A stretch of 64,000 nucleotides of DNA from Acidobacteriota bacterium (GCA_022340665.1 JAJDNM010000132.1:1-64000); one strand, 5' to 3'. Numbered from the stretch's first letter, positions 1-64,000 are shown. Made by a program: numbers and translations. Notes: generated by a model from the sequence alone, not told the origin.

Positions 1-820
1 GATGGCCCAGTTCCGGACGATGATGACCGTCGCCGCCTGTCACATTCCCGAGCCCGAGAACACCGAGCTCGACGCCCAATGGCGGCGGCCGGCAAGAATA
101 TTGAGCTGGACTGCTGGGCTCGCCGCCTGTGCGATCCGCCACCTCGAAGGCCTGGGCCCGGTGGCACCACGCGACGATCTCGGCTATGCGGCGAACTTCC
201 TCTATCAGGCGACAGGTCGCGAACCGACGAAAGCCGAGGCCGACGCGTTCGAGGCGAGCCTGGTCGTGCAGGCCGAGCACGGATTGCACGCCGCTGCCTT
301 GGCCGCTCTGGTCGTCATCTCGACCGGCGCCGATCTCGGCTCGGCGGTTCTGGCCGGGATGGGCGCACTGTCGGGTGCCCGCCACGGCGGCGCCAACCAG
401 CTCGCCTTCGAAATGCTGGATGCACTGGACGGACCCGAGCACGCCCGATCCTGGACACGAGAGGCGATCGCTCGCGGCCATCGATTCCCCGGTTACGGCC
501 ACCGCGTCTACAAGTGCCCCGATCCGAGGGTTCGCGCCCTCGAACCGTATGTCAAGGCTCTGCTCGAGGCGGGCAACATCCAGCAGCTCTGGCACACCTA
601 CCTGGCGGTGCGGGAGGAGATCGAGGGCGCCCTGGGCGCGAAGGGGGTTTACGCCAATGTCGACAGCATCACCGGCCTCCTCTACCAACCGATGGGCCTG
701 CCGGTGAGCGCCTTCCCGATCCCGTTCTGTCTGGCAATCCAGACCGGCTGGATGGCGCACTGCCTCGAGTACCTGCCCAATGGCAAGGTCATCGCACCGG
801 GGGCGATTTACGTCGGCTGA
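1..820 (+). CDS. Citrate synthase family protein, C-terminal part (5' end outside window)
   Basis: Condenses acetyl-CoA (or propionyl-CoA) with oxaloacetate at the entry of the TCA or methylcitrate cycle; cytoplasmic. About 272 residues are visible against 370-430 for the family, so the N-terminus lies upstream of the window and the in-frame ATG at 2 is probably internal. Visible family signatures are GARHGGANQ (substrate-binding His), GYGHRVYKCPDPR (second catalytic His) and VDSITGLLYQPMGLP (catalytic Asp). Citrate and 2-methylcitrate synthases cannot be separated from this fragment. The stop at 818-820 directly abuts a TTTTGAG-type hairpin repeat, and the next gene is convergent. Confidence 0.92.
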   Translation, partial: MAQFRTMMTVAACHIPEPENTELDAQWRRPARILSWTAGLAACAIRHLEGLGPVAPRDDLGYAANFLYQATGREPTKAEADAFEASLVVQAEHGLHAAALAALVVISTGADLGSAVLAGMGALSGARHGGANQLAFEMLDALDGPEHARSWTREAIARGHRFPGYGHRVYKCPDPRVRALEPYVKALLEAGNIQQLWHTYLAVREEIEGALGAKGVYANVDSITGLLYQPMGLPVSAFPIPFCLAIQTGWMAHCLEYLPNGKVIAPGAIYVG

Positions 821-825
821 GGTTT

Positions 826-900
826 GAGTTCTCAGTTTTGAGTTTTGAGTTCCCACCCACCCTCCAGTTTTCTTGGAGTGTGGGTGGAAAATGCGAAATC
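826..900. repeat. Hairpin repeat, TTTTGAG-unit left arm with CCCACCC/GGGTGGG core
   Basis: Degenerate GAGTTTT units (826-852) run into CCACCCACCCTCCA (853-866). This pairs with TGGAGTGTGGGTGG (874-887), one mismatch in 14 bp, across a 7-nt loop, and is followed by AAAATGCGAAATC. It lies just after the citrate synthase stop in a convergent gap and belongs to the family found throughout the window. Confidence 0.75.
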
Positions 901-923
901 GGAAAGAGCGCCCAACCACACCT

Positions 924-1077
924 GTCATCCTGAGCGAGGCGGCAGAGCCGCCGAGTCGAAGGATCTGTGGGCAATGCAGCATGACCCTCCTGCCTTGTCC
1001 ACAGATTCCTCCGCTCGGTCGCTCCCGGCTTCGCCTCCGGCTACGCCGTGACAAGTCGCTCCCTCGGTCGGAATGAC
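924..1077. repeat. Dispersed palindromic repeat with GTCATCC...GGAATGAC ends
   Basis: It starts GTCATCCTGAGCGAGGCGG, runs through AGTCGAAGGATCTGTG, and ends with CAGATTCCTCCGCTCGG...CGGTCGGAATGAC, so the two ends are roughly inverted copies. A related element is at 53351-53467 and fragments occur around 18200-18600. The internal stretch GGCTACGCCGTGACAAGTC is shared with 18238-18257. No coding potential was seen. The 821-1269 gap holds only this and the two flanking hairpin repeats. Confidence 0.65.
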
Positions 1078-1112
1078 AAAGGAGGAGTCTTTCGTCCGCC
1101 TGGTCAGGATGA

Positions 1113-1275
1113 ACGGGTACCGGGAGGGCGGGTGGAAAATTCGAAATTCGAATTTCGAAATCCGAAATGCGGGAAGGGTGGGCGGGAATTCCGAATTCCT
1201 CATTCCTAATTCCGAAATGCGGGGCGGGCGGGTCGGAATTCCTAATTCCTAATTCCTAATTCCTAATTCCTATTT
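1113..1275. repeat. GGAATTA/CGAAATT-unit repeat tract with GGGAGGGCGGGTGG cores
   Basis: Three G-rich cores (GGGAGGGCGGGTGG, GGGAAGGGTGGGCGGG, GGGGCGGGCGGGTC) alternate with degenerate runs of TTCGAAA, TTCCGAA and TTCCTAA units. The last run, five AATTCCT copies, ends inside the neighbouring minus-strand gene, whose TAG stop (1270-1272) lies at the edge of the repeat. Confidence 0.7.
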
Positions 1276-2259
1276 CGTCTTCTGTCTTTTGAACATCTCG
1301 CCGAGCTCGAGGAGCAGCTTCGACACACCGGCCTGGTTCGCGAATGCCTTGATTTCTTCCGCAGATTCGCCTGCTTCCCGAAGCGTCCGCACGTCATCCG
1401 TGAAGACGAAGAACTGCTCGACCGGCTGGAGGCCCAGCGGCTCGCTCTTTTCCGCATACCAGCCGGTCGCCTCGAGCTCGTTCCACACCGGGGAATCGCG
1501 GTCGACGTCACCCTTGAGGATGCCCTGGGCAAGGTCCATGATCTCGCGATGCAAGACCCGAAGCACTGCGCCGTCGTCCTGACTCTCGATGGCCCGCCGC
1601 ACTTCCAGCGAGGACTCGTCCCCGGCGGCCGAGTCACCCGCCTCCTCGCCGGGCTTCGCGTCCATCGCCGATCGATGGAACACGTCCGATGGCCCTTCGG
1701 TGACAACGTCGTCCGCTCCGAGCTCATCGGGCTCGTCGCCCGGGGCTCCACTGTCTTCGGCCGGCTCGGCTTCTTCTCCCGCCGGCGCCCCTTCCACCTC
1801 GGCCTCGGCCGTCTTCTTCGGTTTGGAGATGGCCCGCCGGAACTCCAGGTGATATTCGAGCAGGTTATCCAGGTCCTCTTCGTTCAGGGGGACGGCCGCT
1901 GCGAGCTTCAGGCGCAGAATCTCGAGCTGCCGAAACCTGTCGGCGAGAGAAATCCCCTCCGGAGCGATCCCTTCGAGGAGTTTTGCGAGATTTTGGTTGA
2001 AGTCGATGATGTCGGCGAGATCGTCGAGGGTGGCGAAGGAGATGAGCTCCTGGTACTCCCGATCGAAGCGATCGATCTCGGCCTCGCGCTCCTTTCGCGC
2101 GACCATGCGCTCGAACACCGCCGACGAACAGCCCTCCAGGTACCAGGACTCGCCGGTCGCCTTTTCGAGGCCGCGGCAGATGATCTTTCTCGCTGTGACC
2201 AGGATCTCGACCATCAACTGGTAGGCTTCGAGGTTGAATTCGCCGCCGTAGATCGCCAT
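1270..2259 (-). CDS. Uncharacterised helical protein with acidic low-complexity middle
   Basis: A 329-residue protein of unknown function. Residues about 1-150 are predicted largely helical (start MAIYGGEFNLEAYQLMVEIL) and vaguely resemble HEPN-type bundles, but no RxxxxH motif is visible. A Glu/Ala/Asp-rich linker follows at about 150-215. The C-terminal part contains ESQDDGAVLRVLHREIMDLA and QPVEQFFVFTDDVRTL. No signal peptide or membrane segment is seen. The start at 2259 is preferred because residues upstream in the same frame look non-coding. It follows fxsA by 29 bp and is probably co-transcribed. The stop codon lies in a repeat arm. Confidence 0.75.
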   Translation of the reverse strand: MAIYGGEFNLEAYQLMVEILVTARKIICRGLEKATGESWYLEGCSSAVFERMVARKEREAEIDRFDREYQELISFATLDDLADIIDFNQNLAKLLEGIAPEGISLADRFRQLEILRLKLAAAVPLNEEDLDNLLEYHLEFRRAISKPKKTAEAEVEGAPAGEEAEPAEDSGAPGDEPDELGADDVVTEGPSDVFHRSAMDAKPGEEAGDSAAGDESSLEVRRAIESQDDGAVLRVLHREIMDLAQGILKGDVDRDSPVWNELEATGWYAEKSEPLGLQPVEQFFVFTDDVRTLREAGESAEEIKAFANQAGVSKLLLELGEMFKRQKTK

Positions 2260-2288
2260 CGTAAGAGACGATTGTACCCCGGGTACCC

Positions 2289-2699
2289 TCAGCCTTCGCG
2301 GTGCCAATCGACGTCGATGACGTCAGGCACGGCGGTTTCGCTCCTCCGGGAGAGCCGGGTCGTGATGGCCTTCCTCACCAGGGCCCGTCCGGGCGGCAGC
2401 AGAAGAAAGAACCCCAGAGCATCCGTGATCAGGCCGGGTGTCAGCAGAACGGCGCCCGCGATGAGAATCAGCAGTCCATCAACCAGCGAGCCGGTCGGCA
2501 TGCGTCCCTGGTTCAAATCCTCCGTGATGCGGCGCAGGACGCCGAGTCCCTGCGAACGGGCGAGCCACGCCCCCAGGACGCCTGTACAGATCACGATGAG
2601 CACGGTTGGTCCGATGCCGATGATGGTGCCGAGCTTGACGAGCAGGAAGAGCTCGATCAACGGCACGACGGTGAAGAGCAGGAGAAGGCGCAGGAACAT
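2289..2699 (-). CDS. fxsA: FxsA family membrane protein
   Basis: A 136-residue inner-membrane protein of the FxsA family; the E. coli member affects phage F exclusion. N-terminal hydrophobic segments (FLRLLLLFTVVPLIELFLLV, then IGIGPTVLIVICTGVLGAWLA) are followed by the conserved ARSQGLGVLRRI region. A third segment is LVDGLLILIAGAVLLTPGLITD, and the end is charged. Length and order match the family. ATG at 2699 has no Shine-Dalgarno sequence but has a TATCCT box exactly 6 nt upstream, which suggests a leaderless message. A GTG 18 nt further upstream is an alternative start. Confidence 0.9.
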   Translation of the reverse strand: MFLRLLLLFTVVPLIELFLLVKLGTIIGIGPTVLIVICTGVLGAWLARSQGLGVLRRITEDLNQGRMPTGSLVDGLLILIAGAVLLTPGLITDALGFFLLLPPGRALVRKAITTRLSRRSETAVPDVIDVDWHREG

Positions 2700-2705
2700 C
2701 GGATG

Positions 2706-2711
2706 AGGATA
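2706..2711 (-). promoter_or_regulatory. -10 box for leaderless fxsA
   Basis: TATCCT on the minus strand ends 6 nt before the fxsA ATG, which would put transcription start on the A of ATG. There is no TG extension and no clear -35, so support comes mainly from matching spacing at other genes in the window. Confidence 0.35.
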
Positions 2712-2723
2712 GCGCACAACAGA

Positions 2724-3007
2724 TCAGAATTAGGAATCAGGAATTAGGAATTAGGAATGCCGCCCACCCACCCCGCATTTCGGATTTGGGATTTCGAAAC
2801 TCATCGACAGCAGCGATTCGTGGCCGTAGCCGTGGGGATCGTAGGCCCAGCGTAGGCTGGGCCGTAGAGGTCGGGTGGGAGGCTTTACGGCCACTCGCTG
2901 ATGGCGGGGAGTCACGACGCCCGTAGGGCGTCAGTAATTTCCCGACCGCCCCCCCCGGAGATCGGGAGGGTGGGTGGGAAATTCGCAATTCGCAATTCGA
3001 AATTTCC
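2724..3007. repeat. Long hairpin repeat with GGAATTA-unit and CGCAATT-unit arms; inner GC hairpins
   Basis: The left arm is GAATTAGGAATCAGG-type units (2724-2759) with CCCACCCACCCC. The right arm has GGGAGGGTGGGTGGG, then AAATTCGCAATTCGC units, ending at 3006. Between them are two perfect small hairpins: GGCCCAGC/GCTGGGCC (2844-2851 and 2856-2863) and GACGCCC/GGGCGTC (2916-2922 and 2926-2932). No gene is seen in this gap of about 315 bp. Confidence 0.65.
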
Positions 3008-3014
3008 TCGCTGG

Positions 3015-3620
3015 TCAGTCGCCGTCCGGGGGGGCTTCCTTGCGAGTGAGCGGAATCCGGATCGGAACCGCAAACTTGATTTGAATCTCGGCGACGATCA
3101 GCCAGTGGTTGCGTTGCGACCGGGCCGCCCCGATCTCGAAAGCCAACGCGCCGACACCGATCCCGGTTTCGGTTCCGAAGGAGAGTCCCCGGTGTATCCC
3201 GTGGTCCTCGTCGTCCCAACGTCGATACCGGAGGTATTTTCCGTGAAATCCCGTCTGCTTCGACGCCACATCGATCGGACGCACGCCACCCCAACCGACG
3301 GTAACGATTCTCGAATCCAGTCCGAATCCCCACTCCTCGCCGTAGCCGCCGTACAACGAGAAATGCTTGCCGTCGGTGAACGAGAGGTAGGCGTGTCCCT
3401 GCGCCGAAATCCACCCCGGAAGGCCGAATGACGCGCCGAAGCTGGGATAGATTCCGAAAGCGGGTCTCCGGTCACCGTGCTCCTCCGGCTCCTGACCGAG
3501 AGTCTCGAGCAGGTCGGCGTGCCACAGGTCGACGTCGATCGTGTCGCTCGTCTGGGCGTCGAGCGGCAACGCCACCGCCGCAAGCGCCAATGCCGCGAAC
3601 AGCCGCAGAAGCGAGCTCAC
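3015..3620 (-). CDS. Exported protein of unknown function, barrel-like
   Basis: A 201-residue protein with a signal peptide (LLRLFAALALAAVALPLDAQ, residues about 4-23). The rest is rich in alternating aromatic/Gly strands such as GYGEEWGFGL, VTVGWGGVR and HGKYLRYRRW, as in small outer-membrane or periplasmic beta proteins. The strand AEIQIKFAVPIRIP near the end could be a terminal beta strand. It overlaps the upstream PLD-like gene by 4 bp (ATGA), so the two are translationally coupled and probably work together. No family is recognised. Confidence 0.75.
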   Translation of the reverse strand: MSSLLRLFAALALAAVALPLDAQTSDTIDVDLWHADLLETLGQEPEEHGDRRPAFGIYPSFGASFGLPGWISAQGHAYLSFTDGKHFSLYGGYGEEWGFGLDSRIVTVGWGGVRPIDVASKQTGFHGKYLRYRRWDDEDHGIHRGLSFGTETGIGVGALAFEIGAARSQRNHWLIVAEIQIKFAVPIRIPLTRKEAPPDGD

Positions 3621-5083
3621 CAGGTCACGCTCCAGGCATCGAGGAACTTCTGCCTGTCGCCGAGCTCGTCTTTCATCCTCGAAATGTCCGCCGGTCCGAG
3701 GCGAACCACCAGCTCAGGTACGATCGCGTTTCCATTCCCGTCTCCACAATCCACCTCGACGTCGTGAGACTCGGTCAGATCGGAGAGGACCTCGGTCAGC
3801 TCTCGATTGAAGTCCCGATCGAGCACTGCCACGCCGGCTTCGGTGTTGTAGTAGGTCGAACGAATGTTGAAATTTGACGAGTGGACGATCGACAGCTCAT
3901 CGTCGACCAGGGCCAGTTTCCCGTGCAGGGCGATCGGCGGCATCAACTCCGACTGGCAGCCGGCGTCCTTGATCTGCCGAAGTAACTCCTCGTTACCTCT
4001 CCACGACCAGATCTCGGCACCGGCTTCGGCGAGCCGGATCAGGGTCGGGTACCCGGCGAGCAGGAACGGTCCCGGCCTCAGCGCCGCTTCTCGCCCATTG
4101 GTGAAGAGCCTCACCTCGACGCCTCGATCCACCGCTCCAACCAGCGCGTCGGTCAGCGAAGAGTCGAAGTTTGGGAACGGGGTCATCAGGTCGATACGCT
4201 TCTCGGCCACTCCGGCAAGCTCGATCAGCAGGTCGGTGGTCGCTGCGCGCCGCCTCAACAGAGGGTTGTCGTTGAGGACCGCCACCGGCACTGATCCCTG
4301 AGGCTCGTGCCGGACGGGAAAATACTCGTCGGTCATGTATTTTTCGAGTGGGCTGTGGCCATTCGGAAAGCGCCCGGTCCGCCAGAAGGCTTTGAGCTCC
4401 TCGAGCAGCATCTCCTGCGGCAACAAGAACCTCCCCGCCTTGCGGTTGAACTCGGTCAACTCCCACGATTTGAGGAAGATCATCTGCAGGTCATCGACGG
4501 CGTGGCCCTTCACCTCGACTCCGAGGTCGAGCCACCAGTGATCGAAGTCGTAGTAATCGTCGGAAAGGTTTCGCCCGCTCACGATCGCGGTGCGCCCGTC
4601 GGCGACAAAGATCTTGTCGTGCATTCGGCCGTCGTAAAGCGGAGTCAAACCCCAGGTGGAGCGGTTGTAACCGCGAACCCGGGCTCCGTGCTTCTCGAGC
4701 GACGCGAACATCCTGCTGAACAGAAATAACGACGAGGCGTCGGCCAACACCCTGATCTTGAGGTCGACTCCCTCGGCCCTTCGCCGATCAATGGCATTGA
4801 TCAGGATGTCACGATATTCGTTGCCGGAGACGTCGTTGTGCCAGGAAAACGTGCTGATCAGAAGATGATGTCGGGCGTTCCTCGCGAGATCGATCCGCAT
4901 CTGCCAGGCGTCCCGCGGATCCACGATCAACTCGACCGAGTTGTCGTATGTCCACCGGGCACGACCGACACGGGTAACCAGGTCCTGAATCGACTCCCCG
5001 TCACCTGCAACCACGATCTGGCTGCTCAATATCGGCAGCAGGGCAATCGCAGTAAGGCGTGGCAGATGCCGTTTCCCGTTCAT
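3617..5083 (-). CDS. Exported phospholipase D-like protein with two HKD motifs
   Basis: A 488-residue member of the phospholipase D/cardiolipin synthase superfamily, which hydrolyses or transfers phosphodiester bonds. Two catalytic motifs are intact: H155-K157-D162 (MHDKIFVAD...SGRN) and H387-K389-D394 (LHGKLALVDD...HSSNFN). Residues 1-26 form a signal peptide (LTAIALLPILSSQIVVAG), so the enzyme acts outside the cytoplasm. That differs from typical cardiolipin synthases, which have two N-terminal membrane helices. It overlaps the following exported barrel-like gene by 4 bp. Substrate is unknown; periplasmic lipid or nucleic acid are both possible. An extended -10 box lies 9 nt upstream of the ATG, with no Shine-Dalgarno sequence. 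Confidence 0.88.
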   Translation of the reverse strand: MNGKRHLPRLTAIALLPILSSQIVVAGDGESIQDLVTRVGRARWTYDNSVELIVDPRDAWQMRIDLARNARHHLLISTFSWHNDVSGNEYRDILINAIDRRRAEGVDLKIRVLADASSLFLFSRMFASLEKHGARVRGYNRSTWGLTPLYDGRMHDKIFVADGRTAIVSGRNLSDDYYDFDHWWLDLGVEVKGHAVDDLQMIFLKSWELTEFNRKAGRFLLPQEMLLEELKAFWRTGRFPNGHSPLEKYMTDEYFPVRHEPQGSVPVAVLNDNPLLRRRAATTDLLIELAGVAEKRIDLMTPFPNFDSSLTDALVGAVDRGVEVRLFTNGREAALRPGPFLLAGYPTLIRLAEAGAEIWSWRGNEELLRQIKDAGCQSELMPPIALHGKLALVDDELSIVHSSNFNIRSTYYNTEAGVAVLDRDFNRELTEVLSDLTESHDVEVDCGDGNGNAIVPELVVRLGPADISRMKDELGDRQKFLDAWSVTW

Positions 5084-5092
5084 GCGGGACGC

Positions 5093-5101
5093 AATGTAGC
5101 A
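5093..5101 (-). promoter_or_regulatory. Extended -10 box (TGCTACATT) for the PLD-like operon
   Basis: Minus-strand TGCTACATT ends 9 nt before the ATG at 5083. The TGn extension fits a -35-independent sigma70 promoter. The leader would be about 2-3 nt, so the mRNA is effectively leaderless. Confidence 0.45.
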
Positions 5102-5102
5102 A

Positions 5103-5220
5103 ATCTGAATTTTGAATTTTGAGTTGTGAGTTGTGAATTCCCACCCACCCTCCCGTTCTCTAGGGGGCGTGGGTGGAAAATGAGGAATTCGGATTTCGGA
5201 ATTCGGAATTCGGAATTTCC
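5103..5220. repeat. Hairpin repeat with TTTTGAATTTTGAG and TTCGGAA arms
   Basis: The left arm of TTTTGAA/GTTGTGA units leads into CCCACCCACCCTCCC. After a short loop comes GGGGGCGTGGGTGG and a right arm of AATTCGG units. It sits in the divergent gap between the PLD-like gene and the membrane protein gene, so it cannot be only a terminator. Confidence 0.7.
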
Positions 5221-5237
5221 AGCCGCTCGCCCGACGT

Positions 5238-5345
5238 CAGATATTCGATGTCTGATATTGGATTTTGGATATTGGATTTTGGATGTTGGATGATGGACCC
5301 GATTACCAGCATCCAATATCAAAGATCCAACATCTCACATCAAAT
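5238..5345. repeat. Hairpin repeat with ATATTGGAT/ATCCAATAT arms
   Basis: Left arm: repeated TTGGAT and ATATTGGAT units (about 5254-5296). Right arm: CATCCAATATC, AAGATCCAACATC (5309-5334), their reverse complement. The short middle is GGACCCGATTACC. This is the second element in the same divergent gap. Together with the promoter and operator at 5405-5464 it accounts for the 416 bp without a gene. Confidence 0.65.
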
Positions 5346-5404
5346 TCATCTGGGATTTCGTCGCCTGCCGAACGCCTGATCTGCCTGCGATTGCGACAGA
5401 GGCA

Positions 5405-5433
5405 TTGACATCCGGGCATCCTCACCCTACATT
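5405..5433 (+). promoter_or_regulatory. Sigma70-type promoter of the membrane-protein/winged-helix operon
   Basis: TTGACA at 5405-5410, a 17-bp spacer, then TACATT at 5428-5433. The -35 and the spacing are perfect. Expected transcription start is near 5440, just before the operator-like palindrome. Confidence 0.65.
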
Positions 5434-5443
5434 GTGTTCTAAT

Positions 5444-5464
5444 GTACTTTGAAAAAAAAAGTAC
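5444..5464 (+). promoter_or_regulatory. Operator-like palindrome overlapping the transcription start
   Basis: Perfect 7-bp inverted arms GTACTTT (5444-5450) and AAAGTAC (5458-5464) are separated by the 7 nt GAAAAAA, which gives 14 bp between arm starts. The site lies just downstream of a strong promoter in an operon that encodes a winged-helix protein, the normal position for autorepression. The link to that regulator is inference. Confidence 0.55.
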
Positions 5465-5499
5465 TTGATAATTCGAAGCCGCCAAATGGAGGCCTGACA

Positions 5500-6111
5500 A
5501 TGCCAGACAACGATCCCATACGCGATATCGAGCGGCGCGCCTGGACGCTCTATTTCGAGGACGGATTGTGGGACATTTTCCTCGGCCTCACCTTCCTCGG
5601 CGGTGGATTGCGCTCGCTGACCGACAACCTCTGGTGCTACCTCCTGGTTGCAGCAGGTGTGCTGGTGTTCATCCTGGGCAAGCTGCTGGTCACCGCACCC
5701 CGCGTCGGACAGATCAAATACGGCCCTCGAAGGAAGGCACGTCTGAACGCGGTGCGGGTTGCCGGATTGGCCGCGATGATATTCACCGCTGTGATTCTCG
5801 TCATGATCGTGGCCGGGGCGGATGTCGACCGGAACGTGGTCGGCTGGATCTTCGTATTCGTCGTCAGCGGGGTCTTCCTCCTGATGGCCTATTTCATGGA
5901 TTTTAATCGCCTCTACGGCTATACCGTTCTGATCGCCGCCTTCATGGTCATCACCGAGATTCGCGGCGATCCAATGGCTGCCCGGGCGCAGATCGTGGCC
6001 GGGCTGGTTCCGCTGACCGTCGGAACGATCCTCTTCGCTCGCTTCCTGCGCGACCACCCCGTAGTGCACCAGAACGCTATCACCGAGGACGGGAACCATG
6101 GTCGCACCTGA
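5500..6111 (+). CDS. Six-helix inner-membrane protein of unknown function
   Basis: A 203-residue protein. A short cytosolic start (MPDNDPIRDIERRAWTLYF) is followed by about six hydrophobic segments, for example LTDNLWCYLLVAAGVLVFIL, VAGLAAMIFTAVILVMIVAG and GWIFVFVVSGVFLLMAYF. The basic loop KYGPRRKAR lies between segments 2 and 3. The start at 5500 is set by GGAGG at 5488-5492. It overlaps the downstream winged-helix gene by 14 bp, so the regulator probably controls or senses this membrane protein's function. No family is recognised. Confidence 0.82.
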   Translation: MPDNDPIRDIERRAWTLYFEDGLWDIFLGLTFLGGGLRSLTDNLWCYLLVAAGVLVFILGKLLVTAPRVGQIKYGPRRKARLNAVRVAGLAAMIFTAVILVMIVAGADVDRNVVGWIFVFVVSGVFLLMAYFMDFNRLYGYTVLIAAFMVITEIRGDPMAARAQIVAGLVPLTVGTILFARFLRDHPVVHQNAITEDGNHGRT

Positions 6112-6427
6112 CTCCGGCGAACCACCTCCCCATCCGTTGGCCGAGATCGACCGGACGATCCACTCGCCGGCACGGCTGATGGTGATGACCAATCTCTACG
6201 TGGTCGAGAGCGCAGAGTTCATCGCCCTGATGCACCTGACCGGTCTCAGTTGGGGCAATCTGTCCACCCACCTGGCAAAGCTCGACGAGGCGGGCTACGT
6301 CGAGACGGAGAAAGGATTTCGCGGTAAGAAACCGTACACCATGATCCGCCTCACCGCAGTCGGGCGGGCGGCTTTTCAGGCTTACAAGAACCAGATCCAG
6401 CAGGCGCTCGCTGACCTGCCCGATTGA
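6098..6427 (+). CDS. Winged-helix DNA-binding protein (MarR/ArsR-like, HTH_34 type)
   Basis: A 109-residue transcription regulator. The pattern is IDRTIHSPARLMVMTNLYVV, a recognition-helix region (GLSWGNLSTHLAKLDEAGYV) and a wing (KPYTMIRLTAVGRAAF), typical of the short winged-helix family often paired with membrane proteins. It is translated from the message of the upstream membrane gene (14-bp overlap). It probably binds the GTACTTT palindrome at 5444-5464 as a dimer and autoregulates; the ligand is unknown. No Cys-rich metal site is present, which argues against a metal-sensing ArsR. Confidence 0.85.
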   Translation: MVAPDSGEPPPHPLAEIDRTIHSPARLMVMTNLYVVESAEFIALMHLTGLSWGNLSTHLAKLDEAGYVETEKGFRGKKPYTMIRLTAVGRAAFQAYKNQIQQALADLPD

Positions 6428-6445
6428 GCCGCTGTCTCGAAAAGA

Positions 6446-6474
6446 CCGACAGTGTCGAAACGCTGGAATATAAT
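6446..6474 (+). promoter_or_regulatory. Sigma70-type promoter before the Yip1-like gene
   Basis: CCGACA (6446-6451), a 17-bp spacer and a perfect TATAAT (6469-6474). Transcription would start near 6481, giving a leader of about 39 nt with GGAGGGG before the ATG at 6520. Confidence 0.6.
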
Positions 6475-6519
6475 CCGCGATGAACAGTACGGGAAAGAGG
6501 AACCGAAGGAGGGGAAACG

Positions 6520-7287
6520 ATGGAAGACGCCACGGATCGTCCGAGCTACGAACCCGAATTGGCCTCGCCGCCGACGCCGTCACCGGCACAGAAGTACAGT
6601 GCGGTGCAACGGCTGTGGATGATGTTCACCTCGCCCGGAGATGTTTTCTCCGACATCAGCATCAAACCGACATGGAGACTCGCGATGGTGATCCTGGTCC
6701 TACTCGGCGTGGGCGCGCAGGCAATCATCATGCCGCATGTCGACACGGAGGCGACAATCCGCGCCCGCATCGAGCAACAAGGCAGAGAGCTCAGCGAAGC
6801 CCAGATGGATACCGCCATCGAGCAGGCCGAGAAGTTCAGCAAGTTCGGCCCGATCATCGGTCTCGTCGTCGCACCCATCGCGTGGGTCATCATGGCGGCC
6901 GTGTTCTTCATCATGCTCAAGCTGGTGAGTTCGGACACCGACTACACCAGGACACTGTCGACAACCCTCCACGGTTACTGGCCGGCGACGGTGGTGCAGC
7001 TGATTCTGACTGCGATACTCATCCAGCGGGTCGGGAAGGTGCCACAGAACGAGCTCACGAATGTGGTCAAGGCCAACCTCGGGGCGTTCCTGTCGCCCGA
7101 TTCCCCGGCCTGGTTGACAGCCGCAGCCGGTACCATCAGCGTATTCAACATCTGGGCGGTGATCCTGCTGATCATGGGCTTCGCGGCGGTCGGCAAGATT
7201 TCACGTGGAAAAGCCGCAACGGTGGTCCTGGTTCCCTGGGGTGTCTGGATCATAGCCAAGGCCGCGCTCGCAGCAGTGTTCGCATAG
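6520..7287 (+). CDS. Yip1 domain membrane protein
   Basis: A 255-residue protein with a Pro-rich cytosolic N-terminus (residues 1-25), the YIP1-like entry motif RLWMMFTSPGDVFSDI (about 32-47), and about five membrane helices (for example WRLAMVILVLLGVGAQAIIM and PIIGLVVAPIAWVIMAAVFF). A charged, helical extracytoplasmic or cytosolic loop lies between helices 1 and 2. The bacterial family has no defined role. It sits 49 bp before an RND/MacA-type adaptor gene and may share its transcript, which suggests a link to envelope transport. GGAGGGG precedes the start. Confidence 0.8.
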   Translation: MEDATDRPSYEPELASPPTPSPAQKYSAVQRLWMMFTSPGDVFSDISIKPTWRLAMVILVLLGVGAQAIIMPHVDTEATIRARIEQQGRELSEAQMDTAIEQAEKFSKFGPIIGLVVAPIAWVIMAAVFFIMLKLVSSDTDYTRTLSTTLHGYWPATVVQLILTAILIQRVGKVPQNELTNVVKANLGAFLSPDSPAWLTAAAGTISVFNIWAVILLIMGFAAVGKISRGKAATVVLVPWGVWIIAKAALAAVFA

Positions 7288-7336
7288 GCGGGCAGAGCAA
7301 TAACCGACCCTTCAAAGGACGGTGCACAAGGTGAAT

Positions 7337-8593
7337 ATGAAGAAAATCCTGATCGTGATCGGTGTGCTCGCGGTGCTCGGGGTGGTCGTCTGGGCGAGCC
7401 TGCGCGATGCGGGTCCTCGCGGCACCGAGGTCGAGGTGCAGGCGACAGAAAAGCGAACAATCTCGTCGCGCGTCAAGGCGACCGGAGAGATCACGCCGGA
7501 GAAGCGGGTCGAGATTTCGGCCAAGGTAGTGGGCGAGATCATCAACCTGCCGGTGGTCGAAGGACAGGAGGTCCACACAGGGCAGCTCCTGCTCGAGATC
7601 GAGCGCGATATCTACGAAGCCGCCCGTGACCAGGCGCGAGCGGCCCTCCGCCAGGCCGAGGTATCGGTCCGACGCCAGGAGGTGCAGCTCGCCGACGCGC
7701 GCCGCAATTTTCACCGCACCCAGGAGCTGATCGCGGACGGGTTGGTGAGTCAGGAAGCACTCGACGCTGCTCAACTCGCCGTCGATACGGCGACGGTCGA
7801 GCTCGAGGCCCAGCAGCACGCCGTTGAACAATATCGATCGGCCCTGCAACGCACCCAGGACGACCTCGCGAGAACCACCATCCGCTCGCCAATGGACGGC
7901 ACCCTCATCCAGCTCAACGCCGAACAGGGCGAGACGGTAGTGCCCGGCTCGACCAACCTCCCGGGCTCGGTCATCATGACGATCGCCGACATGTCGGTGC
8001 TGCTGGCCGAGGTCGACGTCAGCGAGGTGGACGTGGTCAACGTGGCCCTCGAACAGAAGGCCGAGGTCAAGGTCGACGCTCTCGGCACCGAGCATCAGGA
8101 GGGACGGGTGGTCGAGATCGCGACCTCCGGCCGGCGAGATCCGGCCCAGGGCACCATTCGCTTCAGGGTCAAGGTTGCCCTCGACGACCCCGATCCGGCG
8201 CTGCGCCCGGCGATGACCGCCAAGGTGGACATCCTCACTGCGACCAGCGAGAACGCGATCACCGCGCCGATTCAGGCGGTCGTCAAGAGGACCCTCGACG
8301 ACGAAGGCGAAGAGCTCGAGGGATCGGCGGCCAAGGGAGTCGAGGAATCCGACGTGGTTTACGTCATCAAGGACAACGAGGCCACCGTTCGCACGGTCGA
8401 GACGGGCGTGTCCGACGAGCTTCACGTCGAAATCATCGACGGCCTGACGGAAGGCGAAGAGGTCATTGTCGGCCCCTACCGCACACTCAAGAACCTCCAC
8501 GCTGGAGACGCCGTCAAGAGAGAAGAAAAGAAGGACGGCAAGGACGAAGGAGATGACGAGGAGTCCGGTGGTGTCGAGGTGCGCGTCGACTGA
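7337..8593 (+). CDS. MacA/HlyD-type periplasmic adaptor protein
   Basis: A membrane-fusion subunit of a tripartite ABC efflux system, anchored by one N-terminal helix ([21 protein letters not shown]). It shows the biotinyl-lipoyl halves ([10 protein letters not shown] and [23 protein letters not shown]) and a long coiled-coil hairpin between them (about residues 95-180, [18 protein letters not shown]). A beta-barrel region follows ([21 protein letters not shown]). The C-terminal tail is Lys/Glu rich. Length about 418 is normal. A GTG at 7322 is an alternative start. It overlaps the ATPase gene by 1 bp. Confidence 0.92.
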
Positions 8594-9291
8594 TGCTGAT
8601 CACGATCTCGGCCCTGCGCAAGATCTACCACATGGGTGAGGTCGAGGTGCGGGCGCTCGACGGGGTTGATCTCGAGGTCGATGCCGGTGAATACCTGGCC
8701 ATCATGGGGCCGTCCGGCTCCGGCAAATCGACCCTGATGAACCTGATCGGCTGCCTCGACACACCCACCTCGGGCGATTACATCCTCAACCGCCAGCGAG
8801 TCTCGGACCTCGACGATGCCGAACTCGCCGAGATCCGAAACCACGAAATCGGCTTCGTGTTCCAGACCTTCAATCTGCTGTCCCGGGCAACGGCCCTCGC
8901 CAATGTCGAGCTGCCGCTGATCTACGCCCGGACCTCGGTCAAGGAGCGCCGCCAACGGGCCCAGGAAGCCCTCGAGAAAGTCGGGCTGGGGGATCGCGGC
9001 AAACACCAGCCGAACGAGCTGTCCGGAGGCCAACGGCAGCGCGTCGCGGTGGCGCGCGCATTGGTCAACAACCCGTCGATTCTGCTCGCCGACGAACCGA
9101 CTGGAAACCTCGATTCAAGGACCTCGGCCGAGATCATGGATCTTTTCGACGAGCTCAACAAGGGAGGGAATACTCTGGTGGTGGTAACCCACGAAGAGGA
9201 CATTGCCGCCCGCGCGCAGCGGATCGTGCGCCTGCTCGACGGCAAGATCGTGGTCGACGAGAAGGTCGGGAACTCGGGAGAGCCGTCGTGA
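8593..9291 (+). CDS. MacB/LolD-type ABC transporter ATP-binding protein
   Basis: A 232-residue ATPase subunit. It has Walker [10 protein letters not shown] (about 39-47), the Q-loop (VFQTFNLL), signature LSGGQRQR, Walker [14 protein letters not shown] and the H-loop VVVTHEE. The short length and the [18 protein letters not shown] region are typical of the MacB/LolD/FtsE-like exporter class. It is encoded between adaptor and permease with overlapping ends (1 bp upstream, 4 bp downstream), so the three form one transporter. ATPase and permease are separate polypeptides here, unlike E. coli MacB. Confidence 0.95.
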
Positions 9292-10502
9292 TCTGGGACA
9301 ACCTCCTCATCGCCCTGCAGGCAATCCGCGCCAACAAGATGCGCTCGCTGCTGACAATGCTCGGCATCATCATCGGCGTGGCGGCCGTGATCGCGGTGGT
9401 TTCGATCGTGCAGGGGCTCAACTTCGTCATCGCGACCCAGTTCGAAGGGGTCGGCGTCACCTACATCATGGTCTTCCCACGGCAGGATCTGCAAGACCCG
9501 GATCTGGCCGGCCGCGAAGTCACCCTGACCTACGAAGATGGCCTCGCGATCATGGAACGCGCGACCGGCCTCGCGTACTTCAATCCAATATTTTTTCGCG
9601 GCGAGGTAACGAAGGCCGGAAGCCGACGCTACGCGACGATGTTGCTCGGGGTCGGTCCGTACCACCAGGAGGTGGCGAACCACTGGGTCGATCGGGGGCG
9701 GTTCTTCTCCGACCTCGACCTGCAACGTGCGGCGAGGGTCTGTCTGGTCGGCCAGGAAGTGATCGATGAGCTCGAGCTCGAAGAACCGGTTCTCGGCACC
9801 GACCTGATCGTCGGTTCCTCGGCCTTCACCATCATCGGCGTCATGGAGTACCAGGGAGAAATGCTGGGCCAGAATCAGGATGATTTTGTCCTCATTCCCA
9901 TCACCACGGCACGCGATATATATGGAGTCGAGGCCTTCAAGCAGCTCCGATTGGATTTCCAGGCCGAGAGTCCGGAAACCGTCGATCAGGCGCGAGATCA
10001 GATGACGGAGATTCTCCGCGAGCGCCACCGGCTTCCGGAAGGCATGAAGAATGACTTCCAAATTCTGCTGCAGGAGGAGCTCCTCGAAACCACCGGGGCA
10101 ATTCTCGGCACGATCACGTCGGTTGTCGCCGGCATCGTGTCGATCGCACTTCTGGTCGGCGGCATCGGCATCATGAACATCATGCTGGTATCGGTCACCG
10201 AGCGCACGCGGGAGATCGGAGTGCGCAAGGCAGTCGGTGCCCGCAAATCAGACATTCTGGTGCAGTTCCTGATCGAGGCTGTGACCATTTCGCTCTTCGG
10301 CGGGTTCATCGGCGTGCTCGCCGGCTGGGGGCTCGGGATCCTCGGGGCCAAGGCGATACCGGGCTTTCCGCCGGCCCACGTGCCCCTGTGGGCAGTCGCC
10401 CTCGGCTTCGGATTCGCGGCGCTGGTCGGCATCTTCTTCGGCACCTACCCGGCCGCGAAGGCCTCGGCCCTCGACCCGATCGAGGCGCTCCGCTATGAAT
10501 GA
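9288..10502 (+). CDS. MacB-like ABC transporter permease
   Basis: A 404-residue permease with GTG start overlapping the ATPase stop by 4 bp. The layout is a MacB_PCD N-terminal helix ([22 protein letters not shown]), a large periplasmic domain (about 50-265), and then the FtsX domain. The FtsX domain has three helices, including [37 protein letters not shown], here split as the helix followed by the conserved [12 protein letters not shown] loop. The C-terminus ends in the family signature [18 protein letters not shown]. It probably exports a peptide, lipid or small molecule with the adaptor and ATPase; substrate unknown. Confidence 0.94.
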
Positions 10503-10565
10503 GGAAAGCTGTCAGCAGTCAGCTCCCCAGCCCACCCGAGAGCGCTCAGTGGCATCGACGACACA

Positions 10566-10648
10566 GGTACCACTTTCACAATTGTTGCGCCGCGAGGGAG
10601 GCCTGATCCGGCAGGCACTGGCTGAGCAACAATTGTGAAGGTGGTACC
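10566..10648. repeat. Long near-perfect inverted repeat with GGTACC ends
   Basis: 23-bp arms at 10566-10588 (starting GGTACCACTTTCACAATTG) and 10626-10648 differ at one position when paired, around a 37-nt loop. The loop contains a smaller CCTG/CAGG pair. It lies between convergent permease and MCP genes. The length and perfection suggest a mobile palindromic unit (REP/MITE-like) or a strong bidirectional hairpin. No transposase gene is seen nearby. Confidence 0.7.
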
Positions 10649-10689
10649 CTGCACATCACTGCGAGAGGCGCCTCTCACCGAGCTTCAAT

Positions 10690-12651
10690 TCAATACGTAA
10701 ATCGTCCCACGATCTTTTTCAGCTCCTCGGCCATTCTCGCCAACTCGTCGCCGCGCTCGTGCGATGACGTGGAGGCAACCGCCGTCTGCTGCACGGCGGC
10801 CGCAATGCCTGCGATGCGCTCCGCAATCTCGCTCGATCCGGTGGCTGCCTCGGTCACGCTGTGAGCGATCTCTGCGGTGGTGGCCGTCTGCTCCTCGACA
10901 CCGCTCGCGATCGTCGTCTGAATATCGTGGATCTTGCGAATGATCCCCGAGATCTCCTCGGTTGCGTCCACCGCAACCTTGGTGTGGTTGCTGATGACCT
11001 CGGCGGTCGAGCTGATCTCTTCGGTCGCCTGCGCCGTCTGATTGGCCAGTTTTTTGACCTCATCCGCGACCACTGCAAAGCCCTTACCGGCCTCACCCGC
11101 GCGGGCCGCCTCGATGGTGGCGTTGAGCGCGAGAAGGTTGGTCTGCTCGGCGATGGCGTAGATTACCTTGACCATGTCACCGATGGTCGTGCCGCTTTCA
11201 TCGAGGCGGTCGAAGGTCGCCTTCGTCTCATCGGCGATCTCTACTGCCCGGGTTGCGACCTGAGCCGCCTCGGACGCGTTGGCCGCGATCTCCCGGGTGT
11301 TTGCGTTGAGCTCCTCGGTCGCCGTCGCCACGCTCTGGACGTTGGCAGACACCTGCTCGGCCGCGGCCGATACCATGCTCGCCTGGGTCGATGTTTCCTC
11401 GTTGGCCGACGCGATTTGCTGGGACAGGTTCCTCATCTCGTCGGATGAGCTCGACAGCAAACCCGCCTGAACGGCGAGCTGCTGGATGTCCTTCTGGATA
11501 CCGCCGGCGAAGACATTGAAACTCTCGCCCAATTGGCTGAGCTCATCCGCGCCGGTGATCTCGACCCTGCGCGTGAGATCCGCATCTCCCTCTGCGATGT
11601 CCTGGAACCGGTCGAGCAGCTTGCGGATCGGTCGCGTGATGATCCGCCGCGCGATCCAGACAATGAACCCGCTGATGCCGAGGATCGTCAGCAGGACAGC
11701 CAGGCCCGCCTTGAGTGCGCTCTGGCGAACCGGCCCGGAAATGACTTCGTCCGGCACGACAAGACCGAGGGTCCAGTCGATATACGGCGATTCAGACTTG
11801 ACCGGCGCCATCAGGATGAAGACGTCCTCGCCCTTCCAGGTGGCCCTGCTGCGGCTCCGGTCTCCCGAGAGGAGCCGGCTGCTGAGGTCCGAGAAGCCGA
11901 CGGTGTCCGGCACCAGCCCGTCAAGGTCTTTCAAGGTGGCTTCGATTTCAATATCTGCATCGGTGAAGTAGATGATTTCGCCCCGTTGATCGACCAGAAA
12001 AGCTGAGCCGGTGCCCGCGTATCGAACCTGTTCGACGAGTCCCGCGACAGTCGTCAGCAGGACATCCGCGCCGCCAACACCAAGAAGGGTGCCGTTCTGC
12101 AGGTACACCGTCGTCTGGATGACGACAGCCACCTCCCGTGTCAGAAGGTCGACCGTCGGCGAGGCAAGGTACAGCTTGTCCTCGCCGACTGCCTCGTGCC
12201 ACCAGGGACGATTCTTGACGAGGTACCCCTCCTCCTCCACCCGACCCTCCGGCATTTCGGGAATCCGGTTGGAGAAGTAGTCCTGGGTGTCCTCGTCGGC
12301 GAAAAAGACGGCTTTGACGGACGGGTCCTTCCCCACCAAGGCGTCGAAGTAGTCGATGATCGCTTCATAGTCCGGATCGCCGAACACCGGTGCGCGGTGT
12401 TCGGTGTAGCGTTCGAAATAATCGAGAATCGAGGGGTTGGAGAAGACGGCGTCGACCATCCTACCCCTGGTGGTGAAGAACGTCTCGATCTCCTGCGCCG
12501 TGCCCCCGACCACCTGTTCGACTTCAGTGTAGGTCTTCTGGCGCGTGATGTCGGCGTATTCGATCACGGTCACGACTCCGAGTATCGCCAGCGCGAGCGC
12601 AATCGAACCTCCGACGAACACAATTAATTTCTGCTGGATGTTGAGATGCAT
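10690..12651 (-). CDS. Methyl-accepting chemotaxis protein with dCache sensor
   Basis: A 653-residue transmembrane chemoreceptor. TM1 is at about residues 10-30. A periplasmic dCache-type sensor occupies 31-310 (NRPWWHEAV and [14 protein letters not shown] signatures). TM2 is at about 317-337, HAMP at 338-390 ([19 protein letters not shown]), then the cytoplasmic signalling coiled coil with the hairpin tip [20 protein letters not shown]. It lacks the C-terminal NWETF-like CheR/CheB docking pentapeptide and ends [17 protein letters not shown] precedes the start and a TACACT box lies at 12695-12700. It is divergent from cheA, its likely partner. Confidence 0.96.
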
Positions 12652-12733
12652 GCTCTGAAACCCCCCTCAAAGCGCCCTGCGAGTCCTCAATAAAAGTGTA
12701 CCGCACAGGTCATCAGGGCGTGTGCAGCCGATC

Positions 12734-12779
12734 ATCGGGCGGGCGGCAATTCCGAAATCCGAAATCCGAAATCCCTAAT
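12734..12779. repeat. Single-arm GGGCGGGCGG plus CCGAAAT-unit repeat
   Basis: A G-rich core (ATCGGGCGGGCGG) is followed by tandem TCCGAAA units in the divergent gap between the MCP gene and cheA. Only one arm of the usual hairpin form is visible. Confidence 0.5.
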
Positions 12780-12877
12780 GGGTGAATGGATGGGGTGCAT
12801 ACAGCTGCTATTCTGGATGTCAGGGCAAATCGGGGCCGCATCGAGCGACCCACGGCGCCTTATCGTGGAGTGCATGC

Positions 12878-15184
12878 ATGGGTGGTATGGACGCGATCAT
12901 CGCCGAGTTCCTTGCCGAGAGCGTCGAAAACCTCGACCAGATCGACAAGGATTTGGTGAACCTCGAGAAAAACCCATCGGATCGGGAGACGTACGGGCGG
13001 ATCTTTCGCACCATTCACACGATCAAGGGCACCTGCGGATTCCTCGCCTTCGGAACCCTTGAATCGGTCACCCACGTGGGCGAATCCCTGCTTGGTAGCC
13101 TTCGCGACGCAGAGATCGAGCTGACGCCCGAAATCACCACCGATCTGCTGGCGATGATCGACGCCGTGCGAGCGATCCTCGCCAACATCGATGCGACGGG
13201 CAGCGAAGGCGACGAGGATTACAGCCTCCTGATCGGCCGCCTCGAGAGCCACGACCGGACAGCCGAGGAACAAGAATCACGGCCGGAAACCGGCGCGAAA
13301 AAGTCCGCAAAACCCAGGACTGGCGGCAAGAAGCCGGCCGCGGCCGCGAAGGCGAAAAAGAAGACTACGACTCAGAAATCCGGATCGACCAAGAAGAAAC
13401 CCGCGGCATCAACCGAAGCTGAATCGGTCTCGAAAACCGGCACGGACGATCCGGAAGCAGATCGGGAGGAGCTCGAGCTGACTTCGACGCCGACCATGGC
13501 CGAGAGCAATATCCGCGTCGACGTGCGGGTCCTCGACCACCTCATGAATCTGGTCGGCGAGCTCGTGCTCGCCCGAAATCAGCTCGTCCAGCACCCCACC
13601 GCATCGGCGGATCCCAACCTCGCCTCTTCCTCGCAGCGGCTCGATCGCGTCACCAGCGAACTCCAGGAAGCGGTGATGCGCACCCGCATGCAGCCGATCA
13701 GCTCCATCTGGCGCAAGCTGCCTCGTTTCACCCGCGACCTCGCCATGAGCTTCGGAAAACAGGTGGAAATCACGATGGAGGGCGAGGAGACCGACCTCGA
13801 CAAGAGCGTCATCGAGGCGATCAAGGGATCCCTCCTCCACCTCGTCCGCAATTCGATCGACCACGGAATCGAAAGTCCGGAGACGCGCGAGTACCTCGGC
13901 AAACCACCCGCGGGGAATCTGCGGCTGCGCGCTCACCACGAGGGCGGAAATGTCGTCATCGAGGTGCGTGATGACGGTGGCGGCCTCGATCACGAAGGAA
14001 TCCTCGCCCGCGCGGTGACGGCCGGCCTGGTGACTGAAGAGGAGGGTGGCAGGCTCAGCCAGCCGGAGATTGAATCCCTCATCTTTCGACCTGGCTTTTC
14101 AACCGCCTCCGAGGTCACCAACGTCTCGGGGCGCGGAGTCGGGCTCGACGTCGTTCGCGCAAATGTCGAGAGCATGGGCGGAACCATCGAGATTCAGAGT
14201 GAAACCGGCAAGTCGACGACCTTCAGGCTCAAGATTCCGCTGACGCTCGCCATCGTCTCGGTGCTCCTGGTCCGCTCGGGTCGACATCAGATCGCAATTC
14301 CACAGGCAAGCGTGATCGAGCTCATCCGTCTCGATGAGCGCGGAGAAGATCCGGGTATCGAGGATCTCGGCGGCGTCCCGGTCTATCGCCTGCGAGGCAA
14401 TCTCCTCCCGTTGGTATTCCTCGACCGGGAGCTCGGCGTCGGAACACGTGACGAGGACGAACGAAACGCAAATATCATCGTCCTCCAGGGCGACGACCGT
14501 CAGTTCGGGCTGGTGGTGAACGGCGTCAAGGATTCCCAGGAAATCGTGGTCAAGCCTCTCGGAAACCTGCTATCCGGGCTCCCCTTTGCCGGCGCCACGA
14601 TCCTCGGAAACGGAAGAATCGCACTCATCCTGGACATCTTCCGCCTCGGACTGGCCGCAGGCGTGGTTTCTGAAACCCGCGCCCACACAACGTCTACCCT
14701 GTTATCCGAGGCTGTCAGAGAAAGGAAGAAGACCGAACGTCTCGTCTTTCTCCACGGCGAAGGCGGTGAACGACTGGCTCTCGATTTCAATCTCGTGAAC
14801 CGGCTGGAGAACTTCCCACGCGCATCGCTCGAGCAGGTTGGCGATCGGCTGGTCGTCCAGTACGGCGGCGAGATCCTCCAACTCGTCGATATCCAGGGCA
14901 CTCTGCCTGAGAGGCGTAGCCAGGCGCGGGACAGGTCCATCCGGTTGCTGGACGAGACCGTGCCGGTCGTCGTCTGCACCGTGAAGGGTCGCCATGTCGG
15001 GCTGTTGGCTCACCGCATCGTTGACATCGTCGATGAAGACCTCAAGGCACGACAGCCGGGCAGTCGCACCGGAGTCCAGAGCTGCGCGGTCGTCAGAGAC
15101 CGCATCACTGAAATTCTCGACCTCGAAGCCCTCATACAGCTCTCCGATCCCGAGTTCTTCGAACGACCGAGCGGCCGGGAGTGA
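12878..15184 (+). CDS. cheA: Chemotaxis histidine kinase CheA, without P2 and with two CheW-like domains
   Basis: A 768-residue kinase that phosphorylates CheY and CheB in response to receptors. Hpt domain at residues 1-105 with phospho-acceptor His47 (RTIHTIKGTCGF). A Lys/Ala-rich linker (about 125-205) stands where P2 normally lies. P3 dimerisation follows (VLDHLMNLVGELVLARNQL), then the HATPase domain (HLVRNSIDHGIE, DDGGGL, GRGVGLDVV) and a CheW-like P5 domain (about 465-600). A second CheW-like segment runs to the C-terminus (about 610-760). Start at 12878 is supported by GGAG 7 nt upstream. It heads cheA-cheW-cheY-cheB-cheR. Confidence 0.96.
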   Translation: MGGMDAIIAEFLAESVENLDQIDKDLVNLEKNPSDRETYGRIFRTIHTIKGTCGFLAFGTLESVTHVGESLLGSLRDAEIELTPEITTDLLAMIDAVRAILANIDATGSEGDEDYSLLIGRLESHDRTAEEQESRPETGAKKSAKPRTGGKKPAAAAKAKKKTTTQKSGSTKKKPAASTEAESVSKTGTDDPEADREELELTSTPTMAESNIRVDVRVLDHLMNLVGELVLARNQLVQHPTASADPNLASSSQRLDRVTSELQEAVMRTRMQPISSIWRKLPRFTRDLAMSFGKQVEITMEGEETDLDKSVIEAIKGSLLHLVRNSIDHGIESPETREYLGKPPAGNLRLRAHHEGGNVVIEVRDDGGGLDHEGILARAVTAGLVTEEEGGRLSQPEIESLIFRPGFSTASEVTNVSGRGVGLDVVRANVESMGGTIEIQSETGKSTTFRLKIPLTLAIVSVLLVRSGRHQIAIPQASVIELIRLDERGEDPGIEDLGGVPVYRLRGNLLPLVFLDRELGVGTRDEDERNANIIVLQGDDRQFGLVVNGVKDSQEIVVKPLGNLLSGLPFAGATILGNGRIALILDIFRLGLAAGVVSETRAHTTSTLLSEAVRERKKTERLVFLHGEGGERLALDFNLVNRLENFPRASLEQVGDRLVVQYGGEILQLVDIQGTLPERRSQARDRSIRLLDETVPVVVCTVKGRHVGLLAHRIVDIVDEDLKARQPGSRTGVQSCAVVRDRITEILDLEALIQLSDPEFFERPSGRE

Positions 15185-15186
15185 AA

Positions 15187-15633
15187 ATGCATCGACAGTT
15201 CTGCACCTTTCACGTCGGTGATCTTTTTCTCGGCATCGAGGTCAACAATGTGCAGGAAGTGCTTCGCGGATGTGAGATCACCCCGGTTCCTGCCGCACCG
15301 CCGGAAATCCGCGGTCTGATCAACTTGCGCGGCCAGATCGTGCCTGCAATCAATCTGAGAACGCGGTTCGGAATCGAAAAGAGCGCTGATGGACCGTTTA
15401 CGGTGCTCGTGCTCGACACCGGCACGGAACCCCTCAGCTTCGTGGTCGATCGCGCTGGCGAAGTTGTTGAGGTCGACGAAGAGAGCTTCGAACAGCCGCC
15501 GGACACTCTCACTGGGGAGCCGAGGCGTCTCATTCAGGGTGCTCACAAGCTGGAAGACTCGTTGTTGTTGGTGCTCGACCTCGAGCACGCGGTCACAATA
15601 AAGATTGACGGCTCCAGAGAGAAGGAAAAGTGA
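15187..15633 (+). CDS. cheW: CheW coupling protein
   Basis: A 148-residue adaptor that links receptors to CheA. It is a single CheW domain (FCTFHVGDLFLGIEVNNVQEVL, then the conserved PAAPPEIRGLINLRGQIVPAINL), with no other domain. ATG at 15187 is chosen over the in-frame GTG at 15181 because GGAG at 15178-15181 is well spaced for it. It starts 2 nt after the cheA stop. Confidence 0.95.
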   Translation: MHRQFCTFHVGDLFLGIEVNNVQEVLRGCEITPVPAAPPEIRGLINLRGQIVPAINLRTRFGIEKSADGPFTVLVLDTGTEPLSFVVDRAGEVVEVDEESFEQPPDTLTGEPRRLIQGAHKLEDSLLLVLDLEHAVTIKIDGSREKEK

Positions 15634-15676
15634 GAACTTTCAGTACGCAACGAACTTGCAGAGTTCGGGAGTGGTC

Positions 15677-16048
15677 GTGCGGGCGCTGGTGATCGAGGAC
15701 TCGCGAGCGATGAGATCGATCCTTGGTGAGATCCTCGGTGATGTCGGGTTCGAGTCCGTGATGGCGGCCGACGCCGAAGATGCGCTGGCCGGCCTCGAGG
15801 ACGACCACGCCTATGATTTTGCGCTGGTGGACTGGAATCTCCCCGGGATGAGCGGGCTCGAACTCGTGCAACAAATCCGCAATCGAGCGGAAATGAACGA
15901 TATCCGGCTCATGATGGTGACCACCGAAACCGAGCGCGCACGGGTCCAGGAAGCGCTCGATGCGGGCGCGGACGAGTACATCATGAAGCCGTTCGACAAA
16001 GAGATGCTCCTGGAGAAGCTGATTCTCCTCGGTATCGAGGTCGGTTGA
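15677..16048 (+). CDS. cheY: CheY-like response regulator
   Basis: A 123-residue stand-alone receiver domain with GTG start set by GGGAG at 15667-15671. It shows the acidic pair (VIEDSRAM), phospho-acceptor Asp in FALVDWNLPGMSG, the Thr switch (MMVTTET) and Lys (YIMKPFDKE). It is phosphorylated by CheA and would signal to a motor or other output, but no flagellar or pilus gene is in the window. It is cytoplasmic and overlaps the region upstream of cheB. Confidence 0.93.
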   Translation: MRALVIEDSRAMRSILGEILGDVGFESVMAADAEDALAGLEDDHAYDFALVDWNLPGMSGLELVQQIRNRAEMNDIRLMMVTTETERARVQEALDAGADEYIMKPFDKEMLLEKLILLGIEVG

Positions 16049-16056
16049 GCCGCCGC

Positions 16057-17112
16057 ATGAACGCAATTCGCATCCTGGTTGTCGATGATGCCGTGGTGGC
16101 GCGCCGGATCATCTCCGACATCCTCGTCGCCGAGGACGATTTCGAGGTGGTTGGAACCGCACCGAATGGAAGACTCGCGCTGGAAAAGATCGCCAGGCTC
16201 AAGCCGGACATCGTCACCCTCGATATCGACATGCCGGAGCTCGACGGCATGGAAACCCTCTCCGCGATCCGATCCGATCACCCTGAGGTTCGGGTCATCA
16301 TGGTCTCCAGCCACACCCGACGAGGCGCCGCCATAACCGTCGATGCTCTTTTTGCAGGAGCAGCCGACTACGTCACCAAGGCCCAGGGCGCCAACACCTA
16401 CGAGGAGGCGCGGACCGTCCTCCGCGAACAGCTGGCACCCAAGATTCGAGCCATCGTTTCGCGAACCGGTTCGGCCTCCAGGAAGGTCTCCGCGGCACAC
16501 GCCTCCTTCGCGCCGCCAACCGACGCCGAACCTATCGAGGTCGTGGTCATCGGTTCATCGACGGGTGGCCCGAACGCGCTGACGACGATTCTCAAGGCGA
16601 TTCCGGCCGATTTCCCGGTACCGGTTCTCATCGTCCAGCACCTGCCCGAGAACTTCACCACCTTCCTTGCCAAACGCCTCGACGCCGCGTGTGCCTTGCC
16701 GGTTCGTGAGGCGAGCAAAGGGGCGTCGGTCGAGGCCGGCACGGTGTGGATCGCACCCGGAAACCTCCACCTCGAAACGCAATCCACCGACCGAGGCATC
16801 AGGCTCTCCACCAACGACGGTCCCCTGGTGAACTCCTGCAGACCCGCAGCCGATATTCTGTTTCAAGCCGCAGCAGAGTGTTACGGCCCTTCCGTCCTCG
16901 CCGTGGTCCTGACCGGCATGGGACAGGACGGCCTCGACGGATGCCGTGCGATCTCCGCCGCGGGCGGACGGGTCATTGTCCAGGACCGCGACAGCAGTGT
17001 CGTCTGGGGCATGCCCGGACAGGTAGCCGGTGCCGGACTGGCGGAGTCCGTACTCCCAGTGACCGACATCGGAGCAGAGATTGTGCGCCGGGTGAAAGAC
17101 TCGCGACGATGA
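16057..17112 (+). CDS. cheB: CheB protein-glutamate methylesterase/glutaminase
   Basis: A 351-residue receptor methylesterase. The N-terminal receiver has phospho-acceptor Asp56 (DIVTLDIDMPELDGM), followed by a linker. The C-terminal esterase domain carries the catalytic Ser in VVIGSSTGGPNALTT, His in IVQHLPENFTTFLA and Asp in LTGMGQDGLDGC. ATG at 16057 is used; a TTG at 16045 that overlaps the cheY stop is possible. Its stop overlaps the cheR start (ATGA). It works opposite CheR to set adaptation. Confidence 0.95.
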   Translation: MNAIRILVVDDAVVARRIISDILVAEDDFEVVGTAPNGRLALEKIARLKPDIVTLDIDMPELDGMETLSAIRSDHPEVRVIMVSSHTRRGAAITVDALFAGAADYVTKAQGANTYEEARTVLREQLAPKIRAIVSRTGSASRKVSAAHASFAPPTDAEPIEVVVIGSSTGGPNALTTILKAIPADFPVPVLIVQHLPENFTTFLAKRLDAACALPVREASKGASVEAGTVWIAPGNLHLETQSTDRGIRLSTNDGPLVNSCRPAADILFQAAAECYGPSVLAVVLTGMGQDGLDGCRAISAAGGRVIVQDRDSSVVWGMPGQVAGAGLAESVLPVTDIGAEIVRRVKDSRR

Positions 17113-17972
17113 GCGGCCAGCACGTCGACCCTCCGCAGTCGATCAATCGGCTCGATTTCGACTTCATCCGCACCCTGGTTCACGAGGAATCCTCGATCAT
17201 GCTCGACGAAGGCAAGATGTATCTCGTCGTCTCGCGACTCGCCCCGGTGGCCCGCGAACAGGGATTCCCGTCGGTCGAGGCATTGATCTCGCACCTGCAG
17301 TCATCTCCGAGAGGAGAGATTCATGACCTCGCGGTCGAGGCCATCGCGACAACCGAAACCTCTTTCTTCCGTGACCTCTATCCCTTCATCGAGCTCCGTG
17401 ACACGGTCTTGCCGGAGCTCATCAGAGCCCGACGGAGCACATCTCGGAGTCTCAGCATCTGGTCGGCAGCGTGCTCGAGTGGTCAGGAGCCTCACAGCAT
17501 CGGGATGATCCTGAGGGATCGTTTCACCACTATCAACGGCTGGAACCTGCAGCTTCTGGCGAGCGACATTTCCCGGCGTATGGTCGATCGTGCGCAGGAG
17601 GGCATTTACTCGCAGATCGAGGTCAACCGCGGCCTTCCCGCATCGTACCTGGTCCGATTCTTCAGTCAGAAGGACGACCAGTGGCACCTCGACCGTGGAG
17701 TCAGCGGGATGTTTCGTTACTTTCGTCAGAACCTCGCTGCCGATTGGCCGGCGCTCCCGCCGGTCGATATCATGCTGCTGCGAAACGTCCTCATCTATTT
17801 CGACGTCAATACTCGCCGCAAGGTGCTCAGGCGCGTTCGACGCCTGCTCCGTCCTGACGGCTACCTGGTGCTCGGAACAGCCGAGACGACGCTCAATCTC
17901 GATGATTCGTTCGTCCGCGTGCGGTCGGGACGTGCCGTGTTCTATCAGGTTGCGGAAAACAACGGGAAGTGA
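17109..17972 (+). CDS. cheR: CheR chemoreceptor methyltransferase
   Basis: A 287-residue SAM-dependent methyltransferase that methylates MCP glutamates. It has an N-terminal all-helical domain, the conserved ATTETSFFRDLYPF, the SAM-binding SIWSAACSSGQEPHSIGM (usually ACSTGEEPYS) and LLRNVLIYFD. It starts within the cheB stop (4-bp overlap). The stop TGA (17970-17972) merges with a GAGTTGAGAG repeat tract. No TPR or other extension is present. Confidence 0.95.
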   Translation: MSGQHVDPPQSINRLDFDFIRTLVHEESSIMLDEGKMYLVVSRLAPVAREQGFPSVEALISHLQSSPRGEIHDLAVEAIATTETSFFRDLYPFIELRDTVLPELIRARRSTSRSLSIWSAACSSGQEPHSIGMILRDRFTTINGWNLQLLASDISRRMVDRAQEGIYSQIEVNRGLPASYLVRFFSQKDDQWHLDRGVSGMFRYFRQNLAADWPALPPVDIMLLRNVLIYFDVNTRRKVLRRVRRLLRPDGYLVLGTAETTLNLDDSFVRVRSGRAVFYQVAENNGK

Positions 17973-18020
17973 GTTGAGAGTAAAAAGTTAAGAGTTGAGA
18001 GTTGTAACCCGCCCGGCCGG
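17970..18020. repeat. GAGTTGAGAG-unit repeat tract after cheR
   Basis: Degenerate GAGTTGAGAGT/AAGAGTTGAGAGT units run from the cheR stop codon into CCCGCCCGGCCGG. This looks like a left arm plus core of the window-wide hairpin family, without a clear right arm. Confidence 0.5.
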
Positions 18021-18730
18021 TTCGGAAGCAAGACACCCGGAAGACGAATAAAATCCTGTGTTTCCGGAATCTCCGCTGGCCTTCACGGCCGCAACCCAGG
18101 TGAACTGCACCCACGCATTCCGGAAAGGCAGTGATCCGTTGGCTTTTTCCTGGTCAGTCTTCCGAATGTGACAGCCTGAGTGGCCCGAAACCGCCACCGT
18201 CGGCGGCCGCTGGAGTGAAGGGCTTCCGGCTCCGCCTACGGCTACGCCGTGACAAGTCTTCGCGAGGGCCGCGAGGCGGTGCGAGATGGCGACCGCTTGC
18301 GGGCGCCAGATTGCGGCGTATCGCGGGCCGCAGCAGAAGCCCGAGAACGACAGCGGACAAGCGAGGCCTGAAGGAATGACGGGGACCCGCTTGCGTCATT
18401 CCTTCGGGCCGAGAACGGAGGCGCCGTAGGCGCCCCGCCGACCTCGGGCACTCACCGGCGGAAGCGCGCCACCAGGTCCGGAATCGGCGCGAGGAGAAAT
18501 GGACTGATGGACGCGCGATATTCACAGATCCCTCCACTCGCTTCGCTCGGTCGGGATGACAGTGGGGGGTTGAGGCTTCGCTCGGTCGGGATGAAAGGGT
18601 GTGCGGCCTGCCCGCGCGCCGCAGGCGCGCAGCGGACGAGGGCCGACGGATCGACGAAAGCTCGCTTTCGGGGAGCCGGAGACCCGAGGATGCGTGGCTG
18701 CGATCGGAGATCGCAACGGGCGGGCCGTCG
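18021..18730. other. Gene-free region with inverted repeats and repeat fragments
   Basis: About 700 bp with no credible gene; the open frames here are Arg-rich shadows. It contains a perfect 10-bp inverted repeat TTTCCGGAAT/ATTCCGGAAA (18061-18070 and 18117-18126). A 17-bp near-perfect pair starts GGCCTGAAGGAATGACG (18365-18381 and 18394-18410). Fragments of the GTCATCC-type element include GGCTACGCCGTGACAAGTC and CAGATCCCTCCACTCG...CGGTCGGGATGAC at 18525-18560. It appears to be decayed repeat DNA between two signalling operons. Confidence 0.6.
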
Positions 18731-18964
18731 CTATCCTGCCTTCCTCGAGGTGCGATGAGTCGCTGAGGTTTCGTTCGTGTCTTCGTCCGTCGCACCGCCC
18801 GCCGGCGCCAGATGTTGCGGCTGAATCTCCCACGGCAGCTCCGCAAAGACCGATCCGGCCGGACGCAGGAGGACCCTGCCGTCCCTGCTCGGAGAATAGT
18901 CCCAGCACGTGACGTCGAGAGCATCCGCGAGGGTCGCCAGGACGTCAGGTTTCTTGCGACTCAT
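18731..18964 (-). CDS. Small protein of unknown function at the end of the PATAN operon
   Basis: A 77-residue protein whose ATG overlaps the preceding stop by 4 bp (ATGA), which supports real translation. It begins MSRKKPDVLATLADALDVTC, followed by a short core with PWEIQPQHL and a Ser/Thr-rich polar tail. No membrane segment or known domain is seen. Its position suggests an accessory role for the V4R-like protein. Confidence 0.55.
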   Translation of the reverse strand: MSRKKPDVLATLADALDVTCWDYSPSRDGRVLLRPAGSVFAELPWEIQPQHLAPAGGATDEDTNETSATHRTSRKAG

Positions 18965-21069
18965 CGGTCACCTCGTGAATCATCCGAACCGGTAATTTCG
19001 CTCAGCAGCTTGTGATCCTCGGAACCCGGAGTAGCGATCAGAAGCTTGGTGAGTCGATCGTCGGTCGCCACAATGAAGAGGCATGTATCGCCAGGCTCGC
19101 GGCTGCAGTGCACTTCGCGCGCTGCGAGCTGGCGACCGGCCAGATAGGACAGGATTGCGGCGTGGAATCCAGCGAGGATCGCGCATGCACCACCCGCTGC
19201 GGCCGAGAAAATCCCCGGGAACGGGCTCGAATGATGCCGGATCAGGACGAGTCCGTTTTCTCGATACCCGAGATCGGCTTCGAAGCTCCCGAGGCCAAAA
19301 ATGCCGATCGAGGACGACAGGAGCTCGAGAGCCATCTGGGACTCGAGCTCGCGCAGGGTTTTGCCGTAGTCTCGTTGCACGACCTGCTCGAGCCGCATCG
19401 CGTGGCGCAATCCCCACTTCTTCCCGAAACGTTGCAGGAGCTCGTGATGACGATGCATCAGGCTGCGAGAGAAGAGTCCCTCGAAGGCCTGCAGGAAATC
19501 CTCGTTGGCAACCAGCAGCCGGTCCGACTTCTCGTCCCTCAAAGATCCAGTCAACGGATCCCTCTCGATGTCCGGCGACAGAGCACGACGCTGGTCTCTC
19601 AACCGATTGATGGCGACGATGCTGCCATCTCCCGACGCCTGCTTCACGATCGCCATGCGAAGGACATGTTCTTGATGACCGCAGCCGAGCACCTCTCGGC
19701 CCACGGCCACTCTCTCACCGTCGGGGCCTTCTCGTCCAAGGCGCTCCGTCAGCCTGTCAGCAAGAAGTGCGATATCGGCCGGCAAGACCTCACCCAGGGC
19801 TTTTCCGATCAGCAATCCGGGGTTGACGTTGCCGAGCCTCGGCCCATAGATCGAAAGGGTTTGGATAACGCCTTCACCGTCGAGCACCAGGCAGCCAACC
19901 GGAACCGGCAGGTCGATCATCTGGTCGGAGCCATGACCCTCTTCTTCGGATCCACCGTCTCGTTTCCCGAGTGAGAAGATCTCCGAGAAGCCGCAACTTT
20001 CAAGCTCGTCACTCCATGGGGCAAGCAAGCGGGCGATTCGGTCCGGATTGAATCTCCAGGCCAACGCACCGTCGAGACGATCGAAGATCGCCTCGATCCA
20101 CAACGAAACTCCCTGCACGAGATCGTCGGCAGAGATTTCGCCGGTTTCGGTGCCCGCCACAGTCACCGCACCCTCTTCATGGATCGAAAAGATGTCGAGG
20201 ATCGGGAGTTCCTCTGCGATTTCCGATTGAAGCTCAGCGAATCGTTGCTGGACCAGACGCGGATCGAGGTGGTTGACGGCATACGAGCCAACCACATTGA
20301 GGACTATCAAAGCGAGATTCAGCACCGGATTTTCTTCATCCGGCAGCTCCGGAGGAGGCATTCTCACAGCGCTCTCCTCATCGAGGCGCCGCATGGCTTC
20401 GAGGAGCAGTGTGGACGGTGGAATCTGGAACCGGTCTTCGACGTCAACTTCGCCAAAATCGGCCTCGAAGGTCCCGTCGGACCAGTGGGCTATCTCGTAC
20501 ACAGCCTCTTTGCCCTGATGCGAACCTTCGATTTCGGCCTCGACGACGAAACCGTCACGCATCCACACTGTTCCTTTCGAACCGTTGTGCTGGAAATAGA
20601 TGGTTCCCGACCTGCGGCCCGTTTCAGCCGTCTGGAGAAGATCCGGAACCGACAGCTGTTCCAGCGATCCAAAGAGGAGCTGGTCGGAACGGTGCTTTTC
20701 GATGGCGAGCTTGGTCGTGAGCGCGACCTCTTCGCCGTCGTAAGGCGGGAAAACGACACTCAGGAGGCCCATCCTCAGCGCCCGGCGTCGGTCCTCTTTC
20801 TCTTCGTGGGCCACCACGACCAAGGGAATCTGCTCCATCAGCGGATTCGACTCGAACAGGGTGAAGAGAATCGAATCGCCCCCTGCGACATCTCCGAGAG
20901 GGGTCAAAATCGCGTCCGGCAGGGCGAACTGTCGTCTGGAGGTGATCGATTCGGCCTCGTCCACATTCGACATCGCGACCACTTCGTAGTCCGCCGCCTG
21001 AAGTCCGCCGCACAGCTTCGCCGCAATGGCGGATTCCGGGTGCACGACGTAGACGAGGTCCCCGCTCAT
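18961..21069 (-). CDS. Multidomain signalling protein: pseudo-receiver, DUF4388/PATAN, PAS-like, V4R-like
   Basis: A 702-residue cytosolic protein. Residues about 3-125 form a receiver-like fold, but the phospho-acceptor position reads PDAILTPLG with Thr instead of Asp. Residues about 128-205 are a PATAN/DUF4388 domain (LFGSLEQLSVPDLLQTAETG, then GTIYFQHNGSKGTVWMRDG). About 405-500 is PAS-like (GCLVLDGEGVIQTLSIYGPR). The C-terminal 170 residues resemble the 4-vinyl reductase (V4R) fold, with a late Cys pair (VHCSREPGDTCLFIV). Start 21069 is preferred because the N-terminal in-frame extension is not protein-like. It is the fourth gene of the 23583-18731 operon. Role unknown; ligand-controlled protein interaction is likely. 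Confidence 0.78.
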   Translation of the reverse strand: MSGDLVYVVHPESAIAAKLCGGLQAADYEVVAMSNVDEAESITSRRQFALPDAILTPLGDVAGGDSILFTLFESNPLMEQIPLVVVAHEEKEDRRRALRMGLLSVVFPPYDGEEVALTTKLAIEKHRSDQLLFGSLEQLSVPDLLQTAETGRRSGTIYFQHNGSKGTVWMRDGFVVEAEIEGSHQGKEAVYEIAHWSDGTFEADFGEVDVEDRFQIPPSTLLLEAMRRLDEESAVRMPPPELPDEENPVLNLALIVLNVVGSYAVNHLDPRLVQQRFAELQSEIAEELPILDIFSIHEEGAVTVAGTETGEISADDLVQGVSLWIEAIFDRLDGALAWRFNPDRIARLLAPWSDELESCGFSEIFSLGKRDGGSEEEGHGSDQMIDLPVPVGCLVLDGEGVIQTLSIYGPRLGNVNPGLLIGKALGEVLPADIALLADRLTERLGREGPDGERVAVGREVLGCGHQEHVLRMAIVKQASGDGSIVAINRLRDQRRALSPDIERDPLTGSLRDEKSDRLLVANEDFLQAFEGLFSRSLMHRHHELLQRFGKKWGLRHAMRLEQVVQRDYGKTLRELESQMALELLSSSIGIFGLGSFEADLGYRENGLVLIRHHSSPFPGIFSAAAGGACAILAGFHAAILSYLAGRQLAAREVHCSREPGDTCLFIVATDDRLTKLLIATPGSEDHKLLSEITGSDDSRGDR

Positions 21070-21109
21070 CGGTGGTCCTGTGGACCCAAGGTGACGATTC
21101 GGCAGGACC

Positions 21110-21946
21110 TCATACAAATACCCTGATATCGGCTTCCGAATCGCCGGCCAGCAACGCCGCCCGGACGGATGCCCTCTCGCCACCCGGCAATGTGACGGTG
21201 TCCGAAGCGAAAGGTGGCTCGGGTCGAAGCTTGATGGCGTCGGATTCGAGCTCGGTACATACATGACCACCGACGATGTTGACGCACTCACAGACGGCGT
21301 CGATCGCCACCTCGCTGCCTTCCTCTACCGGGATACCGAGGAGCCCCCGTCCGATCAAGGTTTCGATCTCCGGCGGAAGGTCGAGGACGACATGGATCTC
21401 GTGGTCGCCCTTGAGCTTCTGGACATACCTGCGGTGCTCCTGTTCGAGCTCTCCGCCATCCTCGCTCAAGGACAGCAGCTTGACCGGCCCCTCGGTGAAT
21501 CGCTTGAGGTGAAAGACTGCGAGCTCGACGACCGTCTTGACGATTGCCGGATGGGAGCAGGCGCGGAAGTCCGCCTCCAGCCTTTTCTCCGCGGCTCTCT
21601 GAACCTCATGAAATGCGGAAAGATGCTCTTCCAGATGGTCAGCACTCAGGTGCCCGCTCTCGATCAAGGCCACGCCGATCATTACCCGATCGGCGCGTTG
21701 TTTCTCGAGAAGCTGGTCGATCTTTTCACGATCGAGCCGACCGATTTCCTCGCACAGGTCTTCGAGCTCCGCATCAGTTGTCCGATATGCCGTGAGAACC
21801 GTTTCCGCCCGTCGCGGCTCGAGGCACCCATCACGAACTGCAAGCTCGACCAGCGACAGGTTCTTTTCTCTCTGGAGTTCGATCGTTTCGATCAGCGCCT
21901 CGCGGCTGATCGCGCCTTTGGAAAGCAGGTATTGACCAAAAAACAT
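21110..21946 (-). CDS. CheX-like phosphatase domain fused to MshEN-like repeats
   Basis: A 278-residue protein. Two N-terminal segments, FGQYLLSKGAISREALIETI (about 3-22) and MIGVALIESGHLSADHLEEH, resemble the LG..L...G.....L..AL..Q motif of type II/IV secretion ATPase N-domains (MshEN). The C-terminal half resembles CheX/CheC phosphatases and contains the E-x-x-N pattern in AVCECVNIVGGHVC. It would dephosphorylate the adjacent CheY-like protein (18 bp upstream), as CheX does in chemotaxis systems without CheZ. The fusion is unusual. Function is inferred from motifs only. Confidence 0.72.
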   Translation of the reverse strand: MFFGQYLLSKGAISREALIETIELQREKNLSLVELAVRDGCLEPRRAETVLTAYRTTDAELEDLCEEIGRLDREKIDQLLEKQRADRVMIGVALIESGHLSADHLEEHLSAFHEVQRAAEKRLEADFRACSHPAIVKTVVELAVFHLKRFTEGPVKLLSLSEDGGELEQEHRRYVQKLKGDHEIHVVLDLPPEIETLIGRGLLGIPVEEGSEVAIDAVCECVNIVGGHVCTELESDAIKLRPEPPFASDTVTLPGGERASVRAALLAGDSEADIRVFV

Positions 21947-21964
21947 GGAAAACCGGTCCTTTCC

Positions 21965-22336
21965 TCAGGCGACCTGAGTCAGGTCACGCATGAATTCGAC
22001 GAAATCGTCTCTGGTAAACGGTTTCTGCAGGAAGGACCGGGCTCCGGTAGTCAGACACTCGTGGACCGCGTCCTCGGTTCCGAGCGACGACACGATGACC
22101 ACGAAAGCATCCGGATCGATGGCGAGAATCCGCTCGAGGGTCTCGACGCCCGACTGGCCCGGCATGATGAGATCGAGAAGCACGATATCCGGGCGTTCCT
22201 CGGCGAAGCGCTCGACCGCCGCACGCCCGTCGCGCTCCGAAGCTACGACCTCGAATTCAGAGTCCTCCAAATAGGCCGCGATAATCGTCAATATCGCGGC
22301 CGAATCGTCGACTGTCATGACCCGCCATTTGGTCAT
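21965..22336 (-). CDS. CheY-like response regulator of the PATAN operon
   Basis: A 123-residue single receiver domain. The acidic pair is in VMTVDDSAAI, the phospho-acceptor Asp in PDIVLLDLIMPGQSG, the switch region in FVVIVSSLGTED and Lys in SFLQKPFTRDD. It overlaps the upstream PATAN gene by 4 bp and precedes the CheX-like gene. No kinase is in this operon, so phosphate may come from CheA of the neighbouring cluster. Confidence 0.93.
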   Translation of the reverse strand: MTKWRVMTVDDSAAILTIIAAYLEDSEFEVVASERDGRAAVERFAEERPDIVLLDLIMPGQSGVETLERILAIDPDAFVVIVSSLGTEDAVHECLTTGARSFLQKPFTRDDFVEFMRDLTQVA

Positions 22337-23583
22337 TCACGCTCTCCCCAGCCATCTTCGTTCGTCGTCGCATCAACCGATCTCGCCTCTTCCAACCAAT
22401 TCAGCTTCTCGGCCAGCACGTTTCGCTCGATTGCCAAGCCGGCCTCGATCATCAAGAGTTCGAGTCCGTGGATCGAGGTGATGGGATGCCCGCCCGGAAG
22501 ATTGTCTCCATAGAAGATGGCCGATACCGCGCCGCTGACCGCGATCGGCATCACAACGACTTCGGTCGGAAAAATCCCCCCGAGTTGATCCACGAGGTAG
22601 TTATTCCACGGACATTTTTCGAGCTTGCCGTGGTAGGTGGACATGGTATTGACGACGCTCGAAAAGACTGATGGCTCGTTTCCGGGGATATGAATTTGCT
22701 GGACCCGCCGGTCCACCTTCGGTGCCTGGTCATCGTCGCGTCCGATCCCGAACTGTCCGATTCCCGAGATTCCATCCGGTGACACTCCGAACAATGCGCC
22801 CCGGTTCACGACCCTGGTGGCGTAACGAAGAATCAACAGCGCGATCTCTCCGACCGTCGCGGTGGGGCGGACCTGGATCTCCGCCATCAACCTGCGGAGC
22901 TCGGCGAGATCAGACGGCCAATCGGTGATCATGTCGGCCAGTTCGGTGCGGAGAACGCTGTGGCCGGGTTCGACCATATAGTTCAGCAGTTCGTGCACGG
23001 TGCGGGCGCCCTCGTCTTCGAACGGACTATCGTCATGGGCTCGCGGAACCGGCCGAACCGTTCCGTCACCGCCGACGGCATCCACCTTGGCCAAAAGATC
23101 GAGGACGAACGGGTCGACGTTGACGAACTCGGTCAGCTTCGCCTCGTCGTCGTCAAACACCCGGTCAGGATCCTGCTCACTATCTTCCACCGCTCTGAAG
23201 TTGAAGAATCCGGATTCCCAGCGCAAGAAATCGCGAGCGATTTCGAGGAGCTGATCGCGAAGCACTTCCTGCAAAGTGTCGTGGGAGATCGCACCCATGC
23301 CGACCAGAATCGCGCCCAGCTTTTTCTGCTCATCTGACAGGCGCTGAGTCGCGACCGCCGCGTCCAGAGTTTCCTCGCTGATGAGCTTTCTCTCGACTAG
23401 GAACTTGCCGACCGAAGGCGAGGAGTACCCGTTGCTCGCATGGAAGACCTTGCCGTCTTTGAAGAGAAAAATGCCGATCGAGTCACCGCGGCTCAAGGTC
23501 AACTTTCCCGATTTCCGAAAAAGCGCGAGCAGCTGGAAGATTTCAGCTAGCCGAAGATCCTCGAGACGACCGACGAGAGCCAT
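22333..23583 (-). CDS. DUF4388/PATAN protein with MshEN-like middle and GAF-like C-terminus
   Basis: A 416-residue first gene of the signalling operon. Residues 1-50 carry PATAN (MALVGRLEDLRLAEIFQLLA, then GKLTLSRGDSIGIFLFKDGK). Residues about 58-125 hold two MshEN-like motifs (VGKFLVERKLISEETLDAAV and LGAILVGMGAISHDTLQEVL). A DUF4388-typical end follows (FLRWESGFFNFRA). The C-terminal 150 residues look like a small ligand-binding fold of the GAF type (VVVMPIAVSGAVSAIFYGDN). Such proteins occur in signalling of gliding or pilus-driven bacteria. No membrane segment. Confidence 0.78.
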   Translation of the reverse strand: MALVGRLEDLRLAEIFQLLALFRKSGKLTLSRGDSIGIFLFKDGKVFHASNGYSSPSVGKFLVERKLISEETLDAAVATQRLSDEQKKLGAILVGMGAISHDTLQEVLRDQLLEIARDFLRWESGFFNFRAVEDSEQDPDRVFDDDEAKLTEFVNVDPFVLDLLAKVDAVGGDGTVRPVPRAHDDSPFEDEGARTVHELLNYMVEPGHSVLRTELADMITDWPSDLAELRRLMAEIQVRPTATVGEIALLILRYATRVVNRGALFGVSPDGISGIGQFGIGRDDDQAPKVDRRVQQIHIPGNEPSVFSSVVNTMSTYHGKLEKCPWNNYLVDQLGGIFPTEVVVMPIAVSGAVSAIFYGDNLPGGHPITSIHGLELLMIEAGLAIERNVLAEKLNWLEEARSVDATTNEDGWGERE

Positions 23584-23847
23584 GACTCACTCCGATCTCG
23601 AGGTTCTTTTGCCGATGTCGATTCCGCCCTTGCCAATCAAGATCGACCCTCCAATTCCGAACCTGAGGGCCGGCTGGTATTGCTCCGAGACTCGTCCCCG
23701 CTCCCGCCCAACCACGAGTGAGCAGCCGCCCCCGCAGGGGAACACGCAATATCGATACCAGATTCGACCCCGGCGATCTCTCCTATCTCATCTTACTATC
23801 TATCTCGATATGAGACAGCCGTATCGGGGTGGGAATACCACTGGCGT

Positions 23848-24056
23848 TGAATTAGGAATGAGGAATGAGGAATGAGGAATGAGGAATTAGGAATTAGGAA
23901 TGAGGAATTAGGAATGAGGAATTGGGAATGAGGAATGCCGACTATCCACCCATTTGCATTTCGAATTTCGAATTTCCCACCCACACCCCCAGGGTTACCG
24001 GGAGGGCGGGTGGAAATTCCTAATTCCTAACTCCTAATTCCCAATTTTCCGCACGG
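23848..24056. repeat. Large hairpin repeat with GGAATGA/GGAATTA left arm and AATTCCT right arm
   Basis: About 90 bp of GGAATGA/GGAATTA units (23849-23937) are followed by CCACCCATTTGC, TTCGAATTTCGAATTTCCCACCC, then ACCGGGAGGGCGGGTGG. A right arm AAATTCCTAATTCCTAACTCC... follows (24013-24050). This is one of the clearest two-arm members. The rest of the 23584-24061 gap shows no gene; 23780-23815 is AT-rich and may hold the promoter of the PATAN operon. Confidence 0.78.
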
Positions 24057-24061
24057 GTGCG

Positions 24062-24343
24062 CTACTGCTGTTCCGCCGCCACCAGTTCCATTGCGCGTTC
24101 TATGGGGAGGTGAACCGTGCCTTCCGCTTCGCTGACCCACCCGTAGCTGTTGAGAAGCTCGACCTGGTTGGCGTCCAGTTGCTGCAGCGCCTGGTAAGGC
24201 TGGGTGTAGACCTTTCGTTCGAGCTCTCCCTGCTCGGCGCGATAGAAGAACGCCTGCAACACGACGATGATGACGAAAAGAAGAATTGCGGAAACGATGC
24301 CGACCACGGCAGATGCGGCTACGTTGGGATCGTCATATCTCAT
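24062..24343 (-). CDS. Small single-helix membrane protein of the act cluster
   Basis: A 93-residue protein with one membrane helix (residues about 11-31, AVVGIVSAILLFVIIVVLQA) and a soluble C-terminal part. That part contains QVELLNSYGWVSEAEGTVHL followed by PIERAMELVAAEQQ. Similar small proteins with a YxWVD...G.v.iPI.RAM pattern are, from memory, found near alternative complex III and oxidase genes, so it is probably an accessory subunit. GGAG lies 6-7 nt upstream. It follows actF after a repeat-filled gap of 127 bp. Confidence 0.72.
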   Translation of the reverse strand: MRYDDPNVAASAVVGIVSAILLFVIIVVLQAFFYRAEQGELERKVYTQPYQALQQLDANQVELLNSYGWVSEAEGTVHLPIERAMELVAAEQQ

Positions 24344-24358
24344 CGACTTCTCCGGGAC

Positions 24359-24467
24359 GGAGTTTTGAGTTCACAGTTTTGAGTTTTGAGTTGCCACCCA
24401 CCCCTCCGACGAATCGTTCTTGGCTGGCGAGTTGAAACTCAAAACTCATAACTCAAAACTCTCAACT
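24359..24467. repeat. Two-arm TTTTGAG hairpin repeat
   Basis: Left arm GAGTTTTGAG...TTTTGAGTT (24359-24392) and CCACCCACCCC; right arm GTTGAAACTCAAAACTC...AACTCAAAACTCTC (24430-24465), the reverse complement of the left units. It lies in the same-strand gap between actF and the small membrane protein gene. Confidence 0.78.
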
Positions 24468-24470
24468 GCC

Positions 24471-25682
24471 TTATGCGCTCTCGAACGCCAGGGATTCTTC
24501 GAGGCGCGGATCCTTCTCGGCAACCACCGAGTGTCTCTTGAGGCGCAAGATGACTGCCGCCGACGTGATGCCGTGCAAACCGAGAAAGCACAGAACGTCG
24601 AGCACGCCGAAGCGGGCAACCCCCGGGCTGAACTCGGGTATCACCAGCCAGTAGATGTCGATCCAGCACATCACCGCTACGAAGACGCCGGTGAGGGCGA
24701 GCAACAAAGGCCGGCGCTTGATCATCCGTGAGACGAGCAAGATGAATGGAGCCAGGAAATGACCGAAAATCAGTATCAGGCTGACCGTCGTCCATTCACC
24801 GGTCTGCCGCTTGAGGAACCACTCGGTCTCCTCCGGAAGGTTGCCGTACCAGATCAACATGTACTGGGAAAAGGCGATGTAGGCCCAGAAGACCACGAAA
24901 GCGAAGAGCAACTTGCCGATATCGTGATAATGCTCGACGGTGATCGCGTTTCTGAGAACTCCCCGGGCCTGCATGGTGTACAAGACCCGCGGCATCACCG
25001 CCAGGAAGGCCAATACAGACGCGGCGAAGTAATACACGCCGAAGATCGTGCTGAACCAGTGCGGGTCGAGGGACATCAGAAGATCGAAGGACGCGAAATT
25101 GAGGCTGAGAGCGAAGAGAATCATGCCCGGAGCGCTGAATTTCTCCATCCTCAGCGTCAGGGCCGGATCACCGCTCGCATCCTGCGCGACCGACGTTCGA
25201 TGGAGAAAGGTCGCGAGAAAACCCCAGATCAGGAAGTAGGCGACGAGCCTGATGGTGAAGAACGTCGGGTTGAGGAACCCGATCTTACCCTCGAGCAACG
25301 GATCGTGGGCCGCGGCAGCCGTGTCGGTCCAGGGGTAGAGGTGACCCATCCCGAGAACGATCGGTATGGCGAGGATGCCCATCAGCCAGACGTTGCCGGC
25401 TATCGCCTCCGCCACCCGGCGCACAACCACGCTCCAGCCGGCGCGCGTGCAATGCTGGAGAAGAACGAAGAAGAGCGCACCGAGAGAGATGCTCAGGATG
25501 AAGGCGAAGCTCACGAGATAGGTTTCGAGCAGGTAGTCCATCCCGCCCTCTTTGCCGTTCGCGAGCACATACGAGCCAACCAGGCCGAGCACGCCGATAA
25601 CGAGGGAGATGATCAATGCCGGTTTCGCGATCCCGTCCAGGTGTCGTGTTTCGGTCGTGATGTCGAGTACGGTGTCCTGCAT
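24471..25682 (-). CDS. actF: Alternative complex III subunit ActF (NrfD-like)
   Basis: A 403-residue polytopic quinol-interacting membrane subunit of the quinol:cytochrome c (or HiPIP) oxidoreductase alternative complex III. About ten hydrophobic segments are present, including IAKPALIISLVIGVLGLVGS, MILFALSLNFASFDLLMSLD and LLFAFVVFWAYIAFSQYMLI, the last a typical ActF stretch. Start 25682 (MQDTVLD) is chosen because the in-frame extension is not membrane-protein-like. It is the last act gene, 10 bp after actE. Confidence 0.92.
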   Translation of the reverse strand: MQDTVLDITTETRHLDGIAKPALIISLVIGVLGLVGSYVLANGKEGGMDYLLETYLVSFAFILSISLGALFFVLLQHCTRAGWSVVVRRVAEAIAGNVWLMGILAIPIVLGMGHLYPWTDTAAAAHDPLLEGKIGFLNPTFFTIRLVAYFLIWGFLATFLHRTSVAQDASGDPALTLRMEKFSAPGMILFALSLNFASFDLLMSLDPHWFSTIFGVYYFAASVLAFLAVMPRVLYTMQARGVLRNAITVEHYHDIGKLLFAFVVFWAYIAFSQYMLIWYGNLPEETEWFLKRQTGEWTTVSLILIFGHFLAPFILLVSRMIKRRPLLLALTGVFVAVMCWIDIYWLVIPEFSPGVARFGVLDVLCFLGLHGITSAAVILRLKRHSVVAEKDPRLEESLAFESA

Positions 25683-25692
25683 CGATCCCCCG

Positions 25693-26340
25693 CTATCGCA
25701 GTCGCGCCCGCAGATCGGGCGGGACGTCGTCGACGGTTGCATTCTGACTCCGCTGCAAGGCCCTCACGTAGGCAACGATCGCCCAGCGATCCTCAACCGG
25801 GATCTGCGGGCCGTAGGCCGGCATGTTGCGGATTCCGTTGGATATCGTGTTGAAGAGGTGGCCGGCCGGCCGACCTCGCACCAGATCGGTGTGGAAGGAG
25901 GACGGCGGCGTCCAGGTTCCTTCCAGAAGTTCGTCGGCCCGTTTGGCCACCATCCCGTCGCCGAAGCCCGCAAGGCCGTGGCACGGCGAGCAGTAGATGT
26001 CGTAGCGCTGCCGGCCACGGCGGACGAGCGCGAGATCGACCTTGATGGGGCTCACCTCGAGCCAGTCCCCACCATCCTTGCCGGTCGTCAGGGCCGGCGA
26101 ATCGATCGTCGCACCGCGAGGCACGGTGCCGGCTACCGGTGGGCGCATGGCGCGGCGATCGGCAAACATCGGATTGCGCGCCTGCGGCTTGAACTTCGGT
26201 TGATTGTCCATGTCCGGAATGACGTGGATCCTCGGATCGGGCGAGGAGGTGACCCGGGCCCGCATGATCAACGCGAGCGGCACCCACGACAGGACCACCA
26301 GAATCACCACCGCGAACAGGAGCCAGCGTGGAAGGTTCAT
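25693..26340 (-). CDS. actE: Alternative complex III monoheme cytochrome c subunit ActE
   Basis: A 215-residue protein anchored by one N-terminal helix (PRWLLFAVVILVVLSWVPLA). A single haem site, CSPCH, lies at about residue 125 (YDIYCSPCHGLAGFGDGMV), and a later NMPAYGPQIP region may supply the axial Met. It carries electrons from the ActB/ActA part to the terminal acceptor on the periplasmic side. Its ATG overlaps the actD stop by 4 bp. Confidence 0.93.
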   Translation of the reverse strand: MNLPRWLLFAVVILVVLSWVPLALIMRARVTSSPDPRIHVIPDMDNQPKFKPQARNPMFADRRAMRPPVAGTVPRGATIDSPALTTGKDGGDWLEVSPIKVDLALVRRGRQRYDIYCSPCHGLAGFGDGMVAKRADELLEGTWTPPSSFHTDLVRGRPAGHLFNTISNGIRNMPAYGPQIPVEDRWAIVAYVRALQRSQNATVDDVPPDLRARLR

Positions 26341-26909
26341 GGTAGGTCCTCGATTTCTTCCACCGCTCGTCCCGAGATCTCTTCTAACAGGCGGCGCGTC
26401 TCGACACGGTCGAACAGGGGGTCTTTCGCCTCGATGGAAATGAAGAATGTGTCGTCGGTCGCCCGCTTGAATGAGCGGTTTGTGAACAGGGGATGTGAGA
26501 GCTGAGGCAGTCCGTTGAGGGCGAGCATGCCGACGAGGGCGCTCAAAGCCGCGAACAGAATTGTCGTCTCGAATGCTATCGGAATGTTGGCCGGAAGGCT
26601 GAAGAGCGGCTTGCCACTGATCAAAAACGGGTAGTCGACGGCGTTGGTCCACCATTGGAGGAGGATTCCCGCCGCCGCCCCGGTGAGGCCCCCCAGAAAC
26701 ACGATGTACGGGAGGATCGTCTTCTTGACGCCCATCGCCGCGTCGAGGCGGTGGAGCACGAATGGGCTGTGGGTGTCCCAGCGGGTGTAGCCGGCATCAC
26801 GCACGATCCGTGCGCCCCTCAGCAGCTCATCCACCTTGTCGAAGGCTACGAGATAGCCGTACAGTCCGTTCGACTCACCGCCTCCGGCATGTGTGGTCCG
26901 ATCACTCAT
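26337..26909 (-). CDS. actD: Alternative complex III subunit ActD (DUF3341)
   Basis: A 190-residue membrane subunit of the DUF3341 family. The cytosolic N-terminal part (YGYLVAFDKVDELLRGARIV, then GYTRWDTHSPFVLHRLDAAM) matches the family. Two membrane helices follow (ILPYIVFLGGLTGAAAGILL and AFETTILFAALSALVGMLAL) and then a C-terminal DPLFDRVETRRLLEEIS. Start 26909 overlaps the actC stop by 1 bp and the stop overlaps actE by 4 bp. Confidence 0.93.
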   Translation of the reverse strand: MSDRTTHAGGGESNGLYGYLVAFDKVDELLRGARIVRDAGYTRWDTHSPFVLHRLDAAMGVKKTILPYIVFLGGLTGAAAGILLQWWTNAVDYPFLISGKPLFSLPANIPIAFETTILFAALSALVGMLALNGLPQLSHPLFTNRSFKRATDDTFFISIEAKDPLFDRVETRRLLEEISGRAVEEIEDLP

Positions 26910-28369
26910 CACAGATCCACCTCTCGAACAGCGATATCGCCGTGGTAGTCGCCGTGGCCACGGTGTCCCGGATGGTCGAGGTGGGCCTGCGGCATCACGC
27001 CCTTGACCTCCGCCATGCCCACCATTGGCAGGAAACGAACGAAGAGCAGGAAGAGCGTGAGAAAGAGACCGAAACTGCCGATGAACGTCAGAACGTCGAT
27101 CGCGGTCGGCCGATAGTAGCCCCAACTGGTCGGCACGTAGTCGCGGCTGAGAGAGCTCACCACGATGACGAATCGCTCGAACCACATGCCGACGTTGATC
27201 AAAATCGACGCCACCCAGAGAATGAGGGTGTTGTTGCGCAGCTTTCTCACCCAGAAGATCTGCGGCACCAGGACGTTGCAGGTGACCATTGTCCAGTAGG
27301 CCCAGGCGTACGGGCCGAAGGCCCGGTTGAGGAAGGTGAACGCTTCGTAGACGTTGCCCGAATACCACGCCATGAAGAACTCGGTCGAGTACGCGAATCC
27401 GACCATCATCCCGGTGGCGAGCATGATCTTGGCCATGTTCTCGAGGTGGCGGGCGGTGATGATCTCTTCGAGCCCGAAGAACTTCCGGGTCGGGACGATC
27501 AAGCTCACGACCATTGCGAAGCCCGAAAAGATGGCTCCGGCGACAAAGTAGGGCGGGAATATCGTTGTATGCCAGCCGGGCATGATCGAAACTGCGAAAT
27601 CGAAGCTCACGACCGAGTGCACCGACAGTACGAGTGGTGTCGCCAGCGAAGCCAACAGCAGGTACGCGAACTCGAAGCGGTGCCAGTGACGGTTCGACGA
27701 GCGCCAACCGAGGCTGAGGACACCGTAGATGTAGAAGCGAAGCTTGGTGGTTGCGCGATCGCGAATCGTCGCCAGGTCGGGGATCATCCCCATGTACCAA
27801 AAGAGCAGCGACACCGTCGCGTAGGTGCCGACGGCAAAAACGTCCCACAGCAACGGCGAGCGGAAGTTCGGCCACATCGACATCTGGTTGGGAATCGGGA
27901 AGAGCCAGTATGCGACCCATATGCGGCCGACGTGAATTCCGGGAAAGATGCCTGCGCAGACGACGGCGAAGATCGTCATCGCCTCGGCGAACCGGTTGAT
28001 GCTGGTGCGCCACTGCTGGCGCAGGAGAAAGAGGATAGCCGATATCAAGGTTCCAGCGTGGCCGATGCCGACCCAGAATACGAAGTTGACGATCGCATAG
28101 CCCCACCCCACCGGAATCTGGAGGCCCCAGACGCCGACGCCGGTGGTCACCAGATAACCGATACAGGCGAAGAGGACGAGGGTGAGGCTCGAAGCCGCTG
28201 CAAATGCCGCCCACCAGAATTTTGGAGGCTTCGGCTGCTCGATGATGCCACAGACCGTTTCGGTCACTGAGTGAAAATCGTTGTCACCGACCACCAGCCG
28301 CGCGCGAACGGTCGGATCATCACTGGTATTGTCGAGGTAGCTCACGGGATCGACCGCGGCGGCGCTCAT
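26909..28369 (-). CDS. actC: Alternative complex III subunit ActC (NrfD-like)
   Basis: A 486-residue polytopic membrane subunit, the main quinol-site candidate of the complex. Start [13 protein letters not shown]. About ten helices include [20 protein letters not shown] and [20 protein letters not shown], with the typical NrfD-like [18 protein letters not shown] loop. The C-terminus is His-rich ([15 protein letters not shown]). It starts 1 nt after the actB stop. Confidence 0.94.
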
Positions 28370-28370
28370 C

Positions 28371-31300
28371 TCAGGCACCCTCCTTCCCGTGACTCTGCAC
28401 ATCTCCGTGCGGCGATCCGTGGTCATCCGCACTGCCACCGTCGGCGCGGTTGGTCAGCCGGCCGAGGTAATGGGCGCGCGGACGGATGTTGAGCTCGGCC
28501 AGCGTCGCGTACGAGCGTTTTTCCTCGCGCAGCTTTGAAACCTCCGACTCCGGATCGTTGAGGTTGCCGAAGGTGATGGCACGTGTCGGGCAGGTCTGTG
28601 CGCACGCCGGCACGATCTCGCCGTCGGTCACCGGGCGGTTGTCGTTGCGGGCGGCGATGCGCACCGCTTCGATGCGTTGGATGCAGAAAGTGCACTTCTC
28701 CATCACGCCGCGCGACCGAACTGTGACCTCTGGGTTGAACTGCATCATCGTCGTGTCGGCGAGGTTTTTGTGATAGTTGAAGAAGTTGAACCGCCGGACC
28801 TTGAACGGGCAGTTGTTCGAGCAGTAGCGGGTCCCGACGCAACGGTTGTAGACCATCGCGTTGAGCCCATCGGTCGTGTGCTGGGTGGCAGCCACCGGAC
28901 AGACCTGCTCGCAGGGAGCGTTTTCGCAGTGGACGCAGGTCATCGGCTGGAATGCAACCTCTGCGTCGTCCACATCTTCGGGCGCGACGCCCGGCTCCGT
29001 CTTGAAGTAGCGATCGATCCGGATCCACTGCATCTCGCGCTGGTTGAGGACCTGTTCACGGCCAACCACCGGAATGTTGTTCTCCGCCTGGCAGGCGACG
29101 ACACAGGCGTTGCACCCGATGCAGGTGTTGAGATCGATTGCCATGCCCCACTGTTCACCCTCGTATTCGTGGTCCTTCCAGAGGGACACCAGCGGCGGGT
29201 GGTGCTCATGCTCGTGGAATATCTCCGGGTTGGCCAAGTAGGCGTCGAGCGACGCCTCGCGCACGAGATCGCCAACCCGGCGATTGCGCTCGCGGAAACC
29301 GAGGGTATCGATCGCGAAATGATCCTGGGTGGTGGCCAGGTTGTAGTGGCGCCCCGTTCCTCGAAGCCTCGCCCCGATCACGACGTGCGGCGAATCTGCC
29401 GTCCGCAACATGTAAGCGTTGACTCCGACCCCATCCCCCACTTGGCCGGCCGCCGTTCGACCGTAGCCGAGCGAGATCGTGACGCTTCCGTATGCCTGAC
29501 CGGGTAACACGCAGGCCGGGATTTCGATCGTAGTTCCGGAGGCCTCGACTTCCACCACCTCGCCGTCAGAAATGCCGAGCTCGCGCGCGGTGGCCGGCGA
29601 TATCAGGAGCGGGTTGTCCCACGTCACTTTGGTCAGAGCATCGGGAAGCTCCTGCAACCAGCCGTTATTGGCGAATCGTCCATCCCAGATTTTCGAATCC
29701 CTGGCCAACACGACCTCGGTGCGATCGGAGCTCGGCGGTGAATGGTCGAGCAATGCCCGAAGCTGATCCACCGCGACCGCGAGACGACCAGGTTCGAGGG
29801 AGGGCGTCACCGGTTCCCGTCCCGTACCTGCAATCACCCCGTCGTGCAACGCTCGCCGCCAGGCTCCCTCGAAGTCGAAATCCGAATCAGTGCTTTCGTT
29901 CCGGAATGTCTCCCGCACGAGGTCGTACCCGGACTTATTCTCCAGCCCCAAAACCGCCGCCAGGACCTCGATCGAAGACCTCCCGTCGTAGAGCGGTTGA
30001 ATGAGAGGTTGTCCCATCGTCAGGGTGCCGTCCCATGCCCGGCCATCGCTCCAGCTCTCGAGGCCGTGGGACTGCGGCAGATGCCACGTGCAACGCCGAG
30101 AGGTCTCGTCGTCGTAGAGGCTGAGATGGATCGACACCGGGACCTTGGCCATGAGGTCTCCGAAGCGAAGGTCAGAGGGAGCGTTGTAGACCGGGTTACC
30201 GCCCAAGATCAGCAGGGTCCGCACCGCGCCCGAGCCGATCGCGGCTGCTAGCTCGGTGATCGACGCCATATGAGTGGGTCGATCGGGGTCCGGATCAGAC
30301 GTGTAGGTGACGGTGGAACCGGTGGCTCCCAGCACCTCGTTGAGGACCGCCGCAAAAGCGTGCACCGCCGGCTCCTGCCGGGGCCCGACCAGAATGACAC
30401 TCGACCCCCGATGGGAAGCGAGGTCTGCGGCAAGCGTTGCCGCAAATCCGCGCTCCCTGTCAGGGAGAGGCCCGCCCGACGCACCCGCGTATCCAGCCGC
30501 CGCTGGGGGCAGGTCGATTTGGTGCTCGGCCACCAGCAGGTGGGCCACGTGGGCAAGCAGCGCCGGAACACCTGCAGCCGGCACAGCCACACGATGGTCT
30601 GCACGAACGCCGGTCAAACTGAAGCTGGATTCCGCAGCGTATAGTCGAGCACCGAGTCCCGTTTCAGGATGACGGGCCGATGCGAAGTCCCGCGCCAGGC
30701 TCAGAGCCGTCGGGTGGTCAAAGAGCGGATCTGCATCGAAGCAGGCGACCACCTTGGCTGTGTCCAGCTTCGGATGGACTCTCAGAACCGATCCGAAGAC
30801 CAGCCTCGTGCCTTCCCTCTCGTGATCCAGAGAGAGCGGCTCATACTCGTGCCACCTCGCCTGGGGATGGACTGCGAGGAACCGGTCGCGCAGCATCGCC
30901 CGGGTCGGTGACGACGAGGTATCTGCGAGAACCGCGACACCGGTTCCATCGCCCGAAAAATGCTCTGCCGCCGCTTCTTCAAAGTCGCTCCACCCTTTGA
31001 CGAATTGCTGACCGCTGTTGCGTAACAGAAGCCGCCTGCTGCGATCCGGATCATAGAGCTGGAGGACATCTGCCTGGGCGACTGCGGTCAACGCGCCCAG
31101 ACTGTCCGGGTGCTGATGGTTGCCTTCCGCCTTGATCGGCCGACCGTCGAAGGAGGTGACGAGCATCCCGAGCGCGACTCCGCCCAACTCCATGGAGGTC
31201 GCGAAGTGTTCCGGCACACCGGGTGTGCGACCTTCCGGACGGTGGGCGAAAGGAACGATTTCTTCCCTCGGCCAACGGCAGGCCGTGAGCCCGGCCATGG

Positions 31301-31466
31301 CGAGCGAAGCACCCATGACCTTGAGGAATTGTCGCCGCGTCGCCGGGGGCAGCCGGTCCCAGTCCTCGCCCGGAAACTCCCTCGCCACCGCCTCCTGGAA
31401 CTCCGGGGTGCGCGCGAGCTCATCGAGGCTCCGCCAATATGTAGGGCCGTTTTTCTTGTGTTTCAT
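28371..31466 (-). CDS. actB: Alternative complex III Fe-S/molybdopterin-like subunit ActB
   Basis: A 1031-residue periplasmic subunit that fuses a molybdopterin-oxidoreductase-like domain (no cofactor is expected in the family) to a four-cluster ferredoxin-like domain. The N-terminus has a Tat motif ([10 protein letters not shown]) and lipobox-like LTAC. The C-terminal Cys motifs are visible: [43 protein letters not shown], and CTFCIQR...CAQTCPTRA. The 4-bp overlap with the actA stop supports ATG 31466; an ATG at 31475 is possible. Confidence 0.95.
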
Positions 31467-32131
31467 CGATGGCATGTGTTGCAGTCCTGGGGTGGGTTGA
31501 TGTTGTGGGTCTCGCGGAGTTTGGCGCCGAGGGCCAGTTGGTCTTCTTCGGGGACCCAGTCGAGCTGGAAAACGAACTCGACTGGTCTCAGATGGCGCTC
31601 TGGCTCGCGGTGGCAATCGAGACACCAACCCATGCTGAGAGGCTCCCGTTGGCTGACGACCTCCATGGTGTCGATCCGGCCATGGCAGGAGACACAGCCG
31701 ATGCCTCGGCTCACGTGAGCCGAGTGGTTGAAATACACATAATCCGGCAGGTCATGAACGCGCACCCACTCGACCGGCATGCCGGTCGAGTAACTCTCGA
31801 AGACGGGAATGAGTTTTTCCGAGTTCGCGCGCACCGTTTTGTGGCAGTTCATGCACGTCTGGCTCGGAGGGATAGTCGCTTTCGCAGTCCGTTCAACGCC
31901 GGTGTGACAGTATCGACAGTCCATGCCCAGCTGACCGACATGCAGAGCGTGGCTGTAGGGCACCGGCTGGACGGGCTCGTATCCGACGTCGGTGGCGAGG
32001 GGTGAAAAACCGAAGGCAACGACCACCGTCGCATACAGCAATCCTCCCACAGCGGCAACCGCCACCGCGGGTCGCAGTACCCACGTCCATTTTGGGAAAA
32101 TGAAGATATCATTGAACTTGTCTTCATTCAT
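31463..32131 (-). CDS. actA: Alternative complex III pentahaem cytochrome c subunit ActA
   Basis: A 222-residue protein with one N-terminal helix (PAVAVAAVGGLLYATVVVAF) and five CxxCH haem sites: CRYCH, CMNCH, CVSCH, CLDCH and CNTCH, the last at the very C-terminus. It receives electrons from the complex on the periplasmic face. It is the first gene of the act operon and divergent from a threonine aldolase gene 64 bp away. No cox genes follow act in this window. Confidence 0.95.
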   Translation of the reverse strand: MNEDKFNDIFIFPKWTWVLRPAVAVAAVGGLLYATVVVAFGFSPLATDVGYEPVQPVPYSHALHVGQLGMDCRYCHTGVERTAKATIPPSQTCMNCHKTVRANSEKLIPVFESYSTGMPVEWVRVHDLPDYVYFNHSAHVSRGIGCVSCHGRIDTMEVVSQREPLSMGWCLDCHREPERHLRPVEFVFQLDWVPEEDQLALGAKLRETHNINPPQDCNTCHR

Positions 32132-32183
32132 GAGAATGAATCCTAACTTCGTCCCAACCTTTAGTCAAGTCGATTTGAACGAG

Positions 32184-32189
32184 TAGAAT
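32184..32189 (+). promoter_or_regulatory. -10 box for leaderless ltaE
   Basis: TAGAAT ends exactly 6 nt before the ATG at 32196, which has no Shine-Dalgarno sequence. Transcription would start on the A of ATG. Confidence 0.45.
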
Positions 32190-32195
32190 AGCCCA

Positions 32196-33245
32196 ATGAA
32201 CAACGCCATGATCGACTTGCGATCAGATACCGTAACACATCCCACCGACTCGATGCGTAAAGCCATGGCCGGCGCCGAGGTCGGTGACGATGTCTACCGC
32301 GAGGACCCGACGATCAATCGTCTCGAAGAGCGGGCGGCTGGGTTGATGGGCCGGGAAGCCGCGGTATTCGTTCCGACCGGAACCATGGGCAATCAAATCG
32401 CGATCCACCTTCACACCCATCCGGGATCGGAGGTCGTCGCCGAGGCCGGTTCGCACATCTTCAACTTCGAGATGGGAGCGATGGCTGCCCTGTCCGGCGC
32501 CCTCCCACGGCCAGTCGATACGACCAACGGCATCCTCGAGCCCGATCAGCTGGATGCGGCCATCCAACCGCCGGCAGGCTATCGGACCCCGACCTCGCTG
32601 GTGGTGCTGGAAAACAGCCACAATCTCGCCGGCGGACGAATCACGCCGCCAGCCCAGATGGCGGCGCTGATTCACGTCGCCCGCAGCCACGGTCTTCCGG
32701 TCCACCTCGACGGCGCCCGCATCCACAACGCGGCCGCCGCACTCGGCATGTCGGCCGCTGAGTTGAGCGCCGGATGCGACACGGTGATGTTCTGTCTCTC
32801 CAAGGGACTTGGGGCTCCCGTCGGATCGCTGCTCGTCGGTAACGCCGATGCCATCGAAGAGGCGCGGCGGATCCGCAAGATGTTCGGTGGCGGCATGCGC
32901 CAGGCGGGGATCATCGCCGCAGCCGGACTGGTCGCACTCGACGAAGTGCTGCCGATGTTGGGCGAGGACAACCGCCGTGCACACGACCTCGGCGCGGGCC
33001 TCGCCGGTATTCCGGGCGTGGTGCTCGACCCGGACACGGTCGAGACCAACATCGTCTTCTTCTCACTCGCCGAAGACGCGTCGATGGACGCCGGGACACT
33101 GGCCACCCGCCTGGCCGATGAGGGTGTGCTCTGCCACCCGCTCGGTGGGGACAGCATTCGGATGGTGACCCACTATCACGTCAGCGACGAGGACATCGAA
33201 CGGGCAGTCGAGATCACCTCCAGAGTTTTGAGTTCTCAGTTTTGA
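32196..33245 (+). CDS. ltaE: Low-specificity L-threonine aldolase
   Basis: A 349-residue PLP enzyme that cleaves L-threonine/allo-threonine to glycine and acetaldehyde; cytoplasmic. Start [19 protein letters not shown], the [15 protein letters not shown] region, PLP-binding Asp in [12 protein letters not shown] and the PLP Lys203 in [12 protein letters not shown] are all typical. Length is normal. The last codons (ending SSQF) and the TGA come from a TTTTGAG repeat arm that has invaded the 3' end. The start appears leaderless. Confidence 0.94.
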
Positions 33246-33325
33246 GTTTTGAGTTCCCACTCACGCCCCCTGCGATCCCTCCGGGCGGGCGGGGGACAAC
33301 TCACAACTCAACACTCAAAACTGGC
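33222..33325. repeat. Two-arm TTTTGAG hairpin repeat forming the ends of two convergent genes
   Basis: Left arm GAGTTTTGAGTTCTCAG... (33222-33254), core CCCACTCACGCCCCC...GGGCGGGCGGGGG, right arm AACTCACAACTCAACACTCAAAACTG (33299-33323). The left arm gives ltaE its last codons and TGA. The right arm gives the opposite-strand gene its last codons and TGA; both proteins end in Gln-Phe. Confidence 0.8.
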
Positions 33326-33833
33326 CTTGGCGGCGGGAGTCGAGCTCCTCGCGGAACTCGGGGACGTCGAGGTCCACGGTTGATGCGAGGCGCCAACCCG
33401 GAGCTTCCTTACGCCACAGAAGCGAAGCCGAACACGGCTCCGACACGCTGCCCAGGACAGAGCCTCTCGTGCCGACAACGGAGCCCCCGGTGCCCTCGAC
33501 GCGCCCCCAGATGACGAACTCGATACCGACCCGGACTTCGTTTTCCGCAACCGACGGCCTGGTGAGAACGTAGTCGACGTCCAGATCGTCGTAGTCCTCC
33601 ATCGCCCGTTTGAGATACCCGCCGAGGATTTCGAAATCGAGTCCCAGCGGATCCGAATAGCCGCGGGAGATCGAGGACATCACACCCAGCAACCGCTCCT
33701 CCTCGAAAGCTTCGATGGTCGCTGCAATCTTGCGCTTGACCACCTCACCGGCTGAGAAATAGTGTCGGATGGCGATCACCATGACCAATGCGACCGCCGC
33801 CGCCACAGCGAGCTTGATGGCACGAGGTGACAT
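33315..33833 (-). CDS. Membrane-anchored protein of unknown function
   Basis: A 172-residue protein with one N-terminal helix (KLAVAAAVALVMVIAIRHYF) and an exported domain (VVKRKIAATIEAFEEERLLG, later DLDVDYVLTRPSVAENEVRV). This pattern of paired helices and strands resembles NTF2-like small domains. A Gly/Ser-rich insert (GTGGSVVGTRGSVLGSVS) interrupts it. The TGA stop lies in the right arm of the neighbouring repeat. A TACACT box lies 9 nt before the ATG. No family assigned. Confidence 0.7.
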   Translation of the reverse strand: MSPRAIKLAVAAAVALVMVIAIRHYFSAGEVVKRKIAATIEAFEEERLLGVMSSISRGYSDPLGLDFEILGGYLKRAMEDYDDLDVDYVLTRPSVAENEVRVGIEFVIWGRVEGTGGSVVGTRGSVLGSVSEPCSASLLWRKEAPGWRLASTVDLDVPEFREELDSRRQGQF

Positions 33834-33909
33834 GTCGGGATCAGTGTACCGCACGGATGGCGCGAACCGGGGAGAAGCAAGGGAAGTGGACACCAGGCCG
33901 CCAGCAAAT

Positions 33910-33962
33910 CCCCAGATCGGGAGGCGGGTGGAAAATTCGACATCCGAAATGCGTGGGCGGGC
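33910..33962. repeat. GGGAGGCGGGTGG core with AATTCGA/CCGAAAT units
   Basis: A short single-arm member of the hairpin family: ATCGGGAGGCGGGTGGAAA followed by ATTCGACATCCGAAATGCG and GGGCGGGCGGGC, in the gap before glgA's 3' end. Confidence 0.5.
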
Positions 33963-33998
33963 GGGCTACCCTGCCCCTTTTCTTCGCGCTTGGGTGAC

Positions 33999-35513
33999 TC
34001 ACCAGGTGCGCGGGGTGCGTCCGGCACGTCGATCGACGGCACCCCCGTAGAGCTCCACGTACCGCGCCGCAGAGTCTTCCCAGGAGAACCGACATTGCAT
34101 GGCCCGCACCCGCATGGCGTCGATGTCGTCCGGTCGGTTATACCAGGTCCAGACAGCCCAACCGACCGTGTTGGCGATTGCCTTCGGCGTGAGATCGTCG
34201 AAGACGAAACCGGTGCCTTGGCCGGTTTTCTCGTCATAGTTCTCGACCGTATCGGCGAGACCGCCGGTACGGCGAACGATCGGCAAGGTGCCATATCGGA
34301 GGGAGTACATCTGGGTCAGACCGCACGGCTCGTACACGCTCGGCATAAGGAAGAAATCCGCCCCAGCCTCGATCAGGTGCGCCAGTGGATCGTTGTACTC
34401 GAGCGACACTGACAGGTTGGGGAGCTTTTTCGCCAGGATGCTCAACTCCTCCTCGCACCACCTGTCGCCCGTTCCCAAAATCACGAACTGGAGATCGAGT
34501 TCGTTGCAGATCGACCACAGGCTGCCGTGGGTCGGACCACACAACTGGCCGAATCCCTTCTGATCTACGAGCCTGCTGATCATGCCGACCAACGGCACCT
34601 TCGGATCGATCTCGAGGCCCATTGCCTCCTGCAGCCCCTCCTTGTTGATCGCCTTTCTTTCGAGGTTTTCGTGTGAGTAGTTGGCCGGGATGTGCAGATC
34701 CGTTTCCGGATTCCACACCTCATAGTCCATGCCATTCAGCACACCGAAGAGATCCGCGCTCCGTCGGCGCAGGAGACCGTCGAGGCCGCAGCCGAACTCC
34801 GGAGTCTGAATCTCCTCGGCATAAGTGGGCGAGACCGTCGTCAAAACGTCGGCGTTGTGAATGCCCGCCTGCAACAAGTTGAGGCCATCGGGTGATTGAA
34901 AGCCGGCGGACGAGTAGAGATCTTCCGCAACCGGGAGGTGGACGAATTCCTCCGTCGGAAATACGCCCTGATGGCCCAGATTGTGGATGGTGAGCATCGA
35001 TCCGGTGGCGGCAAACTCGCCCTCGAGCTCGCGGTTGTAAAGGCAGACAGGAACCAGCGCGGCGGGCCAGTCGTGGACATGCATGATATCGGGATACCAG
35101 TCGAGCGCTCGGCACAGCTGGAAGGAACCCCGGCTGAGCAGGGCGAAGCGACGCAGGTTGTCGGGAAAGCCCGGTTCGTCCCGGGTTCCGTAGATGCCAT
35201 CACGCCCGTAGAGGACCTCGTGATCCAGGAGATGGACGGGCACTTCACTGTCCGGCAGGCGGCCCTGATAGACGGCACACCACTCTTCCTTTTCGCCAAG
35301 GGGCACACCCAGCGGTTCGCCGACCCGCCGCAACCGTCCGATATCGATCGAGTAGTAACGCGGCAGGAGGATCCGGACGTCGTGTCCCTGCCGTCCGAGT
35401 TCCGCCGACAGCGCCGCCACCATGTCGCCAAGCCCGCCTGCCTTGGCAAACGGAACGACCTCGCTGGTGACCATGAGGATTTTGAACTTCGTATCAGCCA
35501 ACACGACCCCCAT
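33999..35513 (-). CDS. glgA: Glycogen/starch synthase GlgA (GT5)
   Basis: A 504-residue glycosyltransferase that transfers glucose from ADP-glucose to alpha-1,4-glucan. The N-terminal donor-loop signature is present as KAGGLGDMVAALSAEL (family KxGGL). Other matches are YNRELEGEFAATGSMLTIHN, VGMISRLVDQKGF and the C-terminal FFLMPSVYEPCGLTQMYSLR with RRTGGLADTV. ATG 35513 is used; a GTG directly upstream (35516) is equally possible. No other glycogen gene is adjacent. Confidence 0.94.
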   Translation of the reverse strand: MGVVLADTKFKILMVTSEVVPFAKAGGLGDMVAALSAELGRQGHDVRILLPRYYSIDIGRLRRVGEPLGVPLGEKEEWCAVYQGRLPDSEVPVHLLDHEVLYGRDGIYGTRDEPGFPDNLRRFALLSRGSFQLCRALDWYPDIMHVHDWPAALVPVCLYNRELEGEFAATGSMLTIHNLGHQGVFPTEEFVHLPVAEDLYSSAGFQSPDGLNLLQAGIHNADVLTTVSPTYAEEIQTPEFGCGLDGLLRRRSADLFGVLNGMDYEVWNPETDLHIPANYSHENLERKAINKEGLQEAMGLEIDPKVPLVGMISRLVDQKGFGQLCGPTHGSLWSICNELDLQFVILGTGDRWCEEELSILAKKLPNLSVSLEYNDPLAHLIEAGADFFLMPSVYEPCGLTQMYSLRYGTLPIVRRTGGLADTVENYDEKTGQGTGFVFDDLTPKAIANTVGWAVWTWYNRPDDIDAMRVRAMQCRFSWEDSAARYVELYGGAVDRRAGRTPRTW

Positions 35514-35553
35514 CACGATCGCACCGAATGATAGCCGACTCTAAGGGGCGTAC

Positions 35554-35785
35554 GATGCTGGATGCTGGATGCTGGATGCTGGATGCTGGATGCTGGACTC
35601 AACAAATCAATATATCGTCTTGCTGAATTGTCAAGGGGCTTGCCACGGCGAAGCCCAAGGGGCGAAGCCGGGTGGGCGGGCGGATCGAGTATCGAGTATC
35701 CAGAAACGAGCGTCCCGAATCGGGCGGGTGGGCGGATCCAGGATCTAGCATCCAGTATCGAACATCCAGAACCGGGCGGGAGGAC
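35554..35785. repeat. GATGCTG-unit hairpin repeat with conserved CAACAAATC core
   Basis: Left arm: six GATGCTGGAT units (35554-35597). It is followed by CAACAAATC...TGAATTGTCAAGGGG (35600-35637), which matches the loop of the element at 50158-50261. After GC-rich cores (GGGTGGGCGGGCGG, GGGCGGGTGGGCGG) come right arms GAGTATCGAGTATCC, GGATCTAGCATCCAG and AACATCCAG. The 280-bp gap between glgA and the DUF362 gene contains only this. Confidence 0.72.
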
Positions 35786-35795
35786 GGGCAGGTCG

Positions 35796-36686
35796 CTAGA
35801 TCAGTGCATCCTCTGTCCAACCGAGGCGAACCACCTCGATGCGCTCCTGATCGGCAACGCCGACGCCGTACTGGGTCTCCGCAACCTGGATGTGATGCGG
35901 AGGGGGGCTGATCGGGCGGTCGTCCCCGAAGTAGAGCTTCCGTTTTGCTTCGATCACCCGCGCACCGGTAGCGTCCACCGCCACCGGATCGAAACCGAGA
36001 ATCAGGCCTCTATACGGCCACACGAACTCCTTCGAAAAGCTGTGCGGTCCAGTCGAGTGAAACTGCGGGGTCAGCATCACGAGGGCGTTGAGACGCACCT
36101 TCCCCTTGAGCTCTGGGCGGAGCCATATCGAGCCGAGCGGTGCGCAAGCGTCAGCGTGGTAGTCCGGGTAACGTTCGGTGAAGGTGATGACGTTTTTGAG
36201 ACAGGTGCCGAGCCCCGCCCAGTTATGAGTGCGCATCGGCCGGGTGTTGATGAACGCCGTCGCGCGGCGGAAGACCGGGTTGGACTTGACCGCGCGATCG
36301 TCGACCGCGATATTCCCGGGGGCAACGCCAACCCTTTGGAGCTCGGCTCGCATCGCCTCTTCCAGAGCTGGCGGCGTGGGCAGGCGGGACCACACGTTGC
36401 TCTTGATGCCGACGACGTCTTCCGGCGAGAAGAGCTTTTTCCACGCCGACGCGGAGTCCTCGGTTCCGGTCAGCTCCACCAGACCCCGGTTGAGCATCCG
36501 GTGCAGAGCTTCCGATTCCGGCCGGCCCTCCTGATCGAGGACCGCACGATCGCGAATCAATACAACCCTGCTGGTGGGCTTACCTCCCCGGTCGCCGGCG
36601 TCCGAAGGTCTCGCGACCAGTCCCGACGCCGCTGCCGCGGTCCCCACCGCGAAAAAATCGCGGCGGCTGATCTTGGTGTCTCTCAT
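35796..36686 (-). CDS. Tat-exported DUF362 domain protein
   Basis: A 296-residue protein with an N-terminal Tat signal (SRRDFFAVGTAAAASGLVA, residues about 8-26). The DUF362 family core is visible as VVGIKSNVW, the RTHNWAGLGTCLKNVITFTE stretch, and GFDPVAVDATGARVIEAKR near the end. The family is of uncertain function and sometimes includes Fe-S proteins, but no Cys motif is present here. It overlaps the upstream lipoprotein gene by 1 bp. Confidence 0.85.
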   Translation of the reverse strand: MRDTKISRRDFFAVGTAAAASGLVARPSDAGDRGGKPTSRVVLIRDRAVLDQEGRPESEALHRMLNRGLVELTGTEDSASAWKKLFSPEDVVGIKSNVWSRLPTPPALEEAMRAELQRVGVAPGNIAVDDRAVKSNPVFRRATAFINTRPMRTHNWAGLGTCLKNVITFTERYPDYHADACAPLGSIWLRPELKGKVRLNALVMLTPQFHSTGPHSFSKEFVWPYRGLILGFDPVAVDATGARVIEAKRKLYFGDDRPISPPPHHIQVAETQYGVGVADQERIEVVRLGWTEDALI

Positions 36687-37555
36687 CAGTCACCTCCCGT
36701 CACGTCTGCCAACAGTTCGTCGGCCACGGCTGAGGGCTCCGGCGAGAGCACGGCCGCCAAACGCGAGGCGCTCCTGAGCGTCTCAAGGCCCGCCGCCTCG
36801 GCGCCATTTTCGGCGGCCTTCGCCGTCGCCTCGTCCGGGTAGTCGGCCACCAGCAGCCAGGCGTTGCCGGCCGGACGCTCGTACCGGCCGAGCACCGCGT
36901 CGACATCGGGCCCGAGCTGCAGCACGTTTTCATACCCCAGGTACACGACGCCATTCAAAATCTCCTGCGTGTGGAAAAAGACGACCGAGCGTTGATCGAG
37001 CCCTTCAACCGGGAGCTCGGCCACCAGGGGTGAGGCCTCCCCAACGTCTGAAATTGCATCAGCCGCCGCGCGACCGATTTCGATCACCGCTTTCGCGGCC
37101 GCCTCACTCTCACCCTCGGCATAGACCGAGCCGAACCACGATCCCTTCCAAAACGAGAGCCATCCGAAACGAAAACGCCCGCCCTGACCGACCTCCACGT
37201 CCGTGCCGTCTCGATCGTGCGTGAAGACACCGAAGGCATCGGCAGGAGATGCCTGCTCGAAGAGATCGAGCACGATGTCCGGCTCGCCTTCGGGGCCTTC
37301 ATAACGCCGAGACAGGCAGCGGAGCATCCCATAGGCCATATAGACCTCGGCGTGGCCGTCGATGTAGGAGTAGATCGACTCGGTATCGTAGACCTGGCCT
37401 CCATCGACAGCCCGCCACCCGGAGGCGCCGTCCGGTAGATTCGGCGTCACTCCCTGGCCTGCGCCGGGCTGGGTTGGGGCCTCTGAACAGGACATCATCG
37501 AACCCAGGATCGCGAAGACAAGGATGGGAACGAGGGCCGCCTGCCGCAACGCCAT
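36686..37555 (-). CDS. Lipoprotein of the DUF6599 type
   Basis: A 289-residue exported lipoprotein. The signal peptide ends in a lipobox (ILGSMMSC, Cys at about residue 23). The mature part contains YIDGHAEVYMAYGMLRCLSR and DAFGVFTHDRDGTDVEVG, features I associate with DUF6599 proteins. ATG 37555 is set by GGAGGAG 4 nt upstream. It forms a two-gene operon with the Tat-exported DUF362 protein. Biochemical role unknown. Confidence 0.8.
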   Translation of the reverse strand: MALRQAALVPILVFAILGSMMSCSEAPTQPGAGQGVTPNLPDGASGWRAVDGGQVYDTESIYSYIDGHAEVYMAYGMLRCLSRRYEGPEGEPDIVLDLFEQASPADAFGVFTHDRDGTDVEVGQGGRFRFGWLSFWKGSWFGSVYAEGESEAAAKAVIEIGRAAADAISDVGEASPLVAELPVEGLDQRSVVFFHTQEILNGVVYLGYENVLQLGPDVDAVLGRYERPAGNAWLLVADYPDEATAKAAENGAEAAGLETLRSASRLAAVLSPEPSAVADELLADVTGGD

Positions 37556-37610
37556 GTGCTCCTCCGGTGCCGGGATTTCACCGGTCGATGATAACAGGAG
37601 GCTGGGCAAG

Positions 37611-37745
37611 GAATTTTGAATTCTGAGTTTTGAGTTTTGAGTTCTGAGTTCTGAGTTTTGAGTTTTGAGTTTTGAGTTTTGAGTTCCCGCCCACACCCGC
37701 CAGAGACCGGGAGGGTGGCACATCCGAAATTCGAAATCCGAAACG
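37611..37745. repeat. Long TTTTGAG-unit repeat with TTCGAAAT right arm
   Basis: About ten GAGTTTT/GAGTTCT units (37614-37685), core CCCGCCCACACCC...CCGGGAGGGTGGC, and right arm ATCCGAAATTCGAAATCCG. The two arms use different units, so pairing is imperfect. It lies in a divergent gap, directly before the extended -10 box of the next gene. Confidence 0.72.
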
Positions 37746-37765
37746 GAAGAGGCGTAAGTCGACCG

Positions 37766-37774
37766 TGCTACCGT
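37766..37774 (+). promoter_or_regulatory. Extended -10 box for leaderless sulfatase-fold gene
   Basis: TGCTACCGT, with TACCGT ending 6 nt before the ATG at 37781; no Shine-Dalgarno sequence. Spacing places transcription start at the start codon. Confidence 0.45.
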
Positions 37775-37780
37775 GCGCAC

Positions 37781-39295
37781 ATGCGTCGGGCCGCTCTCGC
37801 TCTGCTCGTTACCGGTCTGTCAGCCGCCGTTGGCTGTGCCCGACCGGAACCCGAACCGCCAGCCCCAAATGTGGTCCTGATCACCGTTGACGCCCTGCGC
37901 GCCGACTTCGTATCCTACGCCGGCCATCCGAACCAGACCTCGCCGGTGCTCGACGCCTTCGCCCGAGAGAACGTGATATTCACACAGGCGTTGACCTCTT
38001 TCCCCGGGACCGCGCCGGCGATGCCGTCCTTGATGACCGGCCTCTACCCGAGCTTTGAGAACGTGGACAGGTGGAGCAAGCAGACCCGCAACGGCTTCAA
38101 CGAATTCGAGTCGCCAGATGAGGTCGAACGTCCCGGCCTGAGCGACCACCTGAGGATGCTGGCGGAGATTCTCCGCGATGCCGGCTATCAGACGCTGGGG
38201 TTTCACACCAATCCAAACCTCAGCACGACCGCCAATTTCCAGCAGGGATTCGAGGAGTACTTCCAGTTCGAGGACTATCTGACGAAGGTCAGGGCCGAGC
38301 GAAATCACAAGTTGATCGGGAACTACCCGCCCGCTCCGATCGTCGTCGACCGGGTGCTGAAGCGCCTCGACGCCGGCTTCGACAGGCCGGTTTTTCTCTG
38401 GATCCACTTCATGGAGCCACACAGCCCGTACCTTCCACCCGAGGAGTACGCCAGGCTCTTCGATCGAACCGACACCGGTGTCACCGACCTGGAGATCAAC
38501 GAGTCTCTCTATCACCTCCTCTGGACCCAACAGGGATCCCTGAGAGTGGCTCGCGACTACCCGTCTCCCGAGGAGCGCGGCCTCGATCGCGACCAGTTCG
38601 TCGATCACATTCTGGGCCTGTACGAGGGCGAGATCCGATTCCTTGACGACCAACTTGAAATCCTCTTCGGCGGCTTCAAGGCCATGGGGTTGTGGGACAA
38701 CACGATGGTGATGCTGACCGCCGACCATGGAGAGGAGTTCCTCGATCACGGCCAGGTCGCCCACACCGAGCTCACCGCCCTCGCCGAGGAACTCATCCGG
38801 ATCCCGCTGGTCTTCAAGCTACCGGATGCCGGGCGTCGGGGTTTGGTCATCGACGATCTCGTGCGGATGGTTGATTTCGCGCCGACCATTCTCGACTATG
38901 CCGGCCTGCCGGCCGAGGCCGGGCAGATGGAGGGCGTCAGCCTGCGACCGCTCATCGAAAGCGGCGGCACACCGCCGATGACTGCCTTCTACAGCACGAT
39001 CCACTACAACATAGTGCGCGATGCGCGCTGGAAATACCGACTGGAAAAAGGCGCCGACGGGAAAGGCCGGTCTGTCGAACGTCTGTTCGACATCGTCGCC
39101 GATCCGGCGGAATTGAATGACGTCGCCGGCCTCCATCCCGATATCGTCGAGCGGATGCGCGAAGAATATCGGGAGTTCGCCGAGATGCTGACTTCCAGAA
39201 GGCCGCCCAGCGACGCTCCAGGGGGCAAATCCATCGAGGAGATCGGTCCTGAAGAGCTGGAGCGCCTCGAGGCCCTGGGATATGTCAACGATTGA
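37781..39295 (+). CDS. Exported sulfatase-fold (alkaline phosphatase superfamily) lipoprotein 1
   Basis: A 504-residue protein with lipoprotein signal (LLVTGLSAAVGC, Cys19). Metal site Asp37 is in VVLITVDALRADFVSY, and TADHGEEFLDHGQVAH carries the second metal ligands. The nucleophile site, CxPxR in sulfatases, reads T77-A-P-A-M, so formylglycine cannot form and threonine is the likely nucleophile, as in LtaS and NPP-type enzymes. The C-terminal LEALGYVND is typical. A phosphodiesterase or transferase acting in the periplasm is more likely than sulfate hydrolysis. It is followed by a paralogue. Confidence 0.85.
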   Translation: MRRAALALLVTGLSAAVGCARPEPEPPAPNVVLITVDALRADFVSYAGHPNQTSPVLDAFARENVIFTQALTSFPGTAPAMPSLMTGLYPSFENVDRWSKQTRNGFNEFESPDEVERPGLSDHLRMLAEILRDAGYQTLGFHTNPNLSTTANFQQGFEEYFQFEDYLTKVRAERNHKLIGNYPPAPIVVDRVLKRLDAGFDRPVFLWIHFMEPHSPYLPPEEYARLFDRTDTGVTDLEINESLYHLLWTQQGSLRVARDYPSPEERGLDRDQFVDHILGLYEGEIRFLDDQLEILFGGFKAMGLWDNTMVMLTADHGEEFLDHGQVAHTELTALAEELIRIPLVFKLPDAGRRGLVIDDLVRMVDFAPTILDYAGLPAEAGQMEGVSLRPLIESGGTPPMTAFYSTIHYNIVRDARWKYRLEKGADGKGRSVERLFDIVADPAELNDVAGLHPDIVERMREEYREFAEMLTSRRPPSDAPGGKSIEEIGPEELERLEALGYVND

Positions 39296-39344
39296 CCATC
39301 GCCGTCCTCGTTTTCGAGTCTGTCCGGGTTACTCCCCGGCCACG

Positions 39345-40706
39345 ATGCGACGGGTCGTTCCATTCCTCCTGCTGGCCAGCATCGCCCCCGCATGTCACGA
39401 GAAAACGGCCGCGGATCCCACCGTCGAACCACCCGAGAATGTGTTGATCGTCATGGTTGACACCCTGCGCGCGGATCATATGAGCACCTACGGATTCGGC
39501 AGAAGGACGACACCGTTCATCGACGGATTCTCGGAAGGTGCGGTGGTGTTCGAGCGTGCGCGATCCCAGGCCAGCTGCACCTTCCCGTCGGTGAATTCAC
39601 TCTTGACCTCGCGCTATCCGGGGATCTTCACGGTTCAGGAAAAAGGCCGGTTCGGCATCCCCGAGGGAATCCCCTCCATCTCCGAGATCCTCGATGCGCA
39701 CGGGTACAACACGGTAGCGATATCTGCAAGCCACATCGTCCGTGCGACTCCGAACGAATACAACCAATTCGGCGGGTTCGACCGAGGATTCGACACCTTC
39801 GTCGAGGGATGTCGATGGCTTCACGGCGCTTGTCTCTTGGGCAAGATCAAACGCCAGCTCGACGCTCTGGAAGAGCCCTATTTCCTTTACCTTCACTTCA
39901 TGGAACCGCACTCACCCTACCGTCCTCCGAAACGATACACCCGAAGATTCGCGGGCGATTACGAGGGGTACGATTTCATCCGGAGAGGTGATCCCAACCC
40001 AATCGGCAAAATGCTCTACGCCGGTGGACCCGATCTCGAAATCGGCGATCTCGAGATCAATCATCTGATGGACCTTTACGATGACGAGATCCGCTACTTC
40101 GACGGCGTGTTCCATCGTCTGCTGGAAAGTCTCGAAGCGCGCGACCTGCTCGAACGAACTCTCATCGTGTTGGTGTCAGACCACGGCGAGGAATTTCTCG
40201 AACACGGTCATATCAAGCACTGCCGGGGCGTATGGGACACCGTGACCCATGTGCCACTGATCCTCCGCGTACCGGGCCTCGAAAACGGCCGGCGCATTGA
40301 CGCAGCAGTCGGCAACATCGACATCGTACCGACCCTGCTCGATTACCTCGGCATCGACACGCAAGAATACGGCTTCGAGGGATCCAGCCTCCGCCCATTG
40401 ATCGAGGGCCGGGAGACCACGCACCGATTCGCCTTTGCGGATGTCGGTCGGTATCGAAGCGTCGATGACGGTCGATTCCATCTGATATTCGATATCGCGA
40501 ATGATCGTCTGACCCTGTTTGATGTCATGGCGGACCCCTTCGAGCAGCGCGACCTCTTCAATCCCTCCCACTCAGCAACAGAATCTCTGTCTCTCGAGCT
40601 CAACAACTGGCTCGCGAATACGGGCCAGCGTTTTCGCATCGACGAACACGCTGCCGGTGCACGAAACAAGGAGGAGGAGCTTCGCGCCCTCGGTTATCTC
40701 GAGTGA
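39345..40706 (+). CDS. Exported sulfatase-fold lipoprotein 2
   Basis: A 453-residue paralogue of the preceding gene, 49 bp downstream, with lipobox LLLASIAPAC (Cys17). Signatures are VLIVMVDTLRADHMSTYG, YLHFMEPHSPYRPP and LVSDHGEEFLEHGH. The nucleophile position reads C78-T79-F-P-S-V. Alignment on the following SLLT and Pro81 puts Thr79, not Cys78, at the catalytic position, and the downstream Arg is Val. It ends LRALGYLE. Start 39345 is chosen because it begins the signal peptide. Confidence 0.85.
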   Translation: MRRVVPFLLLASIAPACHEKTAADPTVEPPENVLIVMVDTLRADHMSTYGFGRRTTPFIDGFSEGAVVFERARSQASCTFPSVNSLLTSRYPGIFTVQEKGRFGIPEGIPSISEILDAHGYNTVAISASHIVRATPNEYNQFGGFDRGFDTFVEGCRWLHGACLLGKIKRQLDALEEPYFLYLHFMEPHSPYRPPKRYTRRFAGDYEGYDFIRRGDPNPIGKMLYAGGPDLEIGDLEINHLMDLYDDEIRYFDGVFHRLLESLEARDLLERTLIVLVSDHGEEFLEHGHIKHCRGVWDTVTHVPLILRVPGLENGRRIDAAVGNIDIVPTLLDYLGIDTQEYGFEGSSLRPLIEGRETTHRFAFADVGRYRSVDDGRFHLIFDIANDRLTLFDVMADPFEQRDLFNPSHSATESLSLELNNWLANTGQRFRIDEHAAGARNKEEELRALGYLE

Positions 40707-40710
40707 GGTT

Positions 40711-42498
40711 TCACTCGACGTAACCGAATGCGCGCAGGCGCTCCCGCTCTGCCTCACTGAGGTCAACCTGGTTGGCTTCCCCCTGCGAGCCGAAACGCCG
40801 GTACAGGTCGCTCGAGGCCTGATGATGCCTGCGCAACAAACCGCGGAGCTCGCGCACAGCATCTCCCCCACCGAGTTGGTTCTCCTCGCCCGGGTCAGTC
40901 GCCAGGTCGTAAATCCGCGGAGGCGATTTGCGATCGAAGATTCCCTTGAGATCACCGATGATGACGGCTTTGACCAGCGTCCCCGTGAAGACCGCCTCCT
41001 CCTGCCGTGGTGCACGGAGGTCCTGGCCGGGAAGCCCGTCGGCAGACAACCCTGCATATTCGAGCAGCGTCGGTGCGACGTCGATCGCGGAGCGCAGGTC
41101 GGTGTGAATCTCGCCTCGTCCCGCGCCGTACGGCCATTTGATGATCAGGGGGACGCGTACCACTTCCTCGTGCACCGTGTTGTGGCCGAACTCCCCTCGC
41201 TCGCCGAATGCCTCACCGTGGTCCGAGGTCACCACGACCAGCATCTGCTCCCACACTCCGCTCGCCCGCAATGTGTCAAAGAGCTGTCCCAAAGCGCCGT
41301 CGAGATAGCGGACACCTTCGTCATAGGTGTAGCGCAGGATCTCGGCGTCCTGTTCCTCGAGCGCCACATCACCGTGGTGGAGGCCATTGACGAACTGCGA
41401 GGCGCAGAGCCCATCGCGGCACCCGAATCCGCGGACACTGAACCGTTGGGCGATGCTCATTCTGTTCAGACCCGGCGCTTCGTAGGGAAGGATGGCAAAG
41501 TCCGAATGCGGCTCGAAGGTGTGGAGAAAGAAGAAGAAATTCTCGTCGCGATGATCGAGGACCCATTCGCCCGCCATCCGCGCCTGGCGGCCCGCCCGCC
41601 AGCGGGTCACCCGATAGCTGTCGAATCCCTTGTCGAAGCCCCACCGCGGGCTCAGCCAGGTGCAGTCGAAGACCAGCGCAGCGGTGGTGAGCCCTGTACT
41701 TCTAAGCCGCCCGGCGAGCGTCGGAATGCCGGGATCCATCGCCTGTTCGAGGTTGATGGCGCGGTGGGTTTCCGGGTAGAAGCCGGTCAACATCGAGGCA
41801 TGGGACGGTTTGGTCCAGCTGGCAGCGGCGTAGTGTCTCGACCAGGCCTCGGCCTCGGAGACGAACCGATCGAGAGAGGGCGTCTGCACGGCCCCTCCCA
41901 GAGACCCGACGGCGTCCCCCCGCAGGGTGTCAACCGAGATCAACAGAATCTGTGTCGGCGCGGCCGCACCTTCCGCCACGGGCACCTGATGTATGACCGT
42001 GGCCTCGCGCAGAAAAAGGGAGCAACCCTCGTCGATCTCCGGTTCGAGCCACAGGCTCGCCTCCTGGCCGCCACCCGCATCGAGGGCCACCTTGCGGGTC
42101 CACCAGCCTCCTGCCGCACCGAGGTCGACCTCGAAATGACTCTTGCCACCGCGGCCCTCGTGCAAGCCGACGCGAAGAATCCCCTCCGTGCCGCCCTCTC
42201 GATTCTCCCCGCACTGAAGGAATCCACCGAGGGTCAGGCTCGCGTCGTGGCCCAGAGTCAATCTCGTGTGCACCCTCTGACCGGGACTCAGAGCGACCGC
42301 GACCCATGTCTCATCAGCGGCGACGACCTCGTCGGCGCTCAGCACTCCAGCTGACGACGCCAGGCGCCGCTCGCCGATCAAATCGAGAACTCGTTGTTCC
42401 GTCGGGCCGGGTTCATGGTCCCCACACCCGAGGGCGGCGATCAAAGCACAGCACAATGTAAAGGTTCTCGTGCAACGTCGAAGATGACACCGCCTCAT
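40711..42498 (-). CDS. Exported sulfatase-fold lipoprotein 3 with N-terminal extra domain
   Basis: A 595-residue lipoprotein (LCCALIAALGC, Cys25) with about 150 extra N-terminal residues that look beta-rich (VALSPGQRVHTRLTLGHDAS). The sulfatase-fold domain starts at about residue 183 (ILLISVDTLRGDAVGSLGG). The nucleophile motif is T229-K-P-S-H, again threonine. The metal-site region is TSDHGEAFGERGEFGHN. It ends LRAFGYVE. It is convergent with paralogue 2, with only 4 bp between stops. A TACCAT box lies 8 nt before the ATG. Confidence 0.85.
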   Translation of the reverse strand: MRRCHLRRCTRTFTLCCALIAALGCGDHEPGPTEQRVLDLIGERRLASSAGVLSADEVVAADETWVAVALSPGQRVHTRLTLGHDASLTLGGFLQCGENREGGTEGILRVGLHEGRGGKSHFEVDLGAAGGWWTRKVALDAGGGQEASLWLEPEIDEGCSLFLREATVIHQVPVAEGAAAPTQILLISVDTLRGDAVGSLGGAVQTPSLDRFVSEAEAWSRHYAAASWTKPSHASMLTGFYPETHRAINLEQAMDPGIPTLAGRLRSTGLTTAALVFDCTWLSPRWGFDKGFDSYRVTRWRAGRQARMAGEWVLDHRDENFFFFLHTFEPHSDFAILPYEAPGLNRMSIAQRFSVRGFGCRDGLCASQFVNGLHHGDVALEEQDAEILRYTYDEGVRYLDGALGQLFDTLRASGVWEQMLVVVTSDHGEAFGERGEFGHNTVHEEVVRVPLIIKWPYGAGRGEIHTDLRSAIDVAPTLLEYAGLSADGLPGQDLRAPRQEEAVFTGTLVKAVIIGDLKGIFDRKSPPRIYDLATDPGEENQLGGGDAVRELRGLLRRHHQASSDLYRRFGSQGEANQVDLSEAERERLRAFGYVE

Positions 42499-42546
42499 GG
42501 CGAGCCATGGTACCCGACGACGCCTGTGAGTTACGAGTGCAAGATC

Positions 42547-43251
42547 CTAATTCCTCGCTCCAGATTCAATGCCAGCTTTTTCTCGAGCGACCAGCTCCGC
42601 CGCATACATCTCGTTGTACAGAATGGCGGTCTCCCAGAACCTGGCCTCGGCCATGTCCCACTGAGAATCGAGCAGGCCATCAAACGATCTCATCACCTCA
42701 GCTGCACCCAGCTTTCGCGCACGCAACAAAAGACGAAAAACGTGCGTCGCGCTGTCTACGGTCCGCTGGGCGAGGGTGAAGAGTGGGCTCGGATCGATCT
42801 CCTGCAAAACCCGATTGAAGACGTCGATAGCGAGATCGGTGTCGGCCTCGGGGGACAGATGGCCGCCACGGGTCATGTGATCGATCAGATAGGCACGATG
42901 CCAGTACTCGGCGAGCGCGACCGCTGCATCCTGGACGGTAAAAATGTAGATGATCTTGCGCCACAAGCGCGTGAGTATGTACTTGCCGACCTTGATCGGC
43001 AGCCACAGGCAGCCGGACAGGAACGACGACGGTGCCTCGACCGGACGACCCAACTCGGCGCGGACCTCGGGCGGGATAGGCCTCTCTCTCACGCGCCCGA
43101 TCGTTCCGGGGATCCTCCGTCGGAAAATCCTCTCGAAGAAAATGTCGACCAACGGCACGGGGATCAGCATCGAGAGGCCAGCGCAGGTCGCATCGGCGAA
43201 AACGCGCCAATCGAATATCGAATCCCGACCTTCAGCACTCTGTTCCGCCAC
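42547..43251 (-). CDS. Membrane-associated protein of unknown function
   Basis: A 234-residue protein. Start GTG 43251 is proposed because GGGAGG lies 4 nt upstream; a GTG at 43284 is possible. A hydrophobic stretch ATCAGLSMLIPVPLVDIFFE leads into basic RIFRRRIPGTIGRVRE. A second hydrophobic stretch is SGCLWLPIKVGKYILTRLWR. The C-terminal half is helical (LAIDVFNRVLQEIDPSPLF). No family recognised; possibly a peripheral inner-membrane protein. Confidence 0.65.
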   Translation of the reverse strand: MAEQSAEGRDSIFDWRVFADATCAGLSMLIPVPLVDIFFERIFRRRIPGTIGRVRERPIPPEVRAELGRPVEAPSSFLSGCLWLPIKVGKYILTRLWRKIIYIFTVQDAAVALAEYWHRAYLIDHMTRGGHLSPEADTDLAIDVFNRVLQEIDPSPLFTLAQRTVDSATHVFRLLLRARKLGAAEVMRSFDGLLDSQWDMAEARFWETAILYNEMYAAELVAREKAGIESGARN

Positions 43252-43306
43252 CAATCCTCCCGGAAATCCCCAGCAAGGTACCACGGTGTGAAAGACCCCG
43301 GATTGC

Positions 43307-43400
43307 GAATTTCGGTTTTCGAGTTTCTTGTTTCATACTGAAACCGTCGAGGCGGATGGCAGGCAATTCCGAATTCCTGATTCCGAATTCCTCATTCATT
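43307..43400. repeat. TTCGAGTTTC / AATTCCGAATTCC hairpin-family repeat
   Basis: Left units GCGAATTTCGGTTTTCGAG (43304-43330); GGCGGATGGC core; right units AATTCCGAATTCCTG, TTCCGAATTCCTC (43363-43394). It lies in a divergent gap, directly before the TGCTACACT promoter box. Confidence 0.55.
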
Positions 43401-43404
43401 CTCC

Positions 43405-43413
43405 TGCTACACT
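43405..43413 (+). promoter_or_regulatory. Extended -10 box for the HAL2-like phosphatase gene
   Basis: TGCTACACT ends 8 nt before ATG 43422, which has no Shine-Dalgarno sequence. Leader would be 0-3 nt. Confidence 0.45.
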
Positions 43414-43421
43414 CTCCGCCC

Positions 43422-44405
43422 ATGTACGAACACGAACAACAGGTGGCTTCCGATATCGTCGCCGAGGTCTGCAGTCTCGCTCGTCGGGTCCAGGATCAAA
43501 TCGCCGCCGCCAGCGATTCCGTTACCAAGAGTGATCGCTCGCCGGTCACGCTGGCGGATCTCGCAACCCAGGTCGTCGTCAGCCGTCGGCTGATGGACGC
43601 ATTCCCCGGAGATCCCTTGCTGGCCGAGGAAAGCTCCGATGCCTTCGACAACTCCCCCAACATGGCCTCGAGGGTGCACGAACAAATTAAAATCCACATC
43701 CCTGATATCACGCGCGAATCGATGGTCGAGGCACTCGACCGCGGCGATCACGCCGGAGAGAGTGGACGGTACTGGGTCCTGGACCCGATCGACGGCACCA
43801 AAGGCTTCCTCCGCGGTGATCAGTATGCGATCGCCCTGGCCCTGGTGGATGCCGGTCGCGTCGTGGTCGGCGTCCTCGGGTGTCCCAATCTGCCGGCTTC
43901 CTCAGCCAACGCCGAATCCGCCACGGGGTACCTTTTCAGTGCGAGGATCGGAGAAGGAACGATCGCTCGGTCGATCGACGCCAGCGAGTGGCATGCAATT
44001 CAGACTGACGACATCTCGAACCCAGCCGAGGCAGTTCTCTGCGAGTCGGTGGAGGCCGCTCACGCGGCCCATTCGGTTCAAGGCAGGATCGCCAGCAGTC
44101 TCGGGATCTCGGCCCCTTCCTATCGCATTGACAGCCAGTGCAAGTACGCGGTGGTCGCCCGTGGCGACGCGTCGATCTACCTTCGTCTGCCTCGCGATGC
44201 CACCTACCGGGAGAAGGTCTGGGACCACGCGGCCGGTTCGCTGGTTGTCGAGGAAGCCGGGGGACGCGTGACCGATCTTCAGGGGCACTCTCTGGATTTC
44301 TCCAAGGGTCGGCTGCTCGGCAACGGGCAGGGCATCGTCTGCACGAACGGAGCAATTCACGATCAGGTCCTGGCCGCCTGTCGTGCTGAGCTCGGCCTGA
44401 ATTGA
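43422..44405 (+). CDS. 3'(2'),5'-bisphosphate nucleotidase (HAL2/CysQ-like inositol monophosphatase family)
   Basis: A 327-residue metal-dependent phosphatase, closest in pattern to yeast/plant HAL2 enzymes that remove the 3' phosphate of PAP/PAPS. Motifs are KSDRSPVTLADLATQVVVSR, metal-site YWVLDPIDGTKGFLRGDQYA and VWDHAAGSLVVEEAGGRVTD. The length and the GFLRGDQYA loop favour HAL2 over inositol monophosphatase. Codons upstream of 43422 in the same frame are repeat sequence, so this ATG is used. It may clear PAP from sulfate metabolism. Confidence 0.88.
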   Translation: MYEHEQQVASDIVAEVCSLARRVQDQIAAASDSVTKSDRSPVTLADLATQVVVSRRLMDAFPGDPLLAEESSDAFDNSPNMASRVHEQIKIHIPDITRESMVEALDRGDHAGESGRYWVLDPIDGTKGFLRGDQYAIALALVDAGRVVVGVLGCPNLPASSANAESATGYLFSARIGEGTIARSIDASEWHAIQTDDISNPAEAVLCESVEAAHAAHSVQGRIASSLGISAPSYRIDSQCKYAVVARGDASIYLRLPRDATYREKVWDHAAGSLVVEEAGGRVTDLQGHSLDFSKGRLLGNGQGIVCTNGAIHDQVLAACRAELGLN

Positions 44406-44421
44406 CGCAACGCCCGCCCCA

Positions 44422-44542
44422 AAATCGATACTCGTCTCTCGATGCTCGATTTGACGAATCACGACAACCCTATCGCCGAATTGCCAAGAGATCGGCGAAT
44501 ACGTCGAGTATCGAGAAACGAGAATCGCGGATCGAGTATCAG
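44422..44542. repeat. CGATGCTCGAT/CGAGTATCGAG hairpin repeat at convergent gene ends
   Basis: Left arm CGATACTCGTCTCTCGATGCTCGAT (44427-44451) and right arm GTCGAGTATCGAG...GGATCGAGTATC (44503-44540) are inverted. The loop (GACGAATCACG...GCCGAATTGCCAAGAG) resembles the CAACAAATC...GAATTxTCAAG core at 35600 and 50180. The purF stop (44539-44541) lies at the end of the right arm. Confidence 0.68.
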
Positions 44543-46002
44543 CCGCTGGGCGGCAGGACCGATCCCGAGTGCTCGAACTTGACCGCCCGCTTGCCGTTGG
44601 TGCAGGCCATACACGCCGGCGCGGATTTGATCACATGTTCGACAAAGGTCTCCTCGGGCATGTAGTAGAGCGCGTCCACTCCGAGCTCCACCCGCACCTC
44701 TTCGACGTCACCGTTGAACCGTGCGCCAATGAGCTCGTTCTGGGTCGGGGTATTGATGCCCTGAAAACAGGAATCGATCACCATTGGCCAAAGGGTACCA
44801 AAATAGACCTTTTTCGCTCCAGCGGCACGGAAGGCTCGAACGATCCGGGTCGCGTTGGTGCCGCGAACGATGCTGTCGTCGACCAGAAAAATCGTGCGCC
44901 CCTCCACCGCTTTGGCGTCAACCCGGAAATCGAGCATCGCGGCCTCATCCCGCGCCTCTTGAGTCTCCTCCATGAAGATGCGACCGCCATAGCGATATTT
45001 CGATACCGGAGTCGCATACTGCAGGGCCGTGCTGTCGAGCTCCTTTTCGAGCTTCCTCGCGAAGGCCTCCGCGCCCGGAATCGGCGAATGCGGAATCGGG
45101 ACCACAAGGTCGATCTCTCGCACGAGGTCCGGCTGTTCGTCGAGCAGATACATGGCGAGCGTCCGGCCCGCCCGCCAGCGGAACGAACGGATGTTGTCGC
45201 CCATCATTTTTGACTCGACGTCGGCAAAGTAGATCAGCTCGAAGGCGCACGGGCGTGGATCGCGCTGAACGACGATGCGCTCTTCGATTTCGAGATCACG
45301 ATCGATGAACAACGCCGCACCGTGCGGCACGTGCTCTTCGACCTCGAACCCGTTCTGCTCCAATGCAAGAGTCTCGGAGGCGATCATCACGGCCTCGCGC
45401 CCGTTGCGTCGCCGGCGCCCGAGCACCATCGGCCGGAACCCGTGCGGATCGCGAAAGGCGCACAGACCGTGCTTGGTCGCCATCACGGTTGAATACGCAC
45501 CAGTGACCCGCTTCTGGCACTCCTCGACGGTGCGGAAAAAGAGTTCCTTTTCGCCAGCAGTGGGATCCAGACCTCGATGATGTTCCAGCCACAAACTGAA
45601 TACGCGGAGCAGCGCCTCGCCGTCGCAGTCGGCGGCCAGGGTCTGCGAGCGATTTCTCAGCTCGTCCTCGATCTGCGGCACGTTCGTGATATGACCGTTG
45701 TGAGCCAAGGCGATCGCCACCATCGGGTCGAAGAAGGGCTGCGCGTTGTCGGTCCCTCCACCGCCGAAGGTCTTGTACCGGGTATGGGCAATTCCGAGGT
45801 CGCCCCGAAGGTGGGCCAGGGGTTTGAAGATGTCGTCGGCGAGGCCCTCTCCCTTTTCGATGGATACTCTCCGACGCACCGGGTCGAACACGAAGAGGCC
45901 CGCATAGGCCGGCCCGCGATGTTGGAGAAAGTGCGCACCGTTGCCGAGGTCGCCCACAACAGTTCTTCCGTTATTGCTGATGACGCCAACGATGCCGCAC
46001 AT
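44539..46002 (-). CDS. purF: Amidophosphoribosyltransferase PurF
   Basis: A 487-residue first enzyme of purine synthesis; it makes phosphoribosylamine from PRPP and glutamine. The Ntn glutaminase domain begins with catalytic Cys2 (MCGIVGVISNNGRTVVGDLG), with LQHRGPAYAG (usually HRGQ). The phosphoribosyltransferase domain carries IFLVDDSIVRGTNATRIVRA. Start 46002 is fixed by the required Cys2 and a GGAGG 4 nt upstream. The C-terminus has a CMAC motif. The stop codon lies in a repeat arm. Confidence 0.94.
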   Translation of the reverse strand: MCGIVGVISNNGRTVVGDLGNGAHFLQHRGPAYAGLFVFDPVRRRVSIEKGEGLADDIFKPLAHLRGDLGIAHTRYKTFGGGGTDNAQPFFDPMVAIALAHNGHITNVPQIEDELRNRSQTLAADCDGEALLRVFSLWLEHHRGLDPTAGEKELFFRTVEECQKRVTGAYSTVMATKHGLCAFRDPHGFRPMVLGRRRRNGREAVMIASETLALEQNGFEVEEHVPHGAALFIDRDLEIEERIVVQRDPRPCAFELIYFADVESKMMGDNIRSFRWRAGRTLAMYLLDEQPDLVREIDLVVPIPHSPIPGAEAFARKLEKELDSTALQYATPVSKYRYGGRIFMEETQEARDEAAMLDFRVDAKAVEGRTIFLVDDSIVRGTNATRIVRAFRAAGAKKVYFGTLWPMVIDSCFQGINTPTQNELIGARFNGDVEEVRVELGVDALYYMPEETFVEHVIKSAPACMACTNGKRAVKFEHSGSVLPPSG

Positions 46003-46039
46003 CGGTCCTCCTTCGAGGCGCTCAATATAGAACAACTTT

Positions 46040-46238
46040 TTGGATTCTGAATTTTGACCGTCTCTCAAACCTGGACGCTCGATGCTCGATGCTGGAGGCT
46101 CGATGCTCAATCCTCGATTCAATAGATCGGCAAAATCCACCTTTGAATAGTCATAGCGTAAGCGGTTGGATCGAGTATCGAGGATCAAGCCTCGAGTATC
46201 GGAAGGGTCGGTCGAGAATCGGAAGGGTCGGTGGAAAA
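46040..46238. repeat. CTCGATGCTCGATGC / GAGTATCGAGGATC hairpin repeat
   Basis: Left arm of CTCGATG units (46078-46119) and right arm of GGATCGAGTATCGAGG and CTCGAGTATCGG units (46168-46203). A loop with TTCAATAGATCGGCAAAATC is followed by GGAAGGGTCGG repeats. It fills the gap between purF and the methyltransferase gene. Confidence 0.68.
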
Positions 46239-46242
46239 GCGG

Positions 46243-46998
46243 TCAAGAGCCTTGACGTTCGACCTCGCCGGTCATGGGAACGAATCGAACCGGGATCACA
46301 GACCGTTCGTCGAAGCCATCGGGAGTTCTGGTGATGACCCTCAGTTCCTGGTAGAAATCGCCAACCGGTATCACCATTTTCGCACCCACTGCGAGCTGCT
46401 CAAGCAGCGGATCCGGCACCCTTTCCGGCGCTGCGGTCACGATGATGCCGTCGAAGGGAGCCTCATCGGGCCAACCTCCGTATCCGTCTCCGCAACGGAC
46501 TTCAACTGAATCGAAACCGAGCTCGGTCAGTGTCTGCGCAGCACGTTCACACAGACGCGCTCGAATTTCGATGGAACGAACCGCGACGCCCATCTGTGCG
46601 AGAACAGCCGCCTGGTAACCGGAGCCGGTGCCGATCTCCAACACCTTGTCTCCCTCGCCGGTCTCGAGCAGTTCGGACATCAGAGCGACGATGTAGGGTT
46701 GAGAAATCGTCTGCGAGTCTCCGATTGGCAACGGAGAATCCTGATACGCGGCGTCGCGGTAGTTTTCCGGCACGAAGAGATGGCGCGGTACCGCCCGCAT
46801 GCTCTCGAGCACCAGCGGATCCTTGACACCGCGAGCCTCGATTTGCTGGCTCACCATGTTTTCGCGCTGCATGGTCCAATCCGGTTCCTCAGGCTTGTCG
46901 ACCTGCCTGGCGCGGGAATTACACGCTCCCACCGACACCATCACCAGCGAGACAGCGGTCGCCAGGAACAAACGACTCACGTGACCGCAACGTCCCAT
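46243..46998 (-). CDS. pcm: Exported protein-L-isoaspartate O-methyltransferase
   Basis: A 251-residue SAM-dependent enzyme that methylates isoaspartyl residues in damaged proteins. Motifs: MVSQQIEARGVKDPLVLESM, the QTISQPYIVALMSELL region and SAM-binding VLEIGTGSGYQAAVLAQMG. Unusually it has a signal peptide with lipobox (VMVSVGAC, Cys26), so it appears to be an exported lipoprotein. Start 46998 is supported by GGTGGAG 6 nt upstream. It is divergent from a Tat-exported asparaginase-family hydrolase. SAM supply outside the cytoplasm is unexplained. Confidence 0.9.
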   Translation of the reverse strand: MGRCGHVSRLFLATAVSLVMVSVGACNSRARQVDKPEEPDWTMQRENMVSQQIEARGVKDPLVLESMRAVPRHLFVPENYRDAAYQDSPLPIGDSQTISQPYIVALMSELLETGEGDKVLEIGTGSGYQAAVLAQMGVAVRSIEIRARLCERAAQTLTELGFDSVEVRCGDGYGGWPDEAPFDGIIVTAAPERVPDPLLEQLAVGAKMVIPVGDFYQELRVITRTPDGFDERSVIPVRFVPMTGEVERQGS

Positions 46999-47212
46999 CC
47001 GGATCTCCACCTTTCGTCGGGTCATCCTCCCAACTCCATTTCATGGTAATCCAGCCGGGTACGATTCACCATCATCACTACGGCAACGTTGTTTGCAACT
47101 CTCATGCCGAGATACGGCTCTGAATCCAGCCCACGGCTCCCCGGTCGTTTATCGGACTGTCGAGCGAGCATCGATTCTCACCTCCTTGACATGCCGCCAC
47201 GCTGCAGCCACC

Positions 47213-48349
47213 ATGTCCATCATGAGAAAAGACAATTGCACGAGCAGTTCCGAACCCACCGAGAACGATTTCACCCGGCGCGAGGCGATCGCGGTCGGCA
47301 CGGCTGCAGCAGCGGCGATTTCGGCCGCAACGGCATTCCCGGCACGAGCGAGCGAATCTGGGATTGAGCCGGTCGCGGTGGCCTCAAAGAACGGTGTCGA
47401 GGCTGTGCGTCTCGCGGTCGAGCGCATGCAGGCCGGAGTCTCACCGGTTGAAGCCGCCGTGAAAGGCGTGTCTGTCGTCGAGGCCGACCCCGAGGACACC
47501 AGCGTCGGTTACGGCGGATTGCCAAACTCCGAGGGTGTCGTCCAACTCGATGCCTGCTGTATGGACGGACCGACGATGAGAGCCGGCGCAGTGGCGGCCC
47601 TCGAGGGATACATGCATCCCGCCCAGGTTGCCTTCGAAATCATGCGCCGCACAACCCGGGTGCTTCTGGTCGGTCAAGGCGCCGCTGGTTTCGCCAAAAG
47701 CCTCGGATTCCCGGAGGAAAACCTCCTTACCGAGCGTGCCCGCAAGATATGGCTCTACTGGAAGGGCCAGATGTCCGGTGTCGACGACTGGATCACACCG
47801 CCCGCGTTGACCGAAGATCCAGACGTCAGGCGATTCATCGAAAAGAACGGAGAGATTCGCCCGACTGGAACCATCAACCTCTGCGCCGTGAATCGAAACG
47901 GCGATCTCGGCGGCACCACGACGACATCCGGTCTGGCGTTCAAAATCCCGGGAAGGGTCGGCGACTCGCCACTGATCGGTGCCGGGCTCTTTGTCGACAA
48001 TGAGATCGGAGCGGCCGGCTCCACCGGCCGAGGAGAGTCGGTGATCCAGATCTCGGGAGCTCATACGGTCGTCGAACTGATGCGAGCGGGGCAATCGCCC
48101 AGTGACGCCTGTCTTGGCGCCCTCGATCGACTGGTGCGGGCAACCCGGGTCCCGTACCTGCTCGACGGCGAGGGTCGGCCGAATTTCGACGTCAAATTCT
48201 ACGCCGTCAACCGGGCGGGAGAGGCGGCCGGCGCCGCCATCTGGGCGGGCGCCGAATACGCACTTTGCCGCGGAGGTGAGAAAGCACGTCTGATGCCGTG
48301 CGACTCGCTCTACCCGACGAAAGCCCCTTGGAGACGAGACGCCAAGTAA
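47213..48349 (+). CDS. Tat-exported N4-glycosylasparaginase/isoaspartyl peptidase family hydrolase
   Basis: A 378-residue Ntn hydrolase precursor. The Tat signal is at residues about 20-45 (FTRREAIAVGTAAAAAISA, ending FPARA). The alpha part shows the family pattern DPEDTSVGYGGLPNSEGVVQ and LDACCMDGPTMRAGAVAAL. Autoproteolysis is expected before nucleophile Thr220 (RPTG|TINLCAVN), followed by GTTTTSGLAFKIPGRVGDSP and IGAGLFVDNEIGAAGSTGRGE. It could be a glycosylasparaginase or an isoaspartyl aminopeptidase; the pattern is closer to the first. ATG 47222 is an alternative start. Confidence 0.92.
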   Translation: MSIMRKDNCTSSSEPTENDFTRREAIAVGTAAAAAISAATAFPARASESGIEPVAVASKNGVEAVRLAVERMQAGVSPVEAAVKGVSVVEADPEDTSVGYGGLPNSEGVVQLDACCMDGPTMRAGAVAALEGYMHPAQVAFEIMRRTTRVLLVGQGAAGFAKSLGFPEENLLTERARKIWLYWKGQMSGVDDWITPPALTEDPDVRRFIEKNGEIRPTGTINLCAVNRNGDLGGTTTTSGLAFKIPGRVGDSPLIGAGLFVDNEIGAAGSTGRGESVIQISGAHTVVELMRAGQSPSDACLGALDRLVRATRVPYLLDGEGRPNFDVKFYAVNRAGEAAGAAIWAGAEYALCRGGEKARLMPCDSLYPTKAPWRRDAK

Positions 48350-48414
48350 CTGTCCTCTTTCGAGGACGCCTCCCAGATCAGCGAGGACGCTTCCCCGCCA
48401 CAGAGAGAAGGGAC

Positions 48415-48479
48415 AGAGGAGAAAAGGAGCGGAGGGGCCACCCACCCCCTACCCTACCCCTTTTCTCCTTTTCTCCTCT
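48415..48479. repeat. AGGAGAAAAGGAG / CTCCTTTTCTCCT hairpin repeat
   Basis: 23-bp arms at 48415-48437 and 48457-48479; the outer 15 bp (AGAGGAGAAAAGGAG) pair perfectly and the remaining 8 partly. The 19-nt loop is CCACCCACCCCCTACCCTA. It stands between two genes on the plus strand, and the strand-specific C-rich loop repeats the family core. Confidence 0.8.
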
Positions 48480-48588
48480 ACATTTCCGGCGAATGGCGTT
48501 TGGCTGACGACTCCACATTTCCTCGCTGGCACGGGCATTGCTGTCTTCAGCGGCAACGGTGGCAACGAGAGCCATCGGGGAGGCAGTC

Positions 48589-50055
48589 ATGAGATACCAC
48601 CGACGGAACGCTATTCTCGCAACTCTTGTCGCTTTGATCGCGGTCGGGACGGCTCCGCCGGTCGAAGGGAGCGGTTTCGGTGTCCACCTGGGAGGCGGCG
48701 GTTTTGGCGTGTCGGTGGGCTTCGGTGATTGGGGAATCTACACCAGATCGTGGGCCGATCCCTATTGGTCGATCGACTTCCACGCCGCCCTCTCGGGTTA
48801 CGGCCGGTGGGTCTGGGTGGATGGCCTTGGCCGCGTTTGGAGGCCCTGGGTCACGACCTCCTGGCGTCCCTACACATATGGCCGGTGGGTCTCCACCGAC
48901 TTCGGCCTGACCTGGGTGTCGTATGAACCCTGGGGCTACATCCCTCACCACTACGGAAACTGGGCCTACAGCTCTTTCGGCTGGGTGTGGGTACCCGGTT
49001 ATGATTACTCCTGCGCGAATGTGGTCTGGGTCGGTTCCGCCCACTACGTCGGCTGGTATGCGCGGCCACCGGTGGGCTGGAGCCACGCCGCTCACGGCTT
49101 CCGTCACGGCTACACATACGGCCATCGGGACGGTTACGTCAGCGGATACCGCAGTGGCTACGCTGACGGCTGGTACGACGCCCGTTACGGCACCTTTGTC
49201 GGCTGGAAAGACCTCGGGACCGACAACGTATCCCGCCATGCGGTCGCCCACAAGGTGGCGTCGCGGAACCACCTCGAAGCTTTGAAGGGCAGCCCGACCA
49301 GCTCCGAAATCCGGCGTCGAGGCGCGCCGGAAATCTCCAGAACACGGCTGTCCCGGAGAACGGCGACGATGGACGGGCGCAAGATCACGATTGCCCGCCC
49401 CGAGGGCATGGCGACGAGCATCGAGCGTCACGCTACCGACACCGTCGGTCGGGCGCTCTCGGAAGACGCGCGCACCCGGCGTCAGCCCCTGGTCCGGCCG
49501 CGGTCCCAGACGGCTGTCGCGAAAACGGGTCAGCTGACACGCGAGGACGGTTCTCGAGAAAGACTTTCAAAGCCGAGCGTTCATCCGCCCCGGGTCGCAC
49601 CCTCATCGCGCACCGAGCGATCCAGCCGCTCGACGTCGGCCGCCAAAACCCGGTCGTTGCGGAGTGCGACTCTGAAAAACGAGGCTCGGGCTCCAGGCTC
49701 GCCATCCATCTCGCGTTCGCGCAACTCGGAAGTTGATCTCCGCCGATCCAACAATCGGTCAGCCCCTGCGGAAACCCGACAACTTCGGAGTGTTTCTGCC
49801 AGCCAAAAACGTGCGACCAGCGCCACCTCCAAGAGCCGGCGGGTGCGCACGTCGCCGGAAGCGGCGACCTCGCAGCGGTCACGATTGCGCTCGAAGGTCG
49901 TCGATACTTCGAGCCGCCGAACCTCAGCAGCAACGACCCGTAACATCGAATCGAAACGTGTCCGCGCAAAGGGAGAACGGTCGGCCTCTGCTCGTACGAG
50001 GCCCGTGCCTGACGAGAAACCAAGGAGAGTGTCTGCGCAGCGGCGGAGGCGCTGA
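48589..50055 (+). CDS. Exported DUF6600-type protein with long basic tail
   Basis: A 488-residue protein with a signal peptide (ILATLVALIAVGTAPPVEGS, ending near residue 29). The domain at about 30-175 has repeated Trp/Tyr/Gly motifs (LSGYGRWVWVDGLGRVWRPW, WRPYTYGRWVSTDFGLTWV, SSFGWVWVPGYDYSCANVVW) typical of DUF6600 proteins. Residues about 215-488 are extremely rich in Arg, Ser, Thr and Lys with no hydrophobic core (for example SKSRRVRTSPEAATS). The tail is probably disordered and binds anionic cell-surface polymers. GGAGG 5-6 nt upstream sets the start. Confidence 0.78.
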   Translation: MRYHRRNAILATLVALIAVGTAPPVEGSGFGVHLGGGGFGVSVGFGDWGIYTRSWADPYWSIDFHAALSGYGRWVWVDGLGRVWRPWVTTSWRPYTYGRWVSTDFGLTWVSYEPWGYIPHHYGNWAYSSFGWVWVPGYDYSCANVVWVGSAHYVGWYARPPVGWSHAAHGFRHGYTYGHRDGYVSGYRSGYADGWYDARYGTFVGWKDLGTDNVSRHAVAHKVASRNHLEALKGSPTSSEIRRRGAPEISRTRLSRRTATMDGRKITIARPEGMATSIERHATDTVGRALSEDARTRRQPLVRPRSQTAVAKTGQLTREDGSRERLSKPSVHPPRVAPSSRTERSSRSTSAAKTRSLRSATLKNEARAPGSPSISRSRNSEVDLRRSNNRSAPAETRQLRSVSASQKRATSATSKSRRVRTSPEAATSQRSRLRSKVVDTSSRRTSAATTRNIESKRVRAKGERSASARTRPVPDEKPRRVSAQRRRR

Positions 50056-50104
50056 ACATCACCATCGGGCGGGGCGGCAATCGGCCGCCCCGCCCACCCC
50101 ACTT

Positions 50105-50318
50105 GATGAATTCTGGATTTGGGATTTGGGATTTTCCTGATCCGGTAATCGCCGCACGATGCTGGATGCTGGATGCTGGATGCAACAAATCGAAGTTCGT
50201 CCGATTGAATTTTCAAGGGAGGGTAGGCGGATCCAGGATCTAGCATCTCGTATCCAGAATCGGGCGAAACCCCCAATTCCAAAAATCCTCATTCCTCATT
50301 CCGAATTCCGAGTTCGTA
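50105..50318. repeat. Nested hairpin repeat: GGATTTGGGATTT outer, GATGCTG inner arms
   Basis: Outer arms: TTCTGGATTTGGGATTTGGG (50110-50129) against CCCAATTCCAAAAATCCTC and TTCCTCATTCCGAATTCC (50272-50309). Inner arms: GATGCTGGATGCTGGATGC (50158-50184) against GGATCCAGGATCTAGCATC and GTATCCAG (50229-50257). The inner loop shares CAACAAATCGA...TTGAATTTTCAAGGG with 35600-35637. The gap holds no gene. Confidence 0.72.
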
Positions 50319-50327
50319 TTTTCCCCG

Positions 50328-50336
50328 TGCTAGCAT
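50328..50336 (+). promoter_or_regulatory. Extended -10 box for the leaderless TPR-protein operon
   Basis: TGCTAGCAT ends exactly 6 nt before ATG 50343. No Shine-Dalgarno sequence. Confidence 0.48.
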
Positions 50337-50342
50337 GCCGCA

Positions 50343-51413
50343 ATGGGTGACAGCTCCGACTCGGTGCGAAAAGAGGTCGAGCGATCTCTCGAACGGTGTC
50401 TGGAGTGGAGCCGACTCGGGCGCCACCGAAGGGTCGTCACCGAGGTCGACCGAAGACTCCGGACACTCCCGGATCTCCCGCAACTCGAGGCCACCCTGCT
50501 CATCTGGAAGGCTCAGGCGCTTCTGGCAATGGGATTCCCGGACGAAGCGCTCTCACCGGCGGCACGATCGTGGGAGCTCGAACCATCCCCGCACGCCTGC
50601 CATCTCCAATCGAACGCGCTCGAAGCCATCGGAGACCTGGACGGATCAGAAGACCTGCTTCGAATGGGTCGACGAATCTTCCCGAAAGCGGCACATTTGC
50701 CGGTCCAACTTGCGGTGATCCTTTCGGATCAGGGACGCTTCCCCGAGGCCCTCGACGTCCTCGAGGATATCGAAATCGATGATCGGATTCCCGAAGACCT
50801 TCAAGTTTTTCTCTTTGGCATGCGCTCGAACCTGCTCGCGGCCATGGGTCGCTGGGCGGAGGCGGAAGAAGCGCTCCACGAAGGACTCGGATCTCACCCG
50901 GAGTGCCGCGTGTTGGAAGATGCCCGGGATGCCCTGCAGCACGCGAGGAAACGAGCTCGTGCAGTGGACGAGCTGGTGACATCCTGGAGCAGGGGAATGG
51001 ATGAACTTGATGGGTCAGCCTGCGAGTTCGACGAAGCGATCCTGCGATGCGGAGCGGTGAACGAGCTACCGGAACTCGTGACCCTTGCCGCCCGGCGGCT
51101 GTGGCGCGCCTTCATCGAGCAGGAGCAACCCAGACTGCAGGCACCCGACCCTTGGAGCGCGGCGCTTATTCTGGCGATCCTCGAACTCGACGAATGCCGG
51201 CCGTCCATTGCGATGATCGCTCGTTCCGTCGGCAGCAGTCCGTCCAGCGTTGGAACAGCGTTGTCGAGGTTGCGTGCATTTTTGTCGTCCCTGGATCCCG
51301 AGTTCCGGATGCGCGCGTTCGCAGCGAACAAGAACCCACGGCTGGACGGTCTCCCGTCGACGCCGCGATTCAAAGAAAGGCCTGCCGATGTCGTACCCTT
51401 CCCGGAGCACTGA
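50343..51413 (+). CDS. TPR-repeat protein with C-terminal HTH-like region
   Basis: A 356-residue cytosolic protein. Residues about 10-205 form helical pairs with TPR spacing (LIWKAQALLAMGFPDEALSP, LQSNALEAIGDLDGSEDLLR, MRSNLLAAMGRWAEAEEALH). The C-terminal part contains a possible helix-turn-helix (SIAMIARSVGSSPSSVGTAL followed by SRLRAFL), suggesting DNA binding or sigma-factor-like contacts. The following DUF4097 gene starts 1 nt after its stop, so the TPR protein may regulate or scaffold the exported beta proteins. Confidence 0.7.
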   Translation: MGDSSDSVRKEVERSLERCLEWSRLGRHRRVVTEVDRRLRTLPDLPQLEATLLIWKAQALLAMGFPDEALSPAARSWELEPSPHACHLQSNALEAIGDLDGSEDLLRMGRRIFPKAAHLPVQLAVILSDQGRFPEALDVLEDIEIDDRIPEDLQVFLFGMRSNLLAAMGRWAEAEEALHEGLGSHPECRVLEDARDALQHARKRARAVDELVTSWSRGMDELDGSACEFDEAILRCGAVNELPELVTLAARRLWRAFIEQEQPRLQAPDPWSAALILAILELDECRPSIAMIARSVGSSPSSVGTALSRLRAFLSSLDPEFRMRAFAANKNPRLDGLPSTPRFKERPADVVPFPEH

Positions 51414-51414
51414 C

Positions 51415-52386
51415 ATGTCCCAGCGACTGACGTCACGCTGCCTTCCTACAGCTCTCGTTTGCCTCATGGGCACCCTGCTTTTTCAGGCTCCGGTGGGTGC
51501 GGCGCAACGGGACCACAGCGCGAGCGAACGATTCCCGTCGGCTGCGGCGAAGCACGTCGAGGTCGACGTGGGGAGCCTGGATGTGCGGCTACGAACAGCA
51601 GACCTCACTCAGATCGAAGCGGACGTAAGGCTCCATATAGGCGGCACCGGAGAAGAAAAGGCCGAACGGTGGATCGAGAATCACACCCCCTCGTTCACCG
51701 ATTCGGAAGACCATCTGCACATCACGGTCGAGCCTGCAAAGACCGGCTTCCTCGGTTTCGGGAGTCTCTCGGCCAGCGCACGCCTTTTCCTCCTCACGCC
51801 TGGCGACATCGTCCCCGACATCACCACGACCAGCGGGAGCATTCTGGTTCACGGCGATTTTCCAAATGCGCGTCCCCTTCATCTGCGATCATCGACCGGT
51901 GACGTGGACTTGACTGGAGCGGCACGATCGCTGGATTTCAGATCATCGGCGGGAGACGCCAGAATCGAGGTCATCCGCCCTCTAGAATCGATCACGGCTC
52001 GAACCGCCTCAGGTGACGTCAGCCTGACCGGCGGAGCACAGAGAGCGCGTGTGGACACGGCCTCAGGCCGGATCTGGCTCGAAAACCTTTCGGGTGATGT
52101 CGAGGTCAGTACTTCGACCGCGAAGATTACACTCAGCTGGGACCGCCTCGAACCCGATGCAATGGTGCGAGTCCGGTCTTCATCCGGCCGCGTCCAGCTC
52201 ATCGTTCCGGATGGAGTCCGCCCACGGGGATCGCTGACCACCACCACCGGGTCGGTCCGTAGCGAGTTCCCGGGAGAGGTCACCGAAGGCGGCACGACGC
52301 TTCGTCTTGCCGGCGACGGCCCCGTCTTCGACGTCGAAACCGCCTCGGGAGAGATTCAACTGACCGTTGGCGAGGCCTGGGACTGA
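51415..52386 (+). CDS. Exported DUF4097 beta-repeat protein
   Basis: A 323-residue protein with signal peptide (LPTALVCLMGTLLFQAPVGA). The mature part is a DUF4097-type right-handed beta structure with repeated S[ST][ST]GDV/SGxI steps: TTSGSILVHGD, SSTGDVDLTG, SSAGDARIEV, TASGDVSLTGG, TASGRIWLEN, TTTGSVRSEF and TASGEIQLTV. GGAG 7 nt upstream sets the start. Such proteins are often anti-sigma-linked or adhesin-like; no catalytic motif is seen. It pairs with the next gene. Confidence 0.85.
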   Translation: MSQRLTSRCLPTALVCLMGTLLFQAPVGAAQRDHSASERFPSAAAKHVEVDVGSLDVRLRTADLTQIEADVRLHIGGTGEEKAERWIENHTPSFTDSEDHLHITVEPAKTGFLGFGSLSASARLFLLTPGDIVPDITTTSGSILVHGDFPNARPLHLRSSTGDVDLTGAARSLDFRSSAGDARIEVIRPLESITARTASGDVSLTGGAQRARVDTASGRIWLENLSGDVEVSTSTAKITLSWDRLEPDAMVRVRSSSGRVQLIVPDGVRPRGSLTTTTGSVRSEFPGEVTEGGTTLRLAGDGPVFDVETASGEIQLTVGEAWD

Positions 52387-52485
52387 TCAGAATTCCCGCG
52401 GAATCTTCAGATCGACCTCGAACTTTTTTTCAGAAATCGCGTTCTATTATGTGAGCCGCGCTGGCGGCAAGAGAGGTGTCCGACG

Positions 52486-53190
52486 ATGAAGAAACTCGCA
52501 CTGATGATGTCGATTGTGTTCGTTTTCGCGCTATCCGCCGACGCCGCGGGTCCGAAAACCCTGACACGGACCATCGAAGGCGGAGATATTGGGTTTTTGA
52601 AGCTCGACAGCGGAATCGGAGACATCACGATAACCGCCAATACCGATCAGAAGGACATCGCAATCGAGGTCATCCTGACGCCCCGTCGGGGAGGCTTTTT
52701 CTCATCCAAACGTCAGGCCGAGAGAGATGTCGATGCCGCGACCTTGGAAGCGGTGGTAGAGAAAGACCGTCTCAGTCTTTGGATCGAGTCGTCTGAAGAC
52801 AAGGAGGACCGGCGTTTCGAGGAACAGTGGAACATCACGGTACCGGCTCGTCTGAAGATCCGGCTCGACCATGGTGTCGGCGACATCGAGGTTGACGGAG
52901 TTGTCGCCGGCGTGGAGCTCGACTCCGGTGTCGGAGACGTGGCAATCGAGGTTCCAGAGGGCAATGTGAACGTCGATCTCGGAGTCGGAACGGCGGTGGT
53001 TCGCGCACCGGCCATGGCATACGGTGCCGCAGAAGCCGCGGGAGGCGTCGGTGACGCACGCCTCACCGTCCACGGAAAAAAGGTCGACGGCGGAGGGTTC
53101 ATCGCCAAAGCGGCCTCTTGGACCGGAGACGGCAGCTATCGTATCCAGGTCTCGGTCGGCGTCGGAGATGCCATCATCAAACTCGACTGA
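52486..53190 (+). CDS. Exported DUF4097-like beta-repeat protein (paralogue)
   Basis: A 234-residue protein with signal peptide (KKLALMMSIVFVFALSADAA). The core carries repeated GVGD/GIGD steps (DSGIGDITITA, DHGVGDIEVDG, DSGVGDVAIEV, VGVGDAIIKLD), a variant of the SGD steps of the preceding protein. A Lys/Glu-rich segment with SSKRQAERDVDAATL lies in between. It is 99 bp after its paralogue, probably in the same transcript or with a TATTAT box at 52445-52450. No enzyme motif. Confidence 0.82.
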   Translation: MKKLALMMSIVFVFALSADAAGPKTLTRTIEGGDIGFLKLDSGIGDITITANTDQKDIAIEVILTPRRGGFFSSKRQAERDVDAATLEAVVEKDRLSLWIESSEDKEDRRFEEQWNITVPARLKIRLDHGVGDIEVDGVVAGVELDSGVGDVAIEVPEGNVNVDLGVGTAVVRAPAMAYGAAEAAGGVGDARLTVHGKKVDGGGFIAKAASWTGDGSYRIQVSVGVGDAIIKLD

Positions 53191-53199
53191 CGAACCCTG

Positions 53200-53345
53200 G
53201 TTCGAATTCTGAATTCTGAATTCAAAATTCTAAATAACCGACGCCCCGCGGGCGTCTTGACTCACCTTCTCTTTCTCCGAGGTTGCAGGTGAAGGATTCA
53301 AAATCCAAAATGACGTGATGACGGGCTCGTCCGACGAGCCCAGTC
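53200..53345. repeat. GAATTCT/AAAATCC-unit tract with two perfect GC hairpins
   Basis: GAATTCTGAATTCTGAATTC (53203-53222) and later GATTCAAAATCCAAAATG (53294-53311). In between is the hairpin GACGCCC/GGGCGTC (53240-53246 and 53250-53256), which matches the stem at 2916-2932. A second hairpin, GGGCTCGT/ACGAGCCC (53323-53330 and 53334-53341), follows. Either could terminate the DUF4097 transcript, though neither has a T-run. Confidence 0.55.
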
Positions 53346-53350
53346 AGAAC

Positions 53351-53467
53351 GTCATCCCGAGCGGAGCGCCAAAGGCGCGAAGTCGAGGGATCTCTGTCCC
53401 AGGCCGAGGCGCACTACTGACGTGCCTACAGATCCCTCGATTCGGTCGCTACCTCACTCTGGATGAC
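53351..53467. repeat. Dispersed palindromic repeat with GTCATCC...GGATGAC ends
   Basis: Begins GTCATCCCGAGCGGAGCG, continues GAAGTCGAGGGATCTCTG, and ends CAGATCCCTCGATTCGG...CTGGATGAC. The 7-bp ends are perfect inverted copies and the next 30 bp pair roughly. Same family as 924-1077. The 53191-53573 gap holds only this, the tract before it and the promoter box after it. Confidence 0.68.
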
Positions 53468-53529
53468 ATCGCAGCGCCGGGCGGCATCCCTCATTCCGAT
53501 TTCCGAAATCCTCATTCAAACTTCCTCCC

Positions 53530-53538
53530 TGCTACACT
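53530..53538 (+). promoter_or_regulatory. Extended -10 box for the OPT transporter gene
   Basis: TGCTACACT, identical to the box at 43405. Transcription would start near 53545, giving a leader of about 29 nt with GAGGAGGG before ATG 53574; here the gene is not leaderless. Confidence 0.45.
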
Positions 53539-53573
53539 TCGATCGTTCGTAATCGAGGTCGAGGAGGGTGCTC

Positions 53574-55661
53574 ATGGAGCCGTCGTCAGAATCCACCAAG
53601 GTCTTGCCCCAGAACGCATTTCGTGAGCTCGAGCCCGGCGAATCGTACACGCCTGTTGTGCCAGCCGACGATACGCGGCCGGAGGTCACGGCGCGGTCGG
53701 TGATCATCGGCGTCATCATGGTGGTGATCTTCACCTTTGCCGCCGCCTACATCGGCCTCAAAACCGGCAACGTCATCGAAACCTCGATCCCGATCGCGAT
53801 TCTCGCAGTGTTCCTGGGCACGCTCTTCGCCCGCCGCAACAGCCTGCTCGAAAACGTGATCATCCAGTCGATCGGGCAGGCCGCGGGTGTGGTCGTCGCC
53901 GGCGCGATCTTCACGATCCCCGCGCTCTATATCCTCGATCTCAAACCATCGTTCCTGCAGATCTTCTTCTCGTGCCTGTTCGGCGGATACCTGGGCGTGG
54001 TGCTGCTTATTCCGCTGCGACGGTACTTCGTCAAGGACCTGCACGGCCAGCTCCCCTTCCCCGAGGGCACCGCCATCGCGAACGTCCTCGCGACCGGAGA
54101 AAAATCCAAGGGCTCGGCCGGGAAAGTGTTGTTGATGGCCTTCGGCCTGGGCTTTGTCTATGACCTTATCGTGGAATTCCTCCATCTGTGGAACCATCAT
54201 CTGAGCTCGAAGGTGCTCTTCGGTTCCTTTGGACAGCGCATGGCCGACCTGCGTTTCGAGATTCGCCTCAATGCCACCGCAGTCTACTTCGGCCTCGGCT
54301 ACATCATCGGAGTTCGCTACGCCGCCATCATCGCCGCCGGTTCTGTTCTTTCCGTACTGGTGTTGGTTCCCCTGATCTATTTCGCGGCCAACGGGTTGAC
54401 GGTTCCCCTGACGCCGCCGGCGGTGGAATCGTTGATCGCCGACATGGACTCCGCTCAGATATTCGGAAACTACGTGCGCCCAATCGGTATCGGCTGTATC
54501 GCCGTCGCCGGAATCATCGGAATCCTCAAGATGGGAAAGATCATCGTTTCCTCCGTGTCGCTCGCCTTCAAGGGACTGGTCGGTGGAGGTGACGGCGGCG
54601 ACGACATTCGCACCGATCGCGACATGCCCCCGCGCAACACCTTCCTGATCGAGATCGGAGCGGTCGTCGGCATGTTCCTGCTCTTCTGGTTCATCAGCGG
54701 CAGCGCTGCGACCGCTCTCGTCGGAACAGTCATCACCTTCATTCTGGCGTTTCTGTTCACTCCGGTGGCTGCACGGGCGATCGCGATCGTCGGCGTCAAT
54801 CCCGTTTCCGGTATGACGATGTTGACATTGATCATTGCCTGCCTGGCTCTGGTCGCCACCGGCCTCGGAGGGGACGCGCTCGGGATGTCGGTTGCCCTGG
54901 TCGTCGGTTGTGCGGTCTGCACTGCGCTCTCCACGTCGGGCGCATTCATCACCGATCTCAAGGTCGGTTACTGGCTCGGGGCCAGTCCGTACCAGCAGGA
55001 GCGCTGGAAGTTTCTCGGGATCCTCGTCGCCTCCCTCAGCGTCGGCGCGGTGATCTGGGTGCTCGCTACCTCTTACGGATTCATGATCGCCGACGGCACC
55101 GGCCAGATGGTGGCCAACCCGGACCTTCCGGCACCGCAGGGCAATCTGATGGCGACCATCGTCTCTTCGGTGATGGGTGGCGAGCAACAGGCGATCGTCC
55201 TCTTCCTGCTCGGCGGCATCATCGCGGTGATGTTGGAGATGGCTAAGGTGCCCGCGCTGGCCTTCGGACTCGGCATGTACCTGCCGATCGAAATCAACAT
55301 GGCGGTGTTTTTCGGAGCCGCGGTCGGACACTTCATTTCCAAGAGCGGTCGGACTGAAGCGGAACGAGAAGCCCGAAAGGAACAGGGCACCCTCATCGCC
55401 TCGGGGCTGATGGCGGGGGCCGCCATCATTGGCACCATTGGCGCCATACTCCTGCTGCCGCAGCTTGGTGAGTCGATGCTCATGGTCGATGTTCTCCACC
55501 ACTCCGAACAGGGTGCGAACACCTTCGCCACCTGGTACGAAGGGCTGGGTGGTCAGCTGGTCAGTGTTCTCGGACTCGCGGCGTTGGTCGCGTGTTGTTA
55601 CTTCCTGGCGAAGAAGGGTGCCGAGTGGCAGCTCGAGGAAGAAAGCGGCGAGGAGGCGTAA
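53574..55661 (+). CDS. OPT family oligopeptide transporter
   Basis: A 695-residue inner-membrane transporter of the oligopeptide (OPT) superfamily, which imports small peptides or metal chelates by proton symport. About 14-16 helices are visible, including MVVIFTFAAAYIGLKTGNVI, the conserved GQLPFPEGTAIANVLATGEK loop and the C-terminal PALAFGLGMYLPIEINMAVF followed by GAAVGHFISK. That last pattern is typical of bacterial OPT proteins. The start at 53574 follows GAGGAGGG. It is monocistronic and convergent with the next gene. Confidence 0.93.
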   Translation: MEPSSESTKVLPQNAFRELEPGESYTPVVPADDTRPEVTARSVIIGVIMVVIFTFAAAYIGLKTGNVIETSIPIAILAVFLGTLFARRNSLLENVIIQSIGQAAGVVVAGAIFTIPALYILDLKPSFLQIFFSCLFGGYLGVVLLIPLRRYFVKDLHGQLPFPEGTAIANVLATGEKSKGSAGKVLLMAFGLGFVYDLIVEFLHLWNHHLSSKVLFGSFGQRMADLRFEIRLNATAVYFGLGYIIGVRYAAIIAAGSVLSVLVLVPLIYFAANGLTVPLTPPAVESLIADMDSAQIFGNYVRPIGIGCIAVAGIIGILKMGKIIVSSVSLAFKGLVGGGDGGDDIRTDRDMPPRNTFLIEIGAVVGMFLLFWFISGSAATALVGTVITFILAFLFTPVAARAIAIVGVNPVSGMTMLTLIIACLALVATGLGGDALGMSVALVVGCAVCTALSTSGAFITDLKVGYWLGASPYQQERWKFLGILVASLSVGAVIWVLATSYGFMIADGTGQMVANPDLPAPQGNLMATIVSSVMGGEQQAIVLFLLGGIIAVMLEMAKVPALAFGLGMYLPIEINMAVFFGAAVGHFISKSGRTEAEREARKEQGTLIASGLMAGAAIIGTIGAILLLPQLGESMLMVDVLHHSEQGANTFATWYEGLGGQLVSVLGLAALVACCYFLAKKGAEWQLEEESGEEA

Positions 55662-55705
55662 AGGACCGGAAGCCCAACCCGAGAATGAATTCTGACTCGC
55701 TGGGC

Positions 55706-55787
55706 CAGAAAAGGAGCGGAGGGGAAAAGGAGAAGAGGAGAGGCTGATTGTGCTCCTCTGCCCCTTTTACCCTTTTCACCTTCTCAG
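55706..55787. repeat. AAAAGGAG / CCTTTTC hairpin repeat at convergent gene ends
   Basis: Left arm AAAAGGAGCGGAGGGGAAAA...GAGGAGAGG (55709-55743); right arm CTCCTCTGCCCCTTTTACCC...CACCTTCTC (55753-55785). The right arm includes the stop codon (55784-55786) of the minus-strand gene. Same unit type as 48415-48479. Confidence 0.72.
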
Positions 55788-56302
55788 CCCCCCACCTCGA
55801 GCCGTGCCTCGAGGGCCTCGATCAGTTCACCTTCATTGTCGAAGACTGTCGGAAGCGGACGATGCGTGCCGGGAGGGGGTTTCAACACCCAGCTATTAAG
55901 GCACCAGACCGGGGTGCCGCTCTTCAGCGCGAGAGCAATTTCAGACAGGGTGCCCGGGCCGCCGCCAATGGCGACGCACAGATCTGCCGACAAGACGTTG
56001 AAGGCATTTCGTGCGCTACCCGAACCGGTATAGATCGGCAGGCGAACCCATCGATTGGGGTAGCCAGCGCCGGGTCCTGCGGTCGGCAGTACGCCCACCG
56101 TGATTCCCCCGGCCTCGGCAGCTCCCCGGCTTGCGGCCTCCATGACTCCGCGACCACCACCGGTCAGCACCACCCATTGTGCGCGGGCGGCGGCCGCTCC
56201 CACACGTTCGGCAATCGCGTTTTCCTCCGGCGACGCATCCGAAGGACCAAGAACAGCGAGGACATGGAATGGCGTTACATCGGATTGGCCGATTGTCTTC
56301 AT
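55784..56302 (-). CDS. LOG/TIGR00725-type Rossmann protein
   Basis: A 172-residue protein of the lysine-decarboxylase-like (LOG) superfamily, some of which release cytokinin bases from nucleotides. It shows HVLAVLGPSDASPEENAIAE, VVLTGGGRGVMEAASRGAAE and the nucleotide-binding CVAIGGGPGTLSEIALALKS, where the usual PGGxGTxxE is GGGPGTLSE. Catalytic activity is therefore uncertain. An ATG at 56317 is an alternative start. The stop lies in a repeat arm. Confidence 0.8.
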   Translation of the reverse strand: MKTIGQSDVTPFHVLAVLGPSDASPEENAIAERVGAAAARAQWVVLTGGGRGVMEAASRGAAEAGGITVGVLPTAGPGAGYPNRWVRLPIYTGSGSARNAFNVLSADLCVAIGGGPGTLSEIALALKSGTPVWCLNSWVLKPPPGTHRPLPTVFDNEGELIEALEARLEVGG

Positions 56303-56332
56303 CCCACCCTCATCCAATCCTCTTCAATTTTC

Positions 56333-56360
56333 AAAAAAACGCCCGGGCGTTGCCCGGGCG
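56333..56360 (-). terminator. Rho-independent terminator of the OmpA-type lipoprotein gene
   Basis: Perfect 9-bp stem CGCCCGGGC (56340-56348) and GCCCGGGCG (56352-56360) with a 3-nt loop, followed on the minus strand by seven T (56339-56333). It lies 22 nt after the OmpA-type gene stop. It is the only textbook terminator seen in the window. Confidence 0.92.
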
Positions 56361-56382
56361 ATTTCGAATGAAAATTGATGGA

Positions 56383-57024
56383 CTACTCCATCACCACCAG
56401 GGTCACGCGGCGGTTCTGGGCGCGACCATCTTTGGTGGAGTTGTCGGCGATCGGCTTGTACTCGCCGTAGGAAATCGTGTTCATCCGGAACAGCGGCACA
56501 CCGAGCTCCATGTTGAGGTACTGGAGAACGGCGTCGGCACGCTGCTGGCCGAGCTTGAGATTGTAGACCTCGCTGCCGATGTTATCGGTGTGGCCCTGGA
56601 TCTCGACGTACGCGTCCTTCGAGATGCCCCTGACCTTGGCAGCAAAGGCGTCGAGAGCAGCCTTGGCGCCATCGGAGAGATTGGCGTGATTGAACGCGAA
56701 GGTCACGTCGTTCACCGCCAGGGTCTCTTCATACAGGAACTTGCCCTGCGCAAGCACTCCAGCCTCTTCAGCGCGCTTCAGCGCATCGTTGGCTGTCTCC
56801 GACAGCTTGGCGACATCGGCCTCGAGCTTGGCCTGCTGGGCGGCCAGGTCCGAGATGCCCTGCTGATTGGCTTCGAGGCTGTCCTGAATCTCGTGAATCT
56901 TGGTGTTGGTGACCTGGCCGTAGGTCGAAATCTGCTCGTTGACCCACGACTTGGTCGCGCAGCCAGTCAGACCAACTGTCGCCACCAGAAGCAGCACCAA
57001 AACCGGGGAAAGGGTTTTCCGCAT
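56383..57024 (-). CDS. OmpA/Pal-type peptidoglycan-associated lipoprotein
   Basis: A 213-residue outer-membrane lipoprotein: lipobox VATVGLTGC, a helical coiled-coil-like stretch (about 25-95, ANQQGISDLAAQQAKLEADV), then the OmpA peptidoglycan-binding domain. That domain has VTFAFNHANLSDGAKAALDA, the EIQGHTDNIGSEVYNLKLGQ core and RVTLVV at the end. GGAGG precedes paired ATGs; the second (57024) has better spacing. It has its own promoter and terminator. It probably tethers the outer membrane to the wall. Confidence 0.93.
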   Translation of the reverse strand: MRKTLSPVLVLLLVATVGLTGCATKSWVNEQISTYGQVTNTKIHEIQDSLEANQQGISDLAAQQAKLEADVAKLSETANDALKRAEEAGVLAQGKFLYEETLAVNDVTFAFNHANLSDGAKAALDAFAAKVRGISKDAYVEIQGHTDNIGSEVYNLKLGQQRADAVLQYLNMELGVPLFRMNTISYGEYKPIADNSTKDGRAQNRRVTLVVME

Positions 57025-57088
57025 CATCCACCTCCAAAATTAGTCGTTGCTCTATTTATTTTCTGCTGACTCCGACTAGCACGGCGAT

Positions 57089-57097
57089 ACTATAACA
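57089..57097 (-). promoter_or_regulatory. Extended -10 box (TGTTATAGT) for the OmpA-type gene
   Basis: Minus-strand TGTTATAGT gives a strong extended -10. Transcription would start near 57082, with a 55-60-nt leader that ends in GGAGG. No good -35 is visible. Confidence 0.5.
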
Positions 57098-57140
57098 CAT
57101 TCTCGGGTGCAAGCCTCGTGTCTCATATCAGCGAGAATCC

Positions 57141-58118
57141 TTACCAGTCAATACATTTCAGCTCAGACACGTCGACCTCGGCGGCGCAATCGACGACGCC
57201 GTCCACCAGGCGCACCAGTACCGGGGTCTGCAGGAACCAATCGATGCCTGCCGGCAACTCGGCCATCTGGCACTCCGAACACGCGAAGGGTTGGAGGTTT
57301 TCGGTTGGGAAACCGTCGCGTTCCGGCACCGCGATGGCGGTCGTTGGAACGCGCAGTGAACCGCTGAAAAAAACCTCCATGAGCTCGTGACAGTGTTCGC
57401 AGTCCTTTCGATAAAAGATAATGTAGTGCGAAGCAACATCAATGTTTTCAGGGAGATTTCGAATCCAGGATGCGATCTCCAGCTGCCGGAAGGAGCGGCC
57501 GATCCAATCATCGTACTGCGGGAGGTAGTATCCATCGGACGGTAATTCGGAGACACCCTCGGTTCCCGTGCTCGCTCGCTCACTCTCTCCGTCTCCCGTT
57601 GCGGACGGAGCCGGTGCCGGTAGGCCGAAGGCGACGGCCACGCTCAGCACGGTCCACAACCCTGCGGCGACCACCCTGGTTGTCGGAAGAATTGGAGTCA
57701 GCCGGAGCCTCGGTTCGCCGTGTCCGAGAATCAATAATCCGAAGAGGAATGTGAGGTCCGTCACAAGTGTAACCCAGGGATTCACCTCGATCGCACCGAA
57801 ACAGCCGCAGCTCGAAGCCCCCAGTAGCAGATCGCCGATCAGAACCGGTACGAAGGTGGCGAGCATCGCAATCCCGAGCCATCGGGCCAACGGTGGCAGC
57901 AGGATCATGACTCCGGCACCGATGAGCTCCGCCGCGATCGAAAACCTGAGGACGAATAGAAGATCGATGCCGAGTTCGCCACACCATTTGATGAGGGCAG
58001 CCGGCAGATGAACCGGGCTAAGGTCCATCAATTTCAAGACTGCTCCGGTCGCCAGCCACAGGGGCAGCAACACACGGGCCATCGCAACCGCGATCGTTCC
58101 TGCAGCACCCTTTTTCAT
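57141..58118 (-). CDS. MauE/DoxX-like membrane protein fused to a CxxC-containing exported domain
   Basis: A 325-residue protein. The N-terminal half has four to five membrane helices (for example MARVLLPLWLATGAVLKLMD and MLATFVPVLIGDLLLG) and the MauE-type loop SSCGCFGAIEVNPW. After a last helix and a Ser/Thr/Glu-rich linker (about 180-205), the C-terminal domain has a thioredoxin-like active-site region IIFYRKDCEHCHELMEVFF and a second Cys pair (FACSEC). It may couple membrane thiol exchange to disulfide reactions in the periplasm. GTG 58148 with GGAGG 9 nt upstream is an alternative start. Confidence 0.75.
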   Translation of the reverse strand: MKKGAAGTIAVAMARVLLPLWLATGAVLKLMDLSPVHLPAALIKWCGELGIDLLFVLRFSIAAELIGAGVMILLPPLARWLGIAMLATFVPVLIGDLLLGASSCGCFGAIEVNPWVTLVTDLTFLFGLLILGHGEPRLRLTPILPTTRVVAAGLWTVLSVAVAFGLPAPAPSATGDGESERASTGTEGVSELPSDGYYLPQYDDWIGRSFRQLEIASWIRNLPENIDVASHYIIFYRKDCEHCHELMEVFFSGSLRVPTTAIAVPERDGFPTENLQPFACSECQMAELPAGIDWFLQTPVLVRLVDGVVDCAAEVDVSELKCIDW

Positions 58119-58185
58119 TGCCTCAGCCCCATTCGGTCCTACATCCACGCTTGAATTCCTCCAGACCACACGAATTGCCGAACCA

Positions 58186-58275
58186 GGTTTGAGTTATGAG
58201 TTTTGAGTTCCAGCCCACCCGTATTGCGGCGTTGGGGTGGGCGGATGGCAACTCAAGACTTTGAACTCAACATTT
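58186..58275. repeat. Two-arm TTTGAG hairpin repeat
   Basis: Left arm GGTTTGAGTTATGAG and TTTTGAGTTCC (58186-58211), core CAGCCCACCC...GGGGTGGGCGG, right arm GCAACTCAAGACTTTGAACTC (58248-58268). A T6 run follows (58273-58278). It lies between ftcD and the MauE-type gene on the minus strand. Confidence 0.75.
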
Positions 58276-58338
58276 TTTAACCTTCCGTATTCGTTTTACC
58301 GTTGATTTCGTCTCCAGGCGAAGGGGCGCGGAGGCTTT

Positions 58339-59982
58339 TTACAGATCGCTGACGTCGCCCCCGAGCCCTCCCCAGACCTCAGCCTCGACATCAGCCGCAA
58401 TCCGGCGAGTTGCGCGCACGGCTTTGTCGGCGCGCTCGAGCATCGTCTTCGCATCCGGATCGTCAGCCATGTCCACGAGATTGATGCGCACATTCATCGC
58501 CGCTCCGAGGGCCGCCGCTCGAGCCATCCCGGCGCCCACTCCAGCGTCCGACGCCGACGCCTCCATACCGAGGTTCCGAGACTGGGCGCACAGCTCGGCG
58601 ATCTCGGGGCACGCCTCCGCAACCTCGAGCGGCACCCTTGCCGCGCCAAGCGTCGCTTCCCTGACAGCTGTCTTCTTTTCGGGCCCCGTCACCCTGTTCG
58701 CCTCCATCAGAGCCTGGAATGACCAGGTATCTTCGTCGATCGCATCCAGGAGTTTCTGCTTGAGGGTCTGCGCCTTGATGGCGACCTCCTCGAGCTCTTC
58801 GCGCACCTCGGCGAAATCTGATTTCGGATGGGGTAAATTAGCCACCATCGCGGCCAATGCGGCGCCGAGTGCTCCAGCCAGCGCGGCGACCGACCCGCCA
58901 CCAGGGGCCGCCGAGTCACGTGAGGTTTCATCGGCAAACTCCTGCAGCGTCATCGACGCCAGGGGGCGTTCAGCTGCCAGGATGTCCTCGATGATTTTCT
59001 CCTGAGGCTCGAATGCGGAAACCTCGCTCAAGCCGAGGGATCTGGCCGCGGTATGAACGATATCGGCTTCCGGAACGCCCCGCGAACGACCCATTCGCTC
59101 GAGGTAATAGCGGCCCGCCTCGAGGATCGCGCCCCGCGGGATCAGGCCGACGAGCTCTGATCCCGTCACCCTCAAGCCACGCTCGGTGGCACTTTCGACG
59201 CACGCCTCGAAGGCGGTATGGACCGGCGTCACGTCAAGGTCCACCAGGTTCATCGAAACTTGTGAGCAGCCATACTCCGGGATGTACCACCCGATGCCCC
59301 GGACGGCATTGAGCTTGCCGGGCTGTTGCACCATTTCCCCGTCCGGTCCGGCAACCGTGCGCCCCTTTTCCCGCACGTCGAATGCCACGCGGTTGGCCCA
59401 ACGCTTGTCGGTGACATTCAGGTTGACGTTGTACGCGACAAGAAATTTGCGGGCGCCGGTCACCATTGCCCCGAATTCGGGTACGAATTCAGCCGGACCG
59501 TAGTCCGGGGCGAAGTCGGGATCTTCGAGTTTGGATGGGAGCGCCTCGTACTCGCCCTTGCGAATGTCAGCGAGCGAACGCCGTTCCGGTCGGGTCGCCG
59601 CAAACTCGTACAGGAATACCGGAAGACCAAGCTCCTTCCCTACCCGCTCACCGAGTCGGTTGGCGAGTTCGATGCAGTCGTCCATGGTGACGTCCGCCAC
59701 CGGGACGAAGGGGCAGACGTCGACGGCACCCATCCTGCCGTGGGCGCCCTGATGGGTCCGCATGTCGATCAGACGACGTGCGGCCACTACCAGCTGAAAG
59801 GCGCCCTCGAGGACCGCCCCCGGATCCCCGACAAAGGTGATGACCGTGCGGTTGGTTTCGATCCCCGGGTCGACATCGAGCAGCTCGACACCGGAAACGG
59901 CCGCGGCCGCCTGGGCTACCTCGTTGTAGATCTCGGGGCGCTGTCCTTCAGAGATGTTCGGCACACATTCGACGATCTTCAT
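58339..59982 (-). CDS. ftcD: Bifunctional glutamate formimidoyltransferase/formimidoyltetrahydrofolate cyclodeaminase
   Basis: A 547-residue fusion that moves the formimino group of formiminoglutamate (from histidine breakdown) to tetrahydrofolate and then releases ammonia. Residues 1-300: formiminotransferase, start MKIVECVPNISEGQRPEIYN, with THQGAHGRMGAVDVCPFVPV. About 350-547: cyclodeaminase with DSAAPGGGSVAALAGALGAA and ALGAAMNVRINLVDMADDP. Length equals the animal FTCD and bacterial fusions. GGAGG before ATG 59982 sets the start. No other hut gene is in the window. Confidence 0.95.
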   Translation of the reverse strand: MKIVECVPNISEGQRPEIYNEVAQAAAAVSGVELLDVDPGIETNRTVITFVGDPGAVLEGAFQLVVAARRLIDMRTHQGAHGRMGAVDVCPFVPVADVTMDDCIELANRLGERVGKELGLPVFLYEFAATRPERRSLADIRKGEYEALPSKLEDPDFAPDYGPAEFVPEFGAMVTGARKFLVAYNVNLNVTDKRWANRVAFDVREKGRTVAGPDGEMVQQPGKLNAVRGIGWYIPEYGCSQVSMNLVDLDVTPVHTAFEACVESATERGLRVTGSELVGLIPRGAILEAGRYYLERMGRSRGVPEADIVHTAARSLGLSEVSAFEPQEKIIEDILAAERPLASMTLQEFADETSRDSAAPGGGSVAALAGALGAALAAMVANLPHPKSDFAEVREELEEVAIKAQTLKQKLLDAIDEDTWSFQALMEANRVTGPEKKTAVREATLGAARVPLEVAEACPEIAELCAQSRNLGMEASASDAGVGAGMARAAALGAAMNVRINLVDMADDPDAKTMLERADKAVRATRRIAADVEAEVWGGLGGDVSDL

Positions 59983-60032
59983 CGGATCCTCCAGGCGAGG
60001 GCATGCTATGTCGACTACAGTCCGAAGGCAAG

Positions 60033-60154
60033 CAACATTCAAACGTTTACACGTTGTAACGTTTGAACGTTCCGCCCAACCACCCGTCAGGTCCGTGAGA
60101 CCGAGGATCGACGGTTGAAAAACGTTCCAATGTTCTAACGTCTTAACGTCTTAT
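60033..60154. repeat. AACGTTTGAACGTT hairpin-family repeat
   Basis: Left arm CAAACGTTTACACGTTGTAAC and GTTTGAACGTT (60039-60071), middle CCGCCCAACCACCC, right arm AACGTTCCAATGTTCTAACG, TCTTAACGTCTTA (60121-60153). The gmd stop TAA (60151-60153) is the last unit of the right arm. Confidence 0.7.
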
Positions 60155-61188
60155 CTTCCGTTTGCACCGACTGCTTCCAGGTCGGCGTCAACCATCATAC
60201 GTACGAGCTCATCGAAGCCCACACGTGGTTCCCAGTCGAGTTCGCGCTGGGCTTTGGAGGCGTCCGACAGCAGCCGATCCACTTCGGCTGGCCGGAAGTA
60301 TCTCGGATTTACCAAGACCCTTATCGCACCCGTCTTCCGATCGCGGCCGGTTTCTTCGGCGCCTTCTCCACTCCAATCGAGCTCGATGCCGACATGAGCG
60401 AATGCATGCTCGCAGAACTCACGCACCGAGTGATCTTCACCAGTGCCGATCACCCAGTCGTCAGCACGATCGACTTGCAGGATTCTCCACATCGCGTCGA
60501 CGAAATCACCGGCGTAACCCCAGTCGCGGCGCGCTTCCAGATTACCGAGCGAGACCCAATCTCGTCGGCCGCTGACAATCTCCGCCACTGCTCGCGTGAT
60601 CTTTCGGGTAACGAAATTCTCTCCCCGTCGGGGTGACTCGTGATTGAAGAGGATTCCGTTGGCCGTGAAGAGACCGTAGGCTTCGCGAAAGTTGACCGTT
60701 GCCCAAAAAGAGTAGAGCTTGGCAACCGCGTAAGGCGAGCGCGGGTGAAACGGGGTGTCCTCGTTTTGCGGCACCTCTGCCACCTCGCCGAAGAGCTCGG
60801 AGGACGAAGCCTGATAGAAACGAGCGTCCGGAACGACCTGTCGCACCGCTTCGAGGAGCCGGACTGTGCCGAGGCCCGTAACCTCGCCCGTGTAGGTCGG
60901 CATCGTGAATGAAATGCCAACGTGGGACTGAGCCGCGAGGTTGTAGATCTCGTCCGGTTTCACTTTGGCCAACACCGTGATCAGCGACTCGCTGTCGCCC
61001 AGGTCTCCATAGTGAAGGCGCAAATGGCGGTCACCTATCGCACCCTTGCGAAGGTGATCGATGCGACTGCGGTTGAAGGTCGAGGATCGACGCACGAAAC
61101 CGTGCACCTCGTAGCCTTTCTCGAGCAGCAGCTCTGCCAGGTAGGAACCGTCCTGACCGGTGACGCCAGTGATCAATGCCTTTTTCAT
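60151..61188 (-). CDS. gmd: GDP-mannose 4,6-dehydratase
   Basis: A 345-residue short-chain dehydrogenase/reductase that converts GDP-mannose to GDP-4-keto-6-deoxymannose for surface sugars. NAD(P) motif [20 protein letters not shown], the [20 protein letters not shown] region, [11 protein letters not shown] and the catalytic [12 protein letters not shown] (Tyr-x3-Lys) match the family. Length is normal. The stop codon lies in a repeat arm. The start has an extended -10 box 7 nt upstream and no Shine-Dalgarno sequence. No other sugar-nucleotide gene is adjacent. Confidence 0.95.
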
Positions 61189-61195
61189 GCGGCGG

Positions 61196-61204
61196 AGTCT
61201 AGCA
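61196..61204 (-). promoter_or_regulatory. Extended -10 box for leaderless gmd
   Basis: Minus-strand TGCTAGACT ends 7 nt before the gmd ATG (61188). No Shine-Dalgarno sequence. Confidence 0.47.
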
Positions 61205-61296
61205 GAGGGATTGGGAAGGGGATGTGCTCTTCATCCAACCCGCTTCGGTGAGAACGATCGTCGACGCTTCGCATACCGTCTCCCGTCGGCGGTCAT

Positions 61297-61377
61297 GGTG
61301 CCACTCTTCGCATCGTCCGCCCTCGAGCCGTCACTCGGCTGAAGGGCGACGAATTCAGACAATTCGAGGGTGGCACC
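61297..61377. repeat. Nested inverted repeat between guaB and gmd
   Basis: Outer pair GGTGCCAC (61297-61304) and GTGGCACC (61370-61377). Inner hairpin is GCCCT-CG-AGCCG (61319-61330), loop TCACT, CGGCT-GA-AGGGC (61336-61347). It follows the guaB stop on the minus strand and may be a transcript 3' structure. The rest of the 227-bp gap shows only the gmd promoter box. Confidence 0.5.
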
Positions 61378-61415
61378 GGTGTCGTCGAAGCGGTTTCGCG
61401 TCTCTCACGGGTAGG

Positions 61416-62888
61416 TCAGTCGATGCGGTAGTTCGGTGCTTCCTTCGTCACGACAACGTCGTGAGCATGGCTCTCTTTGAGACCCGCTCCGGTAACGCGG
61501 ATGAAACGAGCCTTGGTATGGAGATCCTCGATCTTCGAGCAGCCGGAAAGTCCCATCCCGGCGCGGAGGCCGCCAACCAGCTGGGTCAGCTGATCGGCCA
61601 GCGGCCCCTTGAACGGAACCATTCCTTCGATACCCTCGGGCACGAGCTTGGCGAGGTCCCCGCCGCTCTGCTGGAAGTACCGATCTCCAGAGCCCTCGAC
61701 CTCCTTCATCGCTCCGATCGAACCCATCCCCCGATAGGCCTTGAAGGTGCGGCCCTGGTAGAGGATCTGCTCTCCAGGCGACTCCTCGACGCCGGCGAAA
61801 AGAGAACCGATCATCACGACGTCCGCTCCCGCGGCCAACGCCTTGGCGATGTCTCCTGAGTACCGGATGCCCCCATCCGCGATGACAGGTATGCCCTGCT
61901 CCCTGGCCGCCTTCGCGCACTCCATCACCGCCGTGATCTGCGGCATGCCGGCACCGGTCACCACCCGCGTGGTACAGATGGAGCCCGGTCCGATACCGAC
62001 CTTGATGGCGTCGACTCCGAGATCTATGAGGTCCCGTGCCGCCCCATCGGTGGCGATATTGCCCACGATCAACGGCGTATCCGGAAAATCTTTCTTGATC
62101 TTCTTCGTTGCCTCCATGACGCCCCGCGAATGAGCATGGGAGCTGTCGAGGCAGAGCACATCGACGTGGCGCTCGATCAGTGCCGCGCACCGCTCGGCAA
62201 GATCGCCGGTGACGCCGACGCCAGCCGCCACTCTCAACCTCCCGAGAACGTCCTTGCAGGCGTTCGGGTAGTCGTGAGCCTTCTTGATGTCCTTGACCGT
62301 GATCAGGCCCTTGAGGTTGCCCTCCTCGTCGACGACCAGGAGTTTTTCGATCCGATTCTGATGCAACAGGACCTTCGCCTCGTCAAGAGTCGTTCCGACC
62401 GGCGCAGTGACGAGGTTATCCTTGGTCATGAAGTCCGCGATCGGACGGTCGAATTCCGTGCAGAACCTCAGGTCGCGATTGGTCAAAATGCCCTTGAGCT
62501 GGCCGTGGCTGTCGATCACTGGTAGGCCCGAGATTTTGTAGCGAGCCATCACGTCCAACGCTTCGCTGACGGATTGCTCGGGGTGGACCGTCACCGGGTC
62601 CACGATCATGCCCGATTCGGACCGCTTGACGCGATCGATTTCTTCCGCCTGGCGCTCGATCGACATGTTCTTGTGAACCACGCCGAGACCACCATGCTGG
62701 GCCATTGCGATCGCCATGTTGGCTTCGGTCACCGTGTCCATGGCGGCCGAGATGATCGGCAGATTGAGGCCGATGCCGGTTCCGGTCAGTCGTGTCGAGA
62801 CGTCGACCGCGTTCGGGTGAACCTCGGACCGCCACGGAACCAGAATCACGTCGTCGAAGGTCAGGCCAACCGGAATCTTGTCGTCCAT
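61416..62888 (-). CDS. guaB: IMP dehydrogenase GuaB
   Basis: A 490-residue enzyme that oxidises IMP to XMP, the committed step to GMP. It has the TIM barrel ([20 protein letters not shown] at the start), two CBS domains (about residues 95-205), the catalytic Cys in [19 protein letters not shown], and [15 protein letters not shown] at the flap. The length is that of full bacterial enzymes. It starts 3 nt after the secA stop and is likely co-transcribed with it. Confidence 0.96.
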
Positions 62889-62891
62889 CCC

Positions 62892-64000
62892 CTACCCTTT
62901 CTGAACGTTAGCCGCCCCGTGGCATTTTTTGTACTTCTTGCCGGAACCGCAGGGGCACGGATCGTTTCGGCCCACCTTTGGTTGGTTGCGTCGGACGGTG
63001 GTCGGCTTGGCGTCCGGCGCACTCACCGGCGTATTCGCCGCTCTCTCCTGTTGCGCGTGCGAAGAGGCCAACCCCTGTGCCTCGGGATGCGACAGGGTCG
63101 TGCTGACGCCCCTTCGTTTGAGTTGCATGTCTTCGACCGGCTCGGCGTGGTAGAGGAACTTGACAACGTGGTCTTCGATCCGCTCCCACATATCCTCGAA
63201 GAGAGCGAACGACTCCCGCTTGTACTCGACCAACGGGTTGCGTTGCCCGTAGGCCCTCAGGCCGATGCCCTCACGAAGGTGATCGAGGGCGAGCAGGTGG
63301 TCTTTCCACTGACGGTCAACCGTATCCAGGAGGAGGAATTTTTCGAGCCGGGCGAACTCCGCTTCCCCGAACTCCTCGGCTCGCTGCTCATAGTGGGCCT
63401 TCGCGCCCTCGACCAGCATTTCTTCGAGTTGCGGCCGATTGACAGTCGCCCAGTCCACACCGAGTTCTTCTACCGTAAGCCCGAAGTAACTGCGATACTC
63501 CTTCTCGAGGCCATCGGCCTCCCAATCCGCCGGATCACTTTCCTCGGGGCAGTAGTGATCCACCAGAGAGGCGATAATCTCGTCGACCACCCGCATGATG
63601 TAGTTTCGACCCTCGAGCCCTTCGAGAATCCGGCGCCGCAAGCTGTACACCGCCTCCCGCTGCTTGTTCATGACATCGTCGTACTCGAGAAGGTGCTTGC
63701 GGATTTCGAAGTTGCGCCCTTCGACCTGCTTCTGCGCGCGCTCGATGGACTTCGACACCATTTTGGATTCGATCGGGATGTCCTCTTCCATCCCGAGACG
63801 ATCCATCATTTTTCGCACCCAATCAGATGCGAAGATCCTCATGAGGTCGTCCTCGAGCGAGAGAAAGAAGCGAGACGAACCCGGATCGCCCTGCCGGCCG
63901 CAGCGGCCACGGAGCTGGTTGTCGATGCGTCGTGATTCGTGGCGTTCGGTGCCGAGGATGTGCAGACCTCCCGCTTCGAGCACTTGTTTTTTCTGCTCGG
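62892..64000 (-). CDS. secA: Preprotein translocase ATPase SecA, C-terminal part (5' end outside window)
   Basis: About 369 residues of SecA are visible; the frame stays open to the window edge. Helicase motif region [20 protein letters not shown] and [20 protein letters not shown], the helical scaffold ([20 protein letters not shown]) and the helical wing are present. The zinc-binding tail [16 protein letters not shown], which binds SecB or ribosomes, is complete. It drives protein export through SecYEG. The linker before the tail is Ser/Ala/Pro-rich. Confidence 0.96.

Follow-up and report, generated by a model that had tools for sequence, protein, structure and literature searches.

A conserved, chemotaxis-linked five-gene operon of Acidobacteriota with a probable output to type IV pili

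Introduction

How bacteria without flagella perform chemotaxis is known for a few lineages only. The DNA analysed here, called the window below, is a stretch of 64,000 nucleotides from an Acidobacteriota bacterium (GCA_022340665.1, JAJDNM010000132.1:1-64000), in which five genes of the minus strand, A to E, face a set of che genes. The question raised by this locus is whether the five genes work with the che genes and, if so, on which machinery of the cell. The initial annotation, made from the sequence, had proposed either a phosphate sink or an output module reading CheA activity together with a small-molecule signal, possibly in control of surface motility or polarity. Our analysis indicates that the operon is real, conserved and linked to chemotaxis, and that its output is probably directed to type IV pili. 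The reading that we prefer, and to which we give about an even chance, is that it serves the neighbouring chemosensory pathway as a second output branch, with the type IV pilus as its most likely target.

Results

All five genes announced by the initial annotation were found, in the order A-B-C-D-E, between positions 18731 and 23583 (Table 1). Overlaps of 4 bp had been claimed for three of them; they are present at the A/B and D/E junctions only, whereas B and C are separated by 18 bp and C and D by 40 bp in the window. A 4-bp C/D overlap does occur in relatives, for example in L027. The che set was correctly described as complete and as facing the operon; it lies, however, downstream and not upstream of it in the transcriptional sense, since the two converge. 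No kinase gene is present in the operon. No pilus gene adjoins it, which counts against the reading that we prefer. Gene E gave no family match; its conservation in other genomes and its conserved start-stop overlap with D rule out a spurious open reading frame. Genes for a c-type cytochrome, NrfD, and molybdopterin and Fe-S subunits lie upstream of the operon; we take them for an alternative complex III operon, next to which gene A remains in several genomes. These genes were ruled out as functional partners, as the che genes track the operon and they do not.

Table 1. Position of the five genes, their main features and the neighbouring chemotaxis genes in the window
Feature	Position	Strand	Length or evidence
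Gene A: PATAN (DUF4388) containing MshEN-like helices, then a GAF-like C-terminus	22333..23583	-	416 aa; Pfam, PilB/PilF matches, NCBIfam, GAF fold matches
Gene A, pair of MshEN-like motifs of the c-di-GMP type (residues 57-111)	23251..23415	-
Gene A, GAF-like domain (residues 262-400)	22384..22800	-	AlphaFold block, pLDDT about 40-81; GAF-led fold search
Gene B: stand-alone CheY-type receiver	21965..22336	-	123 aa; D10/D11/D55/S83/K105 kept
Gene C: MshEN fused to CheX, predicted to be a CheY-P phosphatase	21110..21946	-	278 aa
Gene C, four MshEN-type repeats (residues 2-112)	21611..21943	-	PilF/MshE structures, NCBIfam, motif scan
Gene C, CheX catalytic motif D216-x3-E220-x2-N223	21278..21301	-	Alignment of orthologues
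Gene D: pseudo-receiver, PATAN, PAS, V4R	18961..21069	-	702 aa with the ATG at 21069 as start
Gene D, pseudo-receiver lacking the phospho-acceptor Asp and the conserved Lys	20695..21069	-	Alignment of 9 orthologues; PhoB-type receiver match
Gene D, PATAN domain, no helical insert	20374..20670	-	Profile match
Gene D, V4R putative zinc-site residues C629, E652, C655, C663	19081..19185	-	Invariant among orthologues
Gene E: small protein, fold without assignment	18731..18964	-	77 aa; kept in at least six genomes
cheA-cheW-cheY-cheB-cheR	12782..17972	+	Complete set, convergent with the operon
dCache-HAMP chemoreceptor (MCP), divergent from cheA	10690..12651	-
Gap without cheX	17973..18730	no strand	11 relatives have a stand-alone cheX here

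Conservation was followed within the window's family (Thermoanaerobaculales, Acidobacteriota) in 20 genomes, which are related and do not count as independent trials. The MshEN-CheX gene was present in ten of them, window included, and the order A-B-C-D-(E) was kept in these ten with the exception of G014, where A is missing. The operon is therefore not an isolated oddity, and its recurrence in the same order in ten genomes goes far beyond chance. The same che cluster is found in each of these ten genomes as well, whole or cut by a contig end. The cluster was convergent with the operon and adjacent to it in seven of the eight genomes where this could be judged (that of the window, G006, G010, G015, G017, G018 and G019), the two being apart in G005; G004 and G014 could not be judged owing to contig ends. 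None of the seven genomes without the che cluster has B-C-D, and G003 keeps a lone A in the absence of the cluster. In G008, G009 and G011, a related che cluster was found with an A-type gene only, B, C and D being absent; this gene adjoins the cluster convergently in G011 (L096, a more distant genus) and lies elsewhere in the other two. In the CheA tree, where G010 and the second CheA types have long branches, a single change separates the B-C-D genomes from the A-only genomes with moderate support. The synteny thus bears out the gene set proposed in the initial annotation, which recurs in relatives, and its suggested connection with the che cluster survives, as the set was found only in che-bearing genomes, usually next to the cluster. 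The lack of A in G014, its solitary presence in G003 and the separation in G005 count against an output branch of the che pathway.

The same distribution argues against an independent two-component unit, in which another histidine kinase would phosphorylate B while the che cluster would be a neighbour by chance or through shared regulation. CheX proteins form a family of CheY phosphatases, which speaks against such a unit as well. It would account for the lack of a kinase gene in the operon, for the loss of adjacency in G005 and for B-C pairs standing beside unrelated genes in other lineages, for example in L077; on balance we consider it very improbable. L077 is one of two distant Acidobacteriota loci (the other being L035) where a receiver adjoins an MshEN-CheX gene without PATAN genes, which suggests that B-C is the older core of the set.

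The product of gene B matched the receiver profile with an E value of 1e-25, and its acidic pair (D10/D11), phospho-acceptor D55, S83 and K105 are invariant in 10 orthologues. Comparison with the structure database gave archaeal and Thermotoga CheY as the closest solved structures. Among the proteins encoded in this neighbourhood, B shows the strongest conservation: its identity to the orthologues of relatives is 76-92%, and mean pairwise identity reached 81%, as compared in the same genomes with 58-64% for the proteins of the che cluster, 56% for D, 55% for A, 48% for C and 42% for E. The CheX part of gene C scored 29.2 bits against a Pfam cut-off of 27, some of its orthologues falling slightly below this cut-off, and matched the PDB CheX structure 3hm4 (E = 1e-4). 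The (D/S)-x3-E-x2-N motif is complete, with D216, E220 and N223 invariant in 10 orthologues. Together with its N-terminal repeats, which passed the curated MshE-type NCBIfam model c-di-GMP_motif (43.0 bits, cut-off 38), this fits the CheX-like protein with an MshEN-like front that had been announced. MshEN-CheX fusions were already listed, without being studied, by Wang et al. 2016 (PMC5013675). MshEN-CheX-like genes of Myxococcota (L024, L025) were rejected as the same system, having neither the ExxN motif nor a receiver neighbour.

We also compared gene C with the CheX proteins of the che clusters. A stand-alone CheX gene directly follows cheR in 11 family genomes, and its D-x3-E-x2-N motif is intact in 10 of the 11; in G004, which belongs to the window's genus, the CheX of the che cluster has diverged, with His in place of the motif Asn. 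No cheX gene or remnant was detected at 17973-18730 in the window, and gene C was the only CheX match in the whole genome. Loss of cheX through assembly is unlikely because this stretch is contiguous. Most family genomes therefore have two CheY/CheX pairs, of which the window genome kept only the MshEN-CheX. These observations bear on the phosphate sink, or adaptation device, of the initial annotation, in which B and C would just drain phosphate from CheA and thereby shape the response time of the cluster CheY. A second CheY adjacent to a phosphatase could act as such a drain, and in the window genome, devoid of a cluster CheX, B and C may be the sole route of signal decay. In most operon-bearing relatives, however, the che cluster has a CheX of its own, so that no sink is needed there, and the conservation of B along its whole length far exceeds that of CheY, suggesting several specific partners. 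A sink role for PilH of P. aeruginosa was tested and rejected (PMC10519157). With a complete CheX motif in C beside an intact and strongly conserved CheY, a regulated branch is more likely than a sink, which we regard as improbable.

Gene A scored 78.2 bits with the Pfam PATAN/DUF4388 profile (E = 6.7e-22, cut-off 25). The helices at residues 55-111 are MshEN-like, with structure matches to PilB and PilF at E values down to 1e-12, and passed the same NCBIfam model as gene C (46.5 bits, cut-off 38). A scan for the RLG...Q motif found at best 10 of 11 positions in A and 8 of 11 in C in the window proteins. Two complete 24-residue RLG...Q motifs with a 5-residue spacer were found in neither protein, several repeats being devoid of R, G or Q. 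Such deviation at key positions counts against the reading that we prefer, and changes in MshEN-type motifs are documented to abolish c-di-GMP binding in some cases (PMC5013675). Control by c-di-GMP, exerted through the MshEN-type portions of these two proteins, is a live possibility. The fold search with the C-terminus of A gave 136 PDB matches at E <= 0.001, led by GAF proteins, for a query that is a low-confidence model. The AlphaFold models of A and D both have low confidence (mean pLDDT of 52 and 61, respectively), and fold matches were used only where the sequence evidence agreed. Gene A has no receiver and so does not join PATAN and CheY in one protein, as PixG and PixE do.

Neither does gene D, whose receiver has no working phosphorylation site: H10 and its neighbour, T56 and P108 replace the acidic pair, the Asp and the Lys. 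Lacking the usual phosphorylation, D would therefore serve as a fixed adaptor or sense signals by its V4R or PAS domain. Its PATAN/DUF4388 domain scored 74.0 bits (cut-off 25, E = 1e-20), and a helical stretch was found without any match. The PAS domain is weak by sequence. Its best fold matches are PYP; light sensing of the PYP type is not favoured, as inspection by eye did not show the chromophore Cys at that position. The V4R domain reached 21.4 bits with Pfam, under the curated cut-off of 31; its fold matches were DmpR, MopR and PoxR, again with the low-confidence model as query. Residues C629, E652, C655 and C663 align without gaps with the equivalent Cys and Glu of MopR, and the three V4R Cys are spaced as the DmpR zinc ligands C151, C177 and C185 (PMC7264223). 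The fourth zinc ligand of DmpR is printed there as Glu172, a position that would be two residues off. Profile, structure and fold matches thus agree with the domains first assigned to A-D (PATAN, MshEN, GAF, receiver, CheX, PAS and V4R).

PATAN and MshEN domains are both best studied at type IV pilus motors. Pilus- or secretion-type ATPases were present in all 20 family genomes and FliG in none of them, ruling out a flagellar output. The window genome encodes PilB, with an MshEN domain and the c-di-GMP motif, as well as two PilT-family proteins. Taken together, these observations strengthen the earlier guess of surface motility. They also weigh against a rival in which the same pathway has another output, as a chemosensory system of the alternative-cellular-function type setting c-di-GMP, exopolysaccharide or where another machine is placed. 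We find this rather unlikely, while noting several facts that agree with it. The CheA of the window, which has one Hpt domain, two CheW domains and no receiver, differs from the P. aeruginosa pilus-class CheA (PMC10542144) and does not show the several Hpt domains and C-terminal receiver of the Tfp class. PATAN and MshEN domains occur in many non-pilus contexts as well (PMC5013675), and D bears sensory domains. An output to the pilus is further weakened by the 15 PATAN matches in the window genome, since PATAN need not mean pilus control. In favour of the reading that we prefer, the genome encodes 12 GGDEF proteins, a single CheA in all and two MCPs.

Discussion

A second output branch of the chemosensory pathway, ending at the type IV pilus and probably steering or braking it on chemical cues, could operate as follows. 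The array of chemoreceptor, CheW and CheA would phosphorylate the cluster CheY plus receiver B; B-P would then act on A and D, the two PATAN proteins, or together with them. These would engage the PilB extension motor by analogy with the PATAN regulators of Synechocystis, where PATAN is known to bind PilB directly (Han et al. 2022, cited in PMC10519157; PMC7690835). C would end the signal by dephosphorylating B-P, and here perhaps CheY-P too, and c-di-GMP would tune it through A and C, acting on their MshEN-type regions. Finally, D may add a fixed receiver, independent of phosphorylation, and may respond to a metabolite or the redox state through its zinc-V4R and PAS domains. In this scheme we infer the phosphotransfer from CheA to B, the pilus target and the ligands; the genes, their conservation and co-occurrence with che, the intact catalytic residues, PilB/PilT and the lack of FliG were observed directly.

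A more specific version can be put forward tentatively, as possible and not as probable: C would be a c-di-GMP-gated CheY phosphatase, so that the second messenger directly sets the speed of signal erasure in a pilus-steering pathway, with the PATAN proteins A and D, one also responsive to c-di-GMP and the other also a zinc-V4R sensor, merging three inputs at the motor. If true, gene C would unite second-messenger and chemotaxis signalling in one phosphatase. More generally, a conserved and self-contained set of Acidobacteriota would tie a CheA pathway to type IV pili via PATAN.

No paper on this five-gene set was found in the literature searched. PATAN-CheY regulators, the dual regulators of Pil-Chp and CheX are known separately. 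Synechocystis PixG, PixE and LsiR similarly associate PATAN with CheA/CheY and dual response regulators in a non-flagellated cell moving by pili. In the present set, however, the active receiver and PATAN belong to different proteins, CheX is included, and the receiver of D is dead and N-terminal to its PATAN domain. Pil-Chp of Pseudomonas aeruginosa (ChpA, PilG, PilH) likewise has one CheA and two CheY, probably acting on pilus motors; it differs from the present pathway in the make-up of its CheA and has none of the PATAN, MshEN, CheX and V4R parts. Gene C resembles the CheX phosphatases of Thermotoga and Borrelia in its D-x3-E-x2-N motif, its profile match and its position beside a CheY-type receiver, but carries four fused MshEN-type repeats and is, in most relatives, a second copy beyond the normal CheX. 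The repeats of A and C recall the c-di-GMP receptors MshE, PilB and PilF in sequence, in the NCBIfam model and in the PilF/MshE matches, whereas their RLG and Gln positions are kept only in part and no ATPase is attached. The V4R domain of D, lastly, shares its fold match and the register of its zinc ligands with DmpR, MopR and PoxR, but belongs to a PATAN/PAS/pseudo-receiver protein without an AAA+ or DNA-binding part.

Genes and repeats around the operon

The lone CheY-type receiver encoded by gene B was conserved far above all of its neighbours, and its helix 1 was nearly frozen across relatives. Genes resembling gene A were also found apart from the operon, in three family genomes whose che clusters are orthologous to that of the window, though more distant. 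In one of these (G011), the A-type gene adjoins the che cluster in convergent orientation.

Relatives carry a stand-alone cheX gene 3' of cheR, as at the two loci listed and at others. The window's genome has no such gene; the corresponding place is the gap between cheR and gene E. The stand-alone CheX of G004, a genome of the window's genus, has His in place of the catalytic Asn. Two copies of TTCGCTCGGTCGGGATGA, 35 bp apart, lie in this gap. Scanning the window's genome with at most one mismatch allowed yielded 19 places for TTCGCTCGGTCGGGATGA and none for its reversed control; TTCGCTCGGTCGGGATGA is a dispersed intergenic repeat.

Upstream of gene A, about 13 copies of the 7-bp repeat GAATGAG were observed, together with similar short A/T-rich arrays. 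The c-type cytochrome, NrfD and molybdopterin/Fe-S genes in the table probably form an alternative complex III operon, and genes of the same kinds also lie 5' of gene A in several relatives.

Coordinates of the features described
Feature	Location	Remark
A-type PATAN-MshEN-GAF gene	L096:6687-7826	G011; B, C, D absent
A-type PATAN-MshEN-GAF gene	L098:4478-5608	G009; B, C, D absent
A-type PATAN-MshEN-GAF gene	L099:7212-8336	G008; B, C, D absent
Stand-alone cheX	L033:5637-5972	
Stand-alone cheX	L096:6251-6661	
Gap between cheR and gene E	window 17973-18730	
TTCGCTCGGTCGGGATGA pair	window 18542-18594	
Gene B receiver	window 21965-22336	
PATAN helical insert, gene A	window 23251-23415	
GAATGAG array	window 23849-23937	
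A/T-rich arrays	window 24015-24046, 24436-24467	
c-type cytochrome, NrfD, molybdopterin/Fe-S genes	window 24471-31628	minus strand

The PATAN helical insert of gene A is similar to an MshEN repeat pair, and the MshEN repeats of the CheX fusion at L077, a locus in a distant member of the Acidobacteriota, matched the DUF4388 model weakly. PATAN inserts and MshEN may be related.
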